A program made the position numbers and the translations under genes. This document shows, piece after piece, positions 1 to 64,000 of a DNA stretch of 64,000 bases (the first letter of the stretch is position 1; every line of letters starts with the position of its first letter). The DNA lies in the NCBI RefSeq assembly GCF_013426975.1, contig NZ_JACCPY010000010.1, forward strand, positions 1 through 64,000, given 5' to 3'. Below the pieces are notes generated by a model. It was not told the origin of the DNA and made no database searches. It saw only the letters and a list, made by a program, of their open reading frames with translations. The DNA is from Sphaerotilus sulfidivorans. Its GTDB lineage: Bacteria; Pseudomonadota; Gammaproteobacteria; Burkholderiales; Burkholderiaceae_C.

Positions 1-64
1 CGACTTGCATGTGTAAGGCATACCGCCAGCGTTCAATCTGAGCCAGGATCAAACTCTTCAGTTC
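1..64 (-). rRNA. rrs: 16S ribosomal RNA, 5' end only
   Basis: The reverse complement carries the universal 16S start GAGTTTGATCCTGGCTCAG, followed by ATTGAACGCTGGCGG and ATGCCTTACACATGCAAGTCG, the form usual in Betaproteobacteria. Aligned by eye to E. coli numbering, the mature 5' end falls at about position 64. The gene runs off the left edge, so only about 64 nt are present. It lies downstream of ptsI in the same direction. Confidence 0.97.
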
Positions 65-190
65 GATCTTGTTTTGCTCAAGGAATTGAAGTGAACTTCA
101 CTTCTCTATCCATGAGCGTTTAAGGTCGCAAGGACCCGGACCCGAAGATCCGAGACACTCGCCTCAAACGCCCACGCTTATCGGCTGTTG

Positions 191-204
191 ATTTTTAAAG
201 AGCT
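191..204 (-). promoter_or_regulatory. rRNA leader boxA antitermination element
   Basis: On the minus strand the sequence AGCTCTTTAAAAAT lies about 130 nt upstream of the 16S start. It matches the boxA core (TGCTCTTTAA) bound by the NusB/S10 antitermination complex in rRNA leaders. The leader between it and 16S contains the usual GTGGGCG-type stretch. Confidence 0.8.
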
Positions 205-233
205 TATCACTGTCTTTTGCAGCGAAGAATCGA

Positions 234-258
234 ACTTTACCGAATCTTTTTTCGTCAA
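234..258 (-). promoter_or_regulatory. candidate rRNA operon promoter region
   Basis: Between ptsI and boxA the DNA turns A/T-rich, which stands out in this GC-rich window. The minus strand holds TTGACG (253-258) and TAAAGT (234-239), preceded by an A-rich stretch that could act as an UP element (about 262-285). The spacing of 13 nt between the hexamers is too short for a standard sigma-70 promoter. The exact elements are therefore uncertain, although the rrn promoter must lie in this stretch. Confidence 0.3.
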
Positions 259-361
259 GACTTTTTGTTCTTTATTTTTGAACTTGTCTTGCGAAAGGGC
301 TGCCTGCGTCAGCGAGGGGCGAAATTTAGCACCGCCTGATGGAAAACGCAAGCACAGGATT

Positions 362-2143
362 TCAGACAGCCTGCGGGATCGCCGTCAAGGCACGCAAGCG
401 TCCGCTCGCCCAGACCGCACGGGGATCTTCTGCCTCCAGGGCAAGGGTGGCGTGAGACGCCAAGGGGGCAATCTCCGTACGCAGGATGCGCTGCTTGATG
501 GCGGGCAGCTGGCTGGGGTGCATGCTGAAGCTGCGCAGGCCAACAGCCAACAGCATCTCGGTGAACTCGGCGTCACCGGCCATCTCGCCGCAGATGCAGA
601 CCTCCTTGCCGGCCGCATGCGTGGTCTGGATCGTCGAAGCCACCAGACCGAGAACCGCGGGATGCCAGGGATCGTAGAGGTGGGCAACGCTCTCGTCGGC
701 ACGGTCGATCGCCAGCGTGTACTGGATGAGATCGTTGGTGCCGATCGAGATGAAGTCGAAGTGCTTCAGGAAGATCGGCAGCATCAGCGCTGCTGCGGGC
801 ACCTCGATCATCGCGCCGACAGCGACATCGCCAAAGGCCGTGCCGTCACGCCGCAGCGACTCGCGGGCACGCTCGATCATGTCGAGCGCGGCACGAATCT
901 CGCCGGGGTGGCTGATCATCGGCACCAGCAGCCGCACCGACCCGTGCTGCGCCGCACGCAGGATGGCGCGCAGCTGCACCATGAACATGCCCGGATCGGC
1001 CAGGCTCCAGCGGATCGCCCGCAGGCCCATCGCCGGATTGAGCGAATGCTCATGGCGCAGCTCGCTCAGGCTCATCCGGTCGAGCGGCTTGTCGGCGCCG
1101 ATGTCGATCGTGCGGATGGTGACCGGCAGGCCGCGCAGCGCGATGACGACATCCCGGTAGGCCTCGTACTGCTCCTGCTCGTCGGGCAGCCGCCCGCCAC
1201 GGTTCATGAACAGGAACTCGCTGCGGAACAGGCCCACGCCTTCGGCACCGGCCTCGACCGCCGCGGCTGCATCCGACGGCAGCTCGATGTTGGCCAGCAG
1301 CTGGATGCGCTGCCCGTCCAGCGACACGGCGGGGCGATGGCGCAGCCGGGCCAGCCGATCGCGCTCGAGCTGTCCCTGACGCTGCCGGAAGCGGTATTCC
1401 TCGAGGATCATCGGCGACGGATCGACGATGACCAGGCCGGCGTCGCCATCGATGATGATCCAGTCGTCCTGGCGGATGATGCGGCTGGCATCGCGCGCGC
1501 CGACCACCGCAGGAATGTCCAGGCTGCGCGCGACGATCGCGGTGTGCGAGGTGCGTCCACCGACATCGGTGACGAAACCGCGAAAGACGCCGCCCTTGAA
1601 CTGCATCATGTCGGCGGGAGAGATGTCGTTGGCCACCAGGACGACCGGCACATCGCCCTCGCACGACACCGGACCCAGCGCAGACCCGCCCCCCCGGCCC
1701 GAGTGCGCCGACAGCGTGCGGATCAGCCGCTCGGCGACCTGCTCGAGATCGGCCTTGCGCTCGCGCAGGTACTCGTCCTCCATCTCGTCGAACTGGCGAG
1801 ACAGCATCTCGAGCTGGGCAGCCACCGCCCATTCGGCGTTGTAGTGCCGCTCCTCGATCCACTGGCGCGTCGCGCTGGCCAGCACCTCGTCGTGGAGCAG
1901 CATCAGGTGCACGTCCAGCAGCGCAACCAGTTCGGCAGGCGTGTCGCCCTGGACATCGAGCTTGAGCGCCTCGAACTCCCGGCAGACCTGATCGCGGGCC
2001 GCCTTCAGCCGGCGGATCTCGGCACCGACCTGATCCGCCTCGATGAAATAGTGGGCCACATCGACCCAGCTGGAAGCCACCAGCACCGCGCGCCCGATGG
2101 CCACGCCCCGGGAAACCGGCAATCCGAATACCTGAACGCTCAT
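362..2143 (-). CDS. ptsI: Phosphoenolpyruvate-protein phosphotransferase (PTS enzyme I)
   Basis: Enzyme I takes phosphate from phosphoenolpyruvate and passes it to HPr in the cytoplasm. The 593 residues include the phosphohistidine motif GGRTSHTAIVA with the acceptor at His200, and the C-terminal PEP-binding barrel with the DFISIGTNDLIQY signature. Length is normal (about 575-590). The start is the ATG that gives MSVQVFGLPVSRG. No sugar-specific membrane EIIC is encoded nearby. With ptsH and the EIIA gene upstream, this looks like the incomplete, regulatory PTS common in Betaproteobacteria rather than a sugar importer. The convergent-side acyltransferase gene separates it from ptsH. Confidence 0.96.
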   Translation of the reverse strand: MSVQVFGLPVSRGVAIGRAVLVASSWVDVAHYFIEADQVGAEIRRLKAARDQVCREFEALKLDVQGDTPAELVALLDVHLMLLHDEVLASATRQWIEERHYNAEWAVAAQLEMLSRQFDEMEDEYLRERKADLEQVAERLIRTLSAHSGRGGGSALGPVSCEGDVPVVLVANDISPADMMQFKGGVFRGFVTDVGGRTSHTAIVARSLDIPAVVGARDASRIIRQDDWIIIDGDAGLVIVDPSPMILEEYRFRQRQGQLERDRLARLRHRPAVSLDGQRIQLLANIELPSDAAAAVEAGAEGVGLFRSEFLFMNRGGRLPDEQEQYEAYRDVVIALRGLPVTIRTIDIGADKPLDRMSLSELRHEHSLNPAMGLRAIRWSLADPGMFMVQLRAILRAAQHGSVRLLVPMISHPGEIRAALDMIERARESLRRDGTAFGDVAVGAMIEVPAAALMLPIFLKHFDFISIGTNDLIQYTLAIDRADESVAHLYDPWHPAVLGLVASTIQTTHAAGKEVCICGEMAGDAEFTEMLLAVGLRSFSMHPSQLPAIKQRILRTEIAPLASHATLALEAEDPRAVWASGRLRALTAIPQAV

Positions 2144-2287
2144 GGGGCCATGCTATCAGCGCCCCCCGCCCGCCCGCACCGGGATCGGCCCTCATCCGCA
2201 GGCCGACCCGTCATCGCGGCGTCATCGCCACGACATGCTCAGGTCACCGCACGGACCGAGCATCACGCCCATGACGAGGAGCGATCG

Positions 2288-3151
2288 ATGAGGGAACTTC
2301 CGCTGCCCACGATGCCGCTGGCCGAGCTGCCAGCCGGCCGCCGCCGGGGACTTCTGCCGAGCCGGCCATCCACGCCGTCGCCGGCGGGCGCGGCCACTGC
2401 GGCGGCTGCGCCGGAACGGCTCAGCGTCGGCTGGGCACGGCACCAGGACGAGGTGCGCGAAGCCCAGCGGCTGCGCCATCAGGTGTTCGCGGTCGAGATG
2501 GGCGCCCGGCTGTCGCCGGTGAACGGCACGCCCGAAGGCCATGATGCCGACCTGTTCGACCCCTACTGCGAACACCTGATCGTGCGCTGCCTGGACGAGC
2601 GCTCGCCCCAGGCGGGCGAGGTCATCGGCACCTATCGGGTGCTGACGCCGCAGGCCGCGCGGCGCGTGGGCGGCTTCTACAGCGAGACCGAGTTCGACCT
2701 GACCCGGCTGCGCCCGCTGCGCGACCGCATGGCCGAACTGGGCCGCTCCTGCGTGCACGAGGACCATCGCCAGGGCGGCGTGATCCTGGGCCTGTGGGGC
2801 GCACTCGGCAGCTTCCTGGTGCGCAACGGCCTGGATTCGGTGATCGGCTGCGCGAGCATGTCGATGCGCGACGGCGGTCATGCGGCCGCCTCGCTGTGGG
2901 ACCGTCTCTCGCGCACCCACCTGGCGCCGATCGAGCTGCAGGTGCGTCCACGCCTGGCGCTGCCGGTGGACGATCTGCGGCGCGACCTGCCGGTCGAGGC
3001 GCCGCCGCTGATCAAGGGCTATCTGCGCTGCGGCGCGACCGTGCTGGGCGCACCGGCCTGGGATCCGGACTTCCACACCGCCGATCTGCCGATGCTGCTG
3101 CAGCTGCGCGACCTGCCGGAAAAGTACCGCCGGCATTTTCTCGGCCACTGA
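2288..3151 (+). CDS. OlsB-like GNAT-fold N-acyltransferase (putative ornithine-acyl-ACP acyltransferase)
   Basis: The 287-residue protein has the fold and landmarks of OlsB/hemolysin-like acyltransferases: EAQRLRHQVFAVEMG near residue 58, a FDPYCEHLIV strand, VIGTYRVLTP, and ELGRSCVHEDHR. Known OlsB proteins transfer a 3-hydroxyacyl chain from ACP to ornithine, the first step of ornithine-lipid synthesis. The first 45 residues are Pro/Ala-rich and probably disordered. The start follows AGGAG with a 6-nt gap. The frame stays open far upstream, but that part is antisense to ptsI and is not coding. The substrate is inferred from the family, and no olsA partner lies nearby. It could equally acylate another amine. 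Confidence 0.75.
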   Translation: MRELPLPTMPLAELPAGRRRGLLPSRPSTPSPAGAATAAAAPERLSVGWARHQDEVREAQRLRHQVFAVEMGARLSPVNGTPEGHDADLFDPYCEHLIVRCLDERSPQAGEVIGTYRVLTPQAARRVGGFYSETEFDLTRLRPLRDRMAELGRSCVHEDHRQGGVILGLWGALGSFLVRNGLDSVIGCASMSMRDGGHAAASLWDRLSRTHLAPIELQVRPRLALPVDDLRRDLPVEAPPLIKGYLRCGATVLGAPAWDPDFHTADLPMLLQLRDLPEKYRRHFLGH

Positions 3152-3170
3152 ACGGGCCGAGCCGCGGCTG

Positions 3171-3443
3171 TCAGCCGCCCTCGCCGAACTTGTCGTCGAT
3201 CAGGGCGCGCAGAGCATCCATGGCTTCCTGCTCGCGCTCTCCGCTGGTCTCGATCTCGATCTCGCTGCCGACACCGGCGGCGAGCATCATCACGCCCATG
3301 ATGCTCTTGGCATTGATGCGGCGACCGTTGCGGTTGCTGATGAAGACATCGCAGGGGAAGCTGCCAGCCAGCTTGGACAGCTTGGCCGAAGGCCGGGCAT
3401 GCAGCCCCAGCCTATTGCTGATGGTGATGGTGGTCTTGATCAT
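3171..3443 (-). CDS. ptsH: PTS phosphocarrier protein HPr
   Basis: HPr relays phosphate from enzyme I to EIIA proteins. The 90-residue product has the active site NRLGLHARPSAKL with His15. Its second conserved segment, INAKSIMGVMML, carries Ser47, equivalent to the Ser46 that HPr kinase modifies in some bacteria. Length matches the family (85-91). The first codon lies 32 nt inside the end of the EIIA gene, so the two are probably translationally coupled. The overlap and order (EIIA, HPr) match the usual betaproteobacterial arrangement. Confidence 0.96.
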   Translation of the reverse strand: MIKTTITISNRLGLHARPSAKLSKLAGSFPCDVFISNRNGRRINAKSIMGVMMLAAGVGSEIEIETSGEREQEAMDALRALIDDKFGEGG

Positions 3444-3870
3444 GGGCACCGGGAAGAAAAGCCTGGTTCTGCGGCCGGGTCGAGGCGATCGGAAGCACGC
3501 CCTGTGCACCGCCCTGGACCGCACGGGCGAACAGCTCGTCCAGTCGTGCTCGGCCGGCATAGTTCAGCGTGCGCCACAGCATCGGCACGTTGACGCCGGC
3601 GAGCGCGCGCACCCGATTGCCGTCGACCAGCCTCTGCGCGATGTTGGAAGGCGTCGCGCCGAAGACATCGGTCATCACCAGCACCTCGGGATCATCGTCG
3701 AGCTCATCCGGCAGCAGGCTGCGCGCCTCGGCCTCGAGCGCCTCGGGGCTCATGTCGGGCAGCACGTCGAGCACGCGCAGCTGCTGCGCCTCGTCGGGAA
3801 AGGTGTGCGCCGCGATGGCCTTCAGCGCGGAAGCCAGCGGGGCGTGGGCGATGATCAGCAGACAGGCCAT
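3412..3870 (-). CDS. PTS EIIA component, mannose (ManX) family
   Basis: This soluble EIIA domain protein has 152 residues. It begins MACLLIIAHAPLASAL, with the phosphorylatable His9, and contains the VLVMTDVFGATPSNIA segment typical of mannose-family EIIA. There is no attached EIIB domain and no EIIC/EIID gene nearby, so it probably acts as a phosphorylation-dependent regulator rather than in transport. The last residues are a run of Asp/His/Gln. They are encoded where the frame overlaps the start of ptsH, so the histidine-rich tail may be a by-product of that overlap. Confidence 0.9.
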   Translation of the reverse strand: MACLLIIAHAPLASALKAIAAHTFPDEAQQLRVLDVLPDMSPEALEAEARSLLPDELDDDPEVLVMTDVFGATPSNIAQRLVDGNRVRALAGVNVPMLWRTLNYAGRARLDELFARAVQGGAQGVLPIASTRPQNQAFLPGAHDQDHHHHQQ

Positions 3871-3937
3871 GGAACGATTGCTGCATTGCAAGGGTGCGGC
3901 ATCATGCCATGCACGGCCGGTTCGTCACGCGCCCTGA

Positions 3938-4504
3938 TCAAGGCGCCGGCCGCAGCGAGCCGATGAACTCCTGGGCACGGTCGCGCCAGCGCGACACCGG
4001 CTCGCCGCGGGTGATCGCGACCACCTGCAGCACCTGCAGGCCGCGCGCGGCGATCAGCACCTCGGCCTCGACCGCACGGGCATCGGCACCGCGCCCGCTC
4101 AGCAGCAGGCGCCGGGCCTCCTGCTGCGGGGTCAGGCCGGGGCCGGTCGCCTCCTGCGCCAGGGACTCCTCGGCCTGGAGATTGGCCGCCAGCCGGCTGC
4201 GCAGATGCCTCAGCGTCTCGGACACCCGCGCCGGCTCGTCGATCTCGAAGAGGGTGACCGACCAGCCCAGGCCGCCGGCATCGCAGCTGGACATGCGTGC
4301 CGGCACGCTGCGCTCGAGCAGCCGCACCGCACGCTCGGCACGCTCGGGCCGGCAGGGAAACTGGATCACCAGGCCATCGGCCACCGCCACGTCGCGCCAG
4401 TCGAGCGCCGGCGCGCATCCGCCGCAGAGCAGGCCGGCTCCGGCCAGCAACAGGACAGCACGGCAGCGGCGCAGTCGCGACAGGCAGGACACAGGCGGGA
4501 ACAT
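3938..4504 (-). CDS. Predicted lipoprotein of unknown function
   Basis: A 188-residue protein with an N-terminal signal (RLRRCRAVLLLAGAGLLCGGC) ending in a lipobox-like LCGGC, so it is probably lipid-anchored after the cysteine. The rest is a small alpha/beta domain with no motif I can name. It includes paired cysteines (FPCRPERA and MSSCDAGG) that could form a disulfide. A GTG codon 21 nt upstream is an alternative start. It sits between the fliR end and the EIIA gene on the same strand, 67 nt before EIIA. No function is inferred. Confidence 0.65.
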   Translation of the reverse strand: MFPPVSCLSRLRRCRAVLLLAGAGLLCGGCAPALDWRDVAVADGLVIQFPCRPERAERAVRLLERSVPARMSSCDAGGLGWSVTLFEIDEPARVSETLRHLRSRLAANLQAEESLAQEATGPGLTPQQEARRLLLSGRGADARAVEAEVLIAARGLQVLQVVAITRGEPVSRWRDRAQEFIGSLRPAP

Positions 4505-4555
4505 GCGCCGATTGTCGGCGGCCACATGCCCGGGCCGGCACCGGCCTTTCCCGCA

Positions 4556-5320
4556 TCAGGGCTGGAACAGCCCGAGCAGCCGCTCGAGCACGGCCAGCAT
4601 CGGGCGCTGCAGCAGCGGCAGCGTCAGCAGCAGCCCGAGCAGGCCGACCGAGATCGTCACCACGAAGCCGATCGAGAAGATCTGCAGCTGCTGAGCCACC
4701 CGGGAAATCACGCCCAGCACCAGGTTGACGAACAGCAGCATGGCCACCGTGGGCAGCGCGATCCACAGCCCGTAGCGGAACAGCTCCGCCCCCCAGACCT
4801 GGGGCTGGATGCTGAGCAGCAGATCGAAGGGATGGTCGGTGACCGGGAACTGGTGGAAGCTGGCCACCACCACCTCGACCAGCAGCAGATGCCCGTTGAT
4901 CACCACGAAGAGCCAGGCGGCCATGGTGTTGAACAGCCGCGCCGACACGGTGCTCTGCCCGCTGGTGGTGGGATCGAAGAAGGTCGCGAAGTTCAGGCCC
5001 ATCTGCAGGCCGATGACCTCGCCGGCGAACTCGATCGCGGTGAACACCACCTTGGCCGCGAAGCCGATGGTCACGCCGATGAAGACCTGCTGGACCACCA
5101 TCGCCAGCGCGGTCGGGGTGTCGAGCGGCAGCACCGGCATCGGCGGCAGCACCGGCTGGGCGCACAGCGCCGTCAGCAGGGCCAGGCCGATGCGCGCGCG
5201 CACCGGAATCACCCGCATCGACAGCACCGGCGCGGCCGCGAACAGGCCCAGAATGCGCAGCAGCGGCCACAGCAGCGGCACGATCCACTGCAGCAGCTGT
5301 GCCTCGCTGAAGCCGATCAC
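4556..5320 (-). CDS. fliR: Flagellar export apparatus protein FliR
   Basis: FliR is part of the FliPQR export gate of the flagellar type III secretion system in the inner membrane. The 254-residue protein has several hydrophobic spans and the family signature EVIGLQMGLNFATFFDPTTSGQ. The chosen GTG start gives MIGFSEAQLLQWIVPLLWPLLRILGL, which lines up with known FliR N-termini. An upstream ATG would add 31 residues overlapping fliQ that look unlike the family. It is the last gene of the fliF-to-fliR run. Confidence 0.93.
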   Translation of the reverse strand: MIGFSEAQLLQWIVPLLWPLLRILGLFAAAPVLSMRVIPVRARIGLALLTALCAQPVLPPMPVLPLDTPTALAMVVQQVFIGVTIGFAAKVVFTAIEFAGEVIGLQMGLNFATFFDPTTSGQSTVSARLFNTMAAWLFVVINGHLLLVEVVVASFHQFPVTDHPFDLLLSIQPQVWGAELFRYGLWIALPTVAMLLFVNLVLGVISRVAQQLQIFSIGFVVTISVGLLGLLLTLPLLQRPMLAVLERLLGLFQP

Positions 5321-5343
5321 CGCAGGCGCGCCCGGGCCGGGCC

Positions 5344-5613
5344 TCAGCCGACCATCGAGGGAATGGCCTGCAGCATGCGCCGCAGGTACTCGACCAGCGT
5401 GGTGATCATCCACGGCCCGGCCACCAGCAGCACCACCACCCCGGCGACGATCTTCGGCACGAAGGACAGCGTCGACTCATGCAGCTGGGTGGCGGCCTGC
5501 AGCACGCTGATCGTCAGGCCGACGGCCAGGATGACCAGCAGCATCGGAGCGGCCACCATCAGCAGGATGGTCAGCGCCTCCTGGCCGATGGTGAAGACGA
5601 GGGAGGAATCCAT
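5344..5613 (-). CDS. fliQ: Flagellar export apparatus protein FliQ
   Basis: An 89-residue membrane protein with two hydrophobic helices (about residues 14-38 and 52-72), the normal size and topology of FliQ. FliQ forms the export gate together with FliP and FliR. The conserved piece QAATQLHESTLSFVPKI lies between the helices. ATG start, preceded on the coding strand by a purine-poor stretch, so translation may depend on coupling to fliP 33 nt upstream. Confidence 0.95.
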   Translation of the reverse strand: MDSSLVFTIGQEALTILLMVAAPMLLVILAVGLTISVLQAATQLHESTLSFVPKIVAGVVVLLVAGPWMITTLVEYLRRMLQAIPSMVG

Positions 5614-5646
5614 CAGGGCGGTCCTGGAGCAGCGCGGCGGGGCCGG

Positions 5647-6432
5647 TCAGGTGGCGAAGCTCGCCGCCAGCGAACCCAGCAGCAGGTTCCAGCCGTCGGC
5701 CAGCACGAAGAGCATCAGCTTGAAGGGCAGCGCCACCAGCACCGGCGACAGCATCATCATGCCCAGGCTCATCAGCACGCTGGCCACCACCATGTCGATG
5801 ACCAGGAAGGGAATGAAGATCAGGAAGCCGATCTGGAAGGCCGACTTCAGCTCGCTGGTGACGAAGGCCGGCACCAGCACCCGCAGCGGCACCTGCTCGG
5901 CCTTGACCGAGGCATCGATGCGGCCGAGCTTCATGAACAGCGCCATGTCGGACTGGCGGGTCTGCTTGAGCATGAACTGGCGCATCGGCACCTCGGCGCG
6001 AGAGGCCGCCTCCTCGAAGGTGATCTGCGCGGCGGCGTAGGGCTTGTAGGCCTCGGTGTAGACCCGGTCGAGCGTCGGCCCCATGACAAAGAGCGTCAGG
6101 AACATCGACATGCCGATGATGACCTGGTTCGGCGGGGAGGACTGGGTGCCCAGCGCCTGGCGCATCAGGCTCAGCACGATGACGATGCGGGTGAAGCCGG
6201 TCATCATCATCAGCATCGCCGGCAGGAAGGACAGCGAGGTGAGGATCAGCAGTGTCTGCACCGGCACCGAGTAGGTGCTGCCGCCACTGCCCTGCCCCAC
6301 CACGATCGGCAGGCCGCCCGGCGTGGCCGGCGTGTTGGCCAGCACCGGCGCGGCGGCCAGCAGCGCGGGCAGCACGGGCAGCGCCAGCCGGGTCATCCGG
6401 ACCAGAAGCGGCTTCGGCGATTCAGCGCGCAT
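5647..6432 (-). CDS. fliP: Flagellar export apparatus protein FliP
   Basis: FliP is the core of the export gate. The 261 residues begin with a cleavable-looking signal (about residues 13-33, ending VLA-NTPA), as in other FliP proteins. The family signature MMTGFTRIVIVLSLMRQALG follows, and then EVPMRQFMLKQTR and the C-terminal membrane helices. The ATG lies 11 nt inside the end of fliO, indicating coupled translation. Confidence 0.96.
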   Translation of the reverse strand: MRAESPKPLLVRMTRLALPVLPALLAAAPVLANTPATPGGLPIVVGQGSGGSTYSVPVQTLLILTSLSFLPAMLMMMTGFTRIVIVLSLMRQALGTQSSPPNQVIIGMSMFLTLFVMGPTLDRVYTEAYKPYAAAQITFEEAASRAEVPMRQFMLKQTRQSDMALFMKLGRIDASVKAEQVPLRVLVPAFVTSELKSAFQIGFLIFIPFLVIDMVVASVLMSLGMMMLSPVLVALPFKLMLFVLADGWNLLLGSLAASFAT

Positions 6433-6832
6433 GATCGTTCTCGCGGACGGGCTGCACCGGCCCGGAGCGGCGCCAGCCCTCGAGCAGGCGCCGGAAGGCC
6501 GCATCGACCGGCAGCGCATCGGCGGCAGGAGCGGCATCGGCCGGCCCGGCCGGCAGCTGGTGCAGCACCGAGACCTGCTGCGCGGTCACGCCCAGCAGCA
6601 GCCGGCAGCGTGCCTCGCCCTCGCCGACCTCGATCAGCACCAGCCGCTGCTGCGGCCCCAGCGGGGTCTGCGACAGCACCCGCATCAGCGGTGCGGCCGC
6701 CGCCCCCGACCGGAGGCCGCCCCAGCCGCTGCGGCGCAGCAGCCACAGCGCCGCGGGAATCGACAGCAGCACCAGCGCCAGCCAGAGCAGCGACATCAGC
6801 GACGGCCCCACGGCCACGCCCCCGTCAGCCAC
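6422..6832 (-). CDS. fliO: Flagellar biosynthetic protein FliO
   Basis: FliO is a membrane chaperone that assists FliP assembly. The product (up to 136 residues) has one N-terminal membrane helix (about residues 11-31) and a small soluble domain containing LSQTPLGPQQRLVLIEVG, the recognisable FliO segment. The longest form uses a GTG codon that overlaps the fliN end by 8 nt. An in-frame ATG 36 nt downstream (MSLLWLALV) is an alternative start. Position between fliN and fliP agrees with the assignment. Confidence 0.9.
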   Translation of the reverse strand: MADGGVAVGPSLMSLLWLALVLLSIPAALWLLRRSGWGGLRSGAAAAPLMRVLSQTPLGPQQRLVLIEVGEGEARCRLLLGVTAQQVSVLHQLPAGPADAAPAADALPVDAAFRRLLEGWRRSGPVQPVRENDHAR

Positions 6833-7271
6833 CGCGGGAGAGCCGGCGCATGCGCTCGCTCGGCGTCACGATGTCGGTCAGGCGCACGCCGAACTTCTCG
6901 TTGACGACCACCACCTCGCCCTGGGCGATCAGGTAGCCGTTGACCAGCACATCCATCGGCTCGCCGGCGACGGTGTCGAGCTCGACCACCGAGCCCTGCG
7001 CCAGATGCAGGATGTTCTTGATCGGAATGCGGGTGCGGCCCAGCTCGACGGTGAGCTGCACCGGGATGTCGAGGATCAGGTTCAGATCCTTGCCCCCGGC
7101 CATGCCGGCGGCGCCGCCACCGCGCGGACCGCTGTCGAAGTCGGCGAACGGTGCCGGCGTGCCGTAGGCACCCGGATCGGACGGTTTTTCCTCGAGCGCG
7201 GCCGCCCACTCGGCGGCCATCGCGTCCTGTTCTGACAGGTCAGTGAGGTCGACCGAGGGATTTTCAGGCAT
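6825..7271 (-). CDS. fliN: Flagellar motor switch protein FliN
   Basis: FliN builds the lower C-ring of the motor switch. Of the 148 residues, the first 60 are acidic and Gly/Ala-rich linker. The remainder is the SpoA/FliN domain with LNLILDIPVQLTVELG, IKNILHLAQGSVVELD and a C-terminal VNEKFGVRLTDIV. Its ATG overlaps the end of fliM by 8 nt, so the two switch proteins are probably made in step. Confidence 0.96.
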   Translation of the reverse strand: MPENPSVDLTDLSEQDAMAAEWAAALEEKPSDPGAYGTPAPFADFDSGPRGGGAAGMAGGKDLNLILDIPVQLTVELGRTRIPIKNILHLAQGSVVELDTVAGEPMDVLVNGYLIAQGEVVVVNEKFGVRLTDIVTPSERMRRLSRGG

Positions 7272-8271
7272 TTTGATCTCCTATCCAGCTGACCTGCTGG
7301 TTGGTCAGCACACGCTCGATACGGATGGCGTAGTGGCCGCCGGAGGTGCCGTAGCCCGCCTCCAGCACCGGCACGCCGTCGACATGGGCCTTGATGGTCT
7401 TGCCCAGATCGAGCTCGATGAAGTCGCCGACCTTCATCGCCAGCAGCTGCTCGACGGTGGCGGGCGCCTTGGCCAGCTCGGCGACCAGCTCGACCTCGGC
7501 CGACTGGATCTGGTCGGACAGCAGGCTGATCCAGCGCTTGTCGGCGCCGGGCGCCTCGCCCTGGTTGTTGCTGCGCAGCACATCGCGGATCGGCTCGACG
7601 TTGGCGTAGGGAATGCACACCCGCACCGAGCCCACCGACTCGCCGATCTCGATGGTGAACACCGTGGACACCACCACATCGCCGGCGGCGGCGATGTTGA
7701 CGAACTGCGGCTGCATCTCCGAGCGCTGGTAGGTCAGCTCCAGAGGATAGATGCCCTGCCAGGCCTTGTTGTATTCGCGCAGCAGGATCTCGACCATGCG
7801 CATGATGACGCGCTGCTCGGTGCCGGAGAACTCGCGGCCCTCGATGCGCGCCGGGAACTTGCCCACGCCGCCGAACAGCGCATCGATGAAGGCGAAGATC
7901 AGCGTGGGGTCGCAGACGAACAGCGCCGAGCCGCGCAGCGGCCGCATCGAGACGACATTGAAGTTCGTCGGCACCATCGTCTCGCGCAGGAAGGCGCTGT
8001 ACTTCTGCACCTTCACCTCGCCGACCGAGATCTCCAGATTGCGCTGGGCGAACTCGGTCAGCGCCGGCATGACGTTGCGGGAGAAGCGCTCGTTGATCAC
8101 CTCGAGCATCGGCATGCGTCCGCGGACGATGCGATCCTCGCTGGCAAGGTTGTACTCGCGCACCGACCCCTTGGGCGGACGCACGCCCTCGGTCTCGGCG
8201 ACGGGAACATCACCGGTCATACCCTGCAGGAGGGCGTCGACCTCATCCTGGGACAGGTTCTGCTGGCTCAT
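7264..8271 (-). CDS. fliM: Flagellar motor switch protein FliM
   Basis: FliM links phospho-CheY to rotor reversal. The 335 residues start with LSQDEVDALLQGM (residues 6-18), the conserved CheY-P-binding peptide. The middle domain carries NFNVVSMRPLRGSALFVCDP, and a SpoA-type C-terminal domain binds FliN. Length is typical. It is followed by fliN with an 8-nt overlap and preceded by fliL 36 nt upstream. Confidence 0.97.
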   Translation of the reverse strand: MSQQNLSQDEVDALLQGMTGDVPVAETEGVRPPKGSVREYNLASEDRIVRGRMPMLEVINERFSRNVMPALTEFAQRNLEISVGEVKVQKYSAFLRETMVPTNFNVVSMRPLRGSALFVCDPTLIFAFIDALFGGVGKFPARIEGREFSGTEQRVIMRMVEILLREYNKAWQGIYPLELTYQRSEMQPQFVNIAAAGDVVVSTVFTIEIGESVGSVRVCIPYANVEPIRDVLRSNNQGEAPGADKRWISLLSDQIQSAEVELVAELAKAPATVEQLLAMKVGDFIELDLGKTIKAHVDGVPVLEAGYGTSGGHYAIRIERVLTNQQVSWIGDQNA

Positions 8272-8307
8272 GGGGTGCTCGCTGCGAAACCGGGCGCCGA
8301 GCCACGC

Positions 8308-8898
8308 TCACTGGACGATGAAGCTGGAGAAATGGACCTGCTGGACGGGGTTGTAGACCGGCGCACGCTTGCGCTTCTTCTTGCCGTCGTCCTCGCTCTC
8401 GTCGTCGATGTTGATGCCCATCGGGCGCACCACCTCGCGGGCGATCTCGGCGGCGAGCTGCTCCTTGCCCTCGCGGCCCTGCAGCTCGGCGGCGGTCTTG
8501 TGCGACAGGATCATCAGCACCGCGTTGCGGATCGCCGGCATGTAGGGCTTCATCTCCTCGGCGAACTTCGGGTCGTCGATCTCGAGGGTCACGCCGATCT
8601 GCGCATAGCGGTCGGCATCGCGGTCGGCCAGGTTGACGACGAACGGGTCCAGCGGCATGTAGGCCGGCGGCAGCTTCGGGTCGCGCTTGGCCGGCTTGGG
8701 CTTGGCGGCGGCCTGGGCTTCCTCGCCACCTTCCTCGGCCGCGGCAGCCTCGGCCTCGGCAGCCTTCTTCTTCCAGATCATGAAGCCGGCACCGCCGCCG
8801 CCCAGCAGCAGGACCACGACCACGCCGATGATGATGAAGAGCTTCTTGGAATTCTTCTTGGGAGCGGGTTGTTCCGCGCTCGCTGCCGCAGCCGACAT
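8308..8898 (-). CDS. fliL: Flagellar basal body-associated protein FliL
   Basis: FliL is a single-pass inner membrane protein that surrounds the stators and supports torque. The 196-residue product has a short cytoplasmic end, one membrane helix (about residues 20-42), an Ala/Glu/Lys-rich linker, and a periplasmic domain beginning YMPLDPFVVNL. This pattern is diagnostic for FliL. The C-terminus FSSFIVQ fits the family (FTEFIVQ-like). The 131-nt gap to fliK suggests a possible internal promoter. Confidence 0.94.
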   Translation of the reverse strand: MSAAAASAEQPAPKKNSKKLFIIIGVVVVLLLGGGGAGFMIWKKKAAEAEAAAAEEGGEEAQAAAKPKPAKRDPKLPPAYMPLDPFVVNLADRDADRYAQIGVTLEIDDPKFAEEMKPYMPAIRNAVLMILSHKTAAELQGREGKEQLAAEIAREVVRPMGINIDDESEDDGKKKRKRAPVYNPVQQVHFSSFIVQ

Positions 8899-9029
8899 GT
8901 CCTTCTCCTGCTAGTTGAGCCCCCGCACGAGGGGCATCCGGATAGGGACGATTATTTGAAAACGGGGCGGATGGCGAAGATCGGAAAAGCGCAGCAAAAC
9001 CGGCGATTGATCCGACCCGCCCCGAAGGC

Positions 9030-10955
9030 TCATGCGAACAGATCGAGGCCGCCGGCGCGTGTCGGCGAGCGGCGCACCGGTGCGGGCTCGACCGGATCCG
9101 CAGGTCGCGCCCGCCCTTCGGGCAGGTCGACGACAAAGCCGCTGCCCTGGCGGGACGCGGCCTGCTGGCCGCCGGCATCACGCGCCCGGCCCTCCTGGAA
9201 GGCGCCCGAGCCGCCGGATCCGCCCGAACCGCCGGCCAGCGAATCGGAGCTGGCGCCCGACGAGGCCACCGGCGCAGTCTCGCCCACCGAGCTGCTGCCC
9301 AGCGACAGTCCGTCCTCGCCCAGCGCCGCCGCCAGTGCCGGCAGCGACTGTTCGAGCTGCTGACGGGTGGCCGCCTGGGTGGCGGCGAAGTCGACCGAAG
9401 CCACCGACCCCTCGATGGCGATGCGCACCGACACCGGCCCCATCTCGACCGGATTCAGGTGCAGCGTGACCTCGCGCAGCCCGTGGCGCGACAGGCTGGC
9501 GTGCTGTGCGACATGCGCCACCATCTCGTCGGCGAAATCAGGATGGCCGAAAGGCGTCTCGACACGCGACTCGGCCACGACCGCCGGAGCCGCCGACGCC
9601 GCGCCCTGGGCCGGCACCGTCGCCTGGGCCTGCGCCAGCGCGCCCGCCCAGCCCTCGGCCGATCCGGCAGGCTCGAGGCGCGCGGCCAGCTCGGTCCGGT
9701 CGTTCGGCGCGGTGGCGCCTGCACGCAGGGCCTCCAGGCCGGCGCCGGGGCTCGAGCCGATCGGCATGCGGTTGTCGGTCGCACTGGCCGCACTGCCCTT
9801 GGGCGTGGCTCGGGCCAGGTCTGCCACCGCCGGCATGGGCGATCCGGCAGCGACCACGGCGGCGGTGGCGGCCTGGGTCTCCGCGGCACTTCCGGCCGAA
9901 GCCCGAGACACGCCCATCTGTGCGGCCGCCTGCAGCCGCAGCGAGGCCTGCAGGGCACGATCGGCCGCAAGAGCAGCTTCGGAGGACAGCCTGTCGGATG
10001 AAAGAATCGGGCGATCGCCGCGCGTCTGCGGCCCGTCCACCGTGCGAGCGGAACGACCGGACTGCCGCGAGAAAGCCGCTTCACCCCAGGCCGCCAGGGC
10101 TGGACGGGCTTCGGAGGCGGCAACCGCGCCGGCTGCTGCGGCGCGGGCGGCCTCCGCGACAGGCGCGCTGTCCTGCACACGCCGCTCCGGCGCGCTGCCG
10201 GCCGGCGGCAAGGCCTCGCTGAAATCCGTGACAGGAGCGGCTCCGGGCATGGAGGCCTCATGGACGGCGGTCGCGCCCGGCATCGCACCGGCCCCGCGCT
10301 GCAGACGAGCCGGTTCACTGGTGGCCACCGGCGAGAACACCGGATCAGCAGATTCCACAGTCGTCGTCTGCGGCGGAGCCATCTCGGACACCGGCTGCGG
10401 CATGGAGCCCGGTGCGGGCACCACAGCCGGATCCGGCATCATCGGCAACTGCAGATCGGGCGCGGGCGGCAGCAGTCCGTGCTCCATCCGCCAAGGCGCG
10501 TCGGCCTCGTCGGCGACCGGCTCCGGCTCGGCGGCGACGTCGCCCGACGTCTCGATCCCGGCCTCCCCCCCTGAAGACGCCAGCAGCGCGGCAAGCCGAT
10601 CAGCCGAGAGCCCTTCAGCGCCGGAGCCGGCATCCGCCAGCGTCGCGCGTGCAGAAGCCGTCTCGCGCCCGGCAGCGGCATTCATGCGCAGCCGCAGCAG
10701 CGCACTCAGGCTCAGCCCCCCCAGCGAAGTGCCGCCGCCCTCGCCTGCCGCCAGCGGCGATCGGTCCGCGGCTTCGGGATCTCCAGGCACTGCGGTCGGC
10801 GCCGTGGCGGCACCGGTCATCGACGATGACAGCAGACCGGCGAAGGTCGTGCCTGCGCCCGAGCCCCCCTCGGCAGAGGATGCGGCCCCCGATGGGGCTC
10901 CACCACGACCGGCACGGGCCGGCAGCGGGGACAGATTGAGCAGGGATGGATCCAT
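9030..10955 (-). CDS. fliK: Flagellar hook-length control protein FliK
   Basis: FliK is the secreted molecular ruler that stops hook growth. The 641-residue protein is long, Ala/Pro/Ser-rich and low in complexity for about 480 residues. The conserved C-terminal domain follows, with LREVTLHLNPVEMGPVSVRIAI and the glutamine-rich helix AATRQQLEQSLPAL. The last 60 residues are Gly/Ser-rich. The ATG giving MDPSLLNLSPLPA lies 5 nt past the fliJ stop. A longer open frame upstream runs antisense-like through fliJ and was not used. Confidence 0.9.
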   Translation of the reverse strand: MDPSLLNLSPLPARAGRGGAPSGAASSAEGGSGAGTTFAGLLSSSMTGAATAPTAVPGDPEAADRSPLAAGEGGGTSLGGLSLSALLRLRMNAAAGRETASARATLADAGSGAEGLSADRLAALLASSGGEAGIETSGDVAAEPEPVADEADAPWRMEHGLLPPAPDLQLPMMPDPAVVPAPGSMPQPVSEMAPPQTTTVESADPVFSPVATSEPARLQRGAGAMPGATAVHEASMPGAAPVTDFSEALPPAGSAPERRVQDSAPVAEAARAAAAGAVAASEARPALAAWGEAAFSRQSGRSARTVDGPQTRGDRPILSSDRLSSEAALAADRALQASLRLQAAAQMGVSRASAGSAAETQAATAAVVAAGSPMPAVADLARATPKGSAASATDNRMPIGSSPGAGLEALRAGATAPNDRTELAARLEPAGSAEGWAGALAQAQATVPAQGAASAAPAVVAESRVETPFGHPDFADEMVAHVAQHASLSRHGLREVTLHLNPVEMGPVSVRIAIEGSVASVDFAATQAATRQQLEQSLPALAAALGEDGLSLGSSSVGETAPVASSGASSDSLAGGSGGSGGSGAFQEGRARDAGGQQAASRQGSGFVVDLPEGRARPADPVEPAPVRRSPTRAGGLDLFA

Positions 10956-10959
10956 CGCG

Positions 10960-11418
10960 TCATCCGCCGTGGCCGGCGGCCTCCTGAAGTCGGTTCCAGG
11001 CCATGCGCGAGGCGCGCTCGTCGATCTGGCGCTGCTCCTGGCGGTCCTGGTGGTGGCGGACCGCATCGGTGCGGCGCTTGATCAGCTTGTTGATCGCGGC
11101 GACCCGGCGTTCGGCCTCCAGCGTCTCGGACTGGCGATGCGTCAGCACCTGCCGGGCCCGGTCGACCTGGGCGGACTGCATCGACACCGCCTGGTGCAGC
11201 CGGTCGGTGAAGGCGTGGTGGCACTGCACCAGCGGCATGGTGACCGACTGGCGCATCGCGCTGCTCCAGCGCGACTGGTGATCGCGGCTGTAGGTGGAGA
11301 GCTGTTCATGCTGGCGCAGCGCCGCGTCCAGCGCCGCATCGGCGCGACGCTGCTGGGCCAGCGCGGCATCGCGCTGGCGTTCGGCATGTTCGAGCAGGGT
11401 GACGAGGGACTGGGTCAT
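10960..11418 (-). CDS. fliJ: Flagellar export chaperone FliJ
   Basis: FliJ is a coiled-coil stalk that couples the FliI ATPase to the export gate. The 152-residue product is almost entirely alpha-helical. It is rich in Gln, Arg, Ala and Glu with heptad-like spacing (for example QSETLEAERRVAAINKLIKR), the expected size and character. Sequence motifs are weak in this family, so the call rests on its position between fliI and fliK and on the predicted coiled coil. Confidence 0.9.
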   Translation of the reverse strand: MTQSLVTLLEHAERQRDAALAQQRRADAALDAALRQHEQLSTYSRDHQSRWSSAMRQSVTMPLVQCHHAFTDRLHQAVSMQSAQVDRARQVLTHRQSETLEAERRVAAINKLIKRRTDAVRHHQDRQEQRQIDERASRMAWNRLQEAAGHGG

Positions 11419-11438
11419 CGATGGACTTCGGTCGGGGT

Positions 11439-12869
11439 TCAGACGCGGGTGATCTGGCGCAGCATCGCGACGCTGTCGCGCAGCTGCGCCCGGGCATGGG
11501 TGTCCTGCTGCAGCAGCGCCATCATCGCGGGCTGCGACTTGACGGCGGCATCGAGCTCGGCATCGTGGCCCGGCACATAGGCGCCGAGCTGGATCAGGTC
11601 GCGCGCCTTGCTGAGCTTGGACAGCAGCTTGCGCATCTGCCGCGCCGCGGCGATGTGCTCGCGCGGCACGACGTTGTTCATCACCCGCGAGATCGAGCGC
11701 TCGATGTCGATGGCCGGATAGTGGCCCGACTCGGCCAGCTCGCGCGACAGCACGATGTGGCCGTCGAGAATGCCGCGCGCGGCGTCGGCGATCGGATCCT
11801 GCTGGTCGTCGCCCTCGCTCAGCACGGTGTAGAAGGCGGTGATCGAGCCCTGGCCGGGGCGGCCGTTGCCGCTGCGCTCGACCAGCTGCGGCAGCTTGGC
11901 GAAGCAGCTCGGCGGGTAGCCCTTGGTGGCCGGCGGCTCGCCGATGGCCAGCGCGATCTCGCGCTGCGCCATCGCGTAGCGGGTCAGCGAGTCCATCAGC
12001 AGCAGCACGTCCAGGCCCTGGTCGCGGAAATGCTCGGCCACCGCGGTGGCATAGGCCGCGCCCTGCAGCCGGCTCAGCGGCGGCGCGTCCGCCGGCGCGG
12101 CCACCACCACCGAGCGCGCCCGGCCGTCCTCGCCCAGGATGTCCTCGATGAATTCCTTGACCTCGCGGCCGCGCTCGCCGATCAGGCCGACGACGATGAC
12201 GTCGGCCGCGGTGTAGCGCGCCATCATGCCCAGCAGCACCGACTTGCCCACGCCGGTGCCGGCGAACAGGCCGATGCGCTGGCCCTTGCCGACGGTCAGC
12301 ATCGCGTTGATCGAGCGCACGCCGGTGTCAAGCGGCGTGCGCACCGGATCGCGGTCCATCGCGTTGATCGGCCGGCGCACCAGCGGCATCGGCTGCACGC
12401 CCGTCAGCGGCCCGCCGCCGTCCATCGGCCGCCCGCCCGCGTCGACCACCCGGCCGAGCAGGCCGTTGCCGATCGGCAGATGGCAGGAGCGGTCCTCGGT
12501 GCGGCGCCACATGTGGCGGCTCTCGCCCAGCTCGAGCGCAGGCACCGGCACCTCCATCGGCACCACCCGCGCGCCGCTGGCCAGACCGTGGATCTCGCCG
12601 GCCGGCATCAGGAAGGCGCGGTCGCCGGTGAAGCCCACCACCTCGGCCTGCACCGGCGGCTGGCCCGGCATCAGCACCTCGCACAGCGAGCCCACCGGCA
12701 CGCGAATGCCGACCACCTCGAGCACCAGACCGGTCACCCGCACCAGCGTGCCCTGCACCAGCAGCGGCGCATCCAGGCTGGCGCGCTCGTGCATTTCCTC
12801 GAGGAATCGCACCCAGCGTCCGGGAATCTCGCCGGGTGCCGGACGGGCGCCATCGCGCATCGCCGTCAT
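11439..12869 (-). CDS. fliI: Flagellum-specific ATPase FliI
   Basis: FliI hydrolyses ATP to help unload export substrates from chaperones. The 476 residues contain a Walker A loop GTGVGKS at 204-210, a Walker B strand LDVLLLMDSLTRYAMAQRE, and the PSCFAKLPQLVERSGN segment typical of F1-beta-like type III ATPases. The ATG overlaps the fliH stop (ATGA), so ATPase and regulator FliH are probably translated together. Confidence 0.97.
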   Translation of the reverse strand: MTAMRDGARPAPGEIPGRWVRFLEEMHERASLDAPLLVQGTLVRVTGLVLEVVGIRVPVGSLCEVLMPGQPPVQAEVVGFTGDRAFLMPAGEIHGLASGARVVPMEVPVPALELGESRHMWRRTEDRSCHLPIGNGLLGRVVDAGGRPMDGGGPLTGVQPMPLVRRPINAMDRDPVRTPLDTGVRSINAMLTVGKGQRIGLFAGTGVGKSVLLGMMARYTAADVIVVGLIGERGREVKEFIEDILGEDGRARSVVVAAPADAPPLSRLQGAAYATAVAEHFRDQGLDVLLLMDSLTRYAMAQREIALAIGEPPATKGYPPSCFAKLPQLVERSGNGRPGQGSITAFYTVLSEGDDQQDPIADAARGILDGHIVLSRELAESGHYPAIDIERSISRVMNNVVPREHIAAARQMRKLLSKLSKARDLIQLGAYVPGHDAELDAAVKSQPAMMALLQQDTHARAQLRDSVAMLRQITRV

Positions 12870-13723
12870 GAATGCGCTCCGTCACTCGAGGGATCGGCCA
12901 GCGACAGCGGACCGAGTGCGGCCATCGCACGCGCCCAGCGGGTGGCCACCCGCGCGTCGACCGTGCCCAGGTCGGACTCGACCAGGCAGCCGCCGCGCTC
13001 GATGTTCGGATCGGCCACCAGCCGGGCATGGCGGGTGCTGAACAGATCGCCGCAGCCCTGCTCCACCGCCACCAGATCGGACGGATTGAGCCGCACGCGG
13101 ATGTGGCGCGCCGACAGCAGCACCTCGCCCAGCGCCTCCTGGGTGACACGCACCACCGCTGCGGCCGGCGTCTGCAGCTCGGTGCGCAGCACCTGGCGAG
13201 CCACCTGCAGCGCGATGCCGGCCACCCGGCGCGCGATCGCCTGGTCGAGCCCGTCGAGCTGGCGCTGGAACTGCTCCAGCGCCGCGGCGATCGGCGCGCC
13301 GACCTCGGCCTCATGCTGCTGGCGATAGTCCTCGAGCGCGTTCAGGCCCTCCTCGCGGCCGATCCGCAGCCCCTCGTCGCGACCGAGCGCACGACCCTTC
13401 TCGAACGCCTCCTCGGCCAGATGGCGCGCCCGGGCCTGCTCGGCCTGGCGCGTCTCCTGGACCGCACGCAGCACCTCGGGCGGCGGCGCCGGCGGCTCGG
13501 CCGGCGGCGTCGGCTCGCCGCTGCGGCGGGCACGGGTCGCGGCCGGCACATCGAGCCGCCCCGGACTCCAGCGCACCACGTCGCCGAGTTCCTCGCGCGG
13601 AATGAAGCGGGTGAGCGAAGGCGGCACCGCCGCCGGAAGCGCCTGCAGGTCGATCGGCGCGAAGCCGGGATCGCGCGCCTGGCGCTGCACCCGCTCGGCG
13701 AAGGACTCAGAGGAACTGGCCAT
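12866..13723 (-). CDS. fliH: Flagellar assembly protein FliH
   Basis: FliH binds FliI and tethers it to the C-ring. The 285-residue product has a variable Pro-rich N-terminal third and then a long Ala/Glu/Arg-rich helix (about residues 95-150). A C-terminal vacuolar-ATPase-subunit-E-like domain follows, with LQVARQVLRTELQTPAAAV and LNPSDLVAVEQGC. It overlaps fliG by 17 nt and fliI by 4 nt. The family is poorly conserved, and context strengthens the call. Confidence 0.92.
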   Translation of the reverse strand: MASSSESFAERVQRQARDPGFAPIDLQALPAAVPPSLTRFIPREELGDVVRWSPGRLDVPAATRARRSGEPTPPAEPPAPPPEVLRAVQETRQAEQARARHLAEEAFEKGRALGRDEGLRIGREEGLNALEDYRQQHEAEVGAPIAAALEQFQRQLDGLDQAIARRVAGIALQVARQVLRTELQTPAAAVVRVTQEALGEVLLSARHIRVRLNPSDLVAVEQGCGDLFSTRHARLVADPNIERGGCLVESDLGTVDARVATRWARAMAALGPLSLADPSSDGAHS

Positions 13724-14702
13724 CGCTGCCTCCGCCCAGCATCAGCTGACCTTCGTCCGACAGGCGCCGGGCGATCTGCAGGATCTCCTTCTGCTCGGCC
13801 TCGACCTCGGCGACCCGCACCGGGCCGCGCGAGGCCAGATCCTCGCGCAGCATCTCGGCGGCGCGGCTGGACATGTTGCGGAAGATCTTCTCGCGCAGAT
13901 CGTCGGTGGCGCCCTTGAGCGCGACCAGCAGCGACTCGCTCTGCACTTCCTTGAGCAGCGCCTGGATGCCGCGGTCGTCCACGCGCATCAGGTCGTCGAA
14001 GGTGAACATGCTGTCGGTGATCTTCTGCGCCAGCTCGGAGTCGGTCTCGCGGATGTAGTCCAGCACCGAGGCCTCGATCGCGGTGCCCAGCAGGTTGAGC
14101 ACCTCGGCCGCGCTCTTGACGCCGCCCATGTTGGCCTTGCGCATGCGATCGCCGCCGGCCAGCACCTTCGACAGCACGTCGCTGAGCTCCTTGAGCGCCG
14201 CCGGCTGCACGCCGTCGAGCGTGGCCAGGCGGATCATCACCTCGTTGCGGTGCCCCTCGGGGAAGCGGCGCAGCACCTCGCTGACCTGCTCCGGCTCGAG
14301 GTGGACCAGGATGACCGCGACGATCTGCGGATGCTCGCGGCGCAGCAGATCGGCCACCGCGGCCGGATCCATCCACTTGAGGTTGTCGATGCCCGGTGCG
14401 TCATTGACCCGCACGATGCGGTCGATCAGCAGATTGGCCTTGTCGTCGCCCAGCGCGCGGCGCATCACCCGGCGCACATACTCGTCGGTGTCGAGCTCGA
14501 GCAGGCCGGCGTCATGCACCTGCTCCTCGAAGCGCAGCAGCACCCGCTCGTAGCGGTCGCGCTGGATCGTCTTGGTGCGGGCCATCTTCTCGCCGAGCTT
14601 CTGCGCCTCCTTGGGCGTGAGGTGGCGGAAGACCTCTGCGGCCTCCTCCTCGCCCATCGAGATCAGCAGGATCGCCGCGTCCTCGAGTCCCTGGTCATCC
14701 AT
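13707..14702 (-). CDS. fliG: Flagellar motor switch protein FliG
   Basis: FliG sits on the MS-ring and contacts the stator to generate torque. The 331-residue protein has the middle-domain EHPQ motif (residues 123-126, LRREHPQIVAVIL). It also has the C-terminal motor domain with TFDDLMRVDDRGIQALLKEV and charged residues in SSRAAEMLREDLASRGPVR. Length and layout are standard. It begins 21 nt after fliF. Confidence 0.97.
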   Translation of the reverse strand: MDDQGLEDAAILLISMGEEEAAEVFRHLTPKEAQKLGEKMARTKTIQRDRYERVLLRFEEQVHDAGLLELDTDEYVRRVMRRALGDDKANLLIDRIVRVNDAPGIDNLKWMDPAAVADLLRREHPQIVAVILVHLEPEQVSEVLRRFPEGHRNEVMIRLATLDGVQPAALKELSDVLSKVLAGGDRMRKANMGGVKSAAEVLNLLGTAIEASVLDYIRETDSELAQKITDSMFTFDDLMRVDDRGIQALLKEVQSESLLVALKGATDDLREKIFRNMSSRAAEMLREDLASRGPVRVAEVEAEQKEILQIARRLSDEGQLMLGGGSDGQFL

Positions 14703-14723
14703 GGATCGACATCCTCGTGTTCA

Positions 14724-16475
14724 TCATTCGGCTTCGGTGCCATTGACCCAGCCGCGCAGGATGCGCGCCACTGCGGCCGGATTCTTGCGGGTCAGGTCGC
14801 GCACCTCGTTGAGGCGGCGATCCGACGGGCTGAGTTCCTCCGGTGCGGCCAGGGCCGGCGTCGTGCCTGCGGCGCCACCGGTGCCGGCGTCGGTCAGCGC
14901 CGGCAGCTCCTCGACATCGTCGACCACCGCATCGAGGCGGTTCTTCTCGCGCTCGAGCTCCTCGGCCTTGCGCATGTCGCGCAGCACCGGCCGGATCACG
15001 CCGAACACCACCGCCAGGCCGAGCGCCACCAGCGCCAGCGGCACCGCCAGCGTGCGCACCATCTCGAGCAGCTGCGGCTGCTTCCACAGCGGCAGCTCCG
15101 AGGTGTCGACCTCGACCGGCCGGAACGGCGCGTTGACCACCTTCACCGTGTCGCCGCGCTCCTTGACGAAGCCGACGCTCTCCTGGACCAGCGCGGTCAG
15201 CTTGTCGAGTTCCTCCTGCGACAGCGGCTGCGAGGTCGGCTGACCCTTCTTGTCGGTGCCGGCCCGGTGGTTCACCACCACCGCCACCGCCAGGCGCTTG
15301 ACCGTGCCCGTGGCGGCGCGCACCACCCTCACCGTCTTGTCGACCTCGAAATTGGTCACCGCATCACGCCGGCCGCTGGAAGTGACCGCTCCGGCAGCGC
15401 CCCCCATCGGCTGCATGGTCTGGGCGGTGCCATTGACCGGTGCGCTGGCACCGGCCACCGGCTGGTTCGAGGCCGCACCGGGCACCCCCCCGACCATCTG
15501 GCCGCTGCCGGCACCGCCGATGTTCTCCGAGGTCTGCGAGCTGCGCACCGCCGCGGGCTGGCCGCCCTGGTTCGGCCGGAATTCCTCGGTGGTCGACTCG
15601 GTCTGCGAGAAATCGATGTCGGCCGACACCTGGGCGCGCAGGTTGTCGCGCCCGATCACCGGCTCGAGAATGTCGAGAATGCGCTTCACATAGGCCTGCT
15701 CGACCCGGCTGACATGCTGCACCTGGGTGGCGTCGAGCATGTTGGTCACGCCGCTGCCGTCCTGAGCCTCCGACAGCAGCGCGCCGGTCTGGTCGAGCAC
15801 GCTGACCGCCCGCGGGCTCATCTCCGGCACGCTGGCCGACACCAGATGCACGATGCCGGCGATCTGGGCCCGGTCGAGCGTCTGCCCCGGATACAGCGTC
15901 AGCAGCACCGAGGCGCTGGGCTTCTGCTGGTCGCGGAAGAAGCCGTTCTGGTTCGGGATGGCCAGATGGACACGCGCGGCCTCGACCGCCGACAGCGCGG
16001 TGATCGAGCGCACCAGCTCGCCCTCGAGGCCGCGCTGGAAGTTGAGCCGCTCCTGGAACTGCGTCGTGCCGAAGCGGGCGCCATCCATCAGCTCGAAGCC
16101 GACCGCCGAGCCCTTGGGCAGCCCGGCCTGGGCCAGCTTCAGCCGCACGTCATGCACCTGGTCGGCCGGCACCAGCACCGCGCCGCCGCCTTCGCTGAAG
16201 CGGTAGGGCACATTCATCTTCGACAGCTGCGCGACGATCGCGCCACCGTCCTTGTCGGAGAGGTTCGAGAACAGCACCCGGTACTCGGGACGGCTGCTCC
16301 AGAGAACCGAGGCGACGATCAGGGCCAGCATCGCCGCGACGCCGCCGGCCAGCATCGCCTTGCGGCGCGGGGGCAAGGCTCCAAAGCGCTCCGTCAGCCG
16401 GGTCGGCCCGACCGCGAGGGTCGACGACTGGGGCGCAGTCAGTGTGGTCGGGCTGCTGGAGAGGTCCATGTCCAT
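14724..16475 (-). CDS. fliF: Flagellar MS-ring protein FliF
   Basis: FliF oligomerises in the inner membrane as the MS-ring. The 583 residues show an N-terminal membrane helix (about 39-62) and the YscJ/FliF ring-building domain (VLFSNLSDKDGGAIVAQL onward, with VEAARVHLAIP). A disordered Gly/Ser/Ala stretch follows around residues 320-370, then a second membrane helix near residue 465, and a C-terminal FliG-binding tail. A second in-frame ATG two codons in is possible. It is the first gene of the long fli operon; fliE lies divergently 157 nt away. Confidence 0.97.
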   Translation of the reverse strand: MDMDLSSSPTTLTAPQSSTLAVGPTRLTERFGALPPRRKAMLAGGVAAMLALIVASVLWSSRPEYRVLFSNLSDKDGGAIVAQLSKMNVPYRFSEGGGAVLVPADQVHDVRLKLAQAGLPKGSAVGFELMDGARFGTTQFQERLNFQRGLEGELVRSITALSAVEAARVHLAIPNQNGFFRDQQKPSASVLLTLYPGQTLDRAQIAGIVHLVSASVPEMSPRAVSVLDQTGALLSEAQDGSGVTNMLDATQVQHVSRVEQAYVKRILDILEPVIGRDNLRAQVSADIDFSQTESTTEEFRPNQGGQPAAVRSSQTSENIGGAGSGQMVGGVPGAASNQPVAGASAPVNGTAQTMQPMGGAAGAVTSSGRRDAVTNFEVDKTVRVVRAATGTVKRLAVAVVVNHRAGTDKKGQPTSQPLSQEELDKLTALVQESVGFVKERGDTVKVVNAPFRPVEVDTSELPLWKQPQLLEMVRTLAVPLALVALGLAVVFGVIRPVLRDMRKAEELEREKNRLDAVVDDVEELPALTDAGTGGAAGTTPALAAPEELSPSDRRLNEVRDLTRKNPAAVARILRGWVNGTEAE

Positions 16476-16632
16476 GTGTCAGTGGTCGCATGCCAGGACG
16501 GTCATGCCTGAACTGGATTATTCGGAGACCTGAGCCTCACGATGGTCCGAACAGCTTCGCGAACCCCGGGTTCTTCATACCATGTCGGCAGGAGCCGGCG
16601 CGTAGGATGCCCAAGCTGTGGAGGTACACCTC

Positions 16633-16971
16633 ATGGACGTCAGACTCAAGCCCTTCGACTTCTCCCAGGCCCTGGCCCGCACCGGTGCGCTGACCGATGC
16701 GGCAGGCGCGACGAATGCCGCCCGCCGCACCGCAGGCAGCGAACGCCGCGAGGACTTCTCAGACGTGTTCAGCCATGCGCTGAAATCCGTCAGCGCCGCA
16801 CAGAACGAGGCCGGCCGACTGCAGCGCGAGGTCTCGCTCGACAGCTCGACCGTCTCGATCGAGGAGACGATGATCGCGATGCAGCGCTCCAACATCGGCT
16901 TCCAGATGGCGCTGCAGGTGCGCAACCGCGTGGTGCAGGCCTACAGCGAAGTGATGAGCATGCAGGTCTGA
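16633..16971 (+). CDS. fliE: Flagellar hook-basal body complex protein FliE
   Basis: FliE joins the MS-ring to the proximal rod. The 112-residue product has the conserved C-terminal half ETMIAMQRSNIGFQMALQVR followed by NRVVQAYSEVMSMQV, which mimics the rod D0 domain. The ATG follows GAGGT with a 7-nt gap, and it was preferred over an upstream in-frame GTG at 16618. It is transcribed divergently from fliF, so the region between them should carry both class II promoters. It ends 30 nt before a strong bidirectional terminator. Confidence 0.95.
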   Translation: MDVRLKPFDFSQALARTGALTDAAGATNAARRTAGSERREDFSDVFSHALKSVSAAQNEAGRLQREVSLDSSTVSIEETMIAMQRSNIGFQMALQVRNRVVQAYSEVMSMQV

Positions 16972-17001
16972 GCGCAGCCGCCATCCAGAAGCGATGCAAA
17001 A

Positions 17002-17037
17002 GGCCCTGGCAGCCGCCAAGCTGCCAGGGCCTTCTTC
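17002..17037. terminator. Bidirectional intrinsic terminator between fliE and ycgR
   Basis: A perfect 12-bp stem (GGCCCTGGCAGC at 17002-17013 and its complement at 17020-17031) with a 6-nt loop. It is followed by a T-rich tail on the plus strand and preceded by AAAA, which gives TTTT on the minus strand. It lies between the convergent fliE and ycgR genes, so it can serve both. Confidence 0.92.
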
Positions 17038-17066
17038 ATGAAGCGTCCGGATCAGTCCAGTCCGGG

Positions 17067-17825
17067 TCAGAGCGTCAGCAGGCGCGAGCGGCGCTGGGTC
17101 TGGTCGATGTAGCGCTGCAGCTCACGCTCGGTCACCAGATCGAGTCCGGCCAGCTCGCAGCCGATGCGCCAGTAGGCGCCGCCGATCGCCTCGACACGCG
17201 ACACATGCGAGATCACCAGGCCGGTGTTGATGCGGGTGCCGGCATCGAGCTCGAGCAGCACGTTGGGCAGGCGCTGCCCGCGCTGGAACAGATCCAGCGG
17301 CTCGGCCAGCATCAGCGCCACGCCGGTGTAGCTCAGGTCGATGATGCGCAGCTCGAGCTGGCGACCGGCCAGCTCCGGATGCGCCATGCAGGCCTGGGCC
17401 CGGCCGCGTCCGATCGGCTGCACCCGGAAACTGCTGCGGCGCTGGAAGCGGAAGACCTCGCGCGGATAGGAGGCATTGAGCACGCTGCCGACGCGGCCGT
17501 TCACCAGCACCAGATCATCGACATCGAACTGGATCTTCACATTGTCCAGATAGGCGGTGGCGGTGAGATCGCCCGCACAGACCAGCCGCTGGACCGCCTC
17601 GGCCTTGGGATCGACGGAGAACACCAGCACCTGGTGCTCGCTGTCCTCGGCCCACAGCGAGGTGGAATAGGTCGGCAGGTCGGCCCCGCCCAGCGACACC
17701 GGAATGTCGTTCTGCACCATCTGCCGCAGCAGCGCACGAATCTCCACCTGCGAGCGCACCCGCAGATCGGCACTGGCCGCCGGCATCGCGCAATCGCGCC
17801 TTCGGATCGAACCGTCTCGTGACAT
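17067..17825 (-). CDS. ycgR: Flagellar brake protein YcgR (PilZ domain, c-di-GMP effector)
   Basis: YcgR slows the motor when bound to cyclic di-GMP. The 252 residues contain an N-terminal YcgR domain (about 20-120) and a PilZ domain. The PilZ domain has the RRSSFR arginine motif (R130, R134) and DLSYTG (D163, S165, G168), the two c-di-GMP contact motifs. Both are intact, so it should bind the nucleotide. It is the third gene of the fliS-fliT-ycgR unit, 15 nt after fliT, placing motor braking under the same sigma-28-like promoter as late flagellar genes. Confidence 0.93.
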   Translation of the reverse strand: MSRDGSIRRRDCAMPAASADLRVRSQVEIRALLRQMVQNDIPVSLGGADLPTYSTSLWAEDSEHQVLVFSVDPKAEAVQRLVCAGDLTATAYLDNVKIQFDVDDLVLVNGRVGSVLNASYPREVFRFQRRSSFRVQPIGRGRAQACMAHPELAGRQLELRIIDLSYTGVALMLAEPLDLFQRGQRLPNVLLELDAGTRINTGLVISHVSRVEAIGGAYWRIGCELAGLDLVTERELQRYIDQTQRRSRLLTL

Positions 17826-17840
17826 CGCGCCTCCCTGCGC

Positions 17841-18191
17841 TCAGTGCAGCACGTTGTGCCCGGGATGAACGAGCATGCTGTCGAGATCCTCCAGCCACGG
17901 CTCGGCCAGGATGCGGATCTCGGCGTCGTTGCGCAGGATGCGCTGCATGATCCGGGACTTGACCTGGACCTCGTCGCAGGCCAGCCGGTTCTGGTGATCG
18001 GCCGCATGCTTGAGCTGGGAGATCAGCACGGCGCAGGCCCCTTCGAGCTTGACGACCCGATCCCAGTTGCCGACGCGGGCCGCCTCCAGCATGTCGGCGC
18101 TGGCCTGCTCGATGGCTTCGTAGTACTGCAGCAGCGGGCTCTTGCGGACCGGATCCGGCATCGGGTGTCGGGCAGTGGCGGCTTTGGACAT
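17841..18191 (-). CDS. fliT: Flagellar export chaperone FliT (FliD chaperone)
   Basis: A 116-residue helical protein of the size and place of FliT, which in enterics escorts the cap protein FliD and restrains FlhDC. Recognisable pieces are LLQYYEAIEQASADMLEAA and DWDRV-like NWDRVVKLEG near residue 42. Family conservation is low, so the assignment leans on position directly after fliS and before ycgR. If it works as in enterics, it would provide feedback onto the FlhDC encoded at 25274-26172. Confidence 0.85.
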   Translation of the reverse strand: MSKAATARHPMPDPVRKSPLLQYYEAIEQASADMLEAARVGNWDRVVKLEGACAVLISQLKHAADHQNRLACDEVQVKSRIMQRILRNDAEIRILAEPWLEDLDSMLVHPGHNVLH

Positions 18192-18240
18192 GGTGGACCT
18201 ATGGGAACACGTGGTGCGGCGGACGCAGCGAGCGTCCGGG

Positions 18241-18693
18241 TCAGGCCCTCGCCCCGCGTGCCACCTGCGGACCGATCTCGACCCAGGCCTCGCGGATCGG
18301 CCGGATCAGCCGGTCCGCTTCCTCGAGGATCGAGACGTCGTTGCGCAGGTTGGCCAGCGTCAGGCGCGAAATCACGTAGCTGTAGAGCGCGTGAAGGTTG
18401 TGGGCCACGTCGCCACCGGCCTCCAGGTCGAGGGCGGCCCGCAGGCCCTCGTCGAGGATGCGCACCGCCCTGCCGATCTGCTGGCATTTCACTTCGATCA
18501 GCTTCGCCTGCATGGCCAGCCGCGCTCGTCCGACGGATTCCAGGAAACCATCGAACAGCATCAGCACAAGCTGATGCGGCGAGGCCGCTTCCACCTCGGT
18601 CTCGAGACCGACCTGGGCGTACATGCGGGCGAACTGCTGCGCGCGACCGAAGGGAGATGACACCATGGCAGGAGAGAATGCGCTGTGATACAT
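18241..18693 (-). CDS. fliS: Flagellin export chaperone FliS
   Basis: FliS binds the C-terminus of flagellin and stops it polymerising in the cytoplasm. The 150-residue product has the FliS landmarks YAQVGLETEVEAASPHQLVLMLFDGF (residues about 25-50) and a four-helix pattern ending in NDVSILEEADRLIRPIREAW. An N-terminal extension of some 20 residues precedes the conserved core. It heads the fliS-fliT-ycgR unit, with a sigma-28-like promoter about 50 nt upstream. Confidence 0.95.
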   Translation of the reverse strand: MYHSAFSPAMVSSPFGRAQQFARMYAQVGLETEVEAASPHQLVLMLFDGFLESVGRARLAMQAKLIEVKCQQIGRAVRILDEGLRAALDLEAGGDVAHNLHALYSYVISRLTLANLRNDVSILEEADRLIRPIREAWVEIGPQVARGARA

Positions 18694-18743
18694 GGCTGGG
18701 TTCTTCTCGGGAACTGGGGCGATGGCGAACAGTTGTCACTGGC

Positions 18744-18771
18744 TTATCGTCGCGCCCGCGCCCCGACTTGA
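18744..18771 (-). promoter_or_regulatory. sigma-28-like promoter for fliS-fliT-ycgR
   Basis: The minus strand has TCAA (18768-18771), 16 nt, then GACGATAA (18744-18751), matching the flagellar sigma-28 -10 GCCGATAA at 7 of 8 positions. It lies about 50 nt upstream of the fliS ATG, in the gap between fliS and the glycosyltransferase gene. Confidence 0.75.
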
Positions 18772-18790
18772 AGCATTGGCAGGGGTGGAT

Positions 18791-20785
18791 TCAGGACAGT
18801 TCTGCGGCCAGCGGGGCCGCAGGCAGGCCGGCGTCCTGGCGCTCGACCATGCGCAGCAGCAGCCGCTCCAGGTCGCGCGCGAAGCGCCGGCCATCGAACA
18901 GAGGGGACGCGGTGCGAGCCTGCTCGAGCCGCAGGCGAAGTGCCGCGCAGGCCCCGGGCTCGGTCGCCAGCCGGATCGCCTCGGCGATGTAGCGGTCGAT
19001 GTCGTCGCAGGCCAGCTCGGACAGGCCCAGCGTGCCCAGCAGGCTGCCAGCGACCCGGGAAGCAAAGCTGCGGCCCGTCAACGCCAGCACCGGCACGCCG
19101 GCCCACAGGGCATCGCTGGCGGTGGTGTGGCCGCCGCAAGGGTAGGTATCCAGGCACAGATCAGCCAGCGGCAGGCGGGCGCGGTGCAGATCGGCACGCA
19201 GGAAGGGCGCGAAGACCAGCCGCGCCGGGTCCAGACCGCGAGCCTGCGCCTCGGCGCGCAGACGCTGACGGGCCGGCTCGTGCTCGACCAGCAGCCACAG
19301 CACCGAGCCCGGCACCGCCTGAAGGATCCGGCACCAGGCCTCGAAGACCTCCGGCACGATCTTGTAGGGCATGTTGAAGCTGGCGAACACGAAGCTCGCC
19401 TCGGCCGGCAGTCCGCACTGCGCGCGGGTCGGCGGCTCGGGCCGGCTTCGCGTGCTGTCGTTGGGCTGGTAGCAGTGCGGCATCTGGGCGATCCGCTCGG
19501 TGAAGTCAGGCTGGGCCTCCAGCGGCGTCACCACCGGATCGCCGATGAAATAGTCGATGAACGGCGCGCCCGTGGTGCCCGGATAGCCCAGCCAGGACAC
19601 CTGCACCGGCGCCGGCCGGTGGGCCATCACGTCCATGCGTGCACCCAGCGTGTAGCCCTTCATCTCGATCAGCACGCCGATGCGGTCGTCGCGGATGCGC
19701 CGCGCCAGATCGCCCGAGGTCAGATCGGCCGTCTCGCACCAGGCGGTCGCGGCGGCACGGATGCGCGCGCGCAAGGCAGAGCCGTCGTCCGGACCGCCCG
19801 AGTACAGCCACAGCTCGAAGCGCTCCCGGTCGATCGCCTCGAGGCATTCGGCGACCAGGATGGCGGTGGCATGGTTGTGGAAATCGCTCGACACCAGGCC
19901 GATGCGCACCCGGCCCTGCGGGCGCGGCACCTTCATTTCCGCCCGACGCGGCACCGCCGCCATGCGGCCGGTCTGCTGGCGGCAGGTCAGGCGCGAGGCC
20001 CAGTGCAGCACCTCGGGGTCGTCGGTAAGCGTGATCAGCGGAAAGCCGTTGACGACCCCCGGCAGGGTCTGGCCCTCGGTGGCCTCGACACGCTGGATGC
20101 ACTGAGCAAGGCGATCGAAGTCCTCGGCCAGACCGGCCCAGTCGCAGGCCCAGGAACTGGCATGGGCCGCTCCCACCGCCGCACCGAGATCCCGCGGCTC
20201 GTCATCGAGCAGCATGCGATGGCACAGCGCCGCCTCGGCATGGCTGCCGTGCTTCATGAAGCCATGCGCCATGCCGAGCAGGGCCTGCCGGCGGATCGAC
20301 CGGTCCGGACCGGCCAGCGCCAGCGCCATCGAGCAGGCCTTGACCGTGCCCTCGAAGTCGAACAGCTTGATGCGGGCCTTGGCCAGCGCCAGATGCCAGC
20401 GGGCATCCCGGGGCGCCGCCGGGTCCAGGGCCTCGAGCACCTGGATCACTTCGGCATGGCGGTGGCGCTCGAGCAGCAGGTCGGCCAGCAGCTGGCAGAC
20501 ACCGGCACTGGCCGGGTCCAGACGGAACGCCCGCTCCAGGTGCCGGATGCTGTCATCGATCTGGCCCAGCGCATGCTGGCACTGGGCCAGGCGCGCCCAG
20601 TGGACGGCCGATTCCGGTGCAAGACGGGTGGCAGCGAGAAACTGGTCGCGCGCCGCCTTGAGCTGACCGCGCGACTGGAGATCCTGCCCGCGGCGGGAAG
20701 CGGCGGCACCCGGATCACGTCGCGCCGCGACGGGTCGCGCCTGCTGCGGTGCGGCCGGGCGCTCCTCGACGGATGGAAGGCTCAT
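18791..20785 (-). CDS. TPR-containing O-GlcNAc-transferase-like glycosyltransferase (SPINDLY/GT41 type)
   Basis: The 664-residue protein joins N-terminal TPR repeats (about residues 30-200, for example ARDQFLAATRLAPESAVHWA) to a GT41-like catalytic half. That half has VRIGLVSSDFHNHATA near 290, FASFNMPYKIVPEVF near 465, VLWLLVEHEP, and the donor-site stretch HTTASDALWAGVPVLAL near 550. Such enzymes add a sugar to Ser or Thr of proteins in the cytoplasm. Its place between fliD and fliS suggests flagellin as the target, which is inference. No clear sigma-28 motif precedes it, so it may be read from fliD. AGGGG lies 8 nt before the ATG. Confidence 0.85.
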   Translation of the reverse strand: MSLPSVEERPAAPQQARPVAARRDPGAAASRRGQDLQSRGQLKAARDQFLAATRLAPESAVHWARLAQCQHALGQIDDSIRHLERAFRLDPASAGVCQLLADLLLERHRHAEVIQVLEALDPAAPRDARWHLALAKARIKLFDFEGTVKACSMALALAGPDRSIRRQALLGMAHGFMKHGSHAEAALCHRMLLDDEPRDLGAAVGAAHASSWACDWAGLAEDFDRLAQCIQRVEATEGQTLPGVVNGFPLITLTDDPEVLHWASRLTCRQQTGRMAAVPRRAEMKVPRPQGRVRIGLVSSDFHNHATAILVAECLEAIDRERFELWLYSGGPDDGSALRARIRAAATAWCETADLTSGDLARRIRDDRIGVLIEMKGYTLGARMDVMAHRPAPVQVSWLGYPGTTGAPFIDYFIGDPVVTPLEAQPDFTERIAQMPHCYQPNDSTRSRPEPPTRAQCGLPAEASFVFASFNMPYKIVPEVFEAWCRILQAVPGSVLWLLVEHEPARQRLRAEAQARGLDPARLVFAPFLRADLHRARLPLADLCLDTYPCGGHTTASDALWAGVPVLALTGRSFASRVAGSLLGTLGLSELACDDIDRYIAEAIRLATEPGACAALRLRLEQARTASPLFDGRRFARDLERLLLRMVERQDAGLPAAPLAAELS

Positions 20786-20903
20786 GACTCAGACCCCTGG
20801 AAGTCGACTGGATCGACCGAGTCTGCATGGCCTTCAGCATGAACATCGCCGGATAAGCCGCCCTGTCGACGCCAGTTCAGTGCGACCCCGGGTCCATCCC
20901 GGG

Positions 20904-22361
20904 TCAGTAGTAGTAAGCGCGGTTCAGCAAGCTCAGGTTCGACACCGCCGAACTCAGCGAGCCGATCTTCGACATCTGGGTGTCGAGCGACTGGTACTGC
21001 TTGTTCAGCCGCGCCTCGATGCCGGTCATGCGCAGTTCCAGCGCCTCCTGCTTGGTCTGGTTGCGCTTGAGTTCGCTGCGCAGGCCGTCGGTGCGCGTCT
21101 GCAAGGCACCGTCGGTACCCAGCACGCTGTCGGCGTACTTGCGGAAGCGCTTCATCACGCCGGTCAGCGCGGTGGTGCTGCTGTCGCCGCCGTTGAGCAG
21201 CTCCTTGACCTGGGTCGGATTTTCCAGCGCAGCATCCAGCTTGGAGGACTTCAGCTCGAGCTTGCCGGAAGCATTGATCGAGACACCGATGTCGGACAGG
21301 CGCTTGAGATCGCCGCTGCCGGAGCCCGAGAAGGCCTCGAACACCATCTGGCGCATCTGGCTCTGGATACCGACGGCGGTGCGGTCCGCCTGCAGCTTGC
21401 CGGCGCTCTTGGTGGCCGCGTCGTACTTGGTCTCGCTCTTGATCGTGTCGGACAGGCTGTTGAAGGCAGAGATGAAGTCATTGAGCTTGGTCTTGAGCTC
21501 GGAATGGTCCGAGGCGACCGTCAGCTCGACCGGCGAGCCGCTGGTCTTGCCGAGCTTGATCGACAGCCCCTCGATCGCATTGTCGATCGTGTTGGAGGCC
21601 GAGCTGATCGACAGGCCGTTGATCAGCACCTGCGCATTGCCGGCCACCTGGTTGCGCGACATCGGCGAGGTCGTGGTGGCATCGTAGGCCAGAGCGGACA
21701 GGCCAGTGGCCGCGTTGCCATCGTCGCTGGTCTCGGTGGCGGTGATGCGGAAGGCGTTTTCCTCGCCCGTCTTGGTCGAGCGCAGCGTCAGCCGCGAGCC
21801 CGAGGAGTCGGTCACGATGCCTGCGGTCACGCCGGCGTTGGCCTTGTTGATCTTGTCGCGGATCGCGCTCAGCGAGGTCTCGCCGTCGGCGATGTCGATG
21901 GTGACCGGCGTGGCGCCGGACTTGGCGCTGAAGCCGGTCGGCGGCGAGCCGCCCGCCCAGCTGCCAAGCTCGATCGTCAGCGAGCCTGCCGACAGCGTGG
22001 CGCTGCTGCTGGCGAACACGGCACTGCTGAGCGTCTGCGTCGTCGCCAGAGCGTTGACCTGCAGCGAATGCGAGCCGGCAGCGCCGTTCTTGCCGCTCAG
22101 CGAGGTCACGGTCGCCACCGAGGCATCGGAGACCGTGGTGCTGGTCTGCCCCCACAGCGAGGTCGAGTTGAAGGCGGCCGCCTTGTCCCGGAGCGACGAC
22201 AGGCCGCTCTGGATCTTGCCGAACGACGAGATCTTCGCGTTGATCGAGGTCTCGGCGCTCTGCATGGTCTTGAGCGGCTGACGCTCGATCGCCATCAGCT
22301 GACTGATGATGGAGGACACATCGAGACCACTGCCCAGACCGGACGCTGTGAGAGAAGCCAT
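20904..22361 (-). CDS. fliD: Flagellar filament cap protein FliD
   Basis: FliD caps the growing filament and folds flagellin into place. The 485 residues start MASLTASGLGSGLDVSSIISQLMAIERQPL, the conserved N-terminal D0 region. They end in coiled-coil D0 sequence (LNKQYQSLDTQMSKIGSLSSA...). The preferred ATG follows AGGAG at a suitable gap; an ATG three codons earlier is possible. The central domains are rich in Ser, Thr and Lys. Downstream, 118 nt separate it from the glycosyltransferase. Confidence 0.96.
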   Translation of the reverse strand: MASLTASGLGSGLDVSSIISQLMAIERQPLKTMQSAETSINAKISSFGKIQSGLSSLRDKAAAFNSTSLWGQTSTTVSDASVATVTSLSGKNGAAGSHSLQVNALATTQTLSSAVFASSSATLSAGSLTIELGSWAGGSPPTGFSAKSGATPVTIDIADGETSLSAIRDKINKANAGVTAGIVTDSSGSRLTLRSTKTGEENAFRITATETSDDGNAATGLSALAYDATTTSPMSRNQVAGNAQVLINGLSISSASNTIDNAIEGLSIKLGKTSGSPVELTVASDHSELKTKLNDFISAFNSLSDTIKSETKYDAATKSAGKLQADRTAVGIQSQMRQMVFEAFSGSGSGDLKRLSDIGVSINASGKLELKSSKLDAALENPTQVKELLNGGDSSTTALTGVMKRFRKYADSVLGTDGALQTRTDGLRSELKRNQTKQEALELRMTGIEARLNKQYQSLDTQMSKIGSLSSAVSNLSLLNRAYYY

Positions 22362-22455
22362 GAAAACCACTCCTGGAAGCTCGCGCGGAGCTCAAGCACG
22401 AACGCGCAGAACGGCCAGGCCGGTCTGCGCGCGAGAAGGAATCGACAGGAGCAGC

Positions 22456-22472
22456 CCGGGCTTTCAGCCCGG
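22456..22472 (-). terminator. Possible terminator hairpin after fliC
   Basis: A perfect 7-bp stem (CCGGGCT with AGCCCGG, 3-nt loop) starts 28 nt past the fliC stop. On the minus strand it has no T-run, so it may only stabilise the fliC mRNA 3' end or terminate weakly. Confidence 0.4.
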
Positions 22473-22500
22473 ACCGCCTGCGGATCCGGAGCCGACCGGA

Positions 22501-23340
22501 TCAGCGCAGCAGCGACAGGACCTGCTGCGGCTGCTGGTTGGCCTGGGCCAGCATCGTGTTGCCCGCCTGCGAGAGCACCTGGGCCCGCGACAGGTTCGCC
22601 GACTCGACCGCGAAGTCCGCATCCGTGATGCGACCCCGTGCGGCGGTGATGTTCTCCTGGCTGGTCGCCAGGTTGGCCACCACGCTCTCGAAGCGGTTCT
22701 GCACCGAGCCCAGGTTCGAACGGGCCGAAGTCACCTCGTCGATCGCGGCATCCAGGTTCGAGATGGTCGCCAGGGAGGCATCGACGGTGGAGATCGAGGC
22801 GGCCGCGCCGGTGATGGCTGCCGACATGCCCGTGCCCGCCGTCATGTCACGCAGCGCGACGGTGATGCGGTCGGTGGAATCGGTGTCGGCACCGATCTGG
22901 AAGGCCATGTCGGTGGCCGCCGAGTTCAGCAGGCTCTTGCCGTTGAACTTGGTGCCTTCGAGCACGCGGCTGACTTCGGTGGCCAGCGCGGTGTATTCCT
23001 CGTTCAGGTTGGCACGGTCGCTGGTGTCGTTGGTCGAGTTGGCCGACTGGACAGCCAGTTCACGCATGCGCTGCAGGGACTCGCCGACCTTGCCCAGGGA
23101 ACCTTCAGCCGTCTGGGCCAGGGAAATCGCATCGTTGGCGTTGCGCGAGGCGACGGTCATGCCGCGAACCTGCGAGGTCATGCGCTCAGCAATCGCCAGA
23201 CCGGCCGAATCGTCCTTGGCCGAGTTGATCCGCAGGCCGGTCGACAGACGCTTCATCGAGGTCGAGAGCGAACCGTCGGTCGATTGCAGAGCGCGCTGGG
23301 CGCCCAGCGAGGCCATGTTGGTGTTGATGGTGGTAGGCAT
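22501..23340 (-). CDS. fliC: Flagellin
   Basis: The filament subunit. Only 279 residues, among the shorter flagellins. The N-terminal D0/D1 (MPTTINTNMASLGAQRALQ through RMRELAVQSANSTN) and C-terminal D1/D0 (GSVQNRFESVVANL through TMLAQANQQPQQVLSLLR) are nearly back to back. The outer D2/D3 domains are missing. The central part is rich in Ser, Thr and Ala (AAITGAAASISTVDASLATISN), giving plausible O-glycosylation sites. The ATG follows GGAG. A sigma-28-like promoter and a leader of about 190 nt precede it. Confidence 0.97.
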   Translation of the reverse strand: MPTTINTNMASLGAQRALQSTDGSLSTSMKRLSTGLRINSAKDDSAGLAIAERMTSQVRGMTVASRNANDAISLAQTAEGSLGKVGESLQRMRELAVQSANSTNDTSDRANLNEEYTALATEVSRVLEGTKFNGKSLLNSAATDMAFQIGADTDSTDRITVALRDMTAGTGMSAAITGAAASISTVDASLATISNLDAAIDEVTSARSNLGSVQNRFESVVANLATSQENITAARGRITDADFAVESANLSRAQVLSQAGNTMLAQANQQPQQVLSLLR

Positions 23341-23374
23341 AGCTACTCCAGTGATGTCTGATGCTGATGAGCTT

Positions 23375-23392
23375 GGTGCCGCTCCCGGCACC
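23375..23392 (-). promoter_or_regulatory. fliC leader stem-loop with GGA in the loop (candidate CsrA site)
   Basis: On the minus strand a perfect 7-bp stem GGTGCCG/CGGCACC encloses the tetraloop GGAG, about 35 nt upstream of the fliC ATG. A second GGAG forms the Shine-Dalgarno at 23346-23349. GGA in a hairpin loop plus GGA at the ribosome site is the classic layout for CsrA/RsmA binding. In Bacillus the flagellin gene hag has two leader sites of this kind. That CsrA binds here is inference. Confidence 0.5.
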
Positions 23393-23537
23393 TGATCGAT
23401 CCGAGCTGCATGGTCGTCTGGATCGTGCCCTTGTTTTCGTCGCTGCCCGACGGGACTTGAGGATGAACTGAACGATTTTTTCGAACCAGTTCGTCTTTTG
23501 CGGATCCCGCCAGCACCGATCGGCACAAGGCAGACGG

Positions 23538-23565
23538 TTGTCGGCACGTTGCCTGGCCTTCTTGA
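23538..23565 (-). promoter_or_regulatory. sigma-28-like promoter for fliC
   Basis: The minus strand shows TCAAGAAG (23558-23565), 12 further nt, then GCCGACAA (23538-23545), so 16 nt separate TCAA from the -10. It matches GCCGATAA at 7 of 8. Transcription would start near 23531, giving a leader of about 190 nt. A perfect 10-bp palindrome ACCAATTGGT lies just upstream (23578-23587). Confidence 0.8.
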
Positions 23566-23730
23566 GCGAACAAGGACACCAATTGGTACCGTTTTGAGCC
23601 CGCAAAAGTGAAATCCTTGGTGTTAGAAATGAAGAAAACACCCAGGTCCTCGCCGACCTCGACCTGAATCGACATCGACTCACTTGACGCCGCTGCCGGC
23701 GACAAGCGCTCACGCTCCGGAGACTTCCTC

Positions 23731-24972
23731 ATGATCAACCTCGTCGTCGCCTGCCTGGGGCAGGACATCCGCTGGATCGACGAGCTGCCCGCCTCCTGCG
23801 GGATCAGGCTTCACGCGCCACTGCATGCCGATGCCACCGCCGGCCTGCACCGGCCGGTCCAGCGCGTGTCGGCCGAAGCTGACACCAGCGCGGCGGAGAT
23901 GCATCTGCGCCACCTGCTGACCCTGCCGGGCGGCGCACCACGCGATCTGACCGTGTTCTGCGACGGCCAGCCCTTCGACGCGGCACCGGCCCTGCTTGAT
24001 CTGATCGACAGCGAGGACGCATGGAGCGACGTTCAGCCCCTGGGCGCGCCCCTGGCGCTGCGCGATCTGCCGGAAGCCGAACTGGCGCAGCATCCCGGCC
24101 AGCGCGACTGGATGGGCGGACTGCCGGTGGAGCCGCAGCATTTCTGCCCCCGCAGCCTGTCGACGCTGGGCGGGCGCGACGCGGAAGCACAGTGGCTCGC
24201 CCGCCAGTACCGTCGCCTTCATGGGCTGGACCGGGGCACGCATCTGCTGGGCCATTTTCTCGACCTCTGCGGCCTGGGCGAGCTGGCGAGGGCCGCTCGC
24301 CGCAGCGATCTGGGTCGCCGGGCCCCGGGCGGCATTCTCGCGGTGCGGCAGACGGTGCTGGAGGCCACGGTGCGGCAGCACCGCCAGGCGCTGGACCATG
24401 TGCTCGAGCGGGTGCTGCCCGGGCAGCCCGTCCATGCGCGCCTGTGGGAACACGTCTGGCTGCATCTGTTCGGTCTGCCCTTCGTCACGCTGGAGGCCTT
24501 GCCGCGCCCGCCGGCCCCACCCGCCCCGGCCCGACTCGATGCCGCGATGGCTCGCGCGATGGCCTCGATCGACGCCACGCTGGCGCGCGCCACTGGCGGC
24601 AGGCCCAGCACCGCCACGCCGGCATCCTTTCACCTGCCCGCCCGGGCGATCGCAGCCCGTGCGCCAGCGGCACCGATGGACGAGGCCATGCGGGCTTTCG
24701 GTCGAGGCGATTTCGAACAGGCCGCCCGTCAGGCGCGCCAGGAGCTGATGCGGGCGCCAGACCAGGAGCACAGCCGTTTCATGCTGGCCATGTCGCTGGC
24801 TGCCCAGGGACGCAGCGACGAGGCCCTGGACCAGTTCGAGCGTCTGCTGGGCCGGAGCGAGCAGGACATGCTGTCCTCGCGACCCGCGCCGCAGGCCACG
24901 CCCGCACCCTCCGCACAGAGCAACGCCGGATCGCCCGCGGAAGACCGGCATTCCTCACGCTTTTCCGGCTGA
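23731..24972 (+). CDS. Uncharacterised protein with C-terminal TPR-like repeats, divergent from fliC
   Basis: I do not recognise this 413-residue protein with certainty. It starts MINLVVACLGQDIRWIDELP, a pattern loosely like DUF3431 glycan-related proteins, whose members begin with a similar VVAR-NED-WL strand. The C-terminal part, MDEAMRAFGRGDFEQAARQA and EHSRFMLAMSLAAQGRSDEAL (about 318-370), looks like two TPR repeats. A Pro/Ala/Ser-rich tail follows. There is no signal peptide or membrane helix, so it is likely cytoplasmic. GGAG lies 8 nt before the ATG. Position between fliC and flhDC suggests a role in flagellin handling or modification, which is inference. Confidence 0.6.
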   Translation: MINLVVACLGQDIRWIDELPASCGIRLHAPLHADATAGLHRPVQRVSAEADTSAAEMHLRHLLTLPGGAPRDLTVFCDGQPFDAAPALLDLIDSEDAWSDVQPLGAPLALRDLPEAELAQHPGQRDWMGGLPVEPQHFCPRSLSTLGGRDAEAQWLARQYRRLHGLDRGTHLLGHFLDLCGLGELARAARRSDLGRRAPGGILAVRQTVLEATVRQHRQALDHVLERVLPGQPVHARLWEHVWLHLFGLPFVTLEALPRPPAPPAPARLDAAMARAMASIDATLARATGGRPSTATPASFHLPARAIAARAPAAPMDEAMRAFGRGDFEQAARQARQELMRAPDQEHSRFMLAMSLAAQGRSDEALDQFERLLGRSEQDMLSSRPAPQATPAPSAQSNAGSPAEDRHSSRFSG

Positions 24973-25273
24973 CATGCGCAAATCGCGGATCGGGAGAGAA
25001 GCAGTTTCCAGGCTTCGCCGATGGCAATGAAAATCCACGAAATTTCACACTCGGAGCCATTTCGGGATATGCCGGCGCCCGAAATGTCCGACGCAGGATG
25101 ACAGCCTGTAAGAAGTTGCCTGACACGCTAACGGAATCAGGGTGACGCGAGGCACGGAAGAGGGATGATGTTCCCGCCCAGTTCGGCTCTTCAGAATCCG
25201 CTCCATCGACACACCGCCCCGCAGCACAGCAGCCGCCGGGCAACCCCGACAGACACACCGCCAGGAGCAAGCC
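24973..25273. other. flhDC upstream region, no gene seen
   Basis: A 301-nt gap before flhD, noticeably richer in A/T at its left end. It should hold the flhDC promoter and its regulatory sites. I see no convincing -10/-35 pair (TTGCCTGACACGCTAACG near 25116 is weak), no terminator for the upstream gene and no small ORF with a ribosome site. The right end has AGGAG before the flhD ATG. Confidence 0.5.
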
Positions 25274-25597
25274 ATGAATTCCGACCAGATCCTCGCCGAG
25301 ATCCGCGAAGCCAACCTGTCGTACCTGATGCTGGCCCAGAGCCTGATCCGCGCCGACCGCGAGCAGGCCCTGTTCCGCCTGGGCGTCTCCGAGGAGACCG
25401 CCGCGCTGCTGGAGGCCCTGTCGCCGGCCCAGATGCTGAAGATCGCCGCCTGCAACACGCTGCTGTGCCGCATGCGTGCCGACGACGATCTGGTCTGGGG
25501 CCTGCTGACCAACCACGGCAAGAGCGCCGCCAACGAGGGCGTGTCGCGCCTGCACGCCAGCATCCTGATGGCCGGCCGCCACCGCGAAGCCGCCTGA
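25274..25597 (+). CDS. flhD: Flagellar master regulator subunit FlhD
   Basis: FlhD with FlhC forms the activator of class II flagellar operons. The 107-residue helical product shows the family core EIREANLSYLMLAQSLIRAD and LSPAQMLKIAACNTLLCRMR. Length is normal. AGGAG lies 8 nt upstream of the ATG. It is followed by flhC 38 nt later, a two-gene operon ended by a strong terminator at 26236. Confidence 0.95.
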   Translation: MNSDQILAEIREANLSYLMLAQSLIRADREQALFRLGVSEETAALLEALSPAQMLKIAACNTLLCRMRADDDLVWGLLTNHGKSAANEGVSRLHASILMAGRHREAA

Positions 25598-25635
25598 TTC
25601 CGGATCCGGACCCGCGACGCGAGGGGAACACGACC

Positions 25636-26172
25636 ATGAAGACCAAGAGCATCCTCACCGAAGCCCGCCAGATCGAGCGCGCCGTCACGCTGATCAAGCT
25701 CGGCGCCCGCCTGCAGGTGCTCGAGTCGGAGACCGATCTGTCGTACGAGCGGCTGCTGCGCCTGTACAAGGAAGTCGCCGGCAAGTCGCCGAGCAAGGGC
25801 CAGCTGCCCTTCTCGACCGACTGGTTCATGACCTGGCAGCCCAACATCCACGCGTCGCTGTTCCTGAACACCCACGAATACCTGAACAAGGTGGCCGAGC
25901 TCGAGGAGATCGACACGGTCATCAAGGCCTACCAGCTCTATCTCGAGCAGACGCAGGCGCAGAACCTCGAACCGCTGCTGTCGATCACCCGGGCCTGGCG
26001 GCTGGTGAAGTTCGTCGACAACGGCATGCTGACGATGACGAAGTGCTCCAAGTGCGCGGGCAGCTTCGTCACCCATCCGCACGAGATCGCCAAGCACTTC
26101 GTCTGCGGCCTGTGCAACCCGCCGGCACGCGCCGGCAAGGGCAAGGCCAGCGGATCGCTGCAGCTGCACTGA
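25636..26172 (+). CDS. flhC: Flagellar master regulator subunit FlhC
   Basis: FlhC supplies most of the DNA contacts of the FlhD4C2 activator. The 178 residues contain the zinc-binding cysteines C137, C140, C157 and C160 (TKCSKC and CGLC), all intact. The N-terminal RQIERAVTLIKLGARLQVLESET is the familiar FlhC start. GAGGGG sits upstream of the ATG. FlhDC presence points to the enteric/beta-type hierarchy instead of a sigma-54/FleQ one, and no fleQ-like gene is seen here. Confidence 0.96.
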   Translation: MKTKSILTEARQIERAVTLIKLGARLQVLESETDLSYERLLRLYKEVAGKSPSKGQLPFSTDWFMTWQPNIHASLFLNTHEYLNKVAELEEIDTVIKAYQLYLEQTQAQNLEPLLSITRAWRLVKFVDNGMLTMTKCSKCAGSFVTHPHEIAKHFVCGLCNPPARAGKGKASGSLQLH

Positions 26173-26235
26173 TCGATCCGCCCCACTGATCCCTGATTCT
26201 TGTCTCCTCCCTTGCACCTCGAGCGGTGCAGTTCG

Positions 26236-26262
26236 GGGCCCGGTCATGCCGGGCCCTTTTTT
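26236..26262 (+). terminator. Intrinsic terminator after flhDC
   Basis: An 8-bp stem (GGGCCCGG at 26236-26243 with CCGGGCCC at 26249-26256), loop TCATG, then six T. It closes the flhDC operon 64 nt after the flhC stop and separates it from the next gene. Confidence 0.93.
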
Positions 26263-26309
26263 CTTGTCTTCCGGCTCGCCCCCGAAATGAACAGAAGCGC
26301 AGAAAAAGC

Positions 26310-26336
26310 TCAGGTCATGGCCGGATGAGCCGACAG
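26310..26336 (+). promoter_or_regulatory. sigma-28-like promoter for the glycosyltransferase-methyltransferase gene
   Basis: TCAG (26310-26313), 15 nt, then GCCGACAG (26329-26336), matching GCCGATAA at 6 of 8. It lies between the flhDC terminator and the ATG at 26401. The predicted leader has a 7-bp hairpin (GGCGTCC/GGACGCC, 26364-26381) just before the ribosome site GGAG. Confidence 0.6.
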
Positions 26337-26400
26337 GCGCGCGTGATCCACTCGTTGCGTTGAGGCGTCCCGGCGGACGCCATCCGAGCGGAGTGAGAAC

Positions 26401-27855
26401 ATGACGGCCACCATCTACATCTCGGGGCGGAACTGCGCCCGCTACGTGACGCGCAGCCTGCTGAGCCTGACGCGCCAGACCTGGCAGGACTTCCATGTGG
26501 TGTTCGTCGACGACGCCTCGACGGACGACACGGCCGCACAGGCCCGCGAGGTGCTGTCCCGCCATTTCGCCGGCCGCCATCGGCTGGTGGTCAACCCAGC
26601 GCCACAGGGCAAGGCCGCCAACGCCTTCGAGCTGCTCGGCCGCGACGGCAGCGAATTCACCGCGATCCTGGACGCCGACGACGAGCTGATCCACGAAGGC
26701 GCGCTGGCCCAGATGGCCGACGCCTATGCCCGTGGCTACGACATCGTCTGGACGCAGTATGTGACCGACGACGGTCGCCGCGGCGGCAACGGGCCGCTCG
26801 ATCCGACCCGGGCACCGCGCGGCCAGCGCTGGCTGACCAGCCATTTCTTCAGCTTCCGCACCGAGCTGTTCGCGCAGGTCCCCGCCGCGCTGCTGCAGGA
26901 CGACGAGGGCCGCTGGCTGCAGTGCGCCTGCGACTTCGCGATCGCCTTCCCGCTGCTCGACCAGACCCGCCGCTACCTGCATCTGCCGATCGAGGCCTAC
27001 CGCTACACCGCCAGCAATCCGCAGTCGCACCACAACCAGGCCGGACCGTCGCAGGCATTGAGCTCGCCGGCCCAGCAGGCCAGCGCGAAGCTGGTGCTGT
27101 CGCGGCCGGCCCTGCCCTGCACCCGGCCGCTGGAGACGCATCCGGACAGCCTGATCCAGCTGACGCAGCGGCTGCAGGCCGCGCAGACTGCTCGCGCCGA
27201 GCAGATCGCCCGCAGCACCGAGCAGCGCCTGGCGCGGATGCCGTTCCGGACCCTGGCACTGCAGCGGCTGGTCCAGCAGGAAAAGGTGCCTGCGGCCTGG
27301 CTTGGAGATGCGGGCGGCTGGGCGCTCGATGCGGAGTTCCTCTCGCACATGATCGATGTGCTCGATCGCCATCCGCAGCCCCGGGTGCTCGAGTTCGGCT
27401 CCGGCCGCGGCTCGAAGATCCTGGCCACGCTGATCGCCAGCCGAGGCGGCAGCCTGCACTCGATCGAGCACGATGCGGTCTGGGCCGAGCGCACCGGCCA
27501 GGACTTCGAGCGCCACGGCCTGGCGGCGCACGCCCGGGTGCTGCACTGCCCGCTGATCGAGGTGAGCTTCTTCGAGCAGCCCGGCCGCTTCTACGACCTG
27601 TCGGGCCTGGACCCTGAACTGCGCTTCGACGTGGTGATCATCGACGGCCCGCCAGCCCAGACCTGCAAGCTCGCGCGCCTGCCCAGCCTGGCGGCGATCG
27701 CGCCCCAGCTCGCGCCGACCGGCTTCCATATCCTGCTCGACGACTACGAGCGGCCGGAGGAGCAGCAGATCGTCGAGATCTGGAAGAAGATCGTGCCCGA
27801 CCTGCACTACGAGCGCCTCGACTTCGACAAGTCGGTCTGCCAGATCACCTCCTGA
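26401..27855 (+). CDS. Fusion of GT2 glycosyltransferase and SAM-dependent methyltransferase
   Basis: The 484-residue protein has two parts. Residues 1-205 are a GT-A family 2 glycosyltransferase with VDDAS (36-40) and the metal-binding DADD (91-94). Residues 310-484 are a class I methyltransferase with EFGSGRGSK (331-339), an acidic SIEHD (354-358) and VVIIDGPP. A helical Gln/Arg/Ala linker joins them. No membrane segment is seen, so it is cytoplasmic. It probably adds and methylates a sugar. The sigma-28-like promoter and neighbouring flagellar genes suggest a flagellin glycan, which is inference. It lies downstream of the flhDC terminator, so it has its own transcript. Confidence 0.8.
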   Translation: MTATIYISGRNCARYVTRSLLSLTRQTWQDFHVVFVDDASTDDTAAQAREVLSRHFAGRHRLVVNPAPQGKAANAFELLGRDGSEFTAILDADDELIHEGALAQMADAYARGYDIVWTQYVTDDGRRGGNGPLDPTRAPRGQRWLTSHFFSFRTELFAQVPAALLQDDEGRWLQCACDFAIAFPLLDQTRRYLHLPIEAYRYTASNPQSHHNQAGPSQALSSPAQQASAKLVLSRPALPCTRPLETHPDSLIQLTQRLQAAQTARAEQIARSTEQRLARMPFRTLALQRLVQQEKVPAAWLGDAGGWALDAEFLSHMIDVLDRHPQPRVLEFGSGRGSKILATLIASRGGSLHSIEHDAVWAERTGQDFERHGLAAHARVLHCPLIEVSFFEQPGRFYDLSGLDPELRFDVVIIDGPPAQTCKLARLPSLAAIAPQLAPTGFHILLDDYERPEEQQIVEIWKKIVPDLHYERLDFDKSVCQITS

Positions 27856-27944
27856 CCCTCCAGAGCCGGGAGTCCGCCGAGGCGAACAGGCTGCGCCCGG
27901 ACGTGAACAAGCTCGCAATCGTGGGCAGACTTTTTCCGGTTCCC

Positions 27945-27971
27945 TCAAGTCGAGAAGGCCGGGACCGAAAC
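27945..27971 (+). promoter_or_regulatory. sigma-28-like promoter in an intergenic stretch
   Basis: TCAA (27945-27948), 15 nt, then ACCGAAAC (27964-27971). The architecture equals the motA promoter (TCAA, 15 nt, ACCGATAT). The -10 matches GCCGATAA at 5 of 8. It would start transcription near 27978, inside a gap with no protein gene before 28240. Confidence 0.55.
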
Positions 27972-27977
27972 AGCTTG

Positions 27978-28094
27978 CAGCGGTACGGTCGTGAGCGAGC
28001 TCCGGACCGCTTCTCCCTGTGATCGTTTGCCAGTCTCCCTCGGTGTCAGAACACCGTTTGCACGGACCCGAGCCTCGCGCCCGGGTCCGTTTTT
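27978..28094 (+). ncRNA. Candidate flagellar small RNA
   Basis: A stretch of about 117 nt begins just after a sigma-28-like promoter and ends in a strong intrinsic terminator. It can fold into three hairpins. The first is GCGGT/ACCGC (27980-28010), with CGGTC/GACCG as an alternative inside it. The second is CGGTGT-CAGA-ACACCG (28041-28056). The third is the terminator stem. No ORF in it has a ribosome site. It may instead be the leader of the next gene with an attenuator, or the terminator may simply end the upstream gene. Confidence 0.45.
28062..28094 (+). terminator. Intrinsic terminator
   Basis: A 9-bp stem (ACGGACCCG at 28062-28070 with CGGGTCCGT at 28082-28090) and an 11-nt loop, followed by TTTT and TCTT. 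It lies 207 nt after the upstream gene's stop and 145 nt before the next ATG. Confidence 0.88.
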
Positions 28095-28239
28095 CTTGGG
28101 TCGCCAGATCGGCATGGGCGAAAAAACCGCCGGATAGATCAGCCTCCATCGCGGAGCGGACAGACGACCCCCCCCCTAGTCTCCAAGGCTGCCGAGGATG
28201 GCGTCCGCCTCGTTCCCGGCCCGCCCGGAGTGCCTGACC

Positions 28240-29067
28240 ATGTCCGCCCTGCCCGACCTGTCCCGCCGCCAGAAACGCCGACTCGCCCGCCATCCGGAGC
28301 GCCACGGCCGCGCCCCTGAAGCTCGATCATCTGCGCGCCCCCGCCGCACCCTGCCCTGGCCCCTGCCCGCCCTGCTGGCCTGGGCGCTGGCCTGGAGCCT
28401 GTGGATCACCGCAACGTCGAACGGCCTGCCGGCGGCGGCCGGCTTCGTGCTGGCCACGCTGTCGGCCGGGCTGTTCGCGATCGGCGCGCGCACCCGGTGG
28501 CGGCTGCTGATGACGCTGGGCGGCTTCCCGCTGTCGCTGGCACTGTCCGGGCTGGCCCAGGGCGTGGCCGCCGCCCTGTGGCTGCTGCCGCTGGCGCTGC
28601 TGGCTGCGGCCTACCCGCTGCGCGCCTGGCGCGATGCACCGCTCTTTCCGACCGAAGCCAATGCGCTCGAAGGGCTGGAGACGCTGGTGCCGCTGCCCCC
28701 GATGGCGCGAGTGCTCGATGCCGGCTGCGGCCTGGGCCACGGCCTGCAGGCGCTGCAGAAGGTCTGGCCGGATGCCCGGATGGAAGGCATCGAATGGAGC
28801 TGGCCGATCCGGCTCGCCGCTGGCCTGCGCTGCCCGTGGGCCCGCATCCGCCAGGGCGACATGTGGGCCACCTCCTGGGCCGAGCATGATCTGGTCTACC
28901 TTTTCCAGCGCCCCGAGAGCATGAATCGCGCCGCCGAGAAGGCGCTGGCCGAGATGCGCCCGGGCAGCTGGCTGGTCAGCCTGGAGTTCGACGTGCCGGG
29001 CATGCGCCCGCACGCGCGCCTGCAGAACGAGGGCCACCGGCCGGTCTGGATCTACGCGATCCGCTGA
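28240..29067 (+). CDS. Membrane-anchored SAM-dependent methyltransferase
   Basis: The 275-residue protein begins with a basic stretch (RRQKRRLARHPERHGR), then three or so hydrophobic segments between residues 41 and 126. A class I methyltransferase domain follows with VLDAGCGLGHGLQ (158-170) and PGSWLVSLEFDVPG near the end. The C-terminal domain is shorter than a full methyltransferase. The start was chosen for GGAG upstream; an ATG 42 nt earlier (28198) is possible. It is 48 nt before the next gene, probably one operon. The substrate is unknown, and the company it keeps suggests a sugar or lipid-linked glycan. Confidence 0.7.
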   Translation: MSALPDLSRRQKRRLARHPERHGRAPEARSSARPRRTLPWPLPALLAWALAWSLWITATSNGLPAAAGFVLATLSAGLFAIGARTRWRLLMTLGGFPLSLALSGLAQGVAAALWLLPLALLAAAYPLRAWRDAPLFPTEANALEGLETLVPLPPMARVLDAGCGLGHGLQALQKVWPDARMEGIEWSWPIRLAAGLRCPWARIRQGDMWATSWAEHDLVYLFQRPESMNRAAEKALAEMRPGSWLVSLEFDVPGMRPHARLQNEGHRPVWIYAIR

Positions 29068-29115
29068 CCGGCCCACCCGATCGCTTCAAACCGCACGATC
29101 CCGGATTCATCCCGC

Positions 29116-30513
29116 ATGTCGATGCTCCTGACCGACGACACTCCGGTGCGCTCGCCCCGCCCCCCGATCGAGATGAGGTGGACCGATCCGGCCGACCGCC
29201 TGCGCCGACCGGCCGATGGCCGCTGGCTCGCGGTGCTGCCACCGGCTCGGCAGGTGCTGGCGGTCGGCGAGGAAGCCGCGCTGCTGGCCCCGTGGCATCG
29301 GCAGCAGCATGCCCAGGCCCGCTGGCAGGCCATGCCGCTGCCGGTGGGCGGCGAGGCGCTCGCACCGGCCCTGCCACCGGCCGGATCGATCGACCTGCTG
29401 CTGCTGTCGCCGGGCTTCTTCGCGTTGACCGATGCCGACCGCTGGCTGGCGCGACTGGGCGAGTGCTGCGCACCCGGCGCCCGACTGAGCCTGGCGCTGG
29501 ACAACGGCTGCACGCTCGAGCGCATGGCGCGGCTGCTGGAAGCCGGGACGGCCGCCGCCGGCGATCCTCAGCATGATCCGGCACGCGCCCATGCGCCGGC
29601 CACCGTCTACAAGCTGCTGCTCGATGCCGGCTGGCTGCCGCATCTGGCCGCGCACGAGCCGGTCGAGACCGCCGATCCGGCCTTCGCGCAGGGCGTGCGC
29701 CAGCTCGCCAGCCTGCTCGGCCTGGGCGAGGGCTGCGTCGACGAGGTGCACCGGATGCGCCGGCTGCATGTGCTGGCCCGCCGCGACGATGACGGCCGGG
29801 CGGCCGCAGCGCTGCCGCCACGCACGAGCGCGCCCTTCGCCGTCGTCGTGCCCACCACCGACGAGGCACAGCTGCGCGCCAACGTGCTGGCCTCGCCAGG
29901 ACTGCGCGAGGTCAACGCCCGCATCGCGGTGTGCCGCGGCGCCGCCAGCCCCGGCGACGCGATCGTGCAGGCCGAGGCGGTCTGCGAGGCCGAGTGGCTG
30001 CTGCTGTGCCACCAGGACGTCTATTTCCCGCCCGGTTTCGGCCAGCGGCTTGCGGCCGAACTCGAGGCCATTCCCGCGCACGAGCGGCCGCGTACGCTGC
30101 TGGGCTTCATCGGCGTCGGCGTCGATGCGCAGGGGCAGCGGCTGATGCGCGCCGGCCAGGTCATCGACCGGCTGATCCACATGGACCATCCCGGCTCGGG
30201 CGTGGCGCTGTCCTTCGACGAGGTCGCCATCGTCGTCTCGCGCGGCTCGATCCACCGCATCGCGCCGGAAATGGGCTGGCATCTGTGGGCCACCGACCTG
30301 TGCCTGACGGCGATCTCGCAGCACCGGGTCATGCCGCGGCTGCTGTCGCTGCCGCTGTTCCACAACTCGCGCACCGGCTGGGGCCTGCCCGAGGCCTTCG
30401 TCGATTCGGCCGAGCGGCTGATCGCCCGCCATCCGGCCTTCGCGCCGATCCACACGCTGTGCGCGACGCTGACGCCGGAGTTCGTCGCGAGCCGGCGGGC
30501 AGTGCACCGCTGA
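29116..30513 (+). CDS. Two-domain protein: degenerate methyltransferase-like plus StrF-type glycosyltransferase
   Basis: The 465 residues split in two. Residues 35-230 resemble a methyltransferase fold (strands VLAVGEEAAL and SIDLLLLSPGFFAL, then PGARLSLALDN) but lack the glycine-rich SAM loop, so this half is probably inactive. Residues 240-465 carry WLLLCHQDVYFPPGF (HQD at 299-301) and the LLGFIGVGVDAQG stretch typical of the Glyco_tranf_2_5 (StrF-like) domain. No signal or membrane segment. The start lacks a clear ribosome site, which fits coupling to the upstream gene. It is the last gene before the motA promoter. Role in flagellin glycan assembly is inferred from place. Confidence 0.7.
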   Translation: MSMLLTDDTPVRSPRPPIEMRWTDPADRLRRPADGRWLAVLPPARQVLAVGEEAALLAPWHRQQHAQARWQAMPLPVGGEALAPALPPAGSIDLLLLSPGFFALTDADRWLARLGECCAPGARLSLALDNGCTLERMARLLEAGTAAAGDPQHDPARAHAPATVYKLLLDAGWLPHLAAHEPVETADPAFAQGVRQLASLLGLGEGCVDEVHRMRRLHVLARRDDDGRAAAALPPRTSAPFAVVVPTTDEAQLRANVLASPGLREVNARIAVCRGAASPGDAIVQAEAVCEAEWLLLCHQDVYFPPGFGQRLAAELEAIPAHERPRTLLGFIGVGVDAQGQRLMRAGQVIDRLIHMDHPGSGVALSFDEVAIVVSRGSIHRIAPEMGWHLWATDLCLTAISQHRVMPRLLSLPLFHNSRTGWGLPEAFVDSAERLIARHPAFAPIHTLCATLTPEFVASRRAVHR

Positions 30514-30552
30514 TGGACCGCGCGAGCCGCGCTTTTGCCGATCTTGCCTGGC

Positions 30553-30579
30553 TCAAGTGACCCGAATCCGCACCGATAT
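30553..30579 (+). promoter_or_regulatory. sigma-28-like promoter for motA-motB-cheY-cheZ
   Basis: TCAA (30553-30556), 15 nt, then ACCGATAT (30572-30579), matching GCCGATAA at 6 of 8, about 80 nt upstream of the motA ATG. motAB under sigma-28 agrees with established flagellar class III control. Confidence 0.8.
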
Positions 30580-30659
30580 GCAAATCATGCCTGCGATCCG
30601 CGCAACGCCCGAGGCGTGCTGCGCCGGAACGCTGAGCCTCCACTGAGGAGTCAGGATCC

Positions 30660-31517
30660 ATGTTCGTCATCGTCGGGTGGCTCGTCGCCATCGGTTGCAT
30701 CTTCGGCGTGTACATCGTGCACGGCGGCAACATCCAGGTCATCCTGAAGGCCCTGCCCTTCGAGATGATCACCATCTTCGGCGGCGCGCTGGGCGCCTTC
30801 GTCGCGAACAACCAGCCCAAGGTGCTCAAGGCCACCGGCAAGGGCCTGGGCGCCTGCTTCAAGCCCTCCAAGCACTCCAAGGCCCGCGCGATGGAGCTGC
30901 TGGCCATGCTCTTCGAGATCCTGCAGAAGACCCGCAAGGAAGGCCTGATGTCGATCGAGAAGGACATCGAGGATCCGCACAGCTCGGCGCTGTTCCAGAA
31001 GTTCCCGGTGGTGGGCAACGACCACCATGTGACCGAGTTCGTCTGCGACTACCTGCGCATGATGGTCTCGGGCAACCTCAATGCCCACGAGATCGAGTCG
31101 CTGATGGACACCGAGCTGGAGACCCATCACCACGAGGCCCACGCGGCCGCAGCCGCCATCGCCCGACTGGCCGGCGCCCTGCCCGCCTTCGGCATCGTCG
31201 CGGCGGTGCTGGGCGTGGTCAACACCATGGGCTCGGTCGGCCAGCCGCCGGCGGTGCTGGGCGGCATGATCGGCTCGGCGCTGGTGGGCACCTTCCTGGG
31301 CATTCTGCTGGCCTACGGCTTCGCCGAGCCGCTGGCCGGCCTGCTCGAGCAGAAGATCGACGAGGACGGCAAGGAGCTGCAGACCATCAAGACGGTGCTG
31401 CTGGCCTCGATGCAGGGCTATGCGCCGCAGATCGCCATCGAGTTCGGCCGCAAGGTGCTGTACTCGACCGAGCGCCCGACCTTCACCGAGCTCGAGCAGC
31501 ACGTGAAGAAGAAGTGA
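30660..31517 (+). CDS. motA: Flagellar stator protein MotA
   Basis: MotA and MotB form the proton-driven stator. The 285 residues have four membrane helices (two near the N-terminus, two around 165-230). The cytoplasmic loop carries the charged residues that touch FliG, in the EILQKTRKEGLMSIEKDIEDP stretch. The conserved prolines are in ALPAFGIVAAVLGVVNTMG. GAGGAG lies upstream of the ATG. motB follows after 39 nt. Confidence 0.97.
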   Translation: MFVIVGWLVAIGCIFGVYIVHGGNIQVILKALPFEMITIFGGALGAFVANNQPKVLKATGKGLGACFKPSKHSKARAMELLAMLFEILQKTRKEGLMSIEKDIEDPHSSALFQKFPVVGNDHHVTEFVCDYLRMMVSGNLNAHEIESLMDTELETHHHEAHAAAAAIARLAGALPAFGIVAAVLGVVNTMGSVGQPPAVLGGMIGSALVGTFLGILLAYGFAEPLAGLLEQKIDEDGKELQTIKTVLLASMQGYAPQIAIEFGRKVLYSTERPTFTELEQHVKKK

Positions 31518-31556
31518 CGCGGGAAGCGATCGCGAGCATGAGCACGGGAGCACGCC

Positions 31557-32504
31557 ATGGCCGGTGACGCCAAGAAACTGCAGCCGATCATCGTCAAGAA
31601 GGTCAAGAAGGGCGGCCACGGCGCCCACGGCGGCGCCTGGAAGATCGCCTATGCCGACTTCGTGACCGCGATGATGGCCTTCTTCCTGCTGATGTGGCTG
31701 CTCGGCTCCACCACCGAGGGCGACAAGAAGGGCCTGCAGGACTACTTCCAGTCGCCGCTGAAGATCTCGCTGCTGGGCGGCGGCTCCGGCGCGGGCGACG
31801 CCTCCTCGGTCGTCAAGGGCGGAGGCACCGACCTGACGCACACCCACGGCCAGGTCCGCAAGGGCGACATCGAGGCCGAGAAGAAGACCTTCAACCTGCA
31901 GGCGCTCAAGGCCACCCAGGCCCAGGCCGAGCAGGAGCGGCTGCATACACTCAAGCAGCGCATGCAGAACGTCATCGACGCCTCGCCGCAGCTGCGCTCG
32001 CTGAAGTCGCAGGTGCGCCTGGACATGACCCGCGACGGCCTGCGCATCCAGATCGTCGACGACCAGAAGCGGCCGATGTTCGACAGCGGCTCCGACATGG
32101 TCAAGCCCTACATGCGCGATGTGCTGCAGGCCATCGGCAGCGTGCTCAGCGAGGTGCCCAACCGGCTGACGCTGGAAGGTCACACCGACGCCAAGCCCTT
32201 CTCCGCCGGCGTGGCCGGCTACAGCAACTGGGAACTGTCGAGCGACCGCGCCAACGCGTCGCGGCGGGAGCTGGTCGCCGGCGGGCTGGACAACGACCGG
32301 ATCCTGCGGGTGCAGGGCCTGGCCTCGAGCATTCCGTTCAACAAGCAGGATCCCCTCGACCCGGTGAACCGACGCATCAGCCTGATCGTGATGACTCGCG
32401 ATGCCGAGGAGCGCTTCTTCTCGTCGACCGATGCCGCGCAGCCCGCAGAGGAAGGCGCAGCGCCGGATTCCGCTTCCTCAAGTCCGGCCTCGGCCGGTCG
32501 ATAA
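31557..32504 (+). CDS. motB: Flagellar stator protein MotB
   Basis: The 315-residue product has one membrane helix (about residues 29-52) with the proton-carrying Asp34 in YADFVTAMMAFFLLMW. A plug and linker follow, then a C-terminal OmpA-like peptidoglycan-binding domain with LTLEGHTDAKPF and NWELSSDRANASRR. The Asp places it with proton-type stators. GGGAG precedes the ATG. The last 30 residues are Ala/Ser/Glu-rich tail. Confidence 0.97.
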   Translation: MAGDAKKLQPIIVKKVKKGGHGAHGGAWKIAYADFVTAMMAFFLLMWLLGSTTEGDKKGLQDYFQSPLKISLLGGGSGAGDASSVVKGGGTDLTHTHGQVRKGDIEAEKKTFNLQALKATQAQAEQERLHTLKQRMQNVIDASPQLRSLKSQVRLDMTRDGLRIQIVDDQKRPMFDSGSDMVKPYMRDVLQAIGSVLSEVPNRLTLEGHTDAKPFSAGVAGYSNWELSSDRANASRRELVAGGLDNDRILRVQGLASSIPFNKQDPLDPVNRRISLIVMTRDAEERFFSSTDAAQPAEEGAAPDSASSSPASAGR

Positions 32505-32540
32505 ACCCCACGCGGCCACCCTCCAGCACAAGGATCTGTC

Positions 32541-32939
32541 ATGCCTTCCTACTCCGACCTCCGCTATCTTGTCGTCGATGACTTCTCCACGATGCGCCGC
32601 ATCGTGCGCGGCCTGATCAAAGAGATGGGCGGCCAGTTCATCGAGGAAGCCGAGGATGGCGTCAACGCGCTGCAGGTGCTGCGCGCCAACAAGATCGACT
32701 TCGTCGTCAGCGACATCAACATGCCCAACATGGACGGCTTCGAGCTGCTCACGCAGATCAAGCAGGATCCGGCGCTGTGCCACATTCCGGTGCTGATGGT
32801 GACGGCCGAGGCGCGCAAGGAAGACATCGTGCGCGCCGCCCAGATCGGTGCGGCCGGCTACATCGTCAAGCCCTTCACCAAGGCGACCCTGGAAGAGAAG
32901 CTGTCGAAGATCATCCAGCGCATGACCGTGACGGCCTGA
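32541..32939 (+). CDS. cheY: Chemotaxis response regulator CheY
   Basis: CheY-P binds FliM and reverses the motor. The 132 residues have the acidic pair D13/D14, the phospho-acceptor D58 ([13 protein letters not shown]), T88 (LMVTAEA) and K110 (IVKPF), a complete receiver domain with no output domain. It is followed by cheZ 15 nt later. No cheA, cheW or receptor gene is present, so the rest of the pathway lies elsewhere. Confidence 0.97.
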
Positions 32940-32954
32940 GCCCGGGAGCACGCC

Positions 32955-33650
32955 ATGACACAGAACGTGCCCATGGTCGCCGCATCGCCCCAGGTGATCC
33001 AGCAGATCGGCGAGCTGACCCGGATGCTGCACGACACCATCGAGCAGCTCGGCGTGGTGAACGTGGGCGTGATGCCGGAGCTGCAGGCAGCCACCAGCGC
33101 GCTGCCGGACGCCCGCAGCCGGCTCAACTACATCGCCAACAAGACCTCGGACGCCGCCAACCGGGTGCTGAACTCGGTCGACGATGCCAAGGTCGAGCAT
33201 CAGCAGCTGATGTCGGAATCGCGCCGGATCGTCGAGGCCATCGACGCGGACGCCGGCATCGACGCCGGTGTGCGTGAGCTGGTGCACCGCCACATCGGCA
33301 ATCTGAACGCCTCGTGCGACCGGATCGACGAGCATCTGACCAACATCATGATGGCCCAGGACTTCCATGACCTGACCGGCCAGATCATCAAGAAGGTCGT
33401 GCGCGTCACCAACGAGCTCGAGGCCAACCTGGTCAAGCTGCTGATCGACCTGCATCCGGAGCATGTCGAGCAGGCAGTCGCCGAAGTGGCCGCCGCCGCG
33501 CCCTGCCCGGCTGCGCAGGCCGCGTCGGCCGTGCCCGCAGCCCCCGCCAAGCCCAGCGAGCTCGAGGGCCCGGTGGTCGACGGCACCCGCACCGACGTGG
33601 TCACCGACCAGAACGAGGTCGACGACCTGCTGGCCCGCATGGGCTTCTGA
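32955..33650 (+). CDS. cheZ: CheY-P phosphatase CheZ
   Basis: CheZ removes phosphate from CheY. The 231 residues contain the catalytic stretch MMAQDFHDLTGQIIKK, with Gln143 equal to the E. coli active-site Gln147. The C-terminal peptide NEVDDLLARMGF docks on CheY. An Ala/Pro-rich linker of about 40 residues separates the two. It is the last gene of the motAB-cheYZ unit. Confidence 0.95.
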   Translation: MTQNVPMVAASPQVIQQIGELTRMLHDTIEQLGVVNVGVMPELQAATSALPDARSRLNYIANKTSDAANRVLNSVDDAKVEHQQLMSESRRIVEAIDADAGIDAGVRELVHRHIGNLNASCDRIDEHLTNIMMAQDFHDLTGQIIKKVVRVTNELEANLVKLLIDLHPEHVEQAVAEVAAAAPCPAAQAASAVPAAPAKPSELEGPVVDGTRTDVVTDQNEVDDLLARMGF

Positions 33651-33683
33651 ACACCGCCGGTCGCCGAGGCGACAGGATCCCGC

Positions 33684-33732
33684 CGAGGCCGTGATGCCCG
33701 GGCCCTACACTGGCCCGCCTGTCACGGCCTCG
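33684..33732. terminator. Large nested hairpin after cheZ
   Basis: An 11-bp perfect stem (CGAGGCCGTGA at 33684-33694 with TCACGGCCTCG at 33722-33732) encloses a smaller GGGCC/GGCCC hairpin. No long T-run follows (CCGTCTTTCC). It lies 33 nt past cheZ and 25 nt before the next ATG, so it may terminate cheZ transcripts or affect initiation of the next gene. Confidence 0.5.
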
Positions 33733-33756
33733 CCGTCTTTCCGGAGTTCCCTCGCC

Positions 33757-34014
33757 ATGTCCGACCTGAATGCCCTGTTCCTGCAAGCCGTCGCCGACTC
33801 GAAGCAGCTGCCCGAGCGGCCCGACAACATGACGCTGCTGAAGATCTACGCGCTCTACAAGCAGGCCACCGAGGGCGATGCTTCGGGCGACCGCCCCGGC
33901 ATGACCGACTTCGTCGGCCGCGCCAAGTGGGACGCCTGGAAGGCACTGGCCGGCACCGCCGGAGTGCAGGCGCAGCAGCAGTACATCGACCTCATCGAGT
34001 CGCTGAAGGACTGA
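33757..34014 (+). CDS. Acyl-CoA-binding protein (ACBP)
   Basis: A small soluble carrier of long-chain acyl-CoA esters. The 85-residue product matches the ACBP fold: NALFLQAVADSKQLPERPDN, then the signature LKIYALYKQATEGDASGDRPGM and the lysine-bearing GRAKWDAWKAL. Full length. CGGAG precedes the ATG. Its 3' end overlaps the convergent aminopeptidase gene by 23 nt. It is not part of the chemotaxis operon by function. Confidence 0.95.
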   Translation: MSDLNALFLQAVADSKQLPERPDNMTLLKIYALYKQATEGDASGDRPGMTDFVGRAKWDAWKALAGTAGVQAQQQYIDLIESLKD

Positions 34015-35107
34015 GCGCGGCCAGCACCGCGTCGCGCTCGGCCTTCGGGCGCGCGGCCAGATCCTTCACCGCGGCATGGAAGCGCGGCCAGTCGCGGCCC
34101 TCGCGCTCGAACAGCGCCTCGAAGGCCGGCACCTGCTGGTTGTAGGCGGCCATCACGCCAAGTTTCGCGTTGCTGACGTTCTCGAACCAGGCATCGTAGG
34201 CCCGGTCGCCGCCCCACTGCCCGTCGCGCCAGCGTGCGTACTCGTCCCGCAGCGCGGCGATCAGCTCGGCCTTGCGCCGACGCTTGTCGTCGTCGGATGC
34301 GGTGCTCCGGTAGAGCGCATCGAGCCGCTCGCGTGCAGCCATCGTCATCGCGCGGAACTCGGCGCGGCGGCGGTCGGCCCGTTCGGTCTCGGCGATCAGA
34401 TCGGCGCGGCCGCGCTGCTGCAGCCACTGGCGGCTGCCCAGCCGCTCGACCGCGGTGGCATAGGACTCGTTGAAGGGGGTGTCGTCGGCCGCGTAGGCGA
34501 CCTGGTGCGCCAGTTCATGAAAGACCAGCCGAGCCAGTTCCACCTCGCCGTGGCGCAGGAAGGTGTTGAGCAGCGGATCGGCGAACCAGTCGCCCGGCAG
34601 CTTGCCCAGCGTCGAATAGGCCGGCACGCCATAGACATTGACCTCCCAGCCCCGGGCCCGCAGCGCGGCGGCCAGCGTCTCGGCCTCGGCCCGGTCGAAA
34701 TAGCCGCGGTAGCCGACACAGCCCAGCACCGGAAAGCACCAGGTCTTGAGCGTGAGCGACAGCTCCGGCGCCGCCACCACGTTCCACACCGCTGCCGGCC
34801 GGCCGAGGTCGGCGTAGCGGCGGTAGCTGGCGTTGTCGGGCAGCGCCAGCGCGCGGCTGGCGTAGTCGCGGATCTCGCGGCCCAGCTCGAGCCGGCGGCG
34901 CAGGTCGGGCGCCAGCGCCGGATCGGCCAGCACCGCGTCGACCGGTCGCGCCGCCGCCAGCATGCCGAGGTGCCCGCGCACCGACTGCCAGAAGTAGCCC
35001 GGCCGCCAGGCCGAGTCGACATCGTCGGCGGCGGTGGTCGCGCAGCCCGCCAGCACCAGGCCTGCGGCGGCCAGCGCCATCGCGCGCAGCCCTGTCAGCG
35101 GCCTCAC
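33992..35107 (-). CDS. Lipoprotein zinc aminopeptidase (PF10023/DUF2265 family)
   Basis: The 371-residue product starts with a lipoprotein signal (MRPLTGLRAMALAAAGLVLAGC, acceptor Cys22) and carries a zinc-protease site HELAH at 197-201, with a downstream Glu in PFNESYATAVE. These fit the predicted aminopeptidase family. The GTG start overlaps the stop of the upstream oxidoreductase (GTGA), and an internal ATG at 35080 would leave a signal without the arginines. The protein is likely anchored in the periplasm-facing membrane. The substrate is unknown. Coupling to an oxidoreductase is noteworthy. Confidence 0.85.
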   Translation of the reverse strand: MRPLTGLRAMALAAAGLVLAGCATTAADDVDSAWRPGYFWQSVRGHLGMLAAARPVDAVLADPALAPDLRRRLELGREIRDYASRALALPDNASYRRYADLGRPAAVWNVVAAPELSLTLKTWCFPVLGCVGYRGYFDRAEAETLAAALRARGWEVNVYGVPAYSTLGKLPGDWFADPLLNTFLRHGEVELARLVFHELAHQVAYAADDTPFNESYATAVERLGSRQWLQQRGRADLIAETERADRRRAEFRAMTMAARERLDALYRSTASDDDKRRRKAELIAALRDEYARWRDGQWGGDRAYDAWFENVSNAKLGVMAAYNQQVPAFEALFEREGRDWPRFHAAVKDLAARPKAERDAVLAALSPSATR

Positions 35108-37185
35108 GCCGCCGCCTCCACCTCGACCAGCACATCGTAGAAGCACGGCGCCTGGCCGATGTCGGTGAGCTTCTGGTGCGTGAGCTCGTTGACATTGGTG
35201 CCGCGCACGCCGAGCTTGCGCCACCAGATGCCCAGCCCGTTGACCACGCCGGGCCGCGCGCGGGTGCTCACGCGCGCGGTGCAGTGGTAGCTGCCGCGAT
35301 CGTTGAAGACGCGTACCGGCGCGCCATCGGCCAGCCCGCGCGCCGCAGCATCGTCCGGGTGGATCTCGACGATCGGCTCGGCTTCGATGTCGCGCAGGCT
35401 CTTCACGTTCACGAAGGTCGAGTTGAGGAAGTTGCGTGCCGGCGGCGAGATCATCGCCAGCGGATAGCGCGCCGCCAGTTCCGGCGCCGACGCGACCGAC
35501 TCCCACGGCGGCACGAAGTCCGGCAGGCCCCAGCCGGGCACGTCGATGCGCACCCGCCCGTCAGGCGTCGGAAAGCCCCCGTCGGCGAACGGCGCATCGG
35601 GAATCGGCAGGCTGATCCAGCCAGGCGAGGCCTTCAGCGCCTCGAAAGTCACCGCGCCGCGCAGCGTCTGCGCGGCCAGCGTCTCGTCGCTGTCGCGGAA
35701 GCACGGCTCGTCGAAGCCCATCGCGGCGGCCAGGCGGCGGAAGATCTCGGTGTTGGGCAGCGCCTGGCCGAGCGGCGAAATCGCCGGCTCGTTCAGCAGC
35801 ACGTCGGTGTGGCCGTAGCTGGTGTGCAGGTCGAGGTGCTCGAGCTGGGTCGTCGCCGGCAGCACCCAATCGGCGTGGTCGGCGGTGTCGGTCAGGAAAT
35901 GCTCGAGCACGACGGTGAACAGATCCTCCCGCGCAAAGCCGCGCGCCACCTTCGGCGACTCCGGCGCCACCGCGACCGGGTTGCTGTTGTAGACGATCAC
36001 CGCTTCGACCTTCGGGCCGAAGTCGGGCGAGGCCTCGCGCAGCAGGTCGTCGCCGATGGTGCTCATGTTGAGCGTGCGCGGCACGCGGCCGGCGAGCAGG
36101 TCCGGGCGCTGGCGCGCCGCGTCGTCGCGCACCGACGCGAACCAGCCCGAACTCGACAGCAGCAGGCCGCCGGCGCGGTGCCGCCACGCCCCCGTCAGGC
36201 AGGGCAGCAGCGCGATCAGCCGCGCCGCATTGCCGCCGCCGCGGGTGCGCTGCATGCCGTAGTTCAGCCGGATCGCCGCCGGCTGGGTCGTGCCCAGATC
36301 GCGCGCCAGCGCGCGGATCGCGTCGGCGTCCAGGCCGCAGACCTCGGCCGCACGCTCCGGCGTCCAGGCCTGCACCCGCTCGCGCAGGGCCACCCAGCCG
36401 GCCGCATCCACATGCCGGGCGATGTAGTTATGGTCGAGCCAGTCGTTCGCCACCAGTTCGTGCATCAGCGCCAGCGCCAGCGCCCCGTCGGTGCCGGGGC
36501 GCAGTTGCAGATGCACATGGCACTTGTCGGCCGTCTCGGTGCGGCGCGGGTCGATGCAGACCAGCCGGGCGCCGTTGCGCTTGGCCTGCTGCACGAAGGT
36601 CCAGAAATGCAGGTTCGACGCGATCGAATGGCTGCCCCAGATGACGATCAGCCGGCTCTCGGCGAAATGCCGCACCAGCATGCCGACCTTGCCGCCATAG
36701 GTCGCCGCCAGCGCGTCGCCGCCGGCCGAGGCGCAGATGGTGCGCTCGAGCTGCGAGGCGCCCAGGCGGTTGAAGAAGCGCGCCGCCATGCTCTCGCCCT
36801 GCAGCAGGCCCATCGTGCCGGCGTAGCTGTAGGGCAGGATGGCCTCCGGGTCGCGCGCGGCGATCGTCTTCAGCCGTCCGGCGATGTCGGCCAGCGCCTC
36901 GTCCCAGCTCGCCGGCTCGAAGCGGCCCGCGCCCTTCGGGCCCACGCGGCGCAGCGGCGTCAGCACCCGCTCGGGGTGGTAGGTCCGCTCGGCGTAGCGG
37001 GAGACCTTGGTGCAGAGCGCGCCATGCGTCGTCACATGTTCGGCGCGGCCCTGGATGCGCACGACCCGCCCGGAGGCGTCGTCCACGCTGACCTGCATCG
37101 CGCAGGTGTCGGGGCAGTCATGGGGGCAGGCGGCGCGGACGGTGCGCAGCGAGTCGCTGACGGGGGCGCGGGTGGGGATGCTCAT
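35104..37185 (-). CDS. Molybdopterin-dependent oxidoreductase (formate dehydrogenase/BisC-like catalytic subunit)
   Basis: The 693-residue protein binds a 4Fe-4S cluster through C20, C24, C28 and C58 (CPHDCPDTC and HGALCTK). It has the molybdopterin core (LPYSYAGTMGLLQGESMAARF, VIWGSHSIASN) and the C-terminal dinucleotide-binding domain (IEIHPDDAAARGLADG-like). No Tat signal is seen, so it is probably cytoplasmic. There are no electron-transfer or membrane subunits nearby, so its partner and substrate are not evident. The conserved LICASAGGDAL stretch contains Cys in place of Sec. The ATG lacks a strong ribosome site. It precedes and overlaps the aminopeptidase. Confidence 0.88.
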   Translation of the reverse strand: MSIPTRAPVSDSLRTVRAACPHDCPDTCAMQVSVDDASGRVVRIQGRAEHVTTHGALCTKVSRYAERTYHPERVLTPLRRVGPKGAGRFEPASWDEALADIAGRLKTIAARDPEAILPYSYAGTMGLLQGESMAARFFNRLGASQLERTICASAGGDALAATYGGKVGMLVRHFAESRLIVIWGSHSIASNLHFWTFVQQAKRNGARLVCIDPRRTETADKCHVHLQLRPGTDGALALALMHELVANDWLDHNYIARHVDAAGWVALRERVQAWTPERAAEVCGLDADAIRALARDLGTTQPAAIRLNYGMQRTRGGGNAARLIALLPCLTGAWRHRAGGLLLSSSGWFASVRDDAARQRPDLLAGRVPRTLNMSTIGDDLLREASPDFGPKVEAVIVYNSNPVAVAPESPKVARGFAREDLFTVVLEHFLTDTADHADWVLPATTQLEHLDLHTSYGHTDVLLNEPAISPLGQALPNTEIFRRLAAAMGFDEPCFRDSDETLAAQTLRGAVTFEALKASPGWISLPIPDAPFADGGFPTPDGRVRIDVPGWGLPDFVPPWESVASAPELAARYPLAMISPPARNFLNSTFVNVKSLRDIEAEPIVEIHPDDAAARGLADGAPVRVFNDRGSYHCTARVSTRARPGVVNGLGIWWRKLGVRGTNVNELTHQKLTDIGQAPCFYDVLVEVEAAA

Positions 37186-37347
37186 GGGACGGGATGATTC
37201 CAGAAATCCACAGCTCAAGCAGGTAGTTCCCCCGGCCATGTCCCGATGAATACGCCTTCAGGCCGCCGCCCCTTGTCGACTGGGAAAAGACATCGCGGAG
37301 GGCTGTTGACAAGCGACTACGCTCGGCCCTTTTTCAGGAGTCCTTCG

Positions 37348-37620
37348 ATGATGACCGCGTGTGAAGTACTGATAAATGGTGCTTGGATCGCTTGCGCATT
37401 TGCCGTTTCCCCCAGACATCCGATTCCCTGGTCGGGGCCAAACGGAACGCCGAGTTCGCAACCTCCGGAGCACACGATCGAGCTGCGCGGACTCAATACC
37501 GATTTGGCAAAGGCACTGACAGGCCAGTGCCGCATCAGGAGCGACCAAGGCGAGGGAGTCTGCTTCGACTTTCAACCTAGATCGAATGGCATTGCAGCCA
37601 AGGTCGAGTGGGACGAATGA
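37348..37620 (+). CDS. Orphan small protein of unknown function
   Basis: A 90-residue product preceded by AGGAG 7 nt before the ATG. I do not recognise it. It starts MMTACEVLINGAWIACAFAV and ends GVCFDFQPRSNGIAAKVEWDE, looking like a small beta-rich domain with four cysteines. Base composition is less G/C-biased here than in the flanking genes and codon choice is less regular, which hints at recent acquisition. TTGACA at 37306 is a possible -35 but no clear -10 follows. It could also be a remnant of a larger gene. Confidence 0.5.
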   Translation: MMTACEVLINGAWIACAFAVSPRHPIPWSGPNGTPSSQPPEHTIELRGLNTDLAKALTGQCRIRSDQGEGVCFDFQPRSNGIAAKVEWDE

Positions 37621-37737
37621 CGCTCGGTCTGCGCTTTGAGCCGCAAGCGCCCTGACCTTTCACACGGTCATCGCCCATGCACGCATGGGCGACCATACCG
37701 CTAAGATGGCCCGACCCGAAGCCGCCATCCCGCCGCC

Positions 37738-38931
37738 ATGAACGCCCCCGATCTCGCCCCCATCGTCGCGATCCGACGCGACATCCACGCCCACCCGGAA
37801 CTCTGCTTCGAGGAGGTGCGCACCGCCGACGTCATCGCGCGCACGCTCGAGGGCTGGGGCATCGAGGTGCACCGCGGGCTCGGGCGCACCGGCGTGGTCG
37901 GCACCATTCGCGGCAGCGCGCCGGGCGGCTCGAACCGCGCCATCGGCCTGCGCGCCGACATGGATGCGCTGCCGATGACCGAGCACAACACCTTCGCGCA
38001 CGCCAGCCGCATTCCGGGCCGCATGCATGCCTGCGGCCACGACGGCCATGTGGCGATGCTGCTGGCCGCCGCGCAGGAACTGGCCGCGCACCGCGAGCGC
38101 TTCTCCGGCACCGTCCACTGCATCTTCCAGCCCGCCGAGGAAGGCGGCGGCGGCGCGCGCGAGATGATGAAGGACGGCCTGTTCGAGCGCTTCCCCATGG
38201 ACGCGATCTTCGGCATGCACAACTGGCCGGGCCTGGCCGCCGGCGACTTCGCGATCTGCAGCGGCCCGATCATGGCCTCGAGCAACGAGTTCCTGATCCG
38301 CATCACCGGCAAGGGCTCGCACGCCGCGCTGCCGCACAACGGCATCGACCCGGTGCCGGTGGCCTGCCAGATGGTGCAGGCCTTCCAGACCATCGTCACC
38401 CGCAACAAGAAGCCGATCGATGCGGCCGTCATCTCGGTGACGATGATCCATGCCGGCGAGGCCACCAACGTCGTGCCTGATTCCTGCGAGATCCAGGGCA
38501 CGGTGCGCACCTTCACGCTGGAGGTGCTCGACCTGATCGAGCGGCGCATGGACGAGATCGCGCGCCACACCGCGGCGGCCTTCGGCGCCAGCGTGGTGTT
38601 CGAGTTCCAGCGCAACTACCCGCCCACGATCAACCACCGCACCGAAGCCGAGTTCGCCCGCGCGGTCATGCGCGAGGTGGCCGGCGCCGAGCATGTGCAT
38701 GAATTCGAGCCGACGATGGGCGCGGAGGACTTCAGCTTCTTCCTGCAGGCCCAGGCCGGCGCCTATTTCATGATCGGCAACGGCGACGGCACGCACCGCG
38801 AGCACGGCCACGGCCTGGGTCCGTGCAACCTGCACAACCCGACCTACGACTTCAACGACCAGCTGATCCCGAAGGGCGCCGCCTTCTGGGTGCGGCTGGC
38901 CGAGCGCTGGCTGGCGCAGCCGGCGGCCTGA
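37738..38931 (+). CDS. M20-family amidohydrolase (hippurate hydrolase-like)
   Basis: A cytoplasmic metallo-amidohydrolase that cleaves N-acyl amino acids or similar amides. The 397 residues contain the metal ligands C99 and H101 (HACGHDGHVAML), the general base pair E134/E135 (QPAEEGGGGA), and the lid-domain GKGSHAALPHNGIDPV. Together these are the full set of the M20D group. Length is typical (about 390-400). The true substrate cannot be read from the sequence. It is followed by an isochorismatase-like hydrolase on the same strand after 131 nt. Confidence 0.92.
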   Translation: MNAPDLAPIVAIRRDIHAHPELCFEEVRTADVIARTLEGWGIEVHRGLGRTGVVGTIRGSAPGGSNRAIGLRADMDALPMTEHNTFAHASRIPGRMHACGHDGHVAMLLAAAQELAAHRERFSGTVHCIFQPAEEGGGGAREMMKDGLFERFPMDAIFGMHNWPGLAAGDFAICSGPIMASSNEFLIRITGKGSHAALPHNGIDPVPVACQMVQAFQTIVTRNKKPIDAAVISVTMIHAGEATNVVPDSCEIQGTVRTFTLEVLDLIERRMDEIARHTAAAFGASVVFEFQRNYPPTINHRTEAEFARAVMREVAGAEHVHEFEPTMGAEDFSFFLQAQAGAYFMIGNGDGTHREHGHGLGPCNLHNPTYDFNDQLIPKGAAFWVRLAERWLAQPAA

Positions 38932-39062
38932 ACCCCGCGGCGCGAACGGGCGGCGGTGTGCATGTCCGTTTCGCGTCGCATCCGGTCCGTCGGCGACCGG
39001 ACGGCGTGCGGGCTGCAGGCGACGATGGCGGCCATCCCGAACCGCTTCTGAAGGAGCCCGCG

Positions 39063-39635
39063 ATGTCCCTTGCCGACCTGCCCTGCCCCGCCGCCCTGCT
39101 GCTGATCGACGTGCAGGAATCCTTCCGCGCCCGCGCCTACTGGAACGAGGCCGAGGCGCAGCCCTTTCTCGCGGCCGTCAACCGGCTGGTGCAGGGCTGC
39201 GCCGAGCGCAGCATTCCGATCGTGCGCGTGCTGCACGGCGACGGGCCGGACACGCCCGACAACCCCTTCTCGGCGTCGAGCGGTCGGGTGCGCCCGCTGG
39301 AAGGCCTGGCGGACTTCGACGCGGCGCTGAGCTTCGTGAAGGCACGCCACAGCGCGCTGGTCGGCACGCCGCTGGCGGTGTGGCTGCACCGGCACGGCAT
39401 CCGCCACCTGATCGTCGCCGGCATCCGCACCGAGCAGTGCTGCGAGACCACCACCCGCCACGCCAGCGACGAGGGCTGGACGGTCGACTACGTCACCGAG
39501 GCGACGCTCACCTTCGACATGACGACGCCCGCGGGCGAGCGCCTGAGCGCCGCGCAGATCCGCGAGCGCACCGAGACCGTGCTGGCCGGGCGCTTCGCGA
39601 CGATCCGCCGGGTCGAGGAGCTGGTCGGCGCATGA
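39063..39635 (+). CDS. Isochorismatase-family cysteine hydrolase
   Basis: The 190 residues carry the Asp-Lys-Cys triad of this superfamily: D16 (LLLIDVQESF), K93 (FVKARHSALVGT) and C126 (RTEQCCETTTRHA). Members hydrolyse amides such as N-carbamoyl compounds, nicotinamide or ureidoacrylate, so the substrate stays open. AAGGAG precedes the ATG. The stop is 7 nt before the GlxA-type regulator, so both are probably co-transcribed. Such pairs are common. Confidence 0.9.
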   Translation: MSLADLPCPAALLLIDVQESFRARAYWNEAEAQPFLAAVNRLVQGCAERSIPIVRVLHGDGPDTPDNPFSASSGRVRPLEGLADFDAALSFVKARHSALVGTPLAVWLHRHGIRHLIVAGIRTEQCCETTTRHASDEGWTVDYVTEATLTFDMTTPAGERLSAAQIRERTETVLAGRFATIRRVEELVGA

Positions 39636-39642
39636 GACGGCC

Positions 39643-40491
39643 GTGATCGACGTCGTCTTCCTCGTCCTGCCCGACACGCTGCTGCTCGATCTGGCCGGGC
39701 CCGCGGAGGCCTTCCGGCTCGCCAACCAGGCGCTGCGCCGGCGAGGACAGGCGCCGGCCTTCCGGATGCGCCATATCGGCCCGCGGCCGCAGACCGCCTC
39801 ATCGGTCGGGCTGATGCTCGGCGGGCTGGAGCCGCTGCCCGCCGGCTTCGACCCGGCGCAGCCGACCTGGCTGGTGCTGCTGGGCCGGCCGGGCGAGGTG
39901 GACGAGGTGGTCGGCCCGACGCCGGACTGGCTGGCCGGCCGGCAGGCGACGACGCACCACGAGCTGCTCGACGGGCTGCGCCGGCTCGCGCCCGCAGCGA
40001 AGGTGCAGGCCAACCGGGTCTTCGTCGACGACGGCGCGGTGCTGACCAGCGCCGGCATCACTGCCGGCATCGATCTGGCGCTGCATCTGGTGCGCCGGCA
40101 CTGCAGCGAGGACATCGCCGCAACGGTGGCGCAGGTGATGGTGGTGTTCGCGCGGCGCGGGCCGCAGGCGCCGCAGGACTCCGGCCTGCTGGCGCACCGC
40201 GATCATCTGCACCCGGCGCTGCACCGGCTGCAGGACGCGGTCGCCGCCGCGCCGGCCGAGGACTGGAACGCCGCGCGCATGGCGGCAATCGCCCATGTCA
40301 CGCCGCGCCACCTGGCGCAGCTGTTCCGCGAGCACACGTCCTTGAGCGCCCGCGGCTGGCTGGAGCAGGTGCGCGCGACGCTGGCCGCGCAGGCGCTGCG
40401 TCAGGGCCGCGACGAACGCGAGGCGGTGGCACTGGCCGGCTTCTCGAGCCCGCGCCAGATGCGCCAGGCGCTGGCGCGCCAGCGCGCCTGA
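39643..40491 (+). CDS. GlxA-type AraC-family regulator, apparently with an internal deletion
   Basis: An N-terminal DJ-1/PfpI-like domain (IDVVFLVLPDTLLLDLAGPAEAF) is joined to an AraC helix-turn-helix end (MAAIAHVTPRHLAQLFREHTS). At 282 residues it is short for the family (about 310-330). Where homologs have WL, about 25-30 residues with the VCTGAF-type nucleophile elbow, then GLLDGRRATTHW, this protein runs PDWLAGRQATTHHELL with the elbow gone. The gap is in frame, so the protein may be functional. It starts with GTG and follows the hydrolase by 7 nt. Regulation of the upstream genes is inferred. Confidence 0.8.
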   Translation: MIDVVFLVLPDTLLLDLAGPAEAFRLANQALRRRGQAPAFRMRHIGPRPQTASSVGLMLGGLEPLPAGFDPAQPTWLVLLGRPGEVDEVVGPTPDWLAGRQATTHHELLDGLRRLAPAAKVQANRVFVDDGAVLTSAGITAGIDLALHLVRRHCSEDIAATVAQVMVVFARRGPQAPQDSGLLAHRDHLHPALHRLQDAVAAAPAEDWNAARMAAIAHVTPRHLAQLFREHTSLSARGWLEQVRATLAAQALRQGRDEREAVALAGFSSPRQMRQALARQRA

Positions 40492-40512
40492 CGCCCGCCC
40501 CGGATCAGCGCA

Positions 40513-42165
40513 TCAGCCCAGCAGCCGGTCCAGCAGCGCTGCGGTCGAGCCGTCCAGCCCGGCCGTGTCGCCGGTGGCGAAGCGCGGCAGCAGCTGGCTG
40601 CACAGCGCCTTGCCCAGCTCCACGCCCCACTGGTCGAAGCTGTTGATGCGCCACAGCGCGCCGCTGGTGAAGACGCGGTGCTCGTAGAGCGCGATCAGCG
40701 CGCCCAGCGCCGCCGGCGTGAGCTGGTCCAGCACCAGCGTCGTGCTCGGCCGGTTGCCGGGGAAGGTGCGGTGGCGCGCGACCGTAGTCGCGTCCAGCGC
40801 CTTCGAGGCGGTCGGCGCGGATTCGCCCATCGCCTCGTCGGTCGACTTGCCCAGCATCAGCGCCTGGCTCTGCGCCAGGCAGTTGGCCAGCAGCTTGTGG
40901 TGCTGGTCGGCCAGGCCGGCGCGCACGCCCTCGGGCAGCTCGGCGATGCCCTCGGCGCGGTAGCACGGCGTCTTCACCGCGACGAACTCCACCGGGATCA
41001 CGTCGGTGCCCTGGTGCAGCATCTGGAAATAGGCGTGCTGGCCGTTGGTGCCGGCCTCGCCCCAGACCACCGGCGAGGTGCCGAAGGGCAGCAGCTCGCC
41101 GTCGAGGTCGACGCTCTTGCCGTTGGACTCCATCTCCAGCTGCTGCAGATAGGCCGGCAGCCGGCGCAGGCCCTGGTGATAGGGCGCGACCGAGCGGCTG
41201 GTGAAGCCCAGGAAGTTGCGGTACCAGACATCGAGCAGGCCGAGCTGGATCGGCAGGTTCTCTTCCAGCGGCGCCTCGGCGAAGTGGCGGTCCATCGCAT
41301 GCGCGCCGGCCAGCAGCGCGCGGAAGTTCTCCGCGCCGACCGCCAGCGCGATCGGCAGGCCGATGGCGCTCCACAGCGAATAGCGCCCGCCGACCCAGTC
41401 CCAGAAGCCGAAGGTGGTCGTGATGCCGAACTTCGCCGCCGCCGCCACGTTGGTGGTGGTCGCGGCGAAGTGCTTGGCGATCGCCGCCTCGCCGCCCTCG
41501 CCGTAGCCGGCCAGGAACCAGGCGCGGGCCACCGCCGCGTTGGCCATCGTCTCCTGCGTCGTGAAGGTCTTGGACGCGACGATGACCAGCGTCTCGCGCG
41601 GGTCGAGTCGGCGCAGCACCGGCGCGATGTCGTGGCCGTCGACGTTGGAGACAAAGTGCAGCGTCAGCGCCGGGCTGGTGTAGGCGTCCAGCGCCGGCAC
41701 CACCATCTGCGGCCCCAGATCGGAGCCGCCGATGCCGATGTTGACCACATGGCGTATGCCGCTCGCGGCGGTGTCGCGCACCTGCTCGACATAGGCGAGC
41801 ATGCGGTCGAGCACCTCATGCACCTCGTCGCCGAAGGGCGCCGCACCGCGCGGGGCGCGCAGCGCGGTGTGCAGCACCGCACGGCCTTCCGTGTGGTTGA
41901 TCGGCTCGCCGGCGAGCATCGCGTCGCGGCGCTGCTCGATCCGGCACTCGCGCGCCAGCGCCAGCAGCAGCGTGCGGGTGTCGGCGTCCCACAGGTTCTT
42001 CGACAGGTCGGCGAAGACCTCCGGCGCCTGCAGCGAGAAGGCCCCGGCGCGGCCCGCGTCGGCCGCGAAGGCCTGGCGCAGGTCGAGGGCGCGGCCGGCG
42101 CCGGCATGGTGGTCGGCCAGGCGGGCCCAGGCCTCGGTGCGGTCGCAGCGCGGTGCGGTGCTCAT
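40513..42165 (-). CDS. pgi: Glucose-6-phosphate isomerase
   Basis: Interconverts glucose-6-phosphate and fructose-6-phosphate. The 550 residues contain the sugar-phosphate isomerase signatures FGFWDWVGGRYSLWSAIGLP and GELLPFGTSPVVWGEAGTNGQHAYFQ (split by a short stretch), plus VNIGIGGSDLGPQMV. Length is standard. It is 16 nt downstream of tal on the same strand, making a two-gene unit divergent from zwf-hexR. Together these serve the Entner-Doudoroff and pentose phosphate node. Confidence 0.97.
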   Translation of the reverse strand: MSTAPRCDRTEAWARLADHHAGAGRALDLRQAFAADAGRAGAFSLQAPEVFADLSKNLWDADTRTLLLALARECRIEQRRDAMLAGEPINHTEGRAVLHTALRAPRGAAPFGDEVHEVLDRMLAYVEQVRDTAASGIRHVVNIGIGGSDLGPQMVVPALDAYTSPALTLHFVSNVDGHDIAPVLRRLDPRETLVIVASKTFTTQETMANAAVARAWFLAGYGEGGEAAIAKHFAATTTNVAAAAKFGITTTFGFWDWVGGRYSLWSAIGLPIALAVGAENFRALLAGAHAMDRHFAEAPLEENLPIQLGLLDVWYRNFLGFTSRSVAPYHQGLRRLPAYLQQLEMESNGKSVDLDGELLPFGTSPVVWGEAGTNGQHAYFQMLHQGTDVIPVEFVAVKTPCYRAEGIAELPEGVRAGLADQHHKLLANCLAQSQALMLGKSTDEAMGESAPTASKALDATTVARHRTFPGNRPSTTLVLDQLTPAALGALIALYEHRVFTSGALWRINSFDQWGVELGKALCSQLLPRFATGDTAGLDGSTAALLDRLLG

Positions 42166-42181
42166 CGTGCGTGCTCCCGGC

Positions 42182-43138
42182 TCAGGCGGCCTGCAGGTCG
42201 AGGATCATGCGGTCGAGCTTGCCCGCATCGACCGCGAAGGCGCGGATGCCCTCGGCGAGCTTCTCGGTGGCCATCGCGTCCTCGTTCAGGGCCCAGCGGA
42301 AGGCAGCCTCGTCGAAATGCACCTCGTCGATCGCGGCGTCCTTGGCGGCTGCGGCATCGAGCGAGCGCGCCACCGGGGCGTCGGCGCCCTGCAGCTGCGC
42401 CAGCAGGTCCGGGCTGATGGTCAGCAGGTCGCAGCCCGACAGCGCGTTGATCTGGCCGATGTTGCGGAAGCTCGCGCCCATCACCTCGGTGGCGATGCCG
42501 AACTTCTTGTAGTAGGTGTAGATCTGGCTGACCGACTTCACGCCGGGGTCGTTGGCGCCGGCCATCGCGGCCTCGTCCCACTGGGCGCCGGCGGACTTCT
42601 TGTACCAGTCGTAGATGCGGCCGACGAAGGGGCTGATCAGCTGGATGCCGGCGTCGCCGCAGGCCACCGCCTGGCAGAAGGCGAACAGCAGCGTCAGGTT
42701 GCAGCGGATGCCTTCCTTCTCGAGCTGGCGCGCCGCCTCGATGCCTTCCCAGGTGGAGGCGATCTTGATCAGCACCCGCTCGCGCGGGATGCCCGCGGCC
42801 TCGTACAGCGCGATCAGGCGGTGCGCACGCGCGACGGTCGCGGCGGTGTCGAAGCTCAGGCGCGCGTCGACCTCGGTCGAGACGCGGCCCGGCACCACCT
42901 TCAGGATCTCCAGCCCGAAGCGCACCAGCACCTCGTCGACGATCTCGTCGAGCGCGCGGCCGCGGTGCGCCGCCACCGTCTCGGCCAGCAGCGGCGCGTA
43001 CTCGGGCTGCTGCACCGCCTTCAGGATCAGCGACGGATTGGTCGTCGCATCCTGCGGCGCGAACTGGGCGAGCTGCTTGAAGTTGCCGGTGTCGGCGACG
43101 ACGGTGGTGAACTGCTTGAGCTGATCGAGCTGATTCAT
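42182..43138 (-). CDS. tal: Transaldolase
   Basis: Transfers a dihydroxyacetone unit between sugar phosphates in the non-oxidative pentose phosphate pathway. The 318 residues hold the Schiff-base Lys125 ([12 protein letters not shown]) and the signature [12 protein letters not shown] at the N-terminus (TalB-type length). The ATG gives [18 protein letters not shown], the usual start. The frame stays open further upstream, but without family-like sequence. Confidence 0.97.
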
Positions 43139-43441
43139 GGCGTGGGCGTGCTGAAGGACACGAGATGGTGTGAGAAGCGCCGCATCGTGGCGACACTGCA
43201 GGCCGACATTAGAACCCGAGTCGGCAGCCGCATCGGCCACCGCCGGGAACAAGCCGGTTACCGGATCGTGCTGCGCTGCACGATCCGCACGGCAGCGGCC
43301 CGCAGCCCGGGCCGGATTGACCGCCCGAAGAAACTGATGCATCATGATTCATGAAACCGGGTTACATCCGGTCCTTTCTCGGTCCCTTTTCCCTTCCGGC
43401 CCGGCCCTCGACGACGCACCGCGGCCCCAACTTCCCGAGGC
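43139..43441. other. tal-zwf divergent intergenic region
   Basis: A 303-nt gap that must hold the promoters of tal-pgi and zwf-hexR. Besides the palindrome listed at 43342, I see no small ORF with a ribosome site and no terminator. The right part (43375-43435) is pyrimidine-rich on the plus strand. Confidence 0.5.
43342..43354. promoter_or_regulatory. Palindrome TCATGA-T-TCATGA upstream of zwf
   Basis: Two copies of the self-complementary hexamer TCATGA separated by one T, about 95 nt upstream of zwf. It is a plausible operator for HexR, encoded downstream of zwf and known in other proteobacteria to repress zwf. The sequence does not match the published gammaproteobacterial HexR box (TGTAAT-type), so this is only a candidate. 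Confidence 0.3.
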
Positions 43442-43447
43442 ATGTCC

Positions 43448-44905
43448 ATGTCCTTCGATCTCGTCTTCTTCGGTGGCACCGGCGACCTGACCTGGCGCAA
43501 GCTGATGCCCGCGCTGTTCCAGGCCTTCCGCCACGGCAAGCTGCCCGCCGGCGGCCGCATCCTGGCGGTGGCGCGCGACCAGCGCACCGACGAGGAATAC
43601 CGCGCCTTCATCAAGGAGCGCTTCCACGAGGTCGACAGCTCCAAGCGCCCGAGCGACGAGGAGTTCGCCCGCTTCGCCGAGCTGCTGCACTACCGCCGCA
43701 TGGACCTGTCCAAGCCGGAGGACTACGCCGGCCTGAAGGACTGGCTGGACGCACGCGGCGCCGACACCGTGGTGCTGTATCTGGCCACCAGCCCGCACCT
43801 GTTCCCGGCGATCTGCGAGCAGCTCGGCGCCGCCGGCCTGAACGCGCCGCACATCCGCGTCGTGCTGGAGAAGCCTCTGGGCCATGACCTGGCCAGCGCG
43901 CAGGAGATCAACCGCGTGGTGCGCTCGGTCTTCCGCGAGGAGCAGGCCTTCCGCATCGACCACTACCTCGGCAAGCCGAGCGTGCAGAACCTGATGGCGC
44001 TGCGCTTCGGCAATGCGCTGTTCGAGCCGCTGTGGCGCCGCGAGAGCATCGCCAACATCCAGATCACGCTGTCGGAATCGATCGGCGTGGGCACGCGCGG
44101 CGACTTCTACGACCGCACCGGCGCGCTGCGCGACATGATCCAGAACCATGCGCTGCAGCTCCTGACAATGATCGCGATGGAGCCGCCCTCGACCAGCGAC
44201 GCCGACGCGATCCGCGACGAGAAGCTCAAGGTGCTGAAGTCGCTCAAGCCCTTCACGCCGGAGTCGGTCGCGCGCGACGTGGTGCGCGGCCAGTACCGCG
44301 CCGGCAGCGTCGGCGGCCAGGCGGTGCCGGGCTACCAGCAGGAAGTGAAGGTGCCGGCGGGCAGCCACTGCGAGACCTTCGTCGCGCTGCGCACCGAGGT
44401 GCAGAACTGGCGCTGGGCCGGCGTGCCCTTCTACCTGCGCACCGGCAAGCGGCTGGCCGCGCGCGATGCGCAGATCGTCGTGAACTTCCGCCCGGTGCCG
44501 CACCCGATCTTCCCCGGCGCGCAGCGCGCCAACAAGCTGGTGATCAAGCTGCAGCCGGAGGACGGCCTGGAACTGCACCTGCTCGCGGCCAAGGGCAGCG
44601 GCACCTCGGAGTCGCTGGCACCGGTCTCGCTGGACCTGGACTTCGACAAGGCCTTCCCGACAGAGCGCGTCGGCGCCTACGAGCGCCTGCTGCTCGACGC
44701 GATCGCCGGCCGGCTGAACCTGTTCGTGCGCAGCGACGAGCAGGAGCAGGCCTGGCGCTGGGTCGAGCCGATCCTCGACGCCTGGGAGCGCGAGCGTGTC
44801 AGCGGCGGCGAGGGGCCGCGCGGTTATGCTGCCGGCAGCTGGGGCCCCGCCGCGGCCAGCGCGCTGGTCGCCCGCGACGGCTTCGCCTGGAGCGAGGAAC
44901 AGTGA
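43448..44905 (+). CDS. zwf: Glucose-6-phosphate 1-dehydrogenase
   Basis: Oxidises glucose-6-phosphate to 6-phosphogluconolactone with NAD(P)+. The 485 residues start MSFDLVFFGGTGDLTWRK, with the nucleotide-binding GGTGDL. They contain the substrate site RIDHYLGK (about 169-176) and LRTGKRLAARDAQIV. GAGG lies 7 nt before this ATG; an ATG two codons earlier sits too close to it. The hexR frame begins 1 nt past the zwf stop. Confidence 0.96.
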   Translation: MSFDLVFFGGTGDLTWRKLMPALFQAFRHGKLPAGGRILAVARDQRTDEEYRAFIKERFHEVDSSKRPSDEEFARFAELLHYRRMDLSKPEDYAGLKDWLDARGADTVVLYLATSPHLFPAICEQLGAAGLNAPHIRVVLEKPLGHDLASAQEINRVVRSVFREEQAFRIDHYLGKPSVQNLMALRFGNALFEPLWRRESIANIQITLSESIGVGTRGDFYDRTGALRDMIQNHALQLLTMIAMEPPSTSDADAIRDEKLKVLKSLKPFTPESVARDVVRGQYRAGSVGGQAVPGYQQEVKVPAGSHCETFVALRTEVQNWRWAGVPFYLRTGKRLAARDAQIVVNFRPVPHPIFPGAQRANKLVIKLQPEDGLELHLLAAKGSGTSESLAPVSLDLDFDKAFPTERVGAYERLLLDAIAGRLNLFVRSDEQEQAWRWVEPILDAWERERVSGGEGPRGYAAGSWGPAAASALVARDGFAWSEEQ

Positions 44906-44906
44906 G

Positions 44907-45818
44907 TTGAACCATCCGACGTCATCTTCGTCACCGCTCGGCAGCGGCGTGAACGTGCTGCCGCCGATGCTCGACCGCATCCGCGCCTCGCTGCCGGCGC
45001 TGTCGCCGGCCGAGCAGCGCGTGGGCAAGCTGGTGCTGGCCGACGCGCGCAGCTTCGCCAGCCTGCCGGTGGCCGAGCTGGCCGAGCGTGCCCATGTCAG
45101 CAAGCCGACGGTGGTGCGCTTCTGCCGCAGCGTCGGCTACGACGGCCTGGCCGACTTCAAGCTCAAGCTGGCCGGCACGGTCAACGAGGGCGTGCCCTTC
45201 GTGCACCGCTCGGTCGACGAGGACGACAAGCCGGCCGATCTGGTCGTCAAGGTCATCGACAACGCGGTCAGCGCGCTGCTGAAGTACCGCAACGACGCCG
45301 CGGCACACGCCTTCGAGCGCGCGATCGACGCGCTGACGCAGGCCGCGCGCGACAAGCGCCGCATCGAGTTCTACGGCGTGGGCAACTCCGGCATCGTCGC
45401 GCACGACGCCGAGCACAAGTTCTTCCGCCTCGGCGTGAACGCGGTCGCCTACAACGACGCGCATGTGCAGGTCATGGCCGCGACCATGCTCGAGCCGGGC
45501 GACTGCGTGGTCATCATCTCGAACTCGGGCCGCAGCCGCGACCTGCTCGACGCGCTGGAGATCGCGCGCCGCCGGGGCGCGACCACCATCGTCATCACCG
45601 CCAGCGGCACGCCGCTGGCGCATCAGGCGCATGTGCTGCTGAGCGTCGACCATCCCGAGGACTACGACCGCTACAGCCCGATGGTCAGCCGCCTGCTTCA
45701 CCTGACGGTGATCGACATCCTGACCACCGGCGTGGCGCTGCGCCTGGGGCCGGACCTGCGTCCGATGCTCCAGGACATCAAGCGCAACCTGCGCGCAAAG
45801 CGCTACACGGCGCCCTGA
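44907..45818 (+). CDS. hexR: HexR-like RpiR-family transcriptional regulator
   Basis: The protein joins an N-terminal helix-turn-helix (VAELAERAHVSKPTVVRFCRSVGY) to a C-terminal SIS sugar-phosphate-binding domain (FYGVGNSGIVAHDAEHKF, VIISNSGRSRDLLDA). HexR-type proteins sense KDPG or glucose-6-phosphate and control glucose genes such as zwf, which lies directly upstream. The start is uncertain. TTG at 44907 (303 residues) fits an upstream AGGAA, while GTG at 44949 or ATG at 44967 would still keep the whole HTH. Confidence 0.9.
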   Translation: MNHPTSSSSPLGSGVNVLPPMLDRIRASLPALSPAEQRVGKLVLADARSFASLPVAELAERAHVSKPTVVRFCRSVGYDGLADFKLKLAGTVNEGVPFVHRSVDEDDKPADLVVKVIDNAVSALLKYRNDAAAHAFERAIDALTQAARDKRRIEFYGVGNSGIVAHDAEHKFFRLGVNAVAYNDAHVQVMAATMLEPGDCVVIISNSGRSRDLLDALEIARRRGATTIVITASGTPLAHQAHVLLSVDHPEDYDRYSPMVSRLLHLTVIDILTTGVALRLGPDLRPMLQDIKRNLRAKRYTAP

Positions 45819-45834
45819 GCCCTTCCGGGCGGCT

Positions 45835-46137
45835 TCAGGCCGGCGAGGCGGCCATGCCCAGCAGCCCGGCGACCCCGTAGAGGCCGGCCAGTTCGGCCAG
45901 CCGGACCGGCACGCGCTCGATGCGCAGCGGCCGACCTGCGGCTGCAGCCCGGCGCTGCAGCTCCAGCAGCACCGCCAGCGCGCTGGAGTCGAACTGGCCG
46001 AGCGCGCCGGCATCCAGCACCAGCAGATCGTCGGCCGGTGCGGCAGCGATGCGCGAGCCCAGATCGACCGCGGCGGCGCGGGCCTCCGCCAGCGTCAGAC
46101 GGGCCGGCAGTTCGAGTCGCGCGGTGGCAGCGCTCAT
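45835..46137 (-). CDS. mlaB: STAS-domain protein, probable MlaB
   Basis: The 100-residue product is a single STAS domain (LLVLDAGALGQFDSSALAVLLELQRRA). MlaB is the cytoplasmic STAS subunit that stabilises the MlaFE transporter. It is the last gene of the mla run, 11 nt after mlaC. Small STAS proteins are weakly conserved, so the call relies on context. It ends 16 nt from the convergent hexR. Confidence 0.85.
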   Translation of the reverse strand: MSAATARLELPARLTLAEARAAAVDLGSRIAAAPADDLLVLDAGALGQFDSSALAVLLELQRRAAAAGRPLRIERVPVRLAELAGLYGVAGLLGMAASPA

Positions 46138-46148
46138 GGCCCGGATCC

Positions 46149-46784
46149 TCAGCTCTTGGCCGCGGCGGCGGCCTTGTTCTTCTCCGCCAGCTTGGCGATC
46201 AGCCCGTCGATGCCGGAGGCCGAGATTTCCTGCGCGAAGCTGGCACGGTAGGTCTCGACCAGCCAGACGCCCAGCACGTTGACATCGTGGATCTTCCAGA
46301 CCTCGCCCTGCTTGGCCAGGCGGTAGTCGAGCTGGATCGGATCGCCCTTGCCCTTGACCTCGGTGCGCACCGTCACTTCGGTGTCCTCGGGCCTGGCGCG
46401 CAGCGGCTTGAGCTCGACGGTCTGGTCCTTGATCTGCGACAGCGCGCCGGCATAGGTGCGCACCAGCAGGGTCTTGAACTCCTCCTGCAGGCGCTTCTGC
46501 TGCTCCGGCGTGGCCTGGCGCCAGTGGCGCCCCACCGCGGCCGAGGTCATGCGCTGGAAGTCGACATTGGGCAGGATCTTGGCATCGACCAGGGCCATGA
46601 CCTTCTTCGTGTCGCCGCCCTGGATGGCCTTGTCGGCCTTGACGGTCTCGATGACCTCGCCGGACATCTGCTTGATCCAGGCGTCAGGTGCGGTCGGCGC
46701 CGGGCTCTGCGCCTGGGCGACCGAGGTGGCCAGCACCAGTGCCGCCGTGGCGATCAGCGTAGACCAGCGGGATTTCGTCAGCAT
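46149..46784 (-). CDS. mlaC: Periplasmic phospholipid-binding protein MlaC
   Basis: MlaC ferries phospholipids between the MlaA complex in the outer membrane and MlaFEDB in the inner membrane. The 211-residue product has a signal peptide (residues 1-25, ending SVAQA-QS). The Tol_Tol_Ttg2 domain shows VMALVDAKILPNVDFQRMTSAAVGRHW and VWKIHDVNVLGVWLVETYR. AAAGGA precedes the ATG. A 128-nt gap separates it from mlaA. Confidence 0.94.
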   Translation of the reverse strand: MLTKSRWSTLIATAALVLATSVAQAQSPAPTAPDAWIKQMSGEVIETVKADKAIQGGDTKKVMALVDAKILPNVDFQRMTSAAVGRHWRQATPEQQKRLQEEFKTLLVRTYAGALSQIKDQTVELKPLRARPEDTEVTVRTEVKGKGDPIQLDYRLAKQGEVWKIHDVNVLGVWLVETYRASFAQEISASGIDGLIAKLAEKNKAAAAAKS

Positions 46785-46912
46785 GGATTTCCTTTCTTTC
46801 ATGCCCCTCGACCGGGGGCATGGCATCTTCAACGGACCGCATGACATCCGGTGGACAGCAGGCGGCCTCAGGTCAGAGCGGTGCAGCGGCAGCGCGGTTC
46901 CCGCGCAATCTG

Positions 46913-47701
46913 TCAGTTTCCTGAAGCCCGGGACGCCGGCGGCTCGGCGGCCGCGGCAGAAGCCGGGGCTGCGGGAGTCTCGGGGGCAGGCGCGGCGACG
47001 GGCGGCAGGTCGTCCTCGTCGTCCTCCTCCGGCGGATTGCCGTCGTAGACCAGGCTGCGGCGGCGCTGCAGGTAGGCAGTGCGCACGAAGGCGTACTTGT
47101 CGAGCGCGATGTCGTCGAGCAGACCGGTGGTCGACAGCAGGCCGGCGCGGGTGCTGACCAGCCGCAGCGCGGTCATCGAGTTGCGTGTCACCGACACATT
47201 CACCAGCGACTCGGGCGTGGCCAGCATGTCGACCGGCAGGCCGACCGAGTCGCGCACCGTCGAGGGGCCCAGCAGCGGCCAGACGATGTAGGCGCCGGGC
47301 GGCACGCCCCAGCGGCCCAGGGTCTGGCCGAAGTCCTCGCCGTGGCGCTCGAAGCCGAGCTCGGTGGCGATGTCCATCACGCCCATGAAGCCGAAGACGG
47401 TGTTGGTGCCCACCCGCATCACATCGCTCAGGCTGTCGGCGACACGGCCCTGCAGCAGCAGGTTGACCGCCGACCAGGCGTCCTTCAGGTTGCCGAAGAA
47501 ATTGCTCACCGCGATCTGCGCCGGCGTGGGCAGCACCGCGCGGTAGGCCTCGGCAGTCGGCTTGAGCACCGCCGTGTCGACCGCCTCGTTGAAGGCGAAG
47601 ACCTTGCGGTTGAGCGGCTCGAGCGGATCGGGGCGCTGGGCGGTGGCGCAGCCGGCCAGCAGCGCTGCGGCCGTCAGCGCGCAGAGTGCGGCGCGCCTCA
47701 T
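46913..47701 (-). CDS. mlaA: Outer membrane lipoprotein MlaA (VacJ)
   Basis: MlaA removes surface phospholipids from the outer membrane. The 262-residue product has a lipoprotein signal (LCALTAAALLAGC, Cys18) and the core DPLEPLNRKVFAFNEAVD through GQTLGRWGVPPGAYIVWPLLGPSTVRDSVG. The last 40 residues are an acidic and Pro/Ala-rich tail. It sits inside the transporter operon between mlaD and mlaC and overlaps mlaD by 4 nt. In E. coli mlaA is separate. Confidence 0.96.
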   Translation of the reverse strand: MRRAALCALTAAALLAGCATAQRPDPLEPLNRKVFAFNEAVDTAVLKPTAEAYRAVLPTPAQIAVSNFFGNLKDAWSAVNLLLQGRVADSLSDVMRVGTNTVFGFMGVMDIATELGFERHGEDFGQTLGRWGVPPGAYIVWPLLGPSTVRDSVGLPVDMLATPESLVNVSVTRNSMTALRLVSTRAGLLSTTGLLDDIALDKYAFVRTAYLQRRRSLVYDGNPPEEDDEDDLPPVAAPAPETPAAPASAAAAEPPASRASGN

Positions 47702-48180
47702 GGCTTCGCGGCCGGCGCGTCGCTGGCGTCGGCGGCCTTGCTGTAGAGGAACTGGCTGATCAGCGTCTCCAGCACGATCGCCGACTGGGTCTGCGTGATC
47801 GTGGCGCCAGCCACCAGGTTCTGCTCGGAGGCGCCCGGCTCGATGCCGAGGTACTGCTCGCCGAGCAGGCCGGCCGTCAGGATCTTCAGCGAGCTGTCCT
47901 TCGGGAAGGCGTAGCGCTGCTGCATCTCGATCTCGACGCGGGCCTGGTACATCTTGTCGTCGAAGCCGATCGAGGTGACGCGGCCGACCACCACGCCGGC
48001 ACTCTTGACGGCCGCACCGGCCTTCAGGCCGCCGATGTTGTCGAAGCGTGCGCTGATGCGATAGGTCGGGTCGAAGGACAGCGACAGCAGGTTGCCGGCC
48101 TTCAGGGCCAGGAACAGCAGGGCCGCCGCGCCGATCACGACGAACAGGCCGACCCAGACATCGTTGCGGGATTTCTGCAT
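47698..48180 (-). CDS. mlaD: MCE-domain lipid transport protein MlaD
   Basis: MlaD forms the hexameric periplasmic ring of the transporter. The 160 residues start with a membrane anchor (about 8-26, DVWVGLFVVIGAAALLFLAL). The single MCE domain follows (ARFDNIGGLKAGAAVKSAGVVVGRV) with a hydrophobic segment near 110-120. Full length. It begins 33 nt after mlaE and its stop overlaps the mlaA start (4 nt). Confidence 0.96.
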   Translation of the reverse strand: MQKSRNDVWVGLFVVIGAAALLFLALKAGNLLSLSFDPTYRISARFDNIGGLKAGAAVKSAGVVVGRVTSIGFDDKMYQARVEIEMQQRYAFPKDSSLKILTAGLLGEQYLGIEPGASEQNLVAGATITQTQSAIVLETLISQFLYSKAADASDAPAAKP

Positions 48181-48213
48181 GGATTCTTTTCCTTCGATCT
48201 TCGGATCGTGGAC

Positions 48214-49002
48214 TCAGATCGAGAACATCAATGCGGTCAGGACAAAGTCCAGACCGAGCACCGCCAGCGAGGCCATCACCACGGTGCGGGTGGTCGCGCG
48301 GGCCACGCCCTCGGGCGTCGGACGGCAGGCGTAGCCCTGGCGCAGCGCGACGAAGGTGACGGTCAGACCGAAGACGATGCTCTTGATCACCCCGTTGCCG
48401 ACATCCTTGAACACATCGACGCCGCCCTGCATCTGCGACCAGAAGGCGCCGGCGTCGACGCCGATCAGCAGCACGCCCACCACCCAGCCGCCGAGGATGC
48501 CCACCGCGCTGAACACCGCCGCCAGCAGAGGCATCGCGATCAGTCCGCCGACGAAGCGCGGCGCCAGCACCCGGCGCACCGGATCGACCGCCATCATCTC
48601 CATCGCCGCGAGCTGCTCGCCCGACTTCATCAGACCGATCTCGGCGGTGAGCGCGGTGCCGGCGCGGCCGGCGAACAGCAGCGCGGTCACCACCGGCCCG
48701 AGCTCGCGCACCAGCGACAGCGCCACCAGCAGGCCCAGCGCCTCGCTCGAGCCGTAGCGCTGCAGCGTGTAGTAGCCCTGCAGCCCTAGCACGAAGCCGA
48801 CGAACAGGCCCGACACGCCGATGATCGCCAGCGAGTGGTTGCCCAGGAAATGGATCTGGTCCGACACCAGCCGCAGGCGCGCCAGCGCCGCCGGCACCAG
48901 CGCCAGCAGGCGCAGCAGCAGCCGCGCGGCGTCGCCGATGTCGGCCAGGCTGCCGCGCACCGCTGCGCCCAGGCGCGCAAGCAGCTCGAGCGGGCCGCTC
49001 AC
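48214..49002 (-). CDS. mlaE: Lipid ABC transporter permease MlaE
   Basis: The permease of the MlaFEDB complex. The 262-residue product has several membrane helices and the family stretches LVSDQIHFLGNHSLAIIGVSG and ELGPVVTALLFAGRAGTALTAEIGLMKS, the latter being the MlaE/YrbE signature. It starts with GTG, overlapping the mlaF stop (GTGA). The N-terminal 40 residues form an amphipathic region. Confidence 0.96.
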   Translation of the reverse strand: MSGPLELLARLGAAVRGSLADIGDAARLLLRLLALVPAALARLRLVSDQIHFLGNHSLAIIGVSGLFVGFVLGLQGYYTLQRYGSSEALGLLVALSLVRELGPVVTALLFAGRAGTALTAEIGLMKSGEQLAAMEMMAVDPVRRVLAPRFVGGLIAMPLLAAVFSAVGILGGWVVGVLLIGVDAGAFWSQMQGGVDVFKDVGNGVIKSIVFGLTVTFVALRQGYACRPTPEGVARATTRTVVMASLAVLGLDFVLTALMFSI

Positions 49003-49862
49003 CGACCTGCCCCCAGGCCGAAGTCCTCGGCGATCGGCGCGGCGGCGTAGTGGAAGCGCACCGGGCCGTCCGGCGCCGCGCTGACGAACTGCCTCACCAG
49101 CGGATCGTCGCTGCGGCGCAGCGCCTCGGGCGAGCCCTGCGCGGCGATGCCGCCGTTGGCGATGAAGACGACATGGTCGGCGATCGAGAAGGTCTCGTCG
49201 ACATCGTGCGAGACGACGATGCTGGTCACGCCCAGCGCGTCGTTGAGCTGGCGGATCAGCCGCGCGGCCACGCCCATCGAGATCGGATCGAGGCCGGCGA
49301 AGGGCTCGTCATACATGATCAGCTCCGGATCGAGCGCGATCGCGCGCGCCAGCGCGACCCGACGGCTCATGCCGCCGGAGATCTGGCTGGGCATCAGGTC
49401 GCGCGCGCCGCGCAGGCCCACCGCGTCGAGCTTCATCAGCACCAGGTCGCGGATCATCGGATCGGGCAGGTCGGTGTGTTCGCGCAAGGGGAAGGCGACG
49501 TTGTCGAACACCGACAGGTCGGTGAACAGCGCGCCGAACTGGAACAGCATGCCCATGCGCCGGCGCATCGCCATCAGGCCGGCGCGGTCGAGCGAGCCGA
49601 TCTCGGTGCCGTCGAACAGCACCTGACCGACCGAGGCCTCGATCTGGCGGCCGATCAGGCGCAGCACCGTGGTCTTGCCGCCCCCGGAGGTGCCCATCAG
49701 CGCGACGACCGCGCCGCGCGGCACCACCAGATCGACATCGCGCAGGATGACGCGGTCGCCATAGCCGCAGGTCACCCCGCGCAGCTCGACCAGCGGCGCA
49801 GGCGTGGACAGGGAAGAAGGAGAGGATGCAGGCAAGGCGGCCAAAGGCGGCAAGAAGGACAA
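48999..49862 (-). CDS. mlaF: Lipid ABC transporter ATPase MlaF
   Basis: The ATPase that drives phospholipid trafficking. The 287 residues contain Walker A GTSGGGKTT (57-65), the signature ISGGMSRRVALARAIA, and Walker B LIMYDEPFAGLDP. The annotated start is a TTG with no visible ribosome site. Homologs begin near LVELRGVTCGYGDR, so the first 24 residues may not be real. It heads the operon mlaF-E-D-A-C-B. Confidence 0.94.
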   Translation of the reverse strand: MSFLPPLAALPASSPSSLSTPAPLVELRGVTCGYGDRVILRDVDLVVPRGAVVALMGTSGGGKTTVLRLIGRQIEASVGQVLFDGTEIGSLDRAGLMAMRRRMGMLFQFGALFTDLSVFDNVAFPLREHTDLPDPMIRDLVLMKLDAVGLRGARDLMPSQISGGMSRRVALARAIALDPELIMYDEPFAGLDPISMGVAARLIRQLNDALGVTSIVVSHDVDETFSIADHVVFIANGGIAAQGSPEALRRSDDPLVRQFVSAAPDGPVRFHYAAAPIAEDFGLGAGR

Positions 49863-49962
49863 GGAGGAAAAGACGGAAAAGGTTCACGCCTGAAGGCGAT
49901 GTCCCGATGATAGGGGAAAGCTCCGATGCGAGTTTGAAGAACAGTCGCCGGCCTGCGTCATC

Positions 49963-50736
49963 ATGTCGACCATGATGTCGCCCATGACGCCGCCCCTTCT
50001 GCCCACGCCCTTCGACGAGCTGCGCCGCGGTCGTCTGCCCGCCACGATGGCCACCATGCTGTCGCCCTTCTCGGTCGACGAACATGAACGCCATGTGGTC
50101 GCGCTGGCCGAGGACGGCGGGCGCAGCCCGGTGCACGGCCTCGAGATCGACACGCCGCCGGGGCTGTATCGCCCGCATGCGGCCTCGAGCAGCCAGTTCA
50201 TCCTGCGCACGCTGCTGCGCGAGCGCCCGCGTCTGGGCCGGCTGCTGGAGCTGGGCTGCGGCACCGGCGTGCTCGGGCTGACGCTGCTGTACCAGGGCCT
50301 GGCCGACGAGGTGCTGATGCTCGACGTGACCGACGCGGCGGTGCACGCCGCCCAGGCCAATCTGGAGCGCGCAGGCCTGGCCGCGCGGGCCCAGGTGCGC
50401 CAGGGCGACCTGTTCGCGCCGGTGGCCGGTCCGGCACCGCAGCGCTTCGACAGCGTGCTGTTCAACCTGCCGCTGATGCACGCCGACCATGGCGGCCGGC
50501 GCCATCCGGCGCTCGACGACACCGCCGGCCAGCTGGCCTGGCGCTTCTTCGAGCAGCTGCCTGCGCATCTGGCCCCCCAGGGCCGCGCTTTCTTCTCCTA
50601 CGCCAACATTTCCGACCCGGCACCGCTGGAGGCGCTGGGCGAGCAGATGGCGGTCGAGCTGCTGGCGGCCGAATGGGTCGCGCGCAGCGGCTTCTGGCTG
50701 TTTGTCTACGAGGCGCGCCCCAAGCGCCCGCAATGA
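49963..50736 (+). CDS. Class I SAM-dependent methyltransferase (HemK/RsmC-like)
   Basis: A 257-residue methyltransferase with LLELGCGTGVLGLTLL (motif I, near residue 92) and FDSVLFNLPLMHADHGG, where HemK/PrmC-type enzymes have NPPY. The change to NLPL makes an amino-methylating role on glutamine uncertain. The first 60 residues (FDELRRGRLPATMATMLSPF) look like a substrate-recognition part. Several ATG codons near the start make the exact N-terminus open (49963, 49972, 49975 or 49984). It is divergent from mlaF and converges on gltD. Substrate unknown. Confidence 0.75.
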   Translation: MSTMMSPMTPPLLPTPFDELRRGRLPATMATMLSPFSVDEHERHVVALAEDGGRSPVHGLEIDTPPGLYRPHAASSSQFILRTLLRERPRLGRLLELGCGTGVLGLTLLYQGLADEVLMLDVTDAAVHAAQANLERAGLAARAQVRQGDLFAPVAGPAPQRFDSVLFNLPLMHADHGGRRHPALDDTAGQLAWRFFEQLPAHLAPQGRAFFSYANISDPAPLEALGEQMAVELLAAEWVARSGFWLFVYEARPKRPQ

Positions 50737-50739
50737 CAC

Positions 50740-50759
50740 AGGCCGCCCGGAGGCGGCCT
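50740..50759. terminator. Hairpin between the methyltransferase gene and gltD
   Basis: An 8-bp stem AGGCCGCC/GGCGGCCT with a CGGA loop, directly after the plus-strand stop codon at 50736 and between two convergent genes. No T-run on either strand, so terminator activity is possible but unproven. Confidence 0.4.
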
Positions 50760-50810
50760 GCAGCAGCACATCCGGGGCGCACGGCCCCGGCGGCATCGAG
50801 CGATGCGTGA

Positions 50811-52277
50811 TCAGCGCGGCAGCGTGGTCGAGCCCATCAGGAACTCGTCGACCGCGCGGGCGGCCTGGCGGCCTTCGCGGATCGCCCAGACCACCAGCGA
50901 CTGACCGCGGCGCATGTCGCCGGCGGCGAAGACCTTGTCGACGCTGGTCCTGTAGCCGCCGTCGATCTCGGTCGTGGCCTTGATGTTGCCGCGTGCATCC
51001 TTGGCCACGCCGAAGGAATCCAGCACCGAGGCGACCGGATTGACGAAGCCCATCGCCAGCAGCACCAGATCGGCCTTGTATTCCTTCTCGGTGCCGGGGA
51101 TCTCGACCAGCTTGCCGTCCTTGAACTCGACATGCACGGTCTTCAGGCCGGTGACCTTGCCATCCTTGCCGACGAATTCCTTGGTGGAGATGGCGAACTC
51201 GCGCACGCAGCCTTCCTCGTGGCTCGAGGAGGTGCGCAGCTTCAGCGGCCAGTAGGGCCAGACCAGCGGCTTGTTCTCCTGCTCGGGCGGCTGCGGCATC
51301 ACCTCGAACTGGGTGACGCTGGCGGCGCCGTGGCGGTTGGAGGTGCCCACGCAGTCGCTGCCGGTGTCGCCGCCGCCGATGACGATGACATGCTTGCCGT
51401 CGGCACGGATCGCATCCTTCACCTTGCCGCCGTGGTTGACCTTGTTCTGCTGCGGCAGCAGCTCCATCGCGAAATGGATGCCCGACAGCTCGCGGCCCGG
51501 GATCGGCAGGTCGCGCGACTGCTCGGAGCCGCCGGTCAGCAGCACCGCGTCGAACTCGGCCTTCAGGCTCTCGGCGCTGACGGTTTCCTTGGCCCAGTTG
51601 GTGACCTTGGAGCCCTTGGGCCACTCGCCGACGACGACGTTGGTGCGGAACTTGATGCCTTCGGCCTCGAGCTGCTTGACGCGGCGGTCGATGTGGCCCT
51701 TGTCGAGCTTGAAGTCGGGAATGCCGTAGCGCAGCAGGCCGCCGACCTTGTCGTTCTTCTCGAACACGGTCACCTCATGGCCGACGCGCGCCAGCTGCTG
51801 GGCCGCGGCCAGACCGGCCGGGCCGGCGCCGACGATGGCGACCTTCTTGCCGGTCTTGACCTTGGCCGGCTGCGGCGTGACCCAGCCTTCGGCCCATGCC
51901 CGGTCGATGATCGCGTGCTCGATCGACTTGATGCCGATCGCGTCGCCGTTGATGTTGGCCACGCAGGCGGCCTCGCACGGCGCCGGGCAGATGCGGCCGG
52001 TGAACTCGGGGAAGTTATTGGTGCTGTGCAGCACCGTGATCGCGTTCTGCCAGTCCTGGTGATAGACCAGGTCGTTGAAGTCCGGAATGATGTTGTTGAC
52101 CGGGCAGCCGTTGTTGCAGAACGGCGTGCCGCAGTCCATGCAGCGCGCGCCCTGGACCTTCGCCTGCTCGGGCGTCAGACCGATGACGAATTCCTTGTAG
52201 CTCTTCAGGCGCTTCTCGACCGGCTCGTAACCTTCTTCGATGCGCTCGTACTCGAGGAAACCAGTGACCTTACCCAT
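50811..52277 (-). CDS. gltD: Glutamate synthase small subunit
   Basis: GltD supplies electrons from NADPH to GltB. The 488-residue product has the N-terminal 4Fe-4S region with [17 protein letters not shown] and CPAPCEAAC. It also has an FAD-binding [14 protein letters not shown] and a second, NADPH-binding, GGGDTGSDC. It starts 28 nt after gltB ends, the normal pair. Full length. Confidence 0.97.
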
Positions 52278-52305
52278 GATGCGTTCAATCTCGAAGAAGA
52301 GGTGA

Positions 52306-57063
<4,758 letters not shown>

Positions 57064-57120
57064 GGCGCACTCCTAGGAATGACAATAGGGAAAACCGTGC
57101 GAATCTACCGCAGTGCAGCA

Positions 57121-57160
57121 GACCCCTCAAGCAAAACAAAAAGGGGTCAGACTCCTTGAA
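57121..57160. repeat. REP-like palindromes next to a RAYT transposase gene
   Basis: AAGGGGTC-A-GACTCCTT (57141-57157) is a near-perfect palindrome (7 of 8 pairs). A second arm GACCCCT (57121-57127) can also pair with AGGGGTC (57142-57148). GGGACAGACTGG (57192-57203) resembles the same repeat family. Such GGGGTCAGAC-type repeats often flank RAYT genes. On the minus strand the palindrome is followed by TTTT, so it may also end the transposase transcript. Confidence 0.5.
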
Positions 57161-57188
57161 TCCAGATCCGATCAATCCACAAGAAGAA

Positions 57189-57899
57189 TTAGGGACAGAC
57201 TGGATCCGCCTTGGACGACCGTGCCGGACGCCCCCGGGGACGCGGCGCCATCGGACGCTCGCAGGAGGCGCCCAGTTTTGCAAGAAACGCGCCAGAACCC
57301 AGCGCCCAACCCTTGGTGGCGCTGTCGGTGTGCTGCTGCACCTCCTCGGGCGTCAGCGGCTCGTCGAGCAGGCGCTGCCAGGCCAGTTCACGCTCGAAGG
57401 GCGTGTTGCCGAGCTGCCAGTGGCACAGATGCGTGCTCACCAGCGTGTCGCGCCGGCGCCCGAGATGGTGCATCGCGCTGGACCAGGCGTAGTCGCCCGC
57501 CGGCGTGGGCGGAATCAGGCGCTGGGGGTTCTGCTCGATGTAGCGCATGCAGGTCAGCAGGTGCGGCCCGTTCTCGATGACGGTGGCACGGAAGCGCCCG
57601 TCCCACAGCGTGCCGATGCGGCCATGGCGGCGGTTGAAGGCCGCGACATAGCGCCGGCCGATCGCCTGCAGCATCTTGCTCAGCGCCTCGGCGGTCGGCG
57701 GCGTCACCAGCAGGTGCAGATGGTCGTTCATCAGCACATAGGCATGCACCGCGACCCGGTGCAGCGCGGCCGACTCGCGCAGCGCGGCCAGGTAGGCCAG
57801 GCGGTCCTCGTCGTCGAGAAAGATCGGCTGGCGGTTGTGGCCGCGCTGGATGACATGGTGAGCAAGACCGGCGATGGAGAGGCGAGGCAGTCGGGCCAT
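57189..57899 (-). CDS. RAYT (REP-associated tyrosine transposase, IS200/IS605-like)
   Basis: A single-domain Y1-type HUH nuclease of 236 residues, like TnpA_REP enzymes tied to REP palindromes. The metal-binding His pair is H60 and H62 (NDHLHLLV), and the catalytic Tyr is Y120 (MRYIEQNPQ). [12 protein letters not shown] is also typical. All key residues are present, so it may be active. The start chosen begins [20 protein letters not shown]; the frame stays open 99 nt upstream. It is inserted between gltB and cysK. No IS ends were found. Confidence 0.88.
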
Positions 57900-58032
57900 G
57901 AGCGGGAACCGGGACAGGTCGGATCGGACAGGGGGAGGCTTGGCCGACGGTGATGCTGTCGATGGGCCAGAATGCACATTTTCCACCCCCCATCCCATCT
58001 GTCACGCGCTCGTACCAGGGCAAGGAACTCCG

Positions 58033-58956
58033 ATGAAAGCTGACAACGTTCTCGCCACGATCGGCCGCACGCCGCACATCCGCGTCAACCGCCTGTTCGG
58101 CGCGGGCCATGAGGTCTGGATCAAGTCCGAGCGCGGCAATCCCGGCGGCTCGATCAAGGACCGCATCGCGCTGGCGATGATCGAGGACGCCGAGGCCAGC
58201 GGCGCGCTGCAGCCCGGCGGCACCATCGTCGAGCCGACCTCGGGCAACACCGGCGTCGGCCTGGCGATGGTGGCCGCGGTCAAGGGCTATCCGCTGGTGC
58301 TGGTGATGCCCGAGAGCATGAGCATCGAGCGCCGCCGCCTGATGCTGGCCTATGGCGCGAAGTTCGTGCTGACGCCGCGCGAGAAGGGCATGAAGGGCGC
58401 GATCGAGAAGGCGCAGGAGCTGGTCGCCGCCACGCCCGGCGCCTGGATGCCGCAGCAGTTCGAGAATCCGGCCAATGTCGCGGTGCATGTACGCACCACG
58501 GCGCAGGAGATCCTGGCCGACTTTCCCGAGGGTCTGGACGTGCTGATCACCGGCGTGGGCACCGGCGGCCACCTGTCGGGCTGCGCGCAGGTGCTCAAGG
58601 CAGCCTGGCCGAACCTGAAGGTGTTTGCGGTCGAGCCGGCGGCCTCGCCGGTCATCAGCGGCGGCGCGCCCGCGCCGCACCCGATCCAGGGCATCGGCGC
58701 CGGCTTCGTGCCGAAGAACCTGCACACCGATCTGCTCGACGGCGTGATCCAGGTCGAGGCCGAGGCCGCACGCGAGATGGCCCGCCGCAGCGCCCGCGAG
58801 GAAGGTCTGCTGGTGGGCATCTCCAGCGGCGCCACGCTGGCGGCCATCGCCCAGAAGCTGGCCGAGCTGCCGGCCGGCAGCCGCGTGCTCGGCTTCAACT
58901 ACGACACCGGCGAGCGCTATCTGTCGATCGAGGGTTTCCTGCCGGTCGAGGGCTGA
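58033..58956 (+). CDS. cysK: O-acetylserine sulfhydrylase (cysteine synthase)
   Basis: Makes cysteine from O-acetylserine and sulfide. The 307-residue PLP enzyme has the Schiff-base Lys42 ([12 protein letters not shown]), the substrate-binding TSGNTG (69-74), and [15 protein letters not shown] precedes the ATG. The length and SIKDR context place it with CysK rather than CysM, though CysM remains possible. It converges on the HupE-like gene, 15 nt away. Confidence 0.93.
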
Positions 58957-58971
58957 GCCCCGCGCCGCCGC

Positions 58972-60159
58972 TCAGAGCTGCGGCAGCAGCGACAGGTCCA
59001 GGCCGCGCTCGGCGGTCCAGACCAGCGCCAGCAGCGCGATCGCGCCCGAGCCGCCCTGCACCGCCAGCCGCCGATAGGCCGGCGCATGGCGCAGCGCGAT
59101 CGCCAGCGGCAGCAGCAGCGCCACCAGCGCGAGCTGGCCCAGCTCCACACCGAGATTGAAGCCCAGCAGCTGCAGCAGCAGCTGGTCCTCGCGCAGGCCG
59201 AGGTCCTGCAGCGGTCCGGCGAAGCCCACGCCGTGGATCAGCCCGAACAGGCCGACCAGCGGCCAGCGCGGCCCGGGCAGCAGCGGCCGCAGGTTGTCGA
59301 GCGCCGCCAGCAGCACACTGACGGCGATCAGCGCCTCCACCCAGCGCGTGGGCGGCGGCAGCACCCCGACGGTGACCAGCCCGAGCGTCAGCGAATGCGC
59401 CAGCGTGAAGGTGCTGACCAGCACCAGGGCCTCGCGCCAGGCCGCCGATGCGGTCTCGCGCGGCGTCCAGCCATCGCCCTCGCGGCGCCAGACCGCCACC
59501 AGCAGCAGCGTGACCAGGAACAGGATGTGATCCAGGCCGATGGCGATGTGGTGCATGCCCTCGCGGACGAAGTCGAGAAAGCCGCCGCCCGCCTGCGCCA
59601 GCATCCAGGACCGCTCGCCCTCGCCGGCAATCAGCACGGCAGCCTGCCCGTCTGACGCCGGCTGCCCGGCCGTCTCCGCCACAGCGATGTTCAGCAGGCC
59701 GCGGTGGCTCGGATCGGTGCGGGCGAACAGCCGGTAGTCGAGCTGCGCCACCTGGACCGGGGCCGCACAGGCCCAGCTGCTGCGCAGCACCAGGTGCTGG
59801 CCATCGGCATGGCGCTCGACCTGCATCGGTGCGCGTGCGCTCAGGCGGCAGTCGGCGCCGTCGGCACGCGGCTGCAGCGCCGCATCGACCAGGCGGATGA
59901 TGTCGGCCTCGCGGGAGCGGATTTCGCCCCAGCGCAGCACACCGTCGTCATCGGTATCCAGAACCAGCTCGCGGTCGAGGTCACGCAGCGACAGGTCGAT
60001 GCGCTGCTCGATGCGCTCGCCGTCGATGCGCCAGTTCAGATAGGCATCGCTGGCCTGATGCGCCCGGGCCGGCGCCAGCGCGACGAACAGCAGCACCAGC
60101 ACGGCCAGCAGATGCCCTGGCCACAGCATCGGATGCATGGCGGCAGATCGGATCTTCAT
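58972..60159 (-). CDS. HupE/UreJ-family membrane protein
   Basis: The 395-residue product has a signal or membrane helix (about residues 12-33, ending ARA-HQ). A periplasmic domain of about 160 residues follows. The HupE/UreJ_2 (PF13795-type) membrane part has HHIAIGLDHILFLVTLLL, SLTLGLVTVGVLPPP and LFGLIHGVGFAGPLQ, the His-rich motifs of proposed nickel or cobalt carriers. Metal transport is inferred, since no hydrogenase or urease gene is present. The ATG overlaps the stop of the TPR gene (ATGA). It is the last gene of the cluster that starts beyond the right edge. Confidence 0.85.
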   Translation of the reverse strand: MKIRSAAMHPMLWPGHLLAVLVLLFVALAPARAHQASDAYLNWRIDGERIEQRIDLSLRDLDRELVLDTDDDGVLRWGEIRSREADIIRLVDAALQPRADGADCRLSARAPMQVERHADGQHLVLRSSWACAAPVQVAQLDYRLFARTDPSHRGLLNIAVAETAGQPASDGQAAVLIAGEGERSWMLAQAGGGFLDFVREGMHHIAIGLDHILFLVTLLLVAVWRREGDGWTPRETASAAWREALVLVSTFTLAHSLTLGLVTVGVLPPPTRWVEALIAVSVLLAALDNLRPLLPGPRWPLVGLFGLIHGVGFAGPLQDLGLREDQLLLQLLGFNLGVELGQLALVALLLPLAIALRHAPAYRRLAVQGGSGAIALLALVWTAERGLDLSLLPQL

Positions 60160-61406
60160 GTGCGTTCTCCCGGACGCCGGACACCGTCGGCAGCCGCGTC
60201 GGTCGGGGCGGCGCGCAGTCTCACGTCGACACGCGCCGGATCGCGGGTCCAGGCCTGCAGCAGCCGCACCGCCTGCGCGGTCTGGCCGGCACGCAGCGCG
60301 CTGCGCCACAGCAGCACCGCATCGGCCGGCTCGCGCTGGCCCGCCCAGTTCTCCTGGGCCAGCGTCCAGGCGCGGGCCGGATCGCGGCCCACATCCAGCG
60401 CCAGGCGCGCTTCTTCACGCAGATGCGGCTCGCCACGGCGGCGTGCCGCATCCAGCCGCGCTGTCATGCCCGACAGCACCGCAGCGGCCCGCGCATCGCC
60501 CAGGCGATGCAGCGCGATCGCGCGGCGCAGCTGCAGCGCGTCGGCCTCGACTGGGCCGACCGACACCGCCGCCAGCGCCTCGGCAGCGCGGCCGCGGTCG
60601 AGCAGCCAGTCGGCCCGCGCCGCCTGCGCATAGGGATCACCGCCCTGCCCGGCCGCCTGGGCCAGCAGCCGCTCGGCCTCGGTGTCATCGCCCAGCCGCA
60701 CCGCCAGCTCGGCGCGCACCAGCGCCAGCCAGCGGTCATCGGGCGCCTGACGGGCCAGCGCGTCCAGACGAAGATCGGCCTGGCGCGGATCGAGGTCGCC
60801 GCGCAGGCTGTCGATCTCGACCGCACAGACCTCGGCCGCCCGGGCCAGCCCCGCACCGGCGGCCGCCAGCTCGGGCGCCTGCAGGGCGCGGCAGGCGCGC
60901 GCCGCCTCGGCCAGCCGCCCCTGCACCTGCAGCACCGCGACCTGCGTCAGCCCGGCCTGGGCCCGCAGCGCCAGCGGCACCGACGCGTCGCCCACCAAGG
61001 CATGCAGGTCGAGCAGCGCAGGCGCGAACTCATGCCGCGCCTGCAGGATCGTGGCGCGCAGCAGCCGCACCGGCGCAGGTGCCTCGCGCTGCGCCCACCA
61101 CGGCGACAGCGCGGCCTGTGCGGCGCCGTACTCGCGCGGATCGCCCTCGCGGCGGGCGCGGTCGATCGCCTCGCGCGCCACCGACAGCGCCAGCGGCAGA
61201 CGCGAGGGATCGCGCTGCAGCTCGGCACGGGCGCGGCGCTCGGCCAGACCGGGTCGGGCCGGCAGCCGCTCGACCACCTCCGCGTCGGACGCCGGCGTGA
61301 ACGGCGCCGCCAGCAGCGGCCCGGCGAGGGCCAGCAGGAGGATCAGCGCCAGACGGGGAGCCCGCAGGCGCGAGGCGGTGTGCGGCGGCGCGGAGGCGAT
61401 GGGCAT
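60156..61406 (-). CDS. Secreted TPR protein of unknown function
   Basis: A 416-residue protein with a signal peptide (residues about 15-34, LALILLLALAGPLLA) followed by Ala/Arg/Leu-rich helical repeats. These resemble degenerate TPRs (for example AEALAAVSVGPVEADALQLRRAIALHRLGD). No catalytic motif is seen, so it is probably a periplasmic scaffold. The ATG was chosen because AGGAG lies 8 nt upstream; a GTG 6 nt earlier is too close to it. It follows the small lipoprotein by 21 nt and overlaps the HupE-like gene by 4 nt. Confidence 0.7.
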   Translation of the reverse strand: MPIASAPPHTASRLRAPRLALILLLALAGPLLAAPFTPASDAEVVERLPARPGLAERRARAELQRDPSRLPLALSVAREAIDRARREGDPREYGAAQAALSPWWAQREAPAPVRLLRATILQARHEFAPALLDLHALVGDASVPLALRAQAGLTQVAVLQVQGRLAEAARACRALQAPELAAAGAGLARAAEVCAVEIDSLRGDLDPRQADLRLDALARQAPDDRWLALVRAELAVRLGDDTEAERLLAQAAGQGGDPYAQAARADWLLDRGRAAEALAAVSVGPVEADALQLRRAIALHRLGDARAAAVLSGMTARLDAARRRGEPHLREEARLALDVGRDPARAWTLAQENWAGQREPADAVLLWRSALRAGQTAQAVRLLQAWTRDPARVDVRLRAAPTDAAADGVRRPGERT

Positions 61407-61427
61407 CGGCACAGCTCCTGGCGCCGC

Positions 61428-61712
61428 TCAGCGCAGCTCGACCGGCTCGGCGGTCTCGGAGGTCGGCGGCACGACCATCGCCAGATCGATCGGCTCGGCG
61501 GTGTCGTCGGACTGGGCCAGCAGCGCCGAGGCGAAGCCGCTGTAGGCCTCGGCCGAGACGGTGGCGCTGGCCGGCACCTCGGTGATGACGGTCGCGCCGG
61601 CATGGGCCGCGGTGTCGCCGCTGCCGCCGCCGCAGGCCGCCAGCAGCAGGGCCAGGCCGGCCGCGCCCAGAAGGCGGCCGCCGCGGCGGCGCCAGGACAG
61701 GCAAGAGGTCAT
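61428..61712 (-). CDS. Small predicted lipoprotein
   Basis: A 94-residue product with a lipoprotein signal (RRGGRLLGAAGLALLLAAC, Cys27) followed by GGGSGDTAAHAG and an Ala/Thr/Glu-rich tail with no recognised domain. The low-complexity mature part suggests a tether or structural element. It sits between the DUF4331 and TPR genes, 47 nt after the former, and is probably co-transcribed. The function is unknown. Confidence 0.65.
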   Translation of the reverse strand: MTSCLSWRRRGGRLLGAAGLALLLAACGGGSGDTAAHAGATVITEVPASATVSAEAYSGFASALLAQSDDTAEPIDLAMVVPPTSETAEPVELR

Positions 61713-61759
61713 GGTGATGCTCCGGATGAGGATGGTGGAATGCGCGTTCGCCTCGCGGC

Positions 61760-63304
61760 TCACTTGCTGCCGGGCACCGGCGTGTTCAGGTAGGGAAAGC
61801 CGGACAGCAGCGGCACGACACCCTGGTCGACCGCGTCATGCAGCTTCAGCGCCGTCGCGCCCAGCGGCACCGCGGACGGACGGCAGGCCGAGCCGAAGCC
61901 GAGCTTGTCGGTGTCGCCATTGGCCAGGCACAGCCCGCCCATCACCGCCACCAGCGAGATGTCGACCACATCGTCCTTGGGCCGGCGGCCATTCGGAAAG
62001 CCGGCGTTGTCGTTGCCGCCGGCCAGCAGGTTGCCGACGATGCCGAGCCGGTTCTGCTCGGCGTAGGCCACCGGCGCGATGCCGGTGTTCAGCCGCAGCA
62101 TTTCCGAGGCGACGACGTTCTTCGGCTGGTTCACGCCCTTGATGCCGGTCAGGAAGGTGGTGACCAGATCGGTGCGCGGCAGGTTGGTCGGCGCGGTCTT
62201 CGGCAGGTTCAGCGCGATCTCCAGCAGCGCCGGCAGCGTCGGATGGGTCACATAGTCGGCGAACTGCGCGTCGCCCGAGGGCTTCGAGGCGTTGAAGCGG
62301 TCCTTGTCCTTCAGCCCGATGACCACCTCGTTGACCAGGGGCATGCCCAGGCGAGACACCTGCGTCCAGGCACCGCCGGCGCGCTCGCTGGCCTGATGCC
62401 CGCTGCCGGGCTTGCCGTCGATCAGCCGGGCCTGGCGCAGGCTGGCGCTGGTCCAGCCGCCGATCACGTCGTCGCCGTTGGTCAGGCAGCTGCGGTGGAT
62501 CTCCAGCGCGATCGCGGTGACGTTCTTCGCGCCGAGCGGGTTGGGCACCGCGCCGGTCAGCGCCGGATCGGTGATGACCGAGACCGGCGCGTTGACCAGG
62601 TCGAAGACCGGACCGAGATTGACCGCGAACGGATCCTGGCGCTGGCCGACAAACATCCGTCCCGGCGTCGCGCAGCCCGGAATCGCGACCGCATGCACAT
62701 GCTTGGCGGCGTAGCCGGGATAGTCGGGAATCGTCTTGACGCCGATGTTGTCGACCGGCTTGGCAAAGGTCTCGCTGCCGGTGCCGACCTGGGTCAGCGC
62801 CTGGCGGGTGCCGGTGCGGCGGTCGCCGCGCACCACCTGCACGGTGTAGGTCTCGGCCAGCTGCAGGTTCGGGTCGCCCACCTGCGAGACCTGGCCGGAC
62901 TGGACCAGCGGAATGCCCACCGAGCGGTCGCCGATCTTCAGGCTGGTGCCGGCGCCGCCGTTGGACAGGGTGTTGCGGAAGCGGAACTGGAAGCTCAGGT
63001 CCTCCTTCGCGTCCCCGTTGTTGTCGATGTGGATCTCGTAGAGCGCGTTCGGATCGAGCGCGAAGTAGTTCGGGCCGCCGTAGGCGTCCTGCAGCGGCAG
63101 GTAGTTGGCGATCAGCGTGACGAAGTCGGAGCGGCCGGCCTCGTAGCTGCGGAACATGTAGAAGTCGCTGGCGTCGACCTTCGGGGCGGTGGTGATGAAG
63201 GGCGCCTCGCGGTGGCTGGAAGCAAGTGCGGAACCGGAAAGCAGCGTCAGGGCCAGCGGGAGGGCAGCCAGCGGGCCGCCGATGCGTTGCAGGGTCGTCG
63301 ACAA
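61760..63304 (-). CDS. DUF4331-domain secreted protein
   Basis: A 514-residue exported protein. After a signal peptide ending ALA-SS it shows the DUF4331 hallmark SHREAPFITTAPKVDASDFYMF. Further along it has YEIHIDNNGDAKEDLSFQFRF, with possible metal-binding Asp/Asn. The role of the family is unknown. The TTG start was chosen because AAGGAG lies 7 nt upstream and it begins the signal peptide directly. An ATG 60 nt upstream (63364) would add a Pro/Arg-rich stretch that spoils the signal. It is the second gene after the anti-sigma gene. Confidence 0.88.
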   Translation of the reverse strand: MSTTLQRIGGPLAALPLALTLLSGSALASSHREAPFITTAPKVDASDFYMFRSYEAGRSDFVTLIANYLPLQDAYGGPNYFALDPNALYEIHIDNNGDAKEDLSFQFRFRNTLSNGGAGTSLKIGDRSVGIPLVQSGQVSQVGDPNLQLAETYTVQVVRGDRRTGTRQALTQVGTGSETFAKPVDNIGVKTIPDYPGYAAKHVHAVAIPGCATPGRMFVGQRQDPFAVNLGPVFDLVNAPVSVITDPALTGAVPNPLGAKNVTAIALEIHRSCLTNGDDVIGGWTSASLRQARLIDGKPGSGHQASERAGGAWTQVSRLGMPLVNEVVIGLKDKDRFNASKPSGDAQFADYVTHPTLPALLEIALNLPKTAPTNLPRTDLVTTFLTGIKGVNQPKNVVASEMLRLNTGIAPVAYAEQNRLGIVGNLLAGGNDNAGFPNGRRPKDDVVDISLVAVMGGLCLANGDTDKLGFGSACRPSAVPLGATALKLHDAVDQGVVPLLSGFPYLNTPVPGSK

Positions 63305-63465
63305 GATCTGTCTCCTTGGAGCCGGGTCGGGAAAGCGGACGGGGGTGACACCGCGATGCGGCATCTGTCCATTCCCTACGCACCCCGGACAGGAGCGGAT
63401 GCAGCCCCACGATTCAGGGGGTCTTTCGACGTCAGACCCGGTCGGATGCCGGATCGGACTCCGGA

Positions 63466-64000
63466 TCAGATGCCGATCTGGCCGACCGAGACGACCGGCC
63501 CGGTCGGCTGGCCGGTGGGCGAGCCGCCCGCGGGCTCGACGCTGATCGCGAAGGCGCGGGTATCGTCGAGCAGCCGAGCCCGGCGCAGCACGGTCTGTCC
63601 GTGCGCATCGACCAGACCGAGCGAGCGCGGCGCCCCGTCGGCCGGCAGCGCCCACAGCTCCAGCGCACGCCCGGTCTCGAGCGGGACCAGATCGATCGGA
63701 CGCAGCACCAGGGCCTGGCCATCGGCGCTGACGCTGGCGACGAAGCTGGCGTGCATCACTCCGCCCCCCGATCCGCCACCCGACTTCGGGCTGGCTCCCA
63801 GCACCACCACGATCGGCGCACCGTCCGGATCGGCGGACGGCGGCTGCAGCATCAGCACCGCCATGCCCAGCGCTGCCGCGCTCGCCAGGCCGCTGAGCAG
63901 GCGCCACGGCAGCAGCTGCTGCCACCAGCGTGCGGGCGCCTCGTCGGGCGCCGGTGCCGGCTCGCCGAACAGGCGCCGCTCGATCTGCTGCCAGACCCGG
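63466..64000 (-). CDS. Anti-sigma factor (RskA C-terminal domain), 5' end cut by window
   Basis: At least 178 residues. The visible part has WWQQLLPWRLLSGLASAAAL leading into a membrane helix (GMAVLML). A periplasmic RskA-like domain follows with LELWALPADGAPRSLGLVDA and VEPAGGSPTGQPTGPVV, typical of anti-sigma-K proteins. The N-terminal zinc-binding or sigma-binding part is outside the window, and the partner ECF sigma gene should lie just beyond the right edge. It is 161 nt upstream of the DUF4331 gene, which it may control. Confidence 0.82.
   Translation of the reverse strand, partial: RVWQQIERRLFGEPAPAPDEAPARWWQQLLPWRLLSGLASAAALGMAVLMLQPPSADPDGAPIVVVLGASPKSGGGSGGGVMHASFVASVSADGQALVLRPIDLVPLETGRALELWALPADGAPRSLGLVDAHGQTVLRRARLLDDTRAFAISVEPAGGSPTGQPTGPVVSVGQIGI

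Follow-up and report, generated by a model that had tools for sequence, protein, structure and literature searches.

The five non-core genes in the flagellar locus of Sphaerotilus sulfidivorans are probably two things stacked at one site: an exchangeable flagellin-modification cassette and a separate, motility-linked membrane methyltransferase. Three of the five look like an interchangeable kit for glycosylating the filament, with the membrane methyltransferase a gene apart.

Five non-core genes in a flagellar locus

The window, the 64,000-nucleotide stretch of DNA analyzed here, carries five non-core genes interleaved with fliD, fliC, flhD, flhC, and motA. All five are real by open reading frames and Pfam searches, and the coordinates bear out the arrangement described in an earlier, sequence-only reading. 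On the reverse strand lie a gene for a GT41 (O-GlcNAc-transferase-like) enzyme with N-terminal TPRs (18791–20785; Glyco_transf_41 and TPR domains), fliD, encoding the filament cap (20904–22370; FliD_N/FliD_C), and fliC, encoding a short flagellin of 279 amino acids (22501–23340, start at 23340; Flagellin_N/C). The forward strand carries a gene divergent from fliC for a 413-aa protein with an N-terminal domain and C-terminal TPRs (23731–24972), flhD (25274–25597; PF05247, 1.3e-39), flhC (25636–26172; PF05280, 1.6e-85), a GT2 glycosyltransferase fused to a class I methyltransferase-like domain (26401–27855; Glycos_transf_2 in Pfam, 65 bits, 7e-18), a membrane-anchored, archaeal-KMT/FAM173-like methyltransferase of 289 aa (28198–29067; by profile and predicted fold), a 465-aa protein with a degenerate methyltransferase-like half and a PF13712-type half (29116–30513), and motA (30660–31517; MotA_N), preceded by a sigma-28-like site. 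The earlier domain calls hold for the GT41/TPR enzyme, the GT2 fusion, and the membrane methyltransferase; for the 465-aa protein, whose window copy itself lacks a Pfam match, the domains are those seen in members of its alignment. The suggestion that none of the five is needed for flagella can be questioned for the membrane methyltransferase, given its linkage to motility across the order.

A motility-linked membrane methyltransferase

The membrane methyltransferase gene stands apart from the glycan cargo; it is linked to motility and often adjoins motor genes across the order. In an order-wide sample of 300 genomes, it is carried by 154 of 191 genomes with motA (37 lack it) and by 12 of 109 without, as raw counts that ignore kinship and include some weak matches (E 1e-8 to 1e-12) that may be other methyltransferases; within the window's family the corresponding figures are 86 of 108 and 2 of 42. 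The distance to motA is at most 2.5 kb in 88 of 114 genomes, representing 24 families, and the gene lies away from motA in the other 26. Three placements occur in flagellar clusters: between flhC and motA, behind motB, and, at an independent site, behind fliA. It is the sole gene between flhC and motA in many genomes, and is found in that gap both with and without glycosyltransferases; the copy in G004 (66% identity) likewise lies upstream of motA. Some copies, in Acidovorax, Rhodoferax, and elsewhere, stand behind parB and not with flagella, the parB and fliA contexts being examples and not counts, as some loci have no gene call.

The protein consists of a hydrophobic N-terminal part followed by a class I methyltransferase domain. 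Among solved structures its profile best matches aKMT (5fa8, 7.2e-11; 5jwj, 3.2e-10; next match, 7.5e-7), and aKMT is again best when a single distant homologue is the query (8.2e-8). The predicted structure (pLDDT 86), compared by fold with VIA-align, scores Z 20.0 against 5bxy, 19.8 and 19.4 against aKMT crystal structures, and 15.9 against the next group; the aKMT NMR model, 5jwj, reaches only 14.6 in the same comparison. A plasmid search with a distant homologue returned no match that would supply a named annotation.

Because of the flagellar placements and the archaeal-KMT/FAM173-type catalytic domain, the likeliest target of the enzyme is a lysine in a flagellar-machine protein close to the membrane; the linkage, co-occurrence, and fold class are observed, and from them we infer the lysine activity and the flagellar substrate. 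More tentatively, its dedicated task might be to methylate lysine in a motor protein, which would make it a bacterial counterpart of FAM173B, retained in much of the order; the target would be the stator (MotA/MotB) or another inner-membrane flagellar part, and methylation would tune the proton-driven motor. We rejected a MotA/MotB lysine signature of the enzyme, as no lysine in either protein strictly separates carriers from non-carriers; MotA K284 (60% of carriers vs 8% of non-carriers) and MotB K57 (77% vs 9%) show a tendency only. A crude motif scan of 20 methyltransferase neighborhoods found no AtpA, AtpD, or AtpE motif. Literature searches found no paper joining the flagellar motor, MotA, and a lysine methyltransferase, and nothing relevant by title on a methyltransferase downstream of motB or flhDC in Ralstonia.

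Three other roles for this enzyme were weighed. It has perhaps a modest chance of acting on a lipid, a quinone, or RNA, its linkage to motility being operon history only: the parB-linked copies fit such a role, as do the title of the closest fold match, 5bxy (an RNA methyltransferase), and weak generic matches to small-molecule methyltransferases, but the co-occurrence with motA and the three flagellar placements are hard to ascribe to chance, and the best match of tested function is aKMT. We think it unlikely that, as the sequence-only reading proposed, all five genes serve the synthesis of a single methylated flagellin O-glycan, in which the membrane methyltransferase would be the glycan-methylating enzyme. 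All five do lie inside 12 kb among flagellar genes, and three of them are glycosyltransferases or fusions; against this stand the many genomes in which the membrane methyltransferase is alone between flhC and motA, its linkage to motA in 24 families, a catalytic domain closest to a protein-lysine methyltransferase, and a TPR protein that is independent of GT41. Equally improbable is action on flagellin lysines, FliB-like but by other chemistry. The flagellar linkage and the protein-KMT-like domain would suit it, but the central 59 residues of the window's FliC contain no lysine (five lie elsewhere in the protein), the enzyme coexists with FliB in three congeners (G002, G007, G011), and its recurrent neighbors are motA and motB.

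The 413-aa TPR protein also goes its own way, being present in 10 congeners that include both carriers and non-carriers of GT41. Its window copy has only TPR matches in Pfam at E 0.1, and a search of 11 members assigned the N-terminus clearly to no Pfam family; its profile also matches a TPR protein of about 165 aa that other genera carry at this site. A structure prediction from a two-sequence alignment (pLDDT 42) was left out of the analysis. We reject a single five-gene pathway because the distributions of the five genes differ. With the membrane methyltransferase separate, the TPR protein independent of GT41, and the methyltransferase half of the 465-aa protein degenerate, methylation of a glycan would therefore fall to the GT2 fusion alone. 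What stands of the original proposal is glycosylation of flagellin by the remaining three genes, favored by their linkage and by co-variation with the fliC/fliD allele.

A proposed exchangeable flagellin-glycosylation cassette

Judged by domains and neighborhoods, the genes for the GT41 enzyme, the GT2 fusion, and the 465-aa protein form what looks like an exchangeable set for glycosylating flagellin. The GT41 gene product scores 311.4 bits against Glyco_transf_41 (curated cut-off 25; E 1.2e-92), and TPR_19, TPR_1, and TPR_15 exceed their cut-offs at its N-terminus. Its best PDB match is human OGT (3e-97), and XcOGT is matched at 5e-85; in the portion of the alignment listed, FN..YK aligns with human OGT, and GHTT falls at query residues 552–555, as candidates for the catalytic and UDP-binding residues of OGT. 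GT41 enzymes have proteins as their substrates, and we propose this one as the candidate enzyme adding the first sugar to flagellin. Orthologues with more than 50% identity occur in eight of the 13 genus genomes. Only one full-length relative of the GT2 fusion was found beyond the genus among 299 genomes; the relative in G081 (40–43% identity) has a GT41 gene about 4.4 kb away and fliC in the same stretch.

The 465-aa protein is best read through its alignment, in which seven of 11 members have a methyltransferase domain and three of 11 match Glyco_tranf_2_5/PF13712 (best, 4e-4; the window copy is without a match), presumably a StrF-like glycosyltransferase. The motifs HQDVYF and GWHLW are invariant; SAM-motif residues retained in five relatives have been lost from the window's methyltransferase half. 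Flagellar genes lie within the same fetched 7–20 kb as the full-length relatives in nine of 12 genomes, and a GT41-family gene in eight of the 12.

A comparison with the sister genome G010 shows how the cassette varies. Nucleotide identity is 95.9% at 16001–18802, there is no alignment at 18803–23044 (GT41, fliD, and most of fliC), and identity returns at 90.4% over 23045–23397; no alignment is found at 23398–23884, and 92.5% identity over 23885–26172 then stops at the flhC stop codon, the left edge of an exchanged segment. Nothing aligns at 26173–28015, which holds the GT2 fusion, and identity is 94.5% from 28016 to 33497. In G010, GT41 is absent from a continuous fliS–fliD stretch, where fliD and fliC also differ; FliD shares only 78% amino acid identity with the window's, despite flanking DNA that is 92–96% identical. 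The sequenced part of the G010 slot corresponding to the GT2 fusion contains acetyltransferase-like and glycosyltransferase/methyltransferase sequence along with insertion-sequence-like remnants, this being a single sister pair compared at the locus, with part of the slot lost between contigs. In another congener, G001, GT41, FliC (96% identity), and the GT2 fusion (99%) have been kept together.

Across the genus the same gaps hold other cargo: a glycosyltransferase/methyltransferase fusion accompanied by either an acetyltransferase or a TylF-type methyltransferase, a sugar pathway of the heptose type (pathway-like genes in G005 and G008), and FliB. The last is found at the fliC–flhD gap in three of 13 genomes, and all three proteins pass the curated model (178–204 bits vs 85); the window genome (G000) gave no match at E 1e-10 with the FliB of G007 as query. 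Flagellar GT41 and FliB never occur together in the genus, and central lysines are present in none of eight flagellins of GT41-carrying congeners vs six of seven from those without GT41, patterns that come from few, related genomes.

That the three genes modify lipopolysaccharide, capsule, or sheath instead of flagellin is unlikely: some relatives do have aminotransferases and other genes lacking a flagellar label as neighbors, and for three of the 12 full-length 465-aa relatives the stretch fetched contains nothing flagellar, but flagellar genes accompany the other nine, and GT41 enzymes act on proteins. The sequence-only reading had named travel with a polysaccharide locus as the finding that would count against it; we find no refutation there, because the 465-aa relatives lie mostly near fliC/flhDC and GT41 genes and because, in G010, the absence of GT41 and the difference in the GT2 slot go with a different fliC/fliD allele.

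Two further claims of the sequence-only reading, a Ser/Thr-rich flagellin center and a sigma-28-like promoter for the GT2 fusion, were not borne out. Ser and Thr make up 25% of the central 59 residues of FliC, which is ordinary beside 35 other short flagellins (median 24%, range 18–33%), so we rejected unusual Ser/Thr content. By our own weighting of the sigma-28 consensus, the best site upstream of the fusion scores 15.7, a value reached by 17 of 198 control upstream regions, and sigma-28 control of the fusion is accordingly weak; motA upstream regions (n = 43) have a median of 18.0, and 28 of the 43 score at least 17, vs 14 of 207 controls. The window's motA site scores 17.2; of 30 regions upstream of the membrane methyltransferase, not one reaches 17.

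FliC is our proposed candidate substrate. From the domains, the linkage to fliC, and the differences that track the fliC/fliD allele, we infer a substrate, a sugar, and an order of steps. Before export, while FliC is still cytoplasmic, the TPR-bearing GT41 enzyme would attach an initial sugar to its Ser/Thr residues; that sugar would be extended or decorated by the GT2 fusion and the PF13712-type protein, and the GT2 fusion might supply one methyl group to the glycan.

Comparison with known systems

The gene set, which the sequence-only reading did not recognize, is a variation on an arrangement already described, the flagellin glycosylation islands (FGI) of Enterobacteriaceae, reported together with FliB methylation islands (FMI); the inserts screened in that account lie between fliC and fliA (PMC4875605). 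As in those FGI, variable glycosyltransferase cargo including GT41, methyltransferase domains, acetyltransferases, and aminotransferases is found in the flagellin locus, and FliB and glycosylation sets are mostly mutually exclusive (PMC4875605). Unlike the FGI described there (PMC4875605), the locus has its cargo in the fliD/fliS, fliC/flhD, and flhC/motA gaps and not in fliC–fliA, and the window's cassette includes no sugar-nucleotide or sugar-biosynthesis genes. The locus does show glycosyltransferase cargo at the flagellin genes varying between close relatives, a mark of an FGI; with the cargo outside the fliC–fliA gap, we regard it as FGI-like in its working and do not class it as an FGI. 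The exclusion between GT41 and FliB and the lack of central lysines in flagellins of GT41 carriers suggest competing modification strategies outside the enterobacteria, and sister species differing in both filament allele and modification cassette offer a ready-made comparison of the effects of flagellin glycosylation.

By description only, the window's GT41 enzyme is likened to FlmG of Caulobacter, an O-glycosyltransferase that works in the cytoplasm on flagellin specifically, binds flagellin through an N-terminal domain, and uses pseudaminic acid (PMC7591256). The membrane methyltransferase resembles FliB in being a methylation enzyme tied to the flagellum, FliB being a flagellin lysine methylase that uses a [4Fe-4S] cluster (PMC8598068). 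Its catalytic domain is like that of Sulfolobus aKMT (PDB 5fa8, 5fad, 5jwj) by profile and fold; at 161 residues in 5fa8, aKMT is too short to include the hydrophobic N-terminal part. By description it is also likened to human FAM173A/B; FAM173B, with a putative transmembrane domain, is the methyltransferase for a lysine in the c-subunit of ATP synthase in the membrane (PMC10238732, PMC5828452). Linkage to motA in 24 families, combined with a protein-lysine-methyltransferase fold, would imply an unrecognized modification of the flagellar machine.

Gene content and order of the locus

In the window, fliS, the O-GlcNAc-transferase-like gene (GT41; 18791–20785, minus strand), fliD and fliC are transcribed in one direction, and divergent from them run the genes for the TPR protein (413 amino acids; 23731–24972, plus strand), flhD, flhC, the GT2-methyltransferase fusion (26401–27855), a membrane methyltransferase (TMMT; 28198–29067, 289 amino acids) and a 465-amino-acid protein (29116–30513), followed by motA, motB, cheY and cheZ; the names fliS, motB, cheY and cheZ come from position and a reading of the sequence rather than from a family search. 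Domain searches bore out the assignments that the sequence-only reading had made for the five interleaved genes, with one addition for the 465-amino-acid protein. Its own sequence has no database match, and its domains appear through the members of its alignment, 7 of 11 carrying the methyltransferase half and 3 of 11 the PF13712 glycosyltransferase half. The methyltransferase half of the window protein is probably inactive, because the SAM-binding motif is degenerate there and in its near relatives (AVGEEA in the window vs ELGCANG in five relatives). Elsewhere in the window genome (G000), two further Flagellin_N proteins are encoded (C55:35386–35784 and C57:66689–67060), possibly FlgL and a second flagellin.

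Cargo genes vary among close relatives

The closest relative of the window, the sister species G010, has 100% identical FlhC and MotA proteins. At the nucleotide level, aligned stretches (16001–18802, 95.9% identity; 23045–23397, 90.4%; 23885–26172, 92.5%; 28016–33497, 94.5%) alternate with stretches that do not align (18803–23044, 23398–23884 and 26173–28015), the first edge falling inside the 3′ end of GT41. GT41 is absent between fliS and fliD in G010, whose only GT41 genes are 40–47% identical, and both fliD (78% amino acid identity) and fliC (69%) differ in allele from those of the window. In G010 the GT2-fusion slot spans two contigs with the middle missing; its sequenced parts hold an acetyltransferase-like sequence and a glycosyltransferase (GT)/methyltransferase fusion of a family found in other congeners, and what look, in translation, like insertion-sequence fragments lie at both contig ends inside this flhC–motA slot (L017:1–333, L018:9576–9911). 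A second congener, G001, has GT41, FliC (96%) and the GT2 fusion (99%) in common with the window, and a TPR protein just 44% identical to the window copy. Across these three genomes the flagellin allele varies along with GT41 and the GT2-fusion slot, whereas the TPR protein does not follow them.

We fetched the region from 11 other genus genomes, using a codon-usage gene caller that reproduced the window genes. The flhC–motA gap proved variable in its cargo: the GT2 fusion, TMMT and the 465-amino-acid protein in the window and G001; a TylF-type methyltransferase and a GT/methyltransferase fusion in G004; a protein of about 400 residues between flhC and TMMT in five genomes; and a nine- or ten-gene sugar set before TMMT in G005 (L010:2097–12162) and G008 (L009). 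This set comprises a kinase, an isomerase, an aminotransferase, a B12-radical SAM protein, a GT/methyltransferase fusion, an E1-type dehydrogenase gene and, in G005, a nucleotidyltransferase; the isomerase (GmhA-like), kinase (HddA-like) and G005 nucleotidyltransferase (HddC-like) match GDP-heptose pathway models with scores under the curated cut-offs. Of two of the 400-residue proteins (L013:10991–12253, L021:6894–8105), one matches Pfam HD_5 and the other nothing at E 0.001; they are possibly degenerate c-di-GMP-type HD proteins. The fliC–flhD gap contains the TPR protein in all 10 congeners where that protein was seen, either with no companion, beside both GT41 and a GT/methyltransferase fusion in G009 and G012, or next to the flagellin lysine methylase FliB (G002, G007, G011), whose three proteins exceed the curated model (178, 204 and 197 vs 85 bits).

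Several genera carry flhDC as tandem duplicates, the copies frequently separated by a gene of roughly 340–350 codons (L024, L026, L030, L031, L034, L075, L113, L124). In G009 an additional flhDC copy lies well away from the flagellar locus (L016:7722–8708), and the next gene, as read from its sequence, looks like a ketopantoate reductase.

GT41 and flagellin lysines

GT41 genes more than 50% identical to that of the window occur in eight of the 13 genus genomes and FliB in three, with none encoding both; more distant GT41 genes are present in all 13. Among flagellin calls of at least 250 residues, a set that excludes G012, where the call is partial, and G003, for which fliC was not retrieved, the central region is lysine-free in 8/8 from GT41-positive congeners and has at least one lysine in 6/7 from GT41-negative congeners (Fisher p 0.0014). 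Because the genomes are related, this association of GT41 with the absence of central flagellin lysines is suggestive only.

Relatives of the 465-amino-acid protein and the GT2 fusion

Across 299 family genomes, 12 relatives of the 465-amino-acid protein besides the window copy span at least 350 residues. In the fetched stretches of 7 to 20 kb, a GT41-family gene lies near eight of the 12 and fliC or flhDC near nine, although in two of these nine the flagellar label is a flagellin-like gene of merely 35–39% identity. GT41, a GT/methyltransferase fusion and the 465-amino-acid protein stand in that order, divergent from fliC, in G130, G219 and G101; no flagellar gene was found in the stretches from G186, G129 (a 7-kb contig) and G256. 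In three genomes the relative is fused to an extra C-terminal domain that reads like GT4 (L156:2064–4652, L157:8056–10713, L160:13715–16234). The GT2 fusion is rare, with a single full-length relative in the same 299 genomes (G081, 42%), which shares its stretch with GT41 and fliC.

The sequence-only reading had also given the GT2 fusion its own sigma-28-like promoter. In a scan with our own weights on a sigma-28 consensus, this promoter could not be established, because its best site (15.7) is equalled or exceeded in 17 of 198 control regions. Regions upstream of motA (n=43) have a median score of 18.0 vs 13.3 for controls (n=207), the best sites reading TCAAG-N14-GCCGATAA, and none of 30 regions upstream of TMMT scores as high as 17.

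A membrane methyltransferase linked to motA

With a profile built from 24 members, TMMT is detected in 88 of the 150 family genomes; 86 of the 108 that have motA carry it, vs 2 of the 42 that lack motA. It lies within 3 kb of motA in 26 of the 39 family genomes whose positions were compared (39 of the 86 with both genes). Named loci reveal three kinds of site, namely flhC–TMMT–motA, a flhA...fliA cluster with TMMT last, and parA–parB–TMMT (Acidovorax, Rhodoferax and similar); parB–TMMT lies away from flagellar genes in relatives of Rhodoferax, Aquabacterium and Acidovorax (L101, L073, L090). FlhA, FliA and ParB at these sites exceed curated cut-offs, whereas the ParA match falls under its own. 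Across the order, TMMT occurs in 166 of 300 genomes, 154 of 191 with motA (E 1e-75 or better) vs 12 of 109 without, some TMMT matches being weak (E 1e-8 to 1e-12). Among the matches listed, window excluded, it is within 2.5 kb of motA in 88 of 114 order genomes (24 families). Twenty neighbourhoods, hand-picked mostly for strong matches and long contigs, included 14 flagellar ones, 10 of them motA–motB–TMMT, and six non-flagellar ones (G373, G470, G327, G445, G512, G155).

TMMT joins a hydrophobic N-terminal part to a class I methyltransferase domain. An AlphaFold2 model (49 sequences; pLDDT 86, catalytic domain mostly >90) gives the hydrophobic part four helices, compared with two by hydropathy alone. 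Profile searches of the PDB place aKMT, a protein-lysine methyltransferase of Sulfolobus, at the top (7e-11, 3e-10; next 7.5e-7), and aKMT was again the first match in a single-sequence search with a motB-linked homologue from another family. Structure comparison ranks the aKMT crystal structures and Salinibacter 5bxy first (Z 19.4–20.0; next group 15.9), with the aKMT NMR model at 14.6. Entry 5bxy, equal to aKMT in closeness of fold, is titled an RNA methyltransferase, and the title may not reflect its function. A review places archaeal KMTs and the FAM173 enzymes of humans in one group and describes trimethylation of Lys-43 of the ATP synthase c-subunit by FAM173B (PMC10238732). On this basis, the predicted target of TMMT is most likely a lysine of a membrane protein. 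In MotA (43 sequences from carriers of the methyltransferase, 15 from non-carriers) and MotB (22 and 11), no lysine strictly splits the two groups.

Comparison with known systems

A search confined mostly to open-access papers gave no description of a motAB-linked methyltransferase. In Enterobacteriaceae, GT41 enzymes and methyltransferase domains, as well as FliB alternatives, have been described for flagellin glycosylation islands (PMC4875605). The proposed flagellin-modification cassette of the window differs from known systems in its insertion sites and in being without sugar-biosynthesis genes. It would work like those islands and like cytoplasmic O-glycosyltransferases dedicated to flagellin, of which FlmG is an example (PMC7591256).
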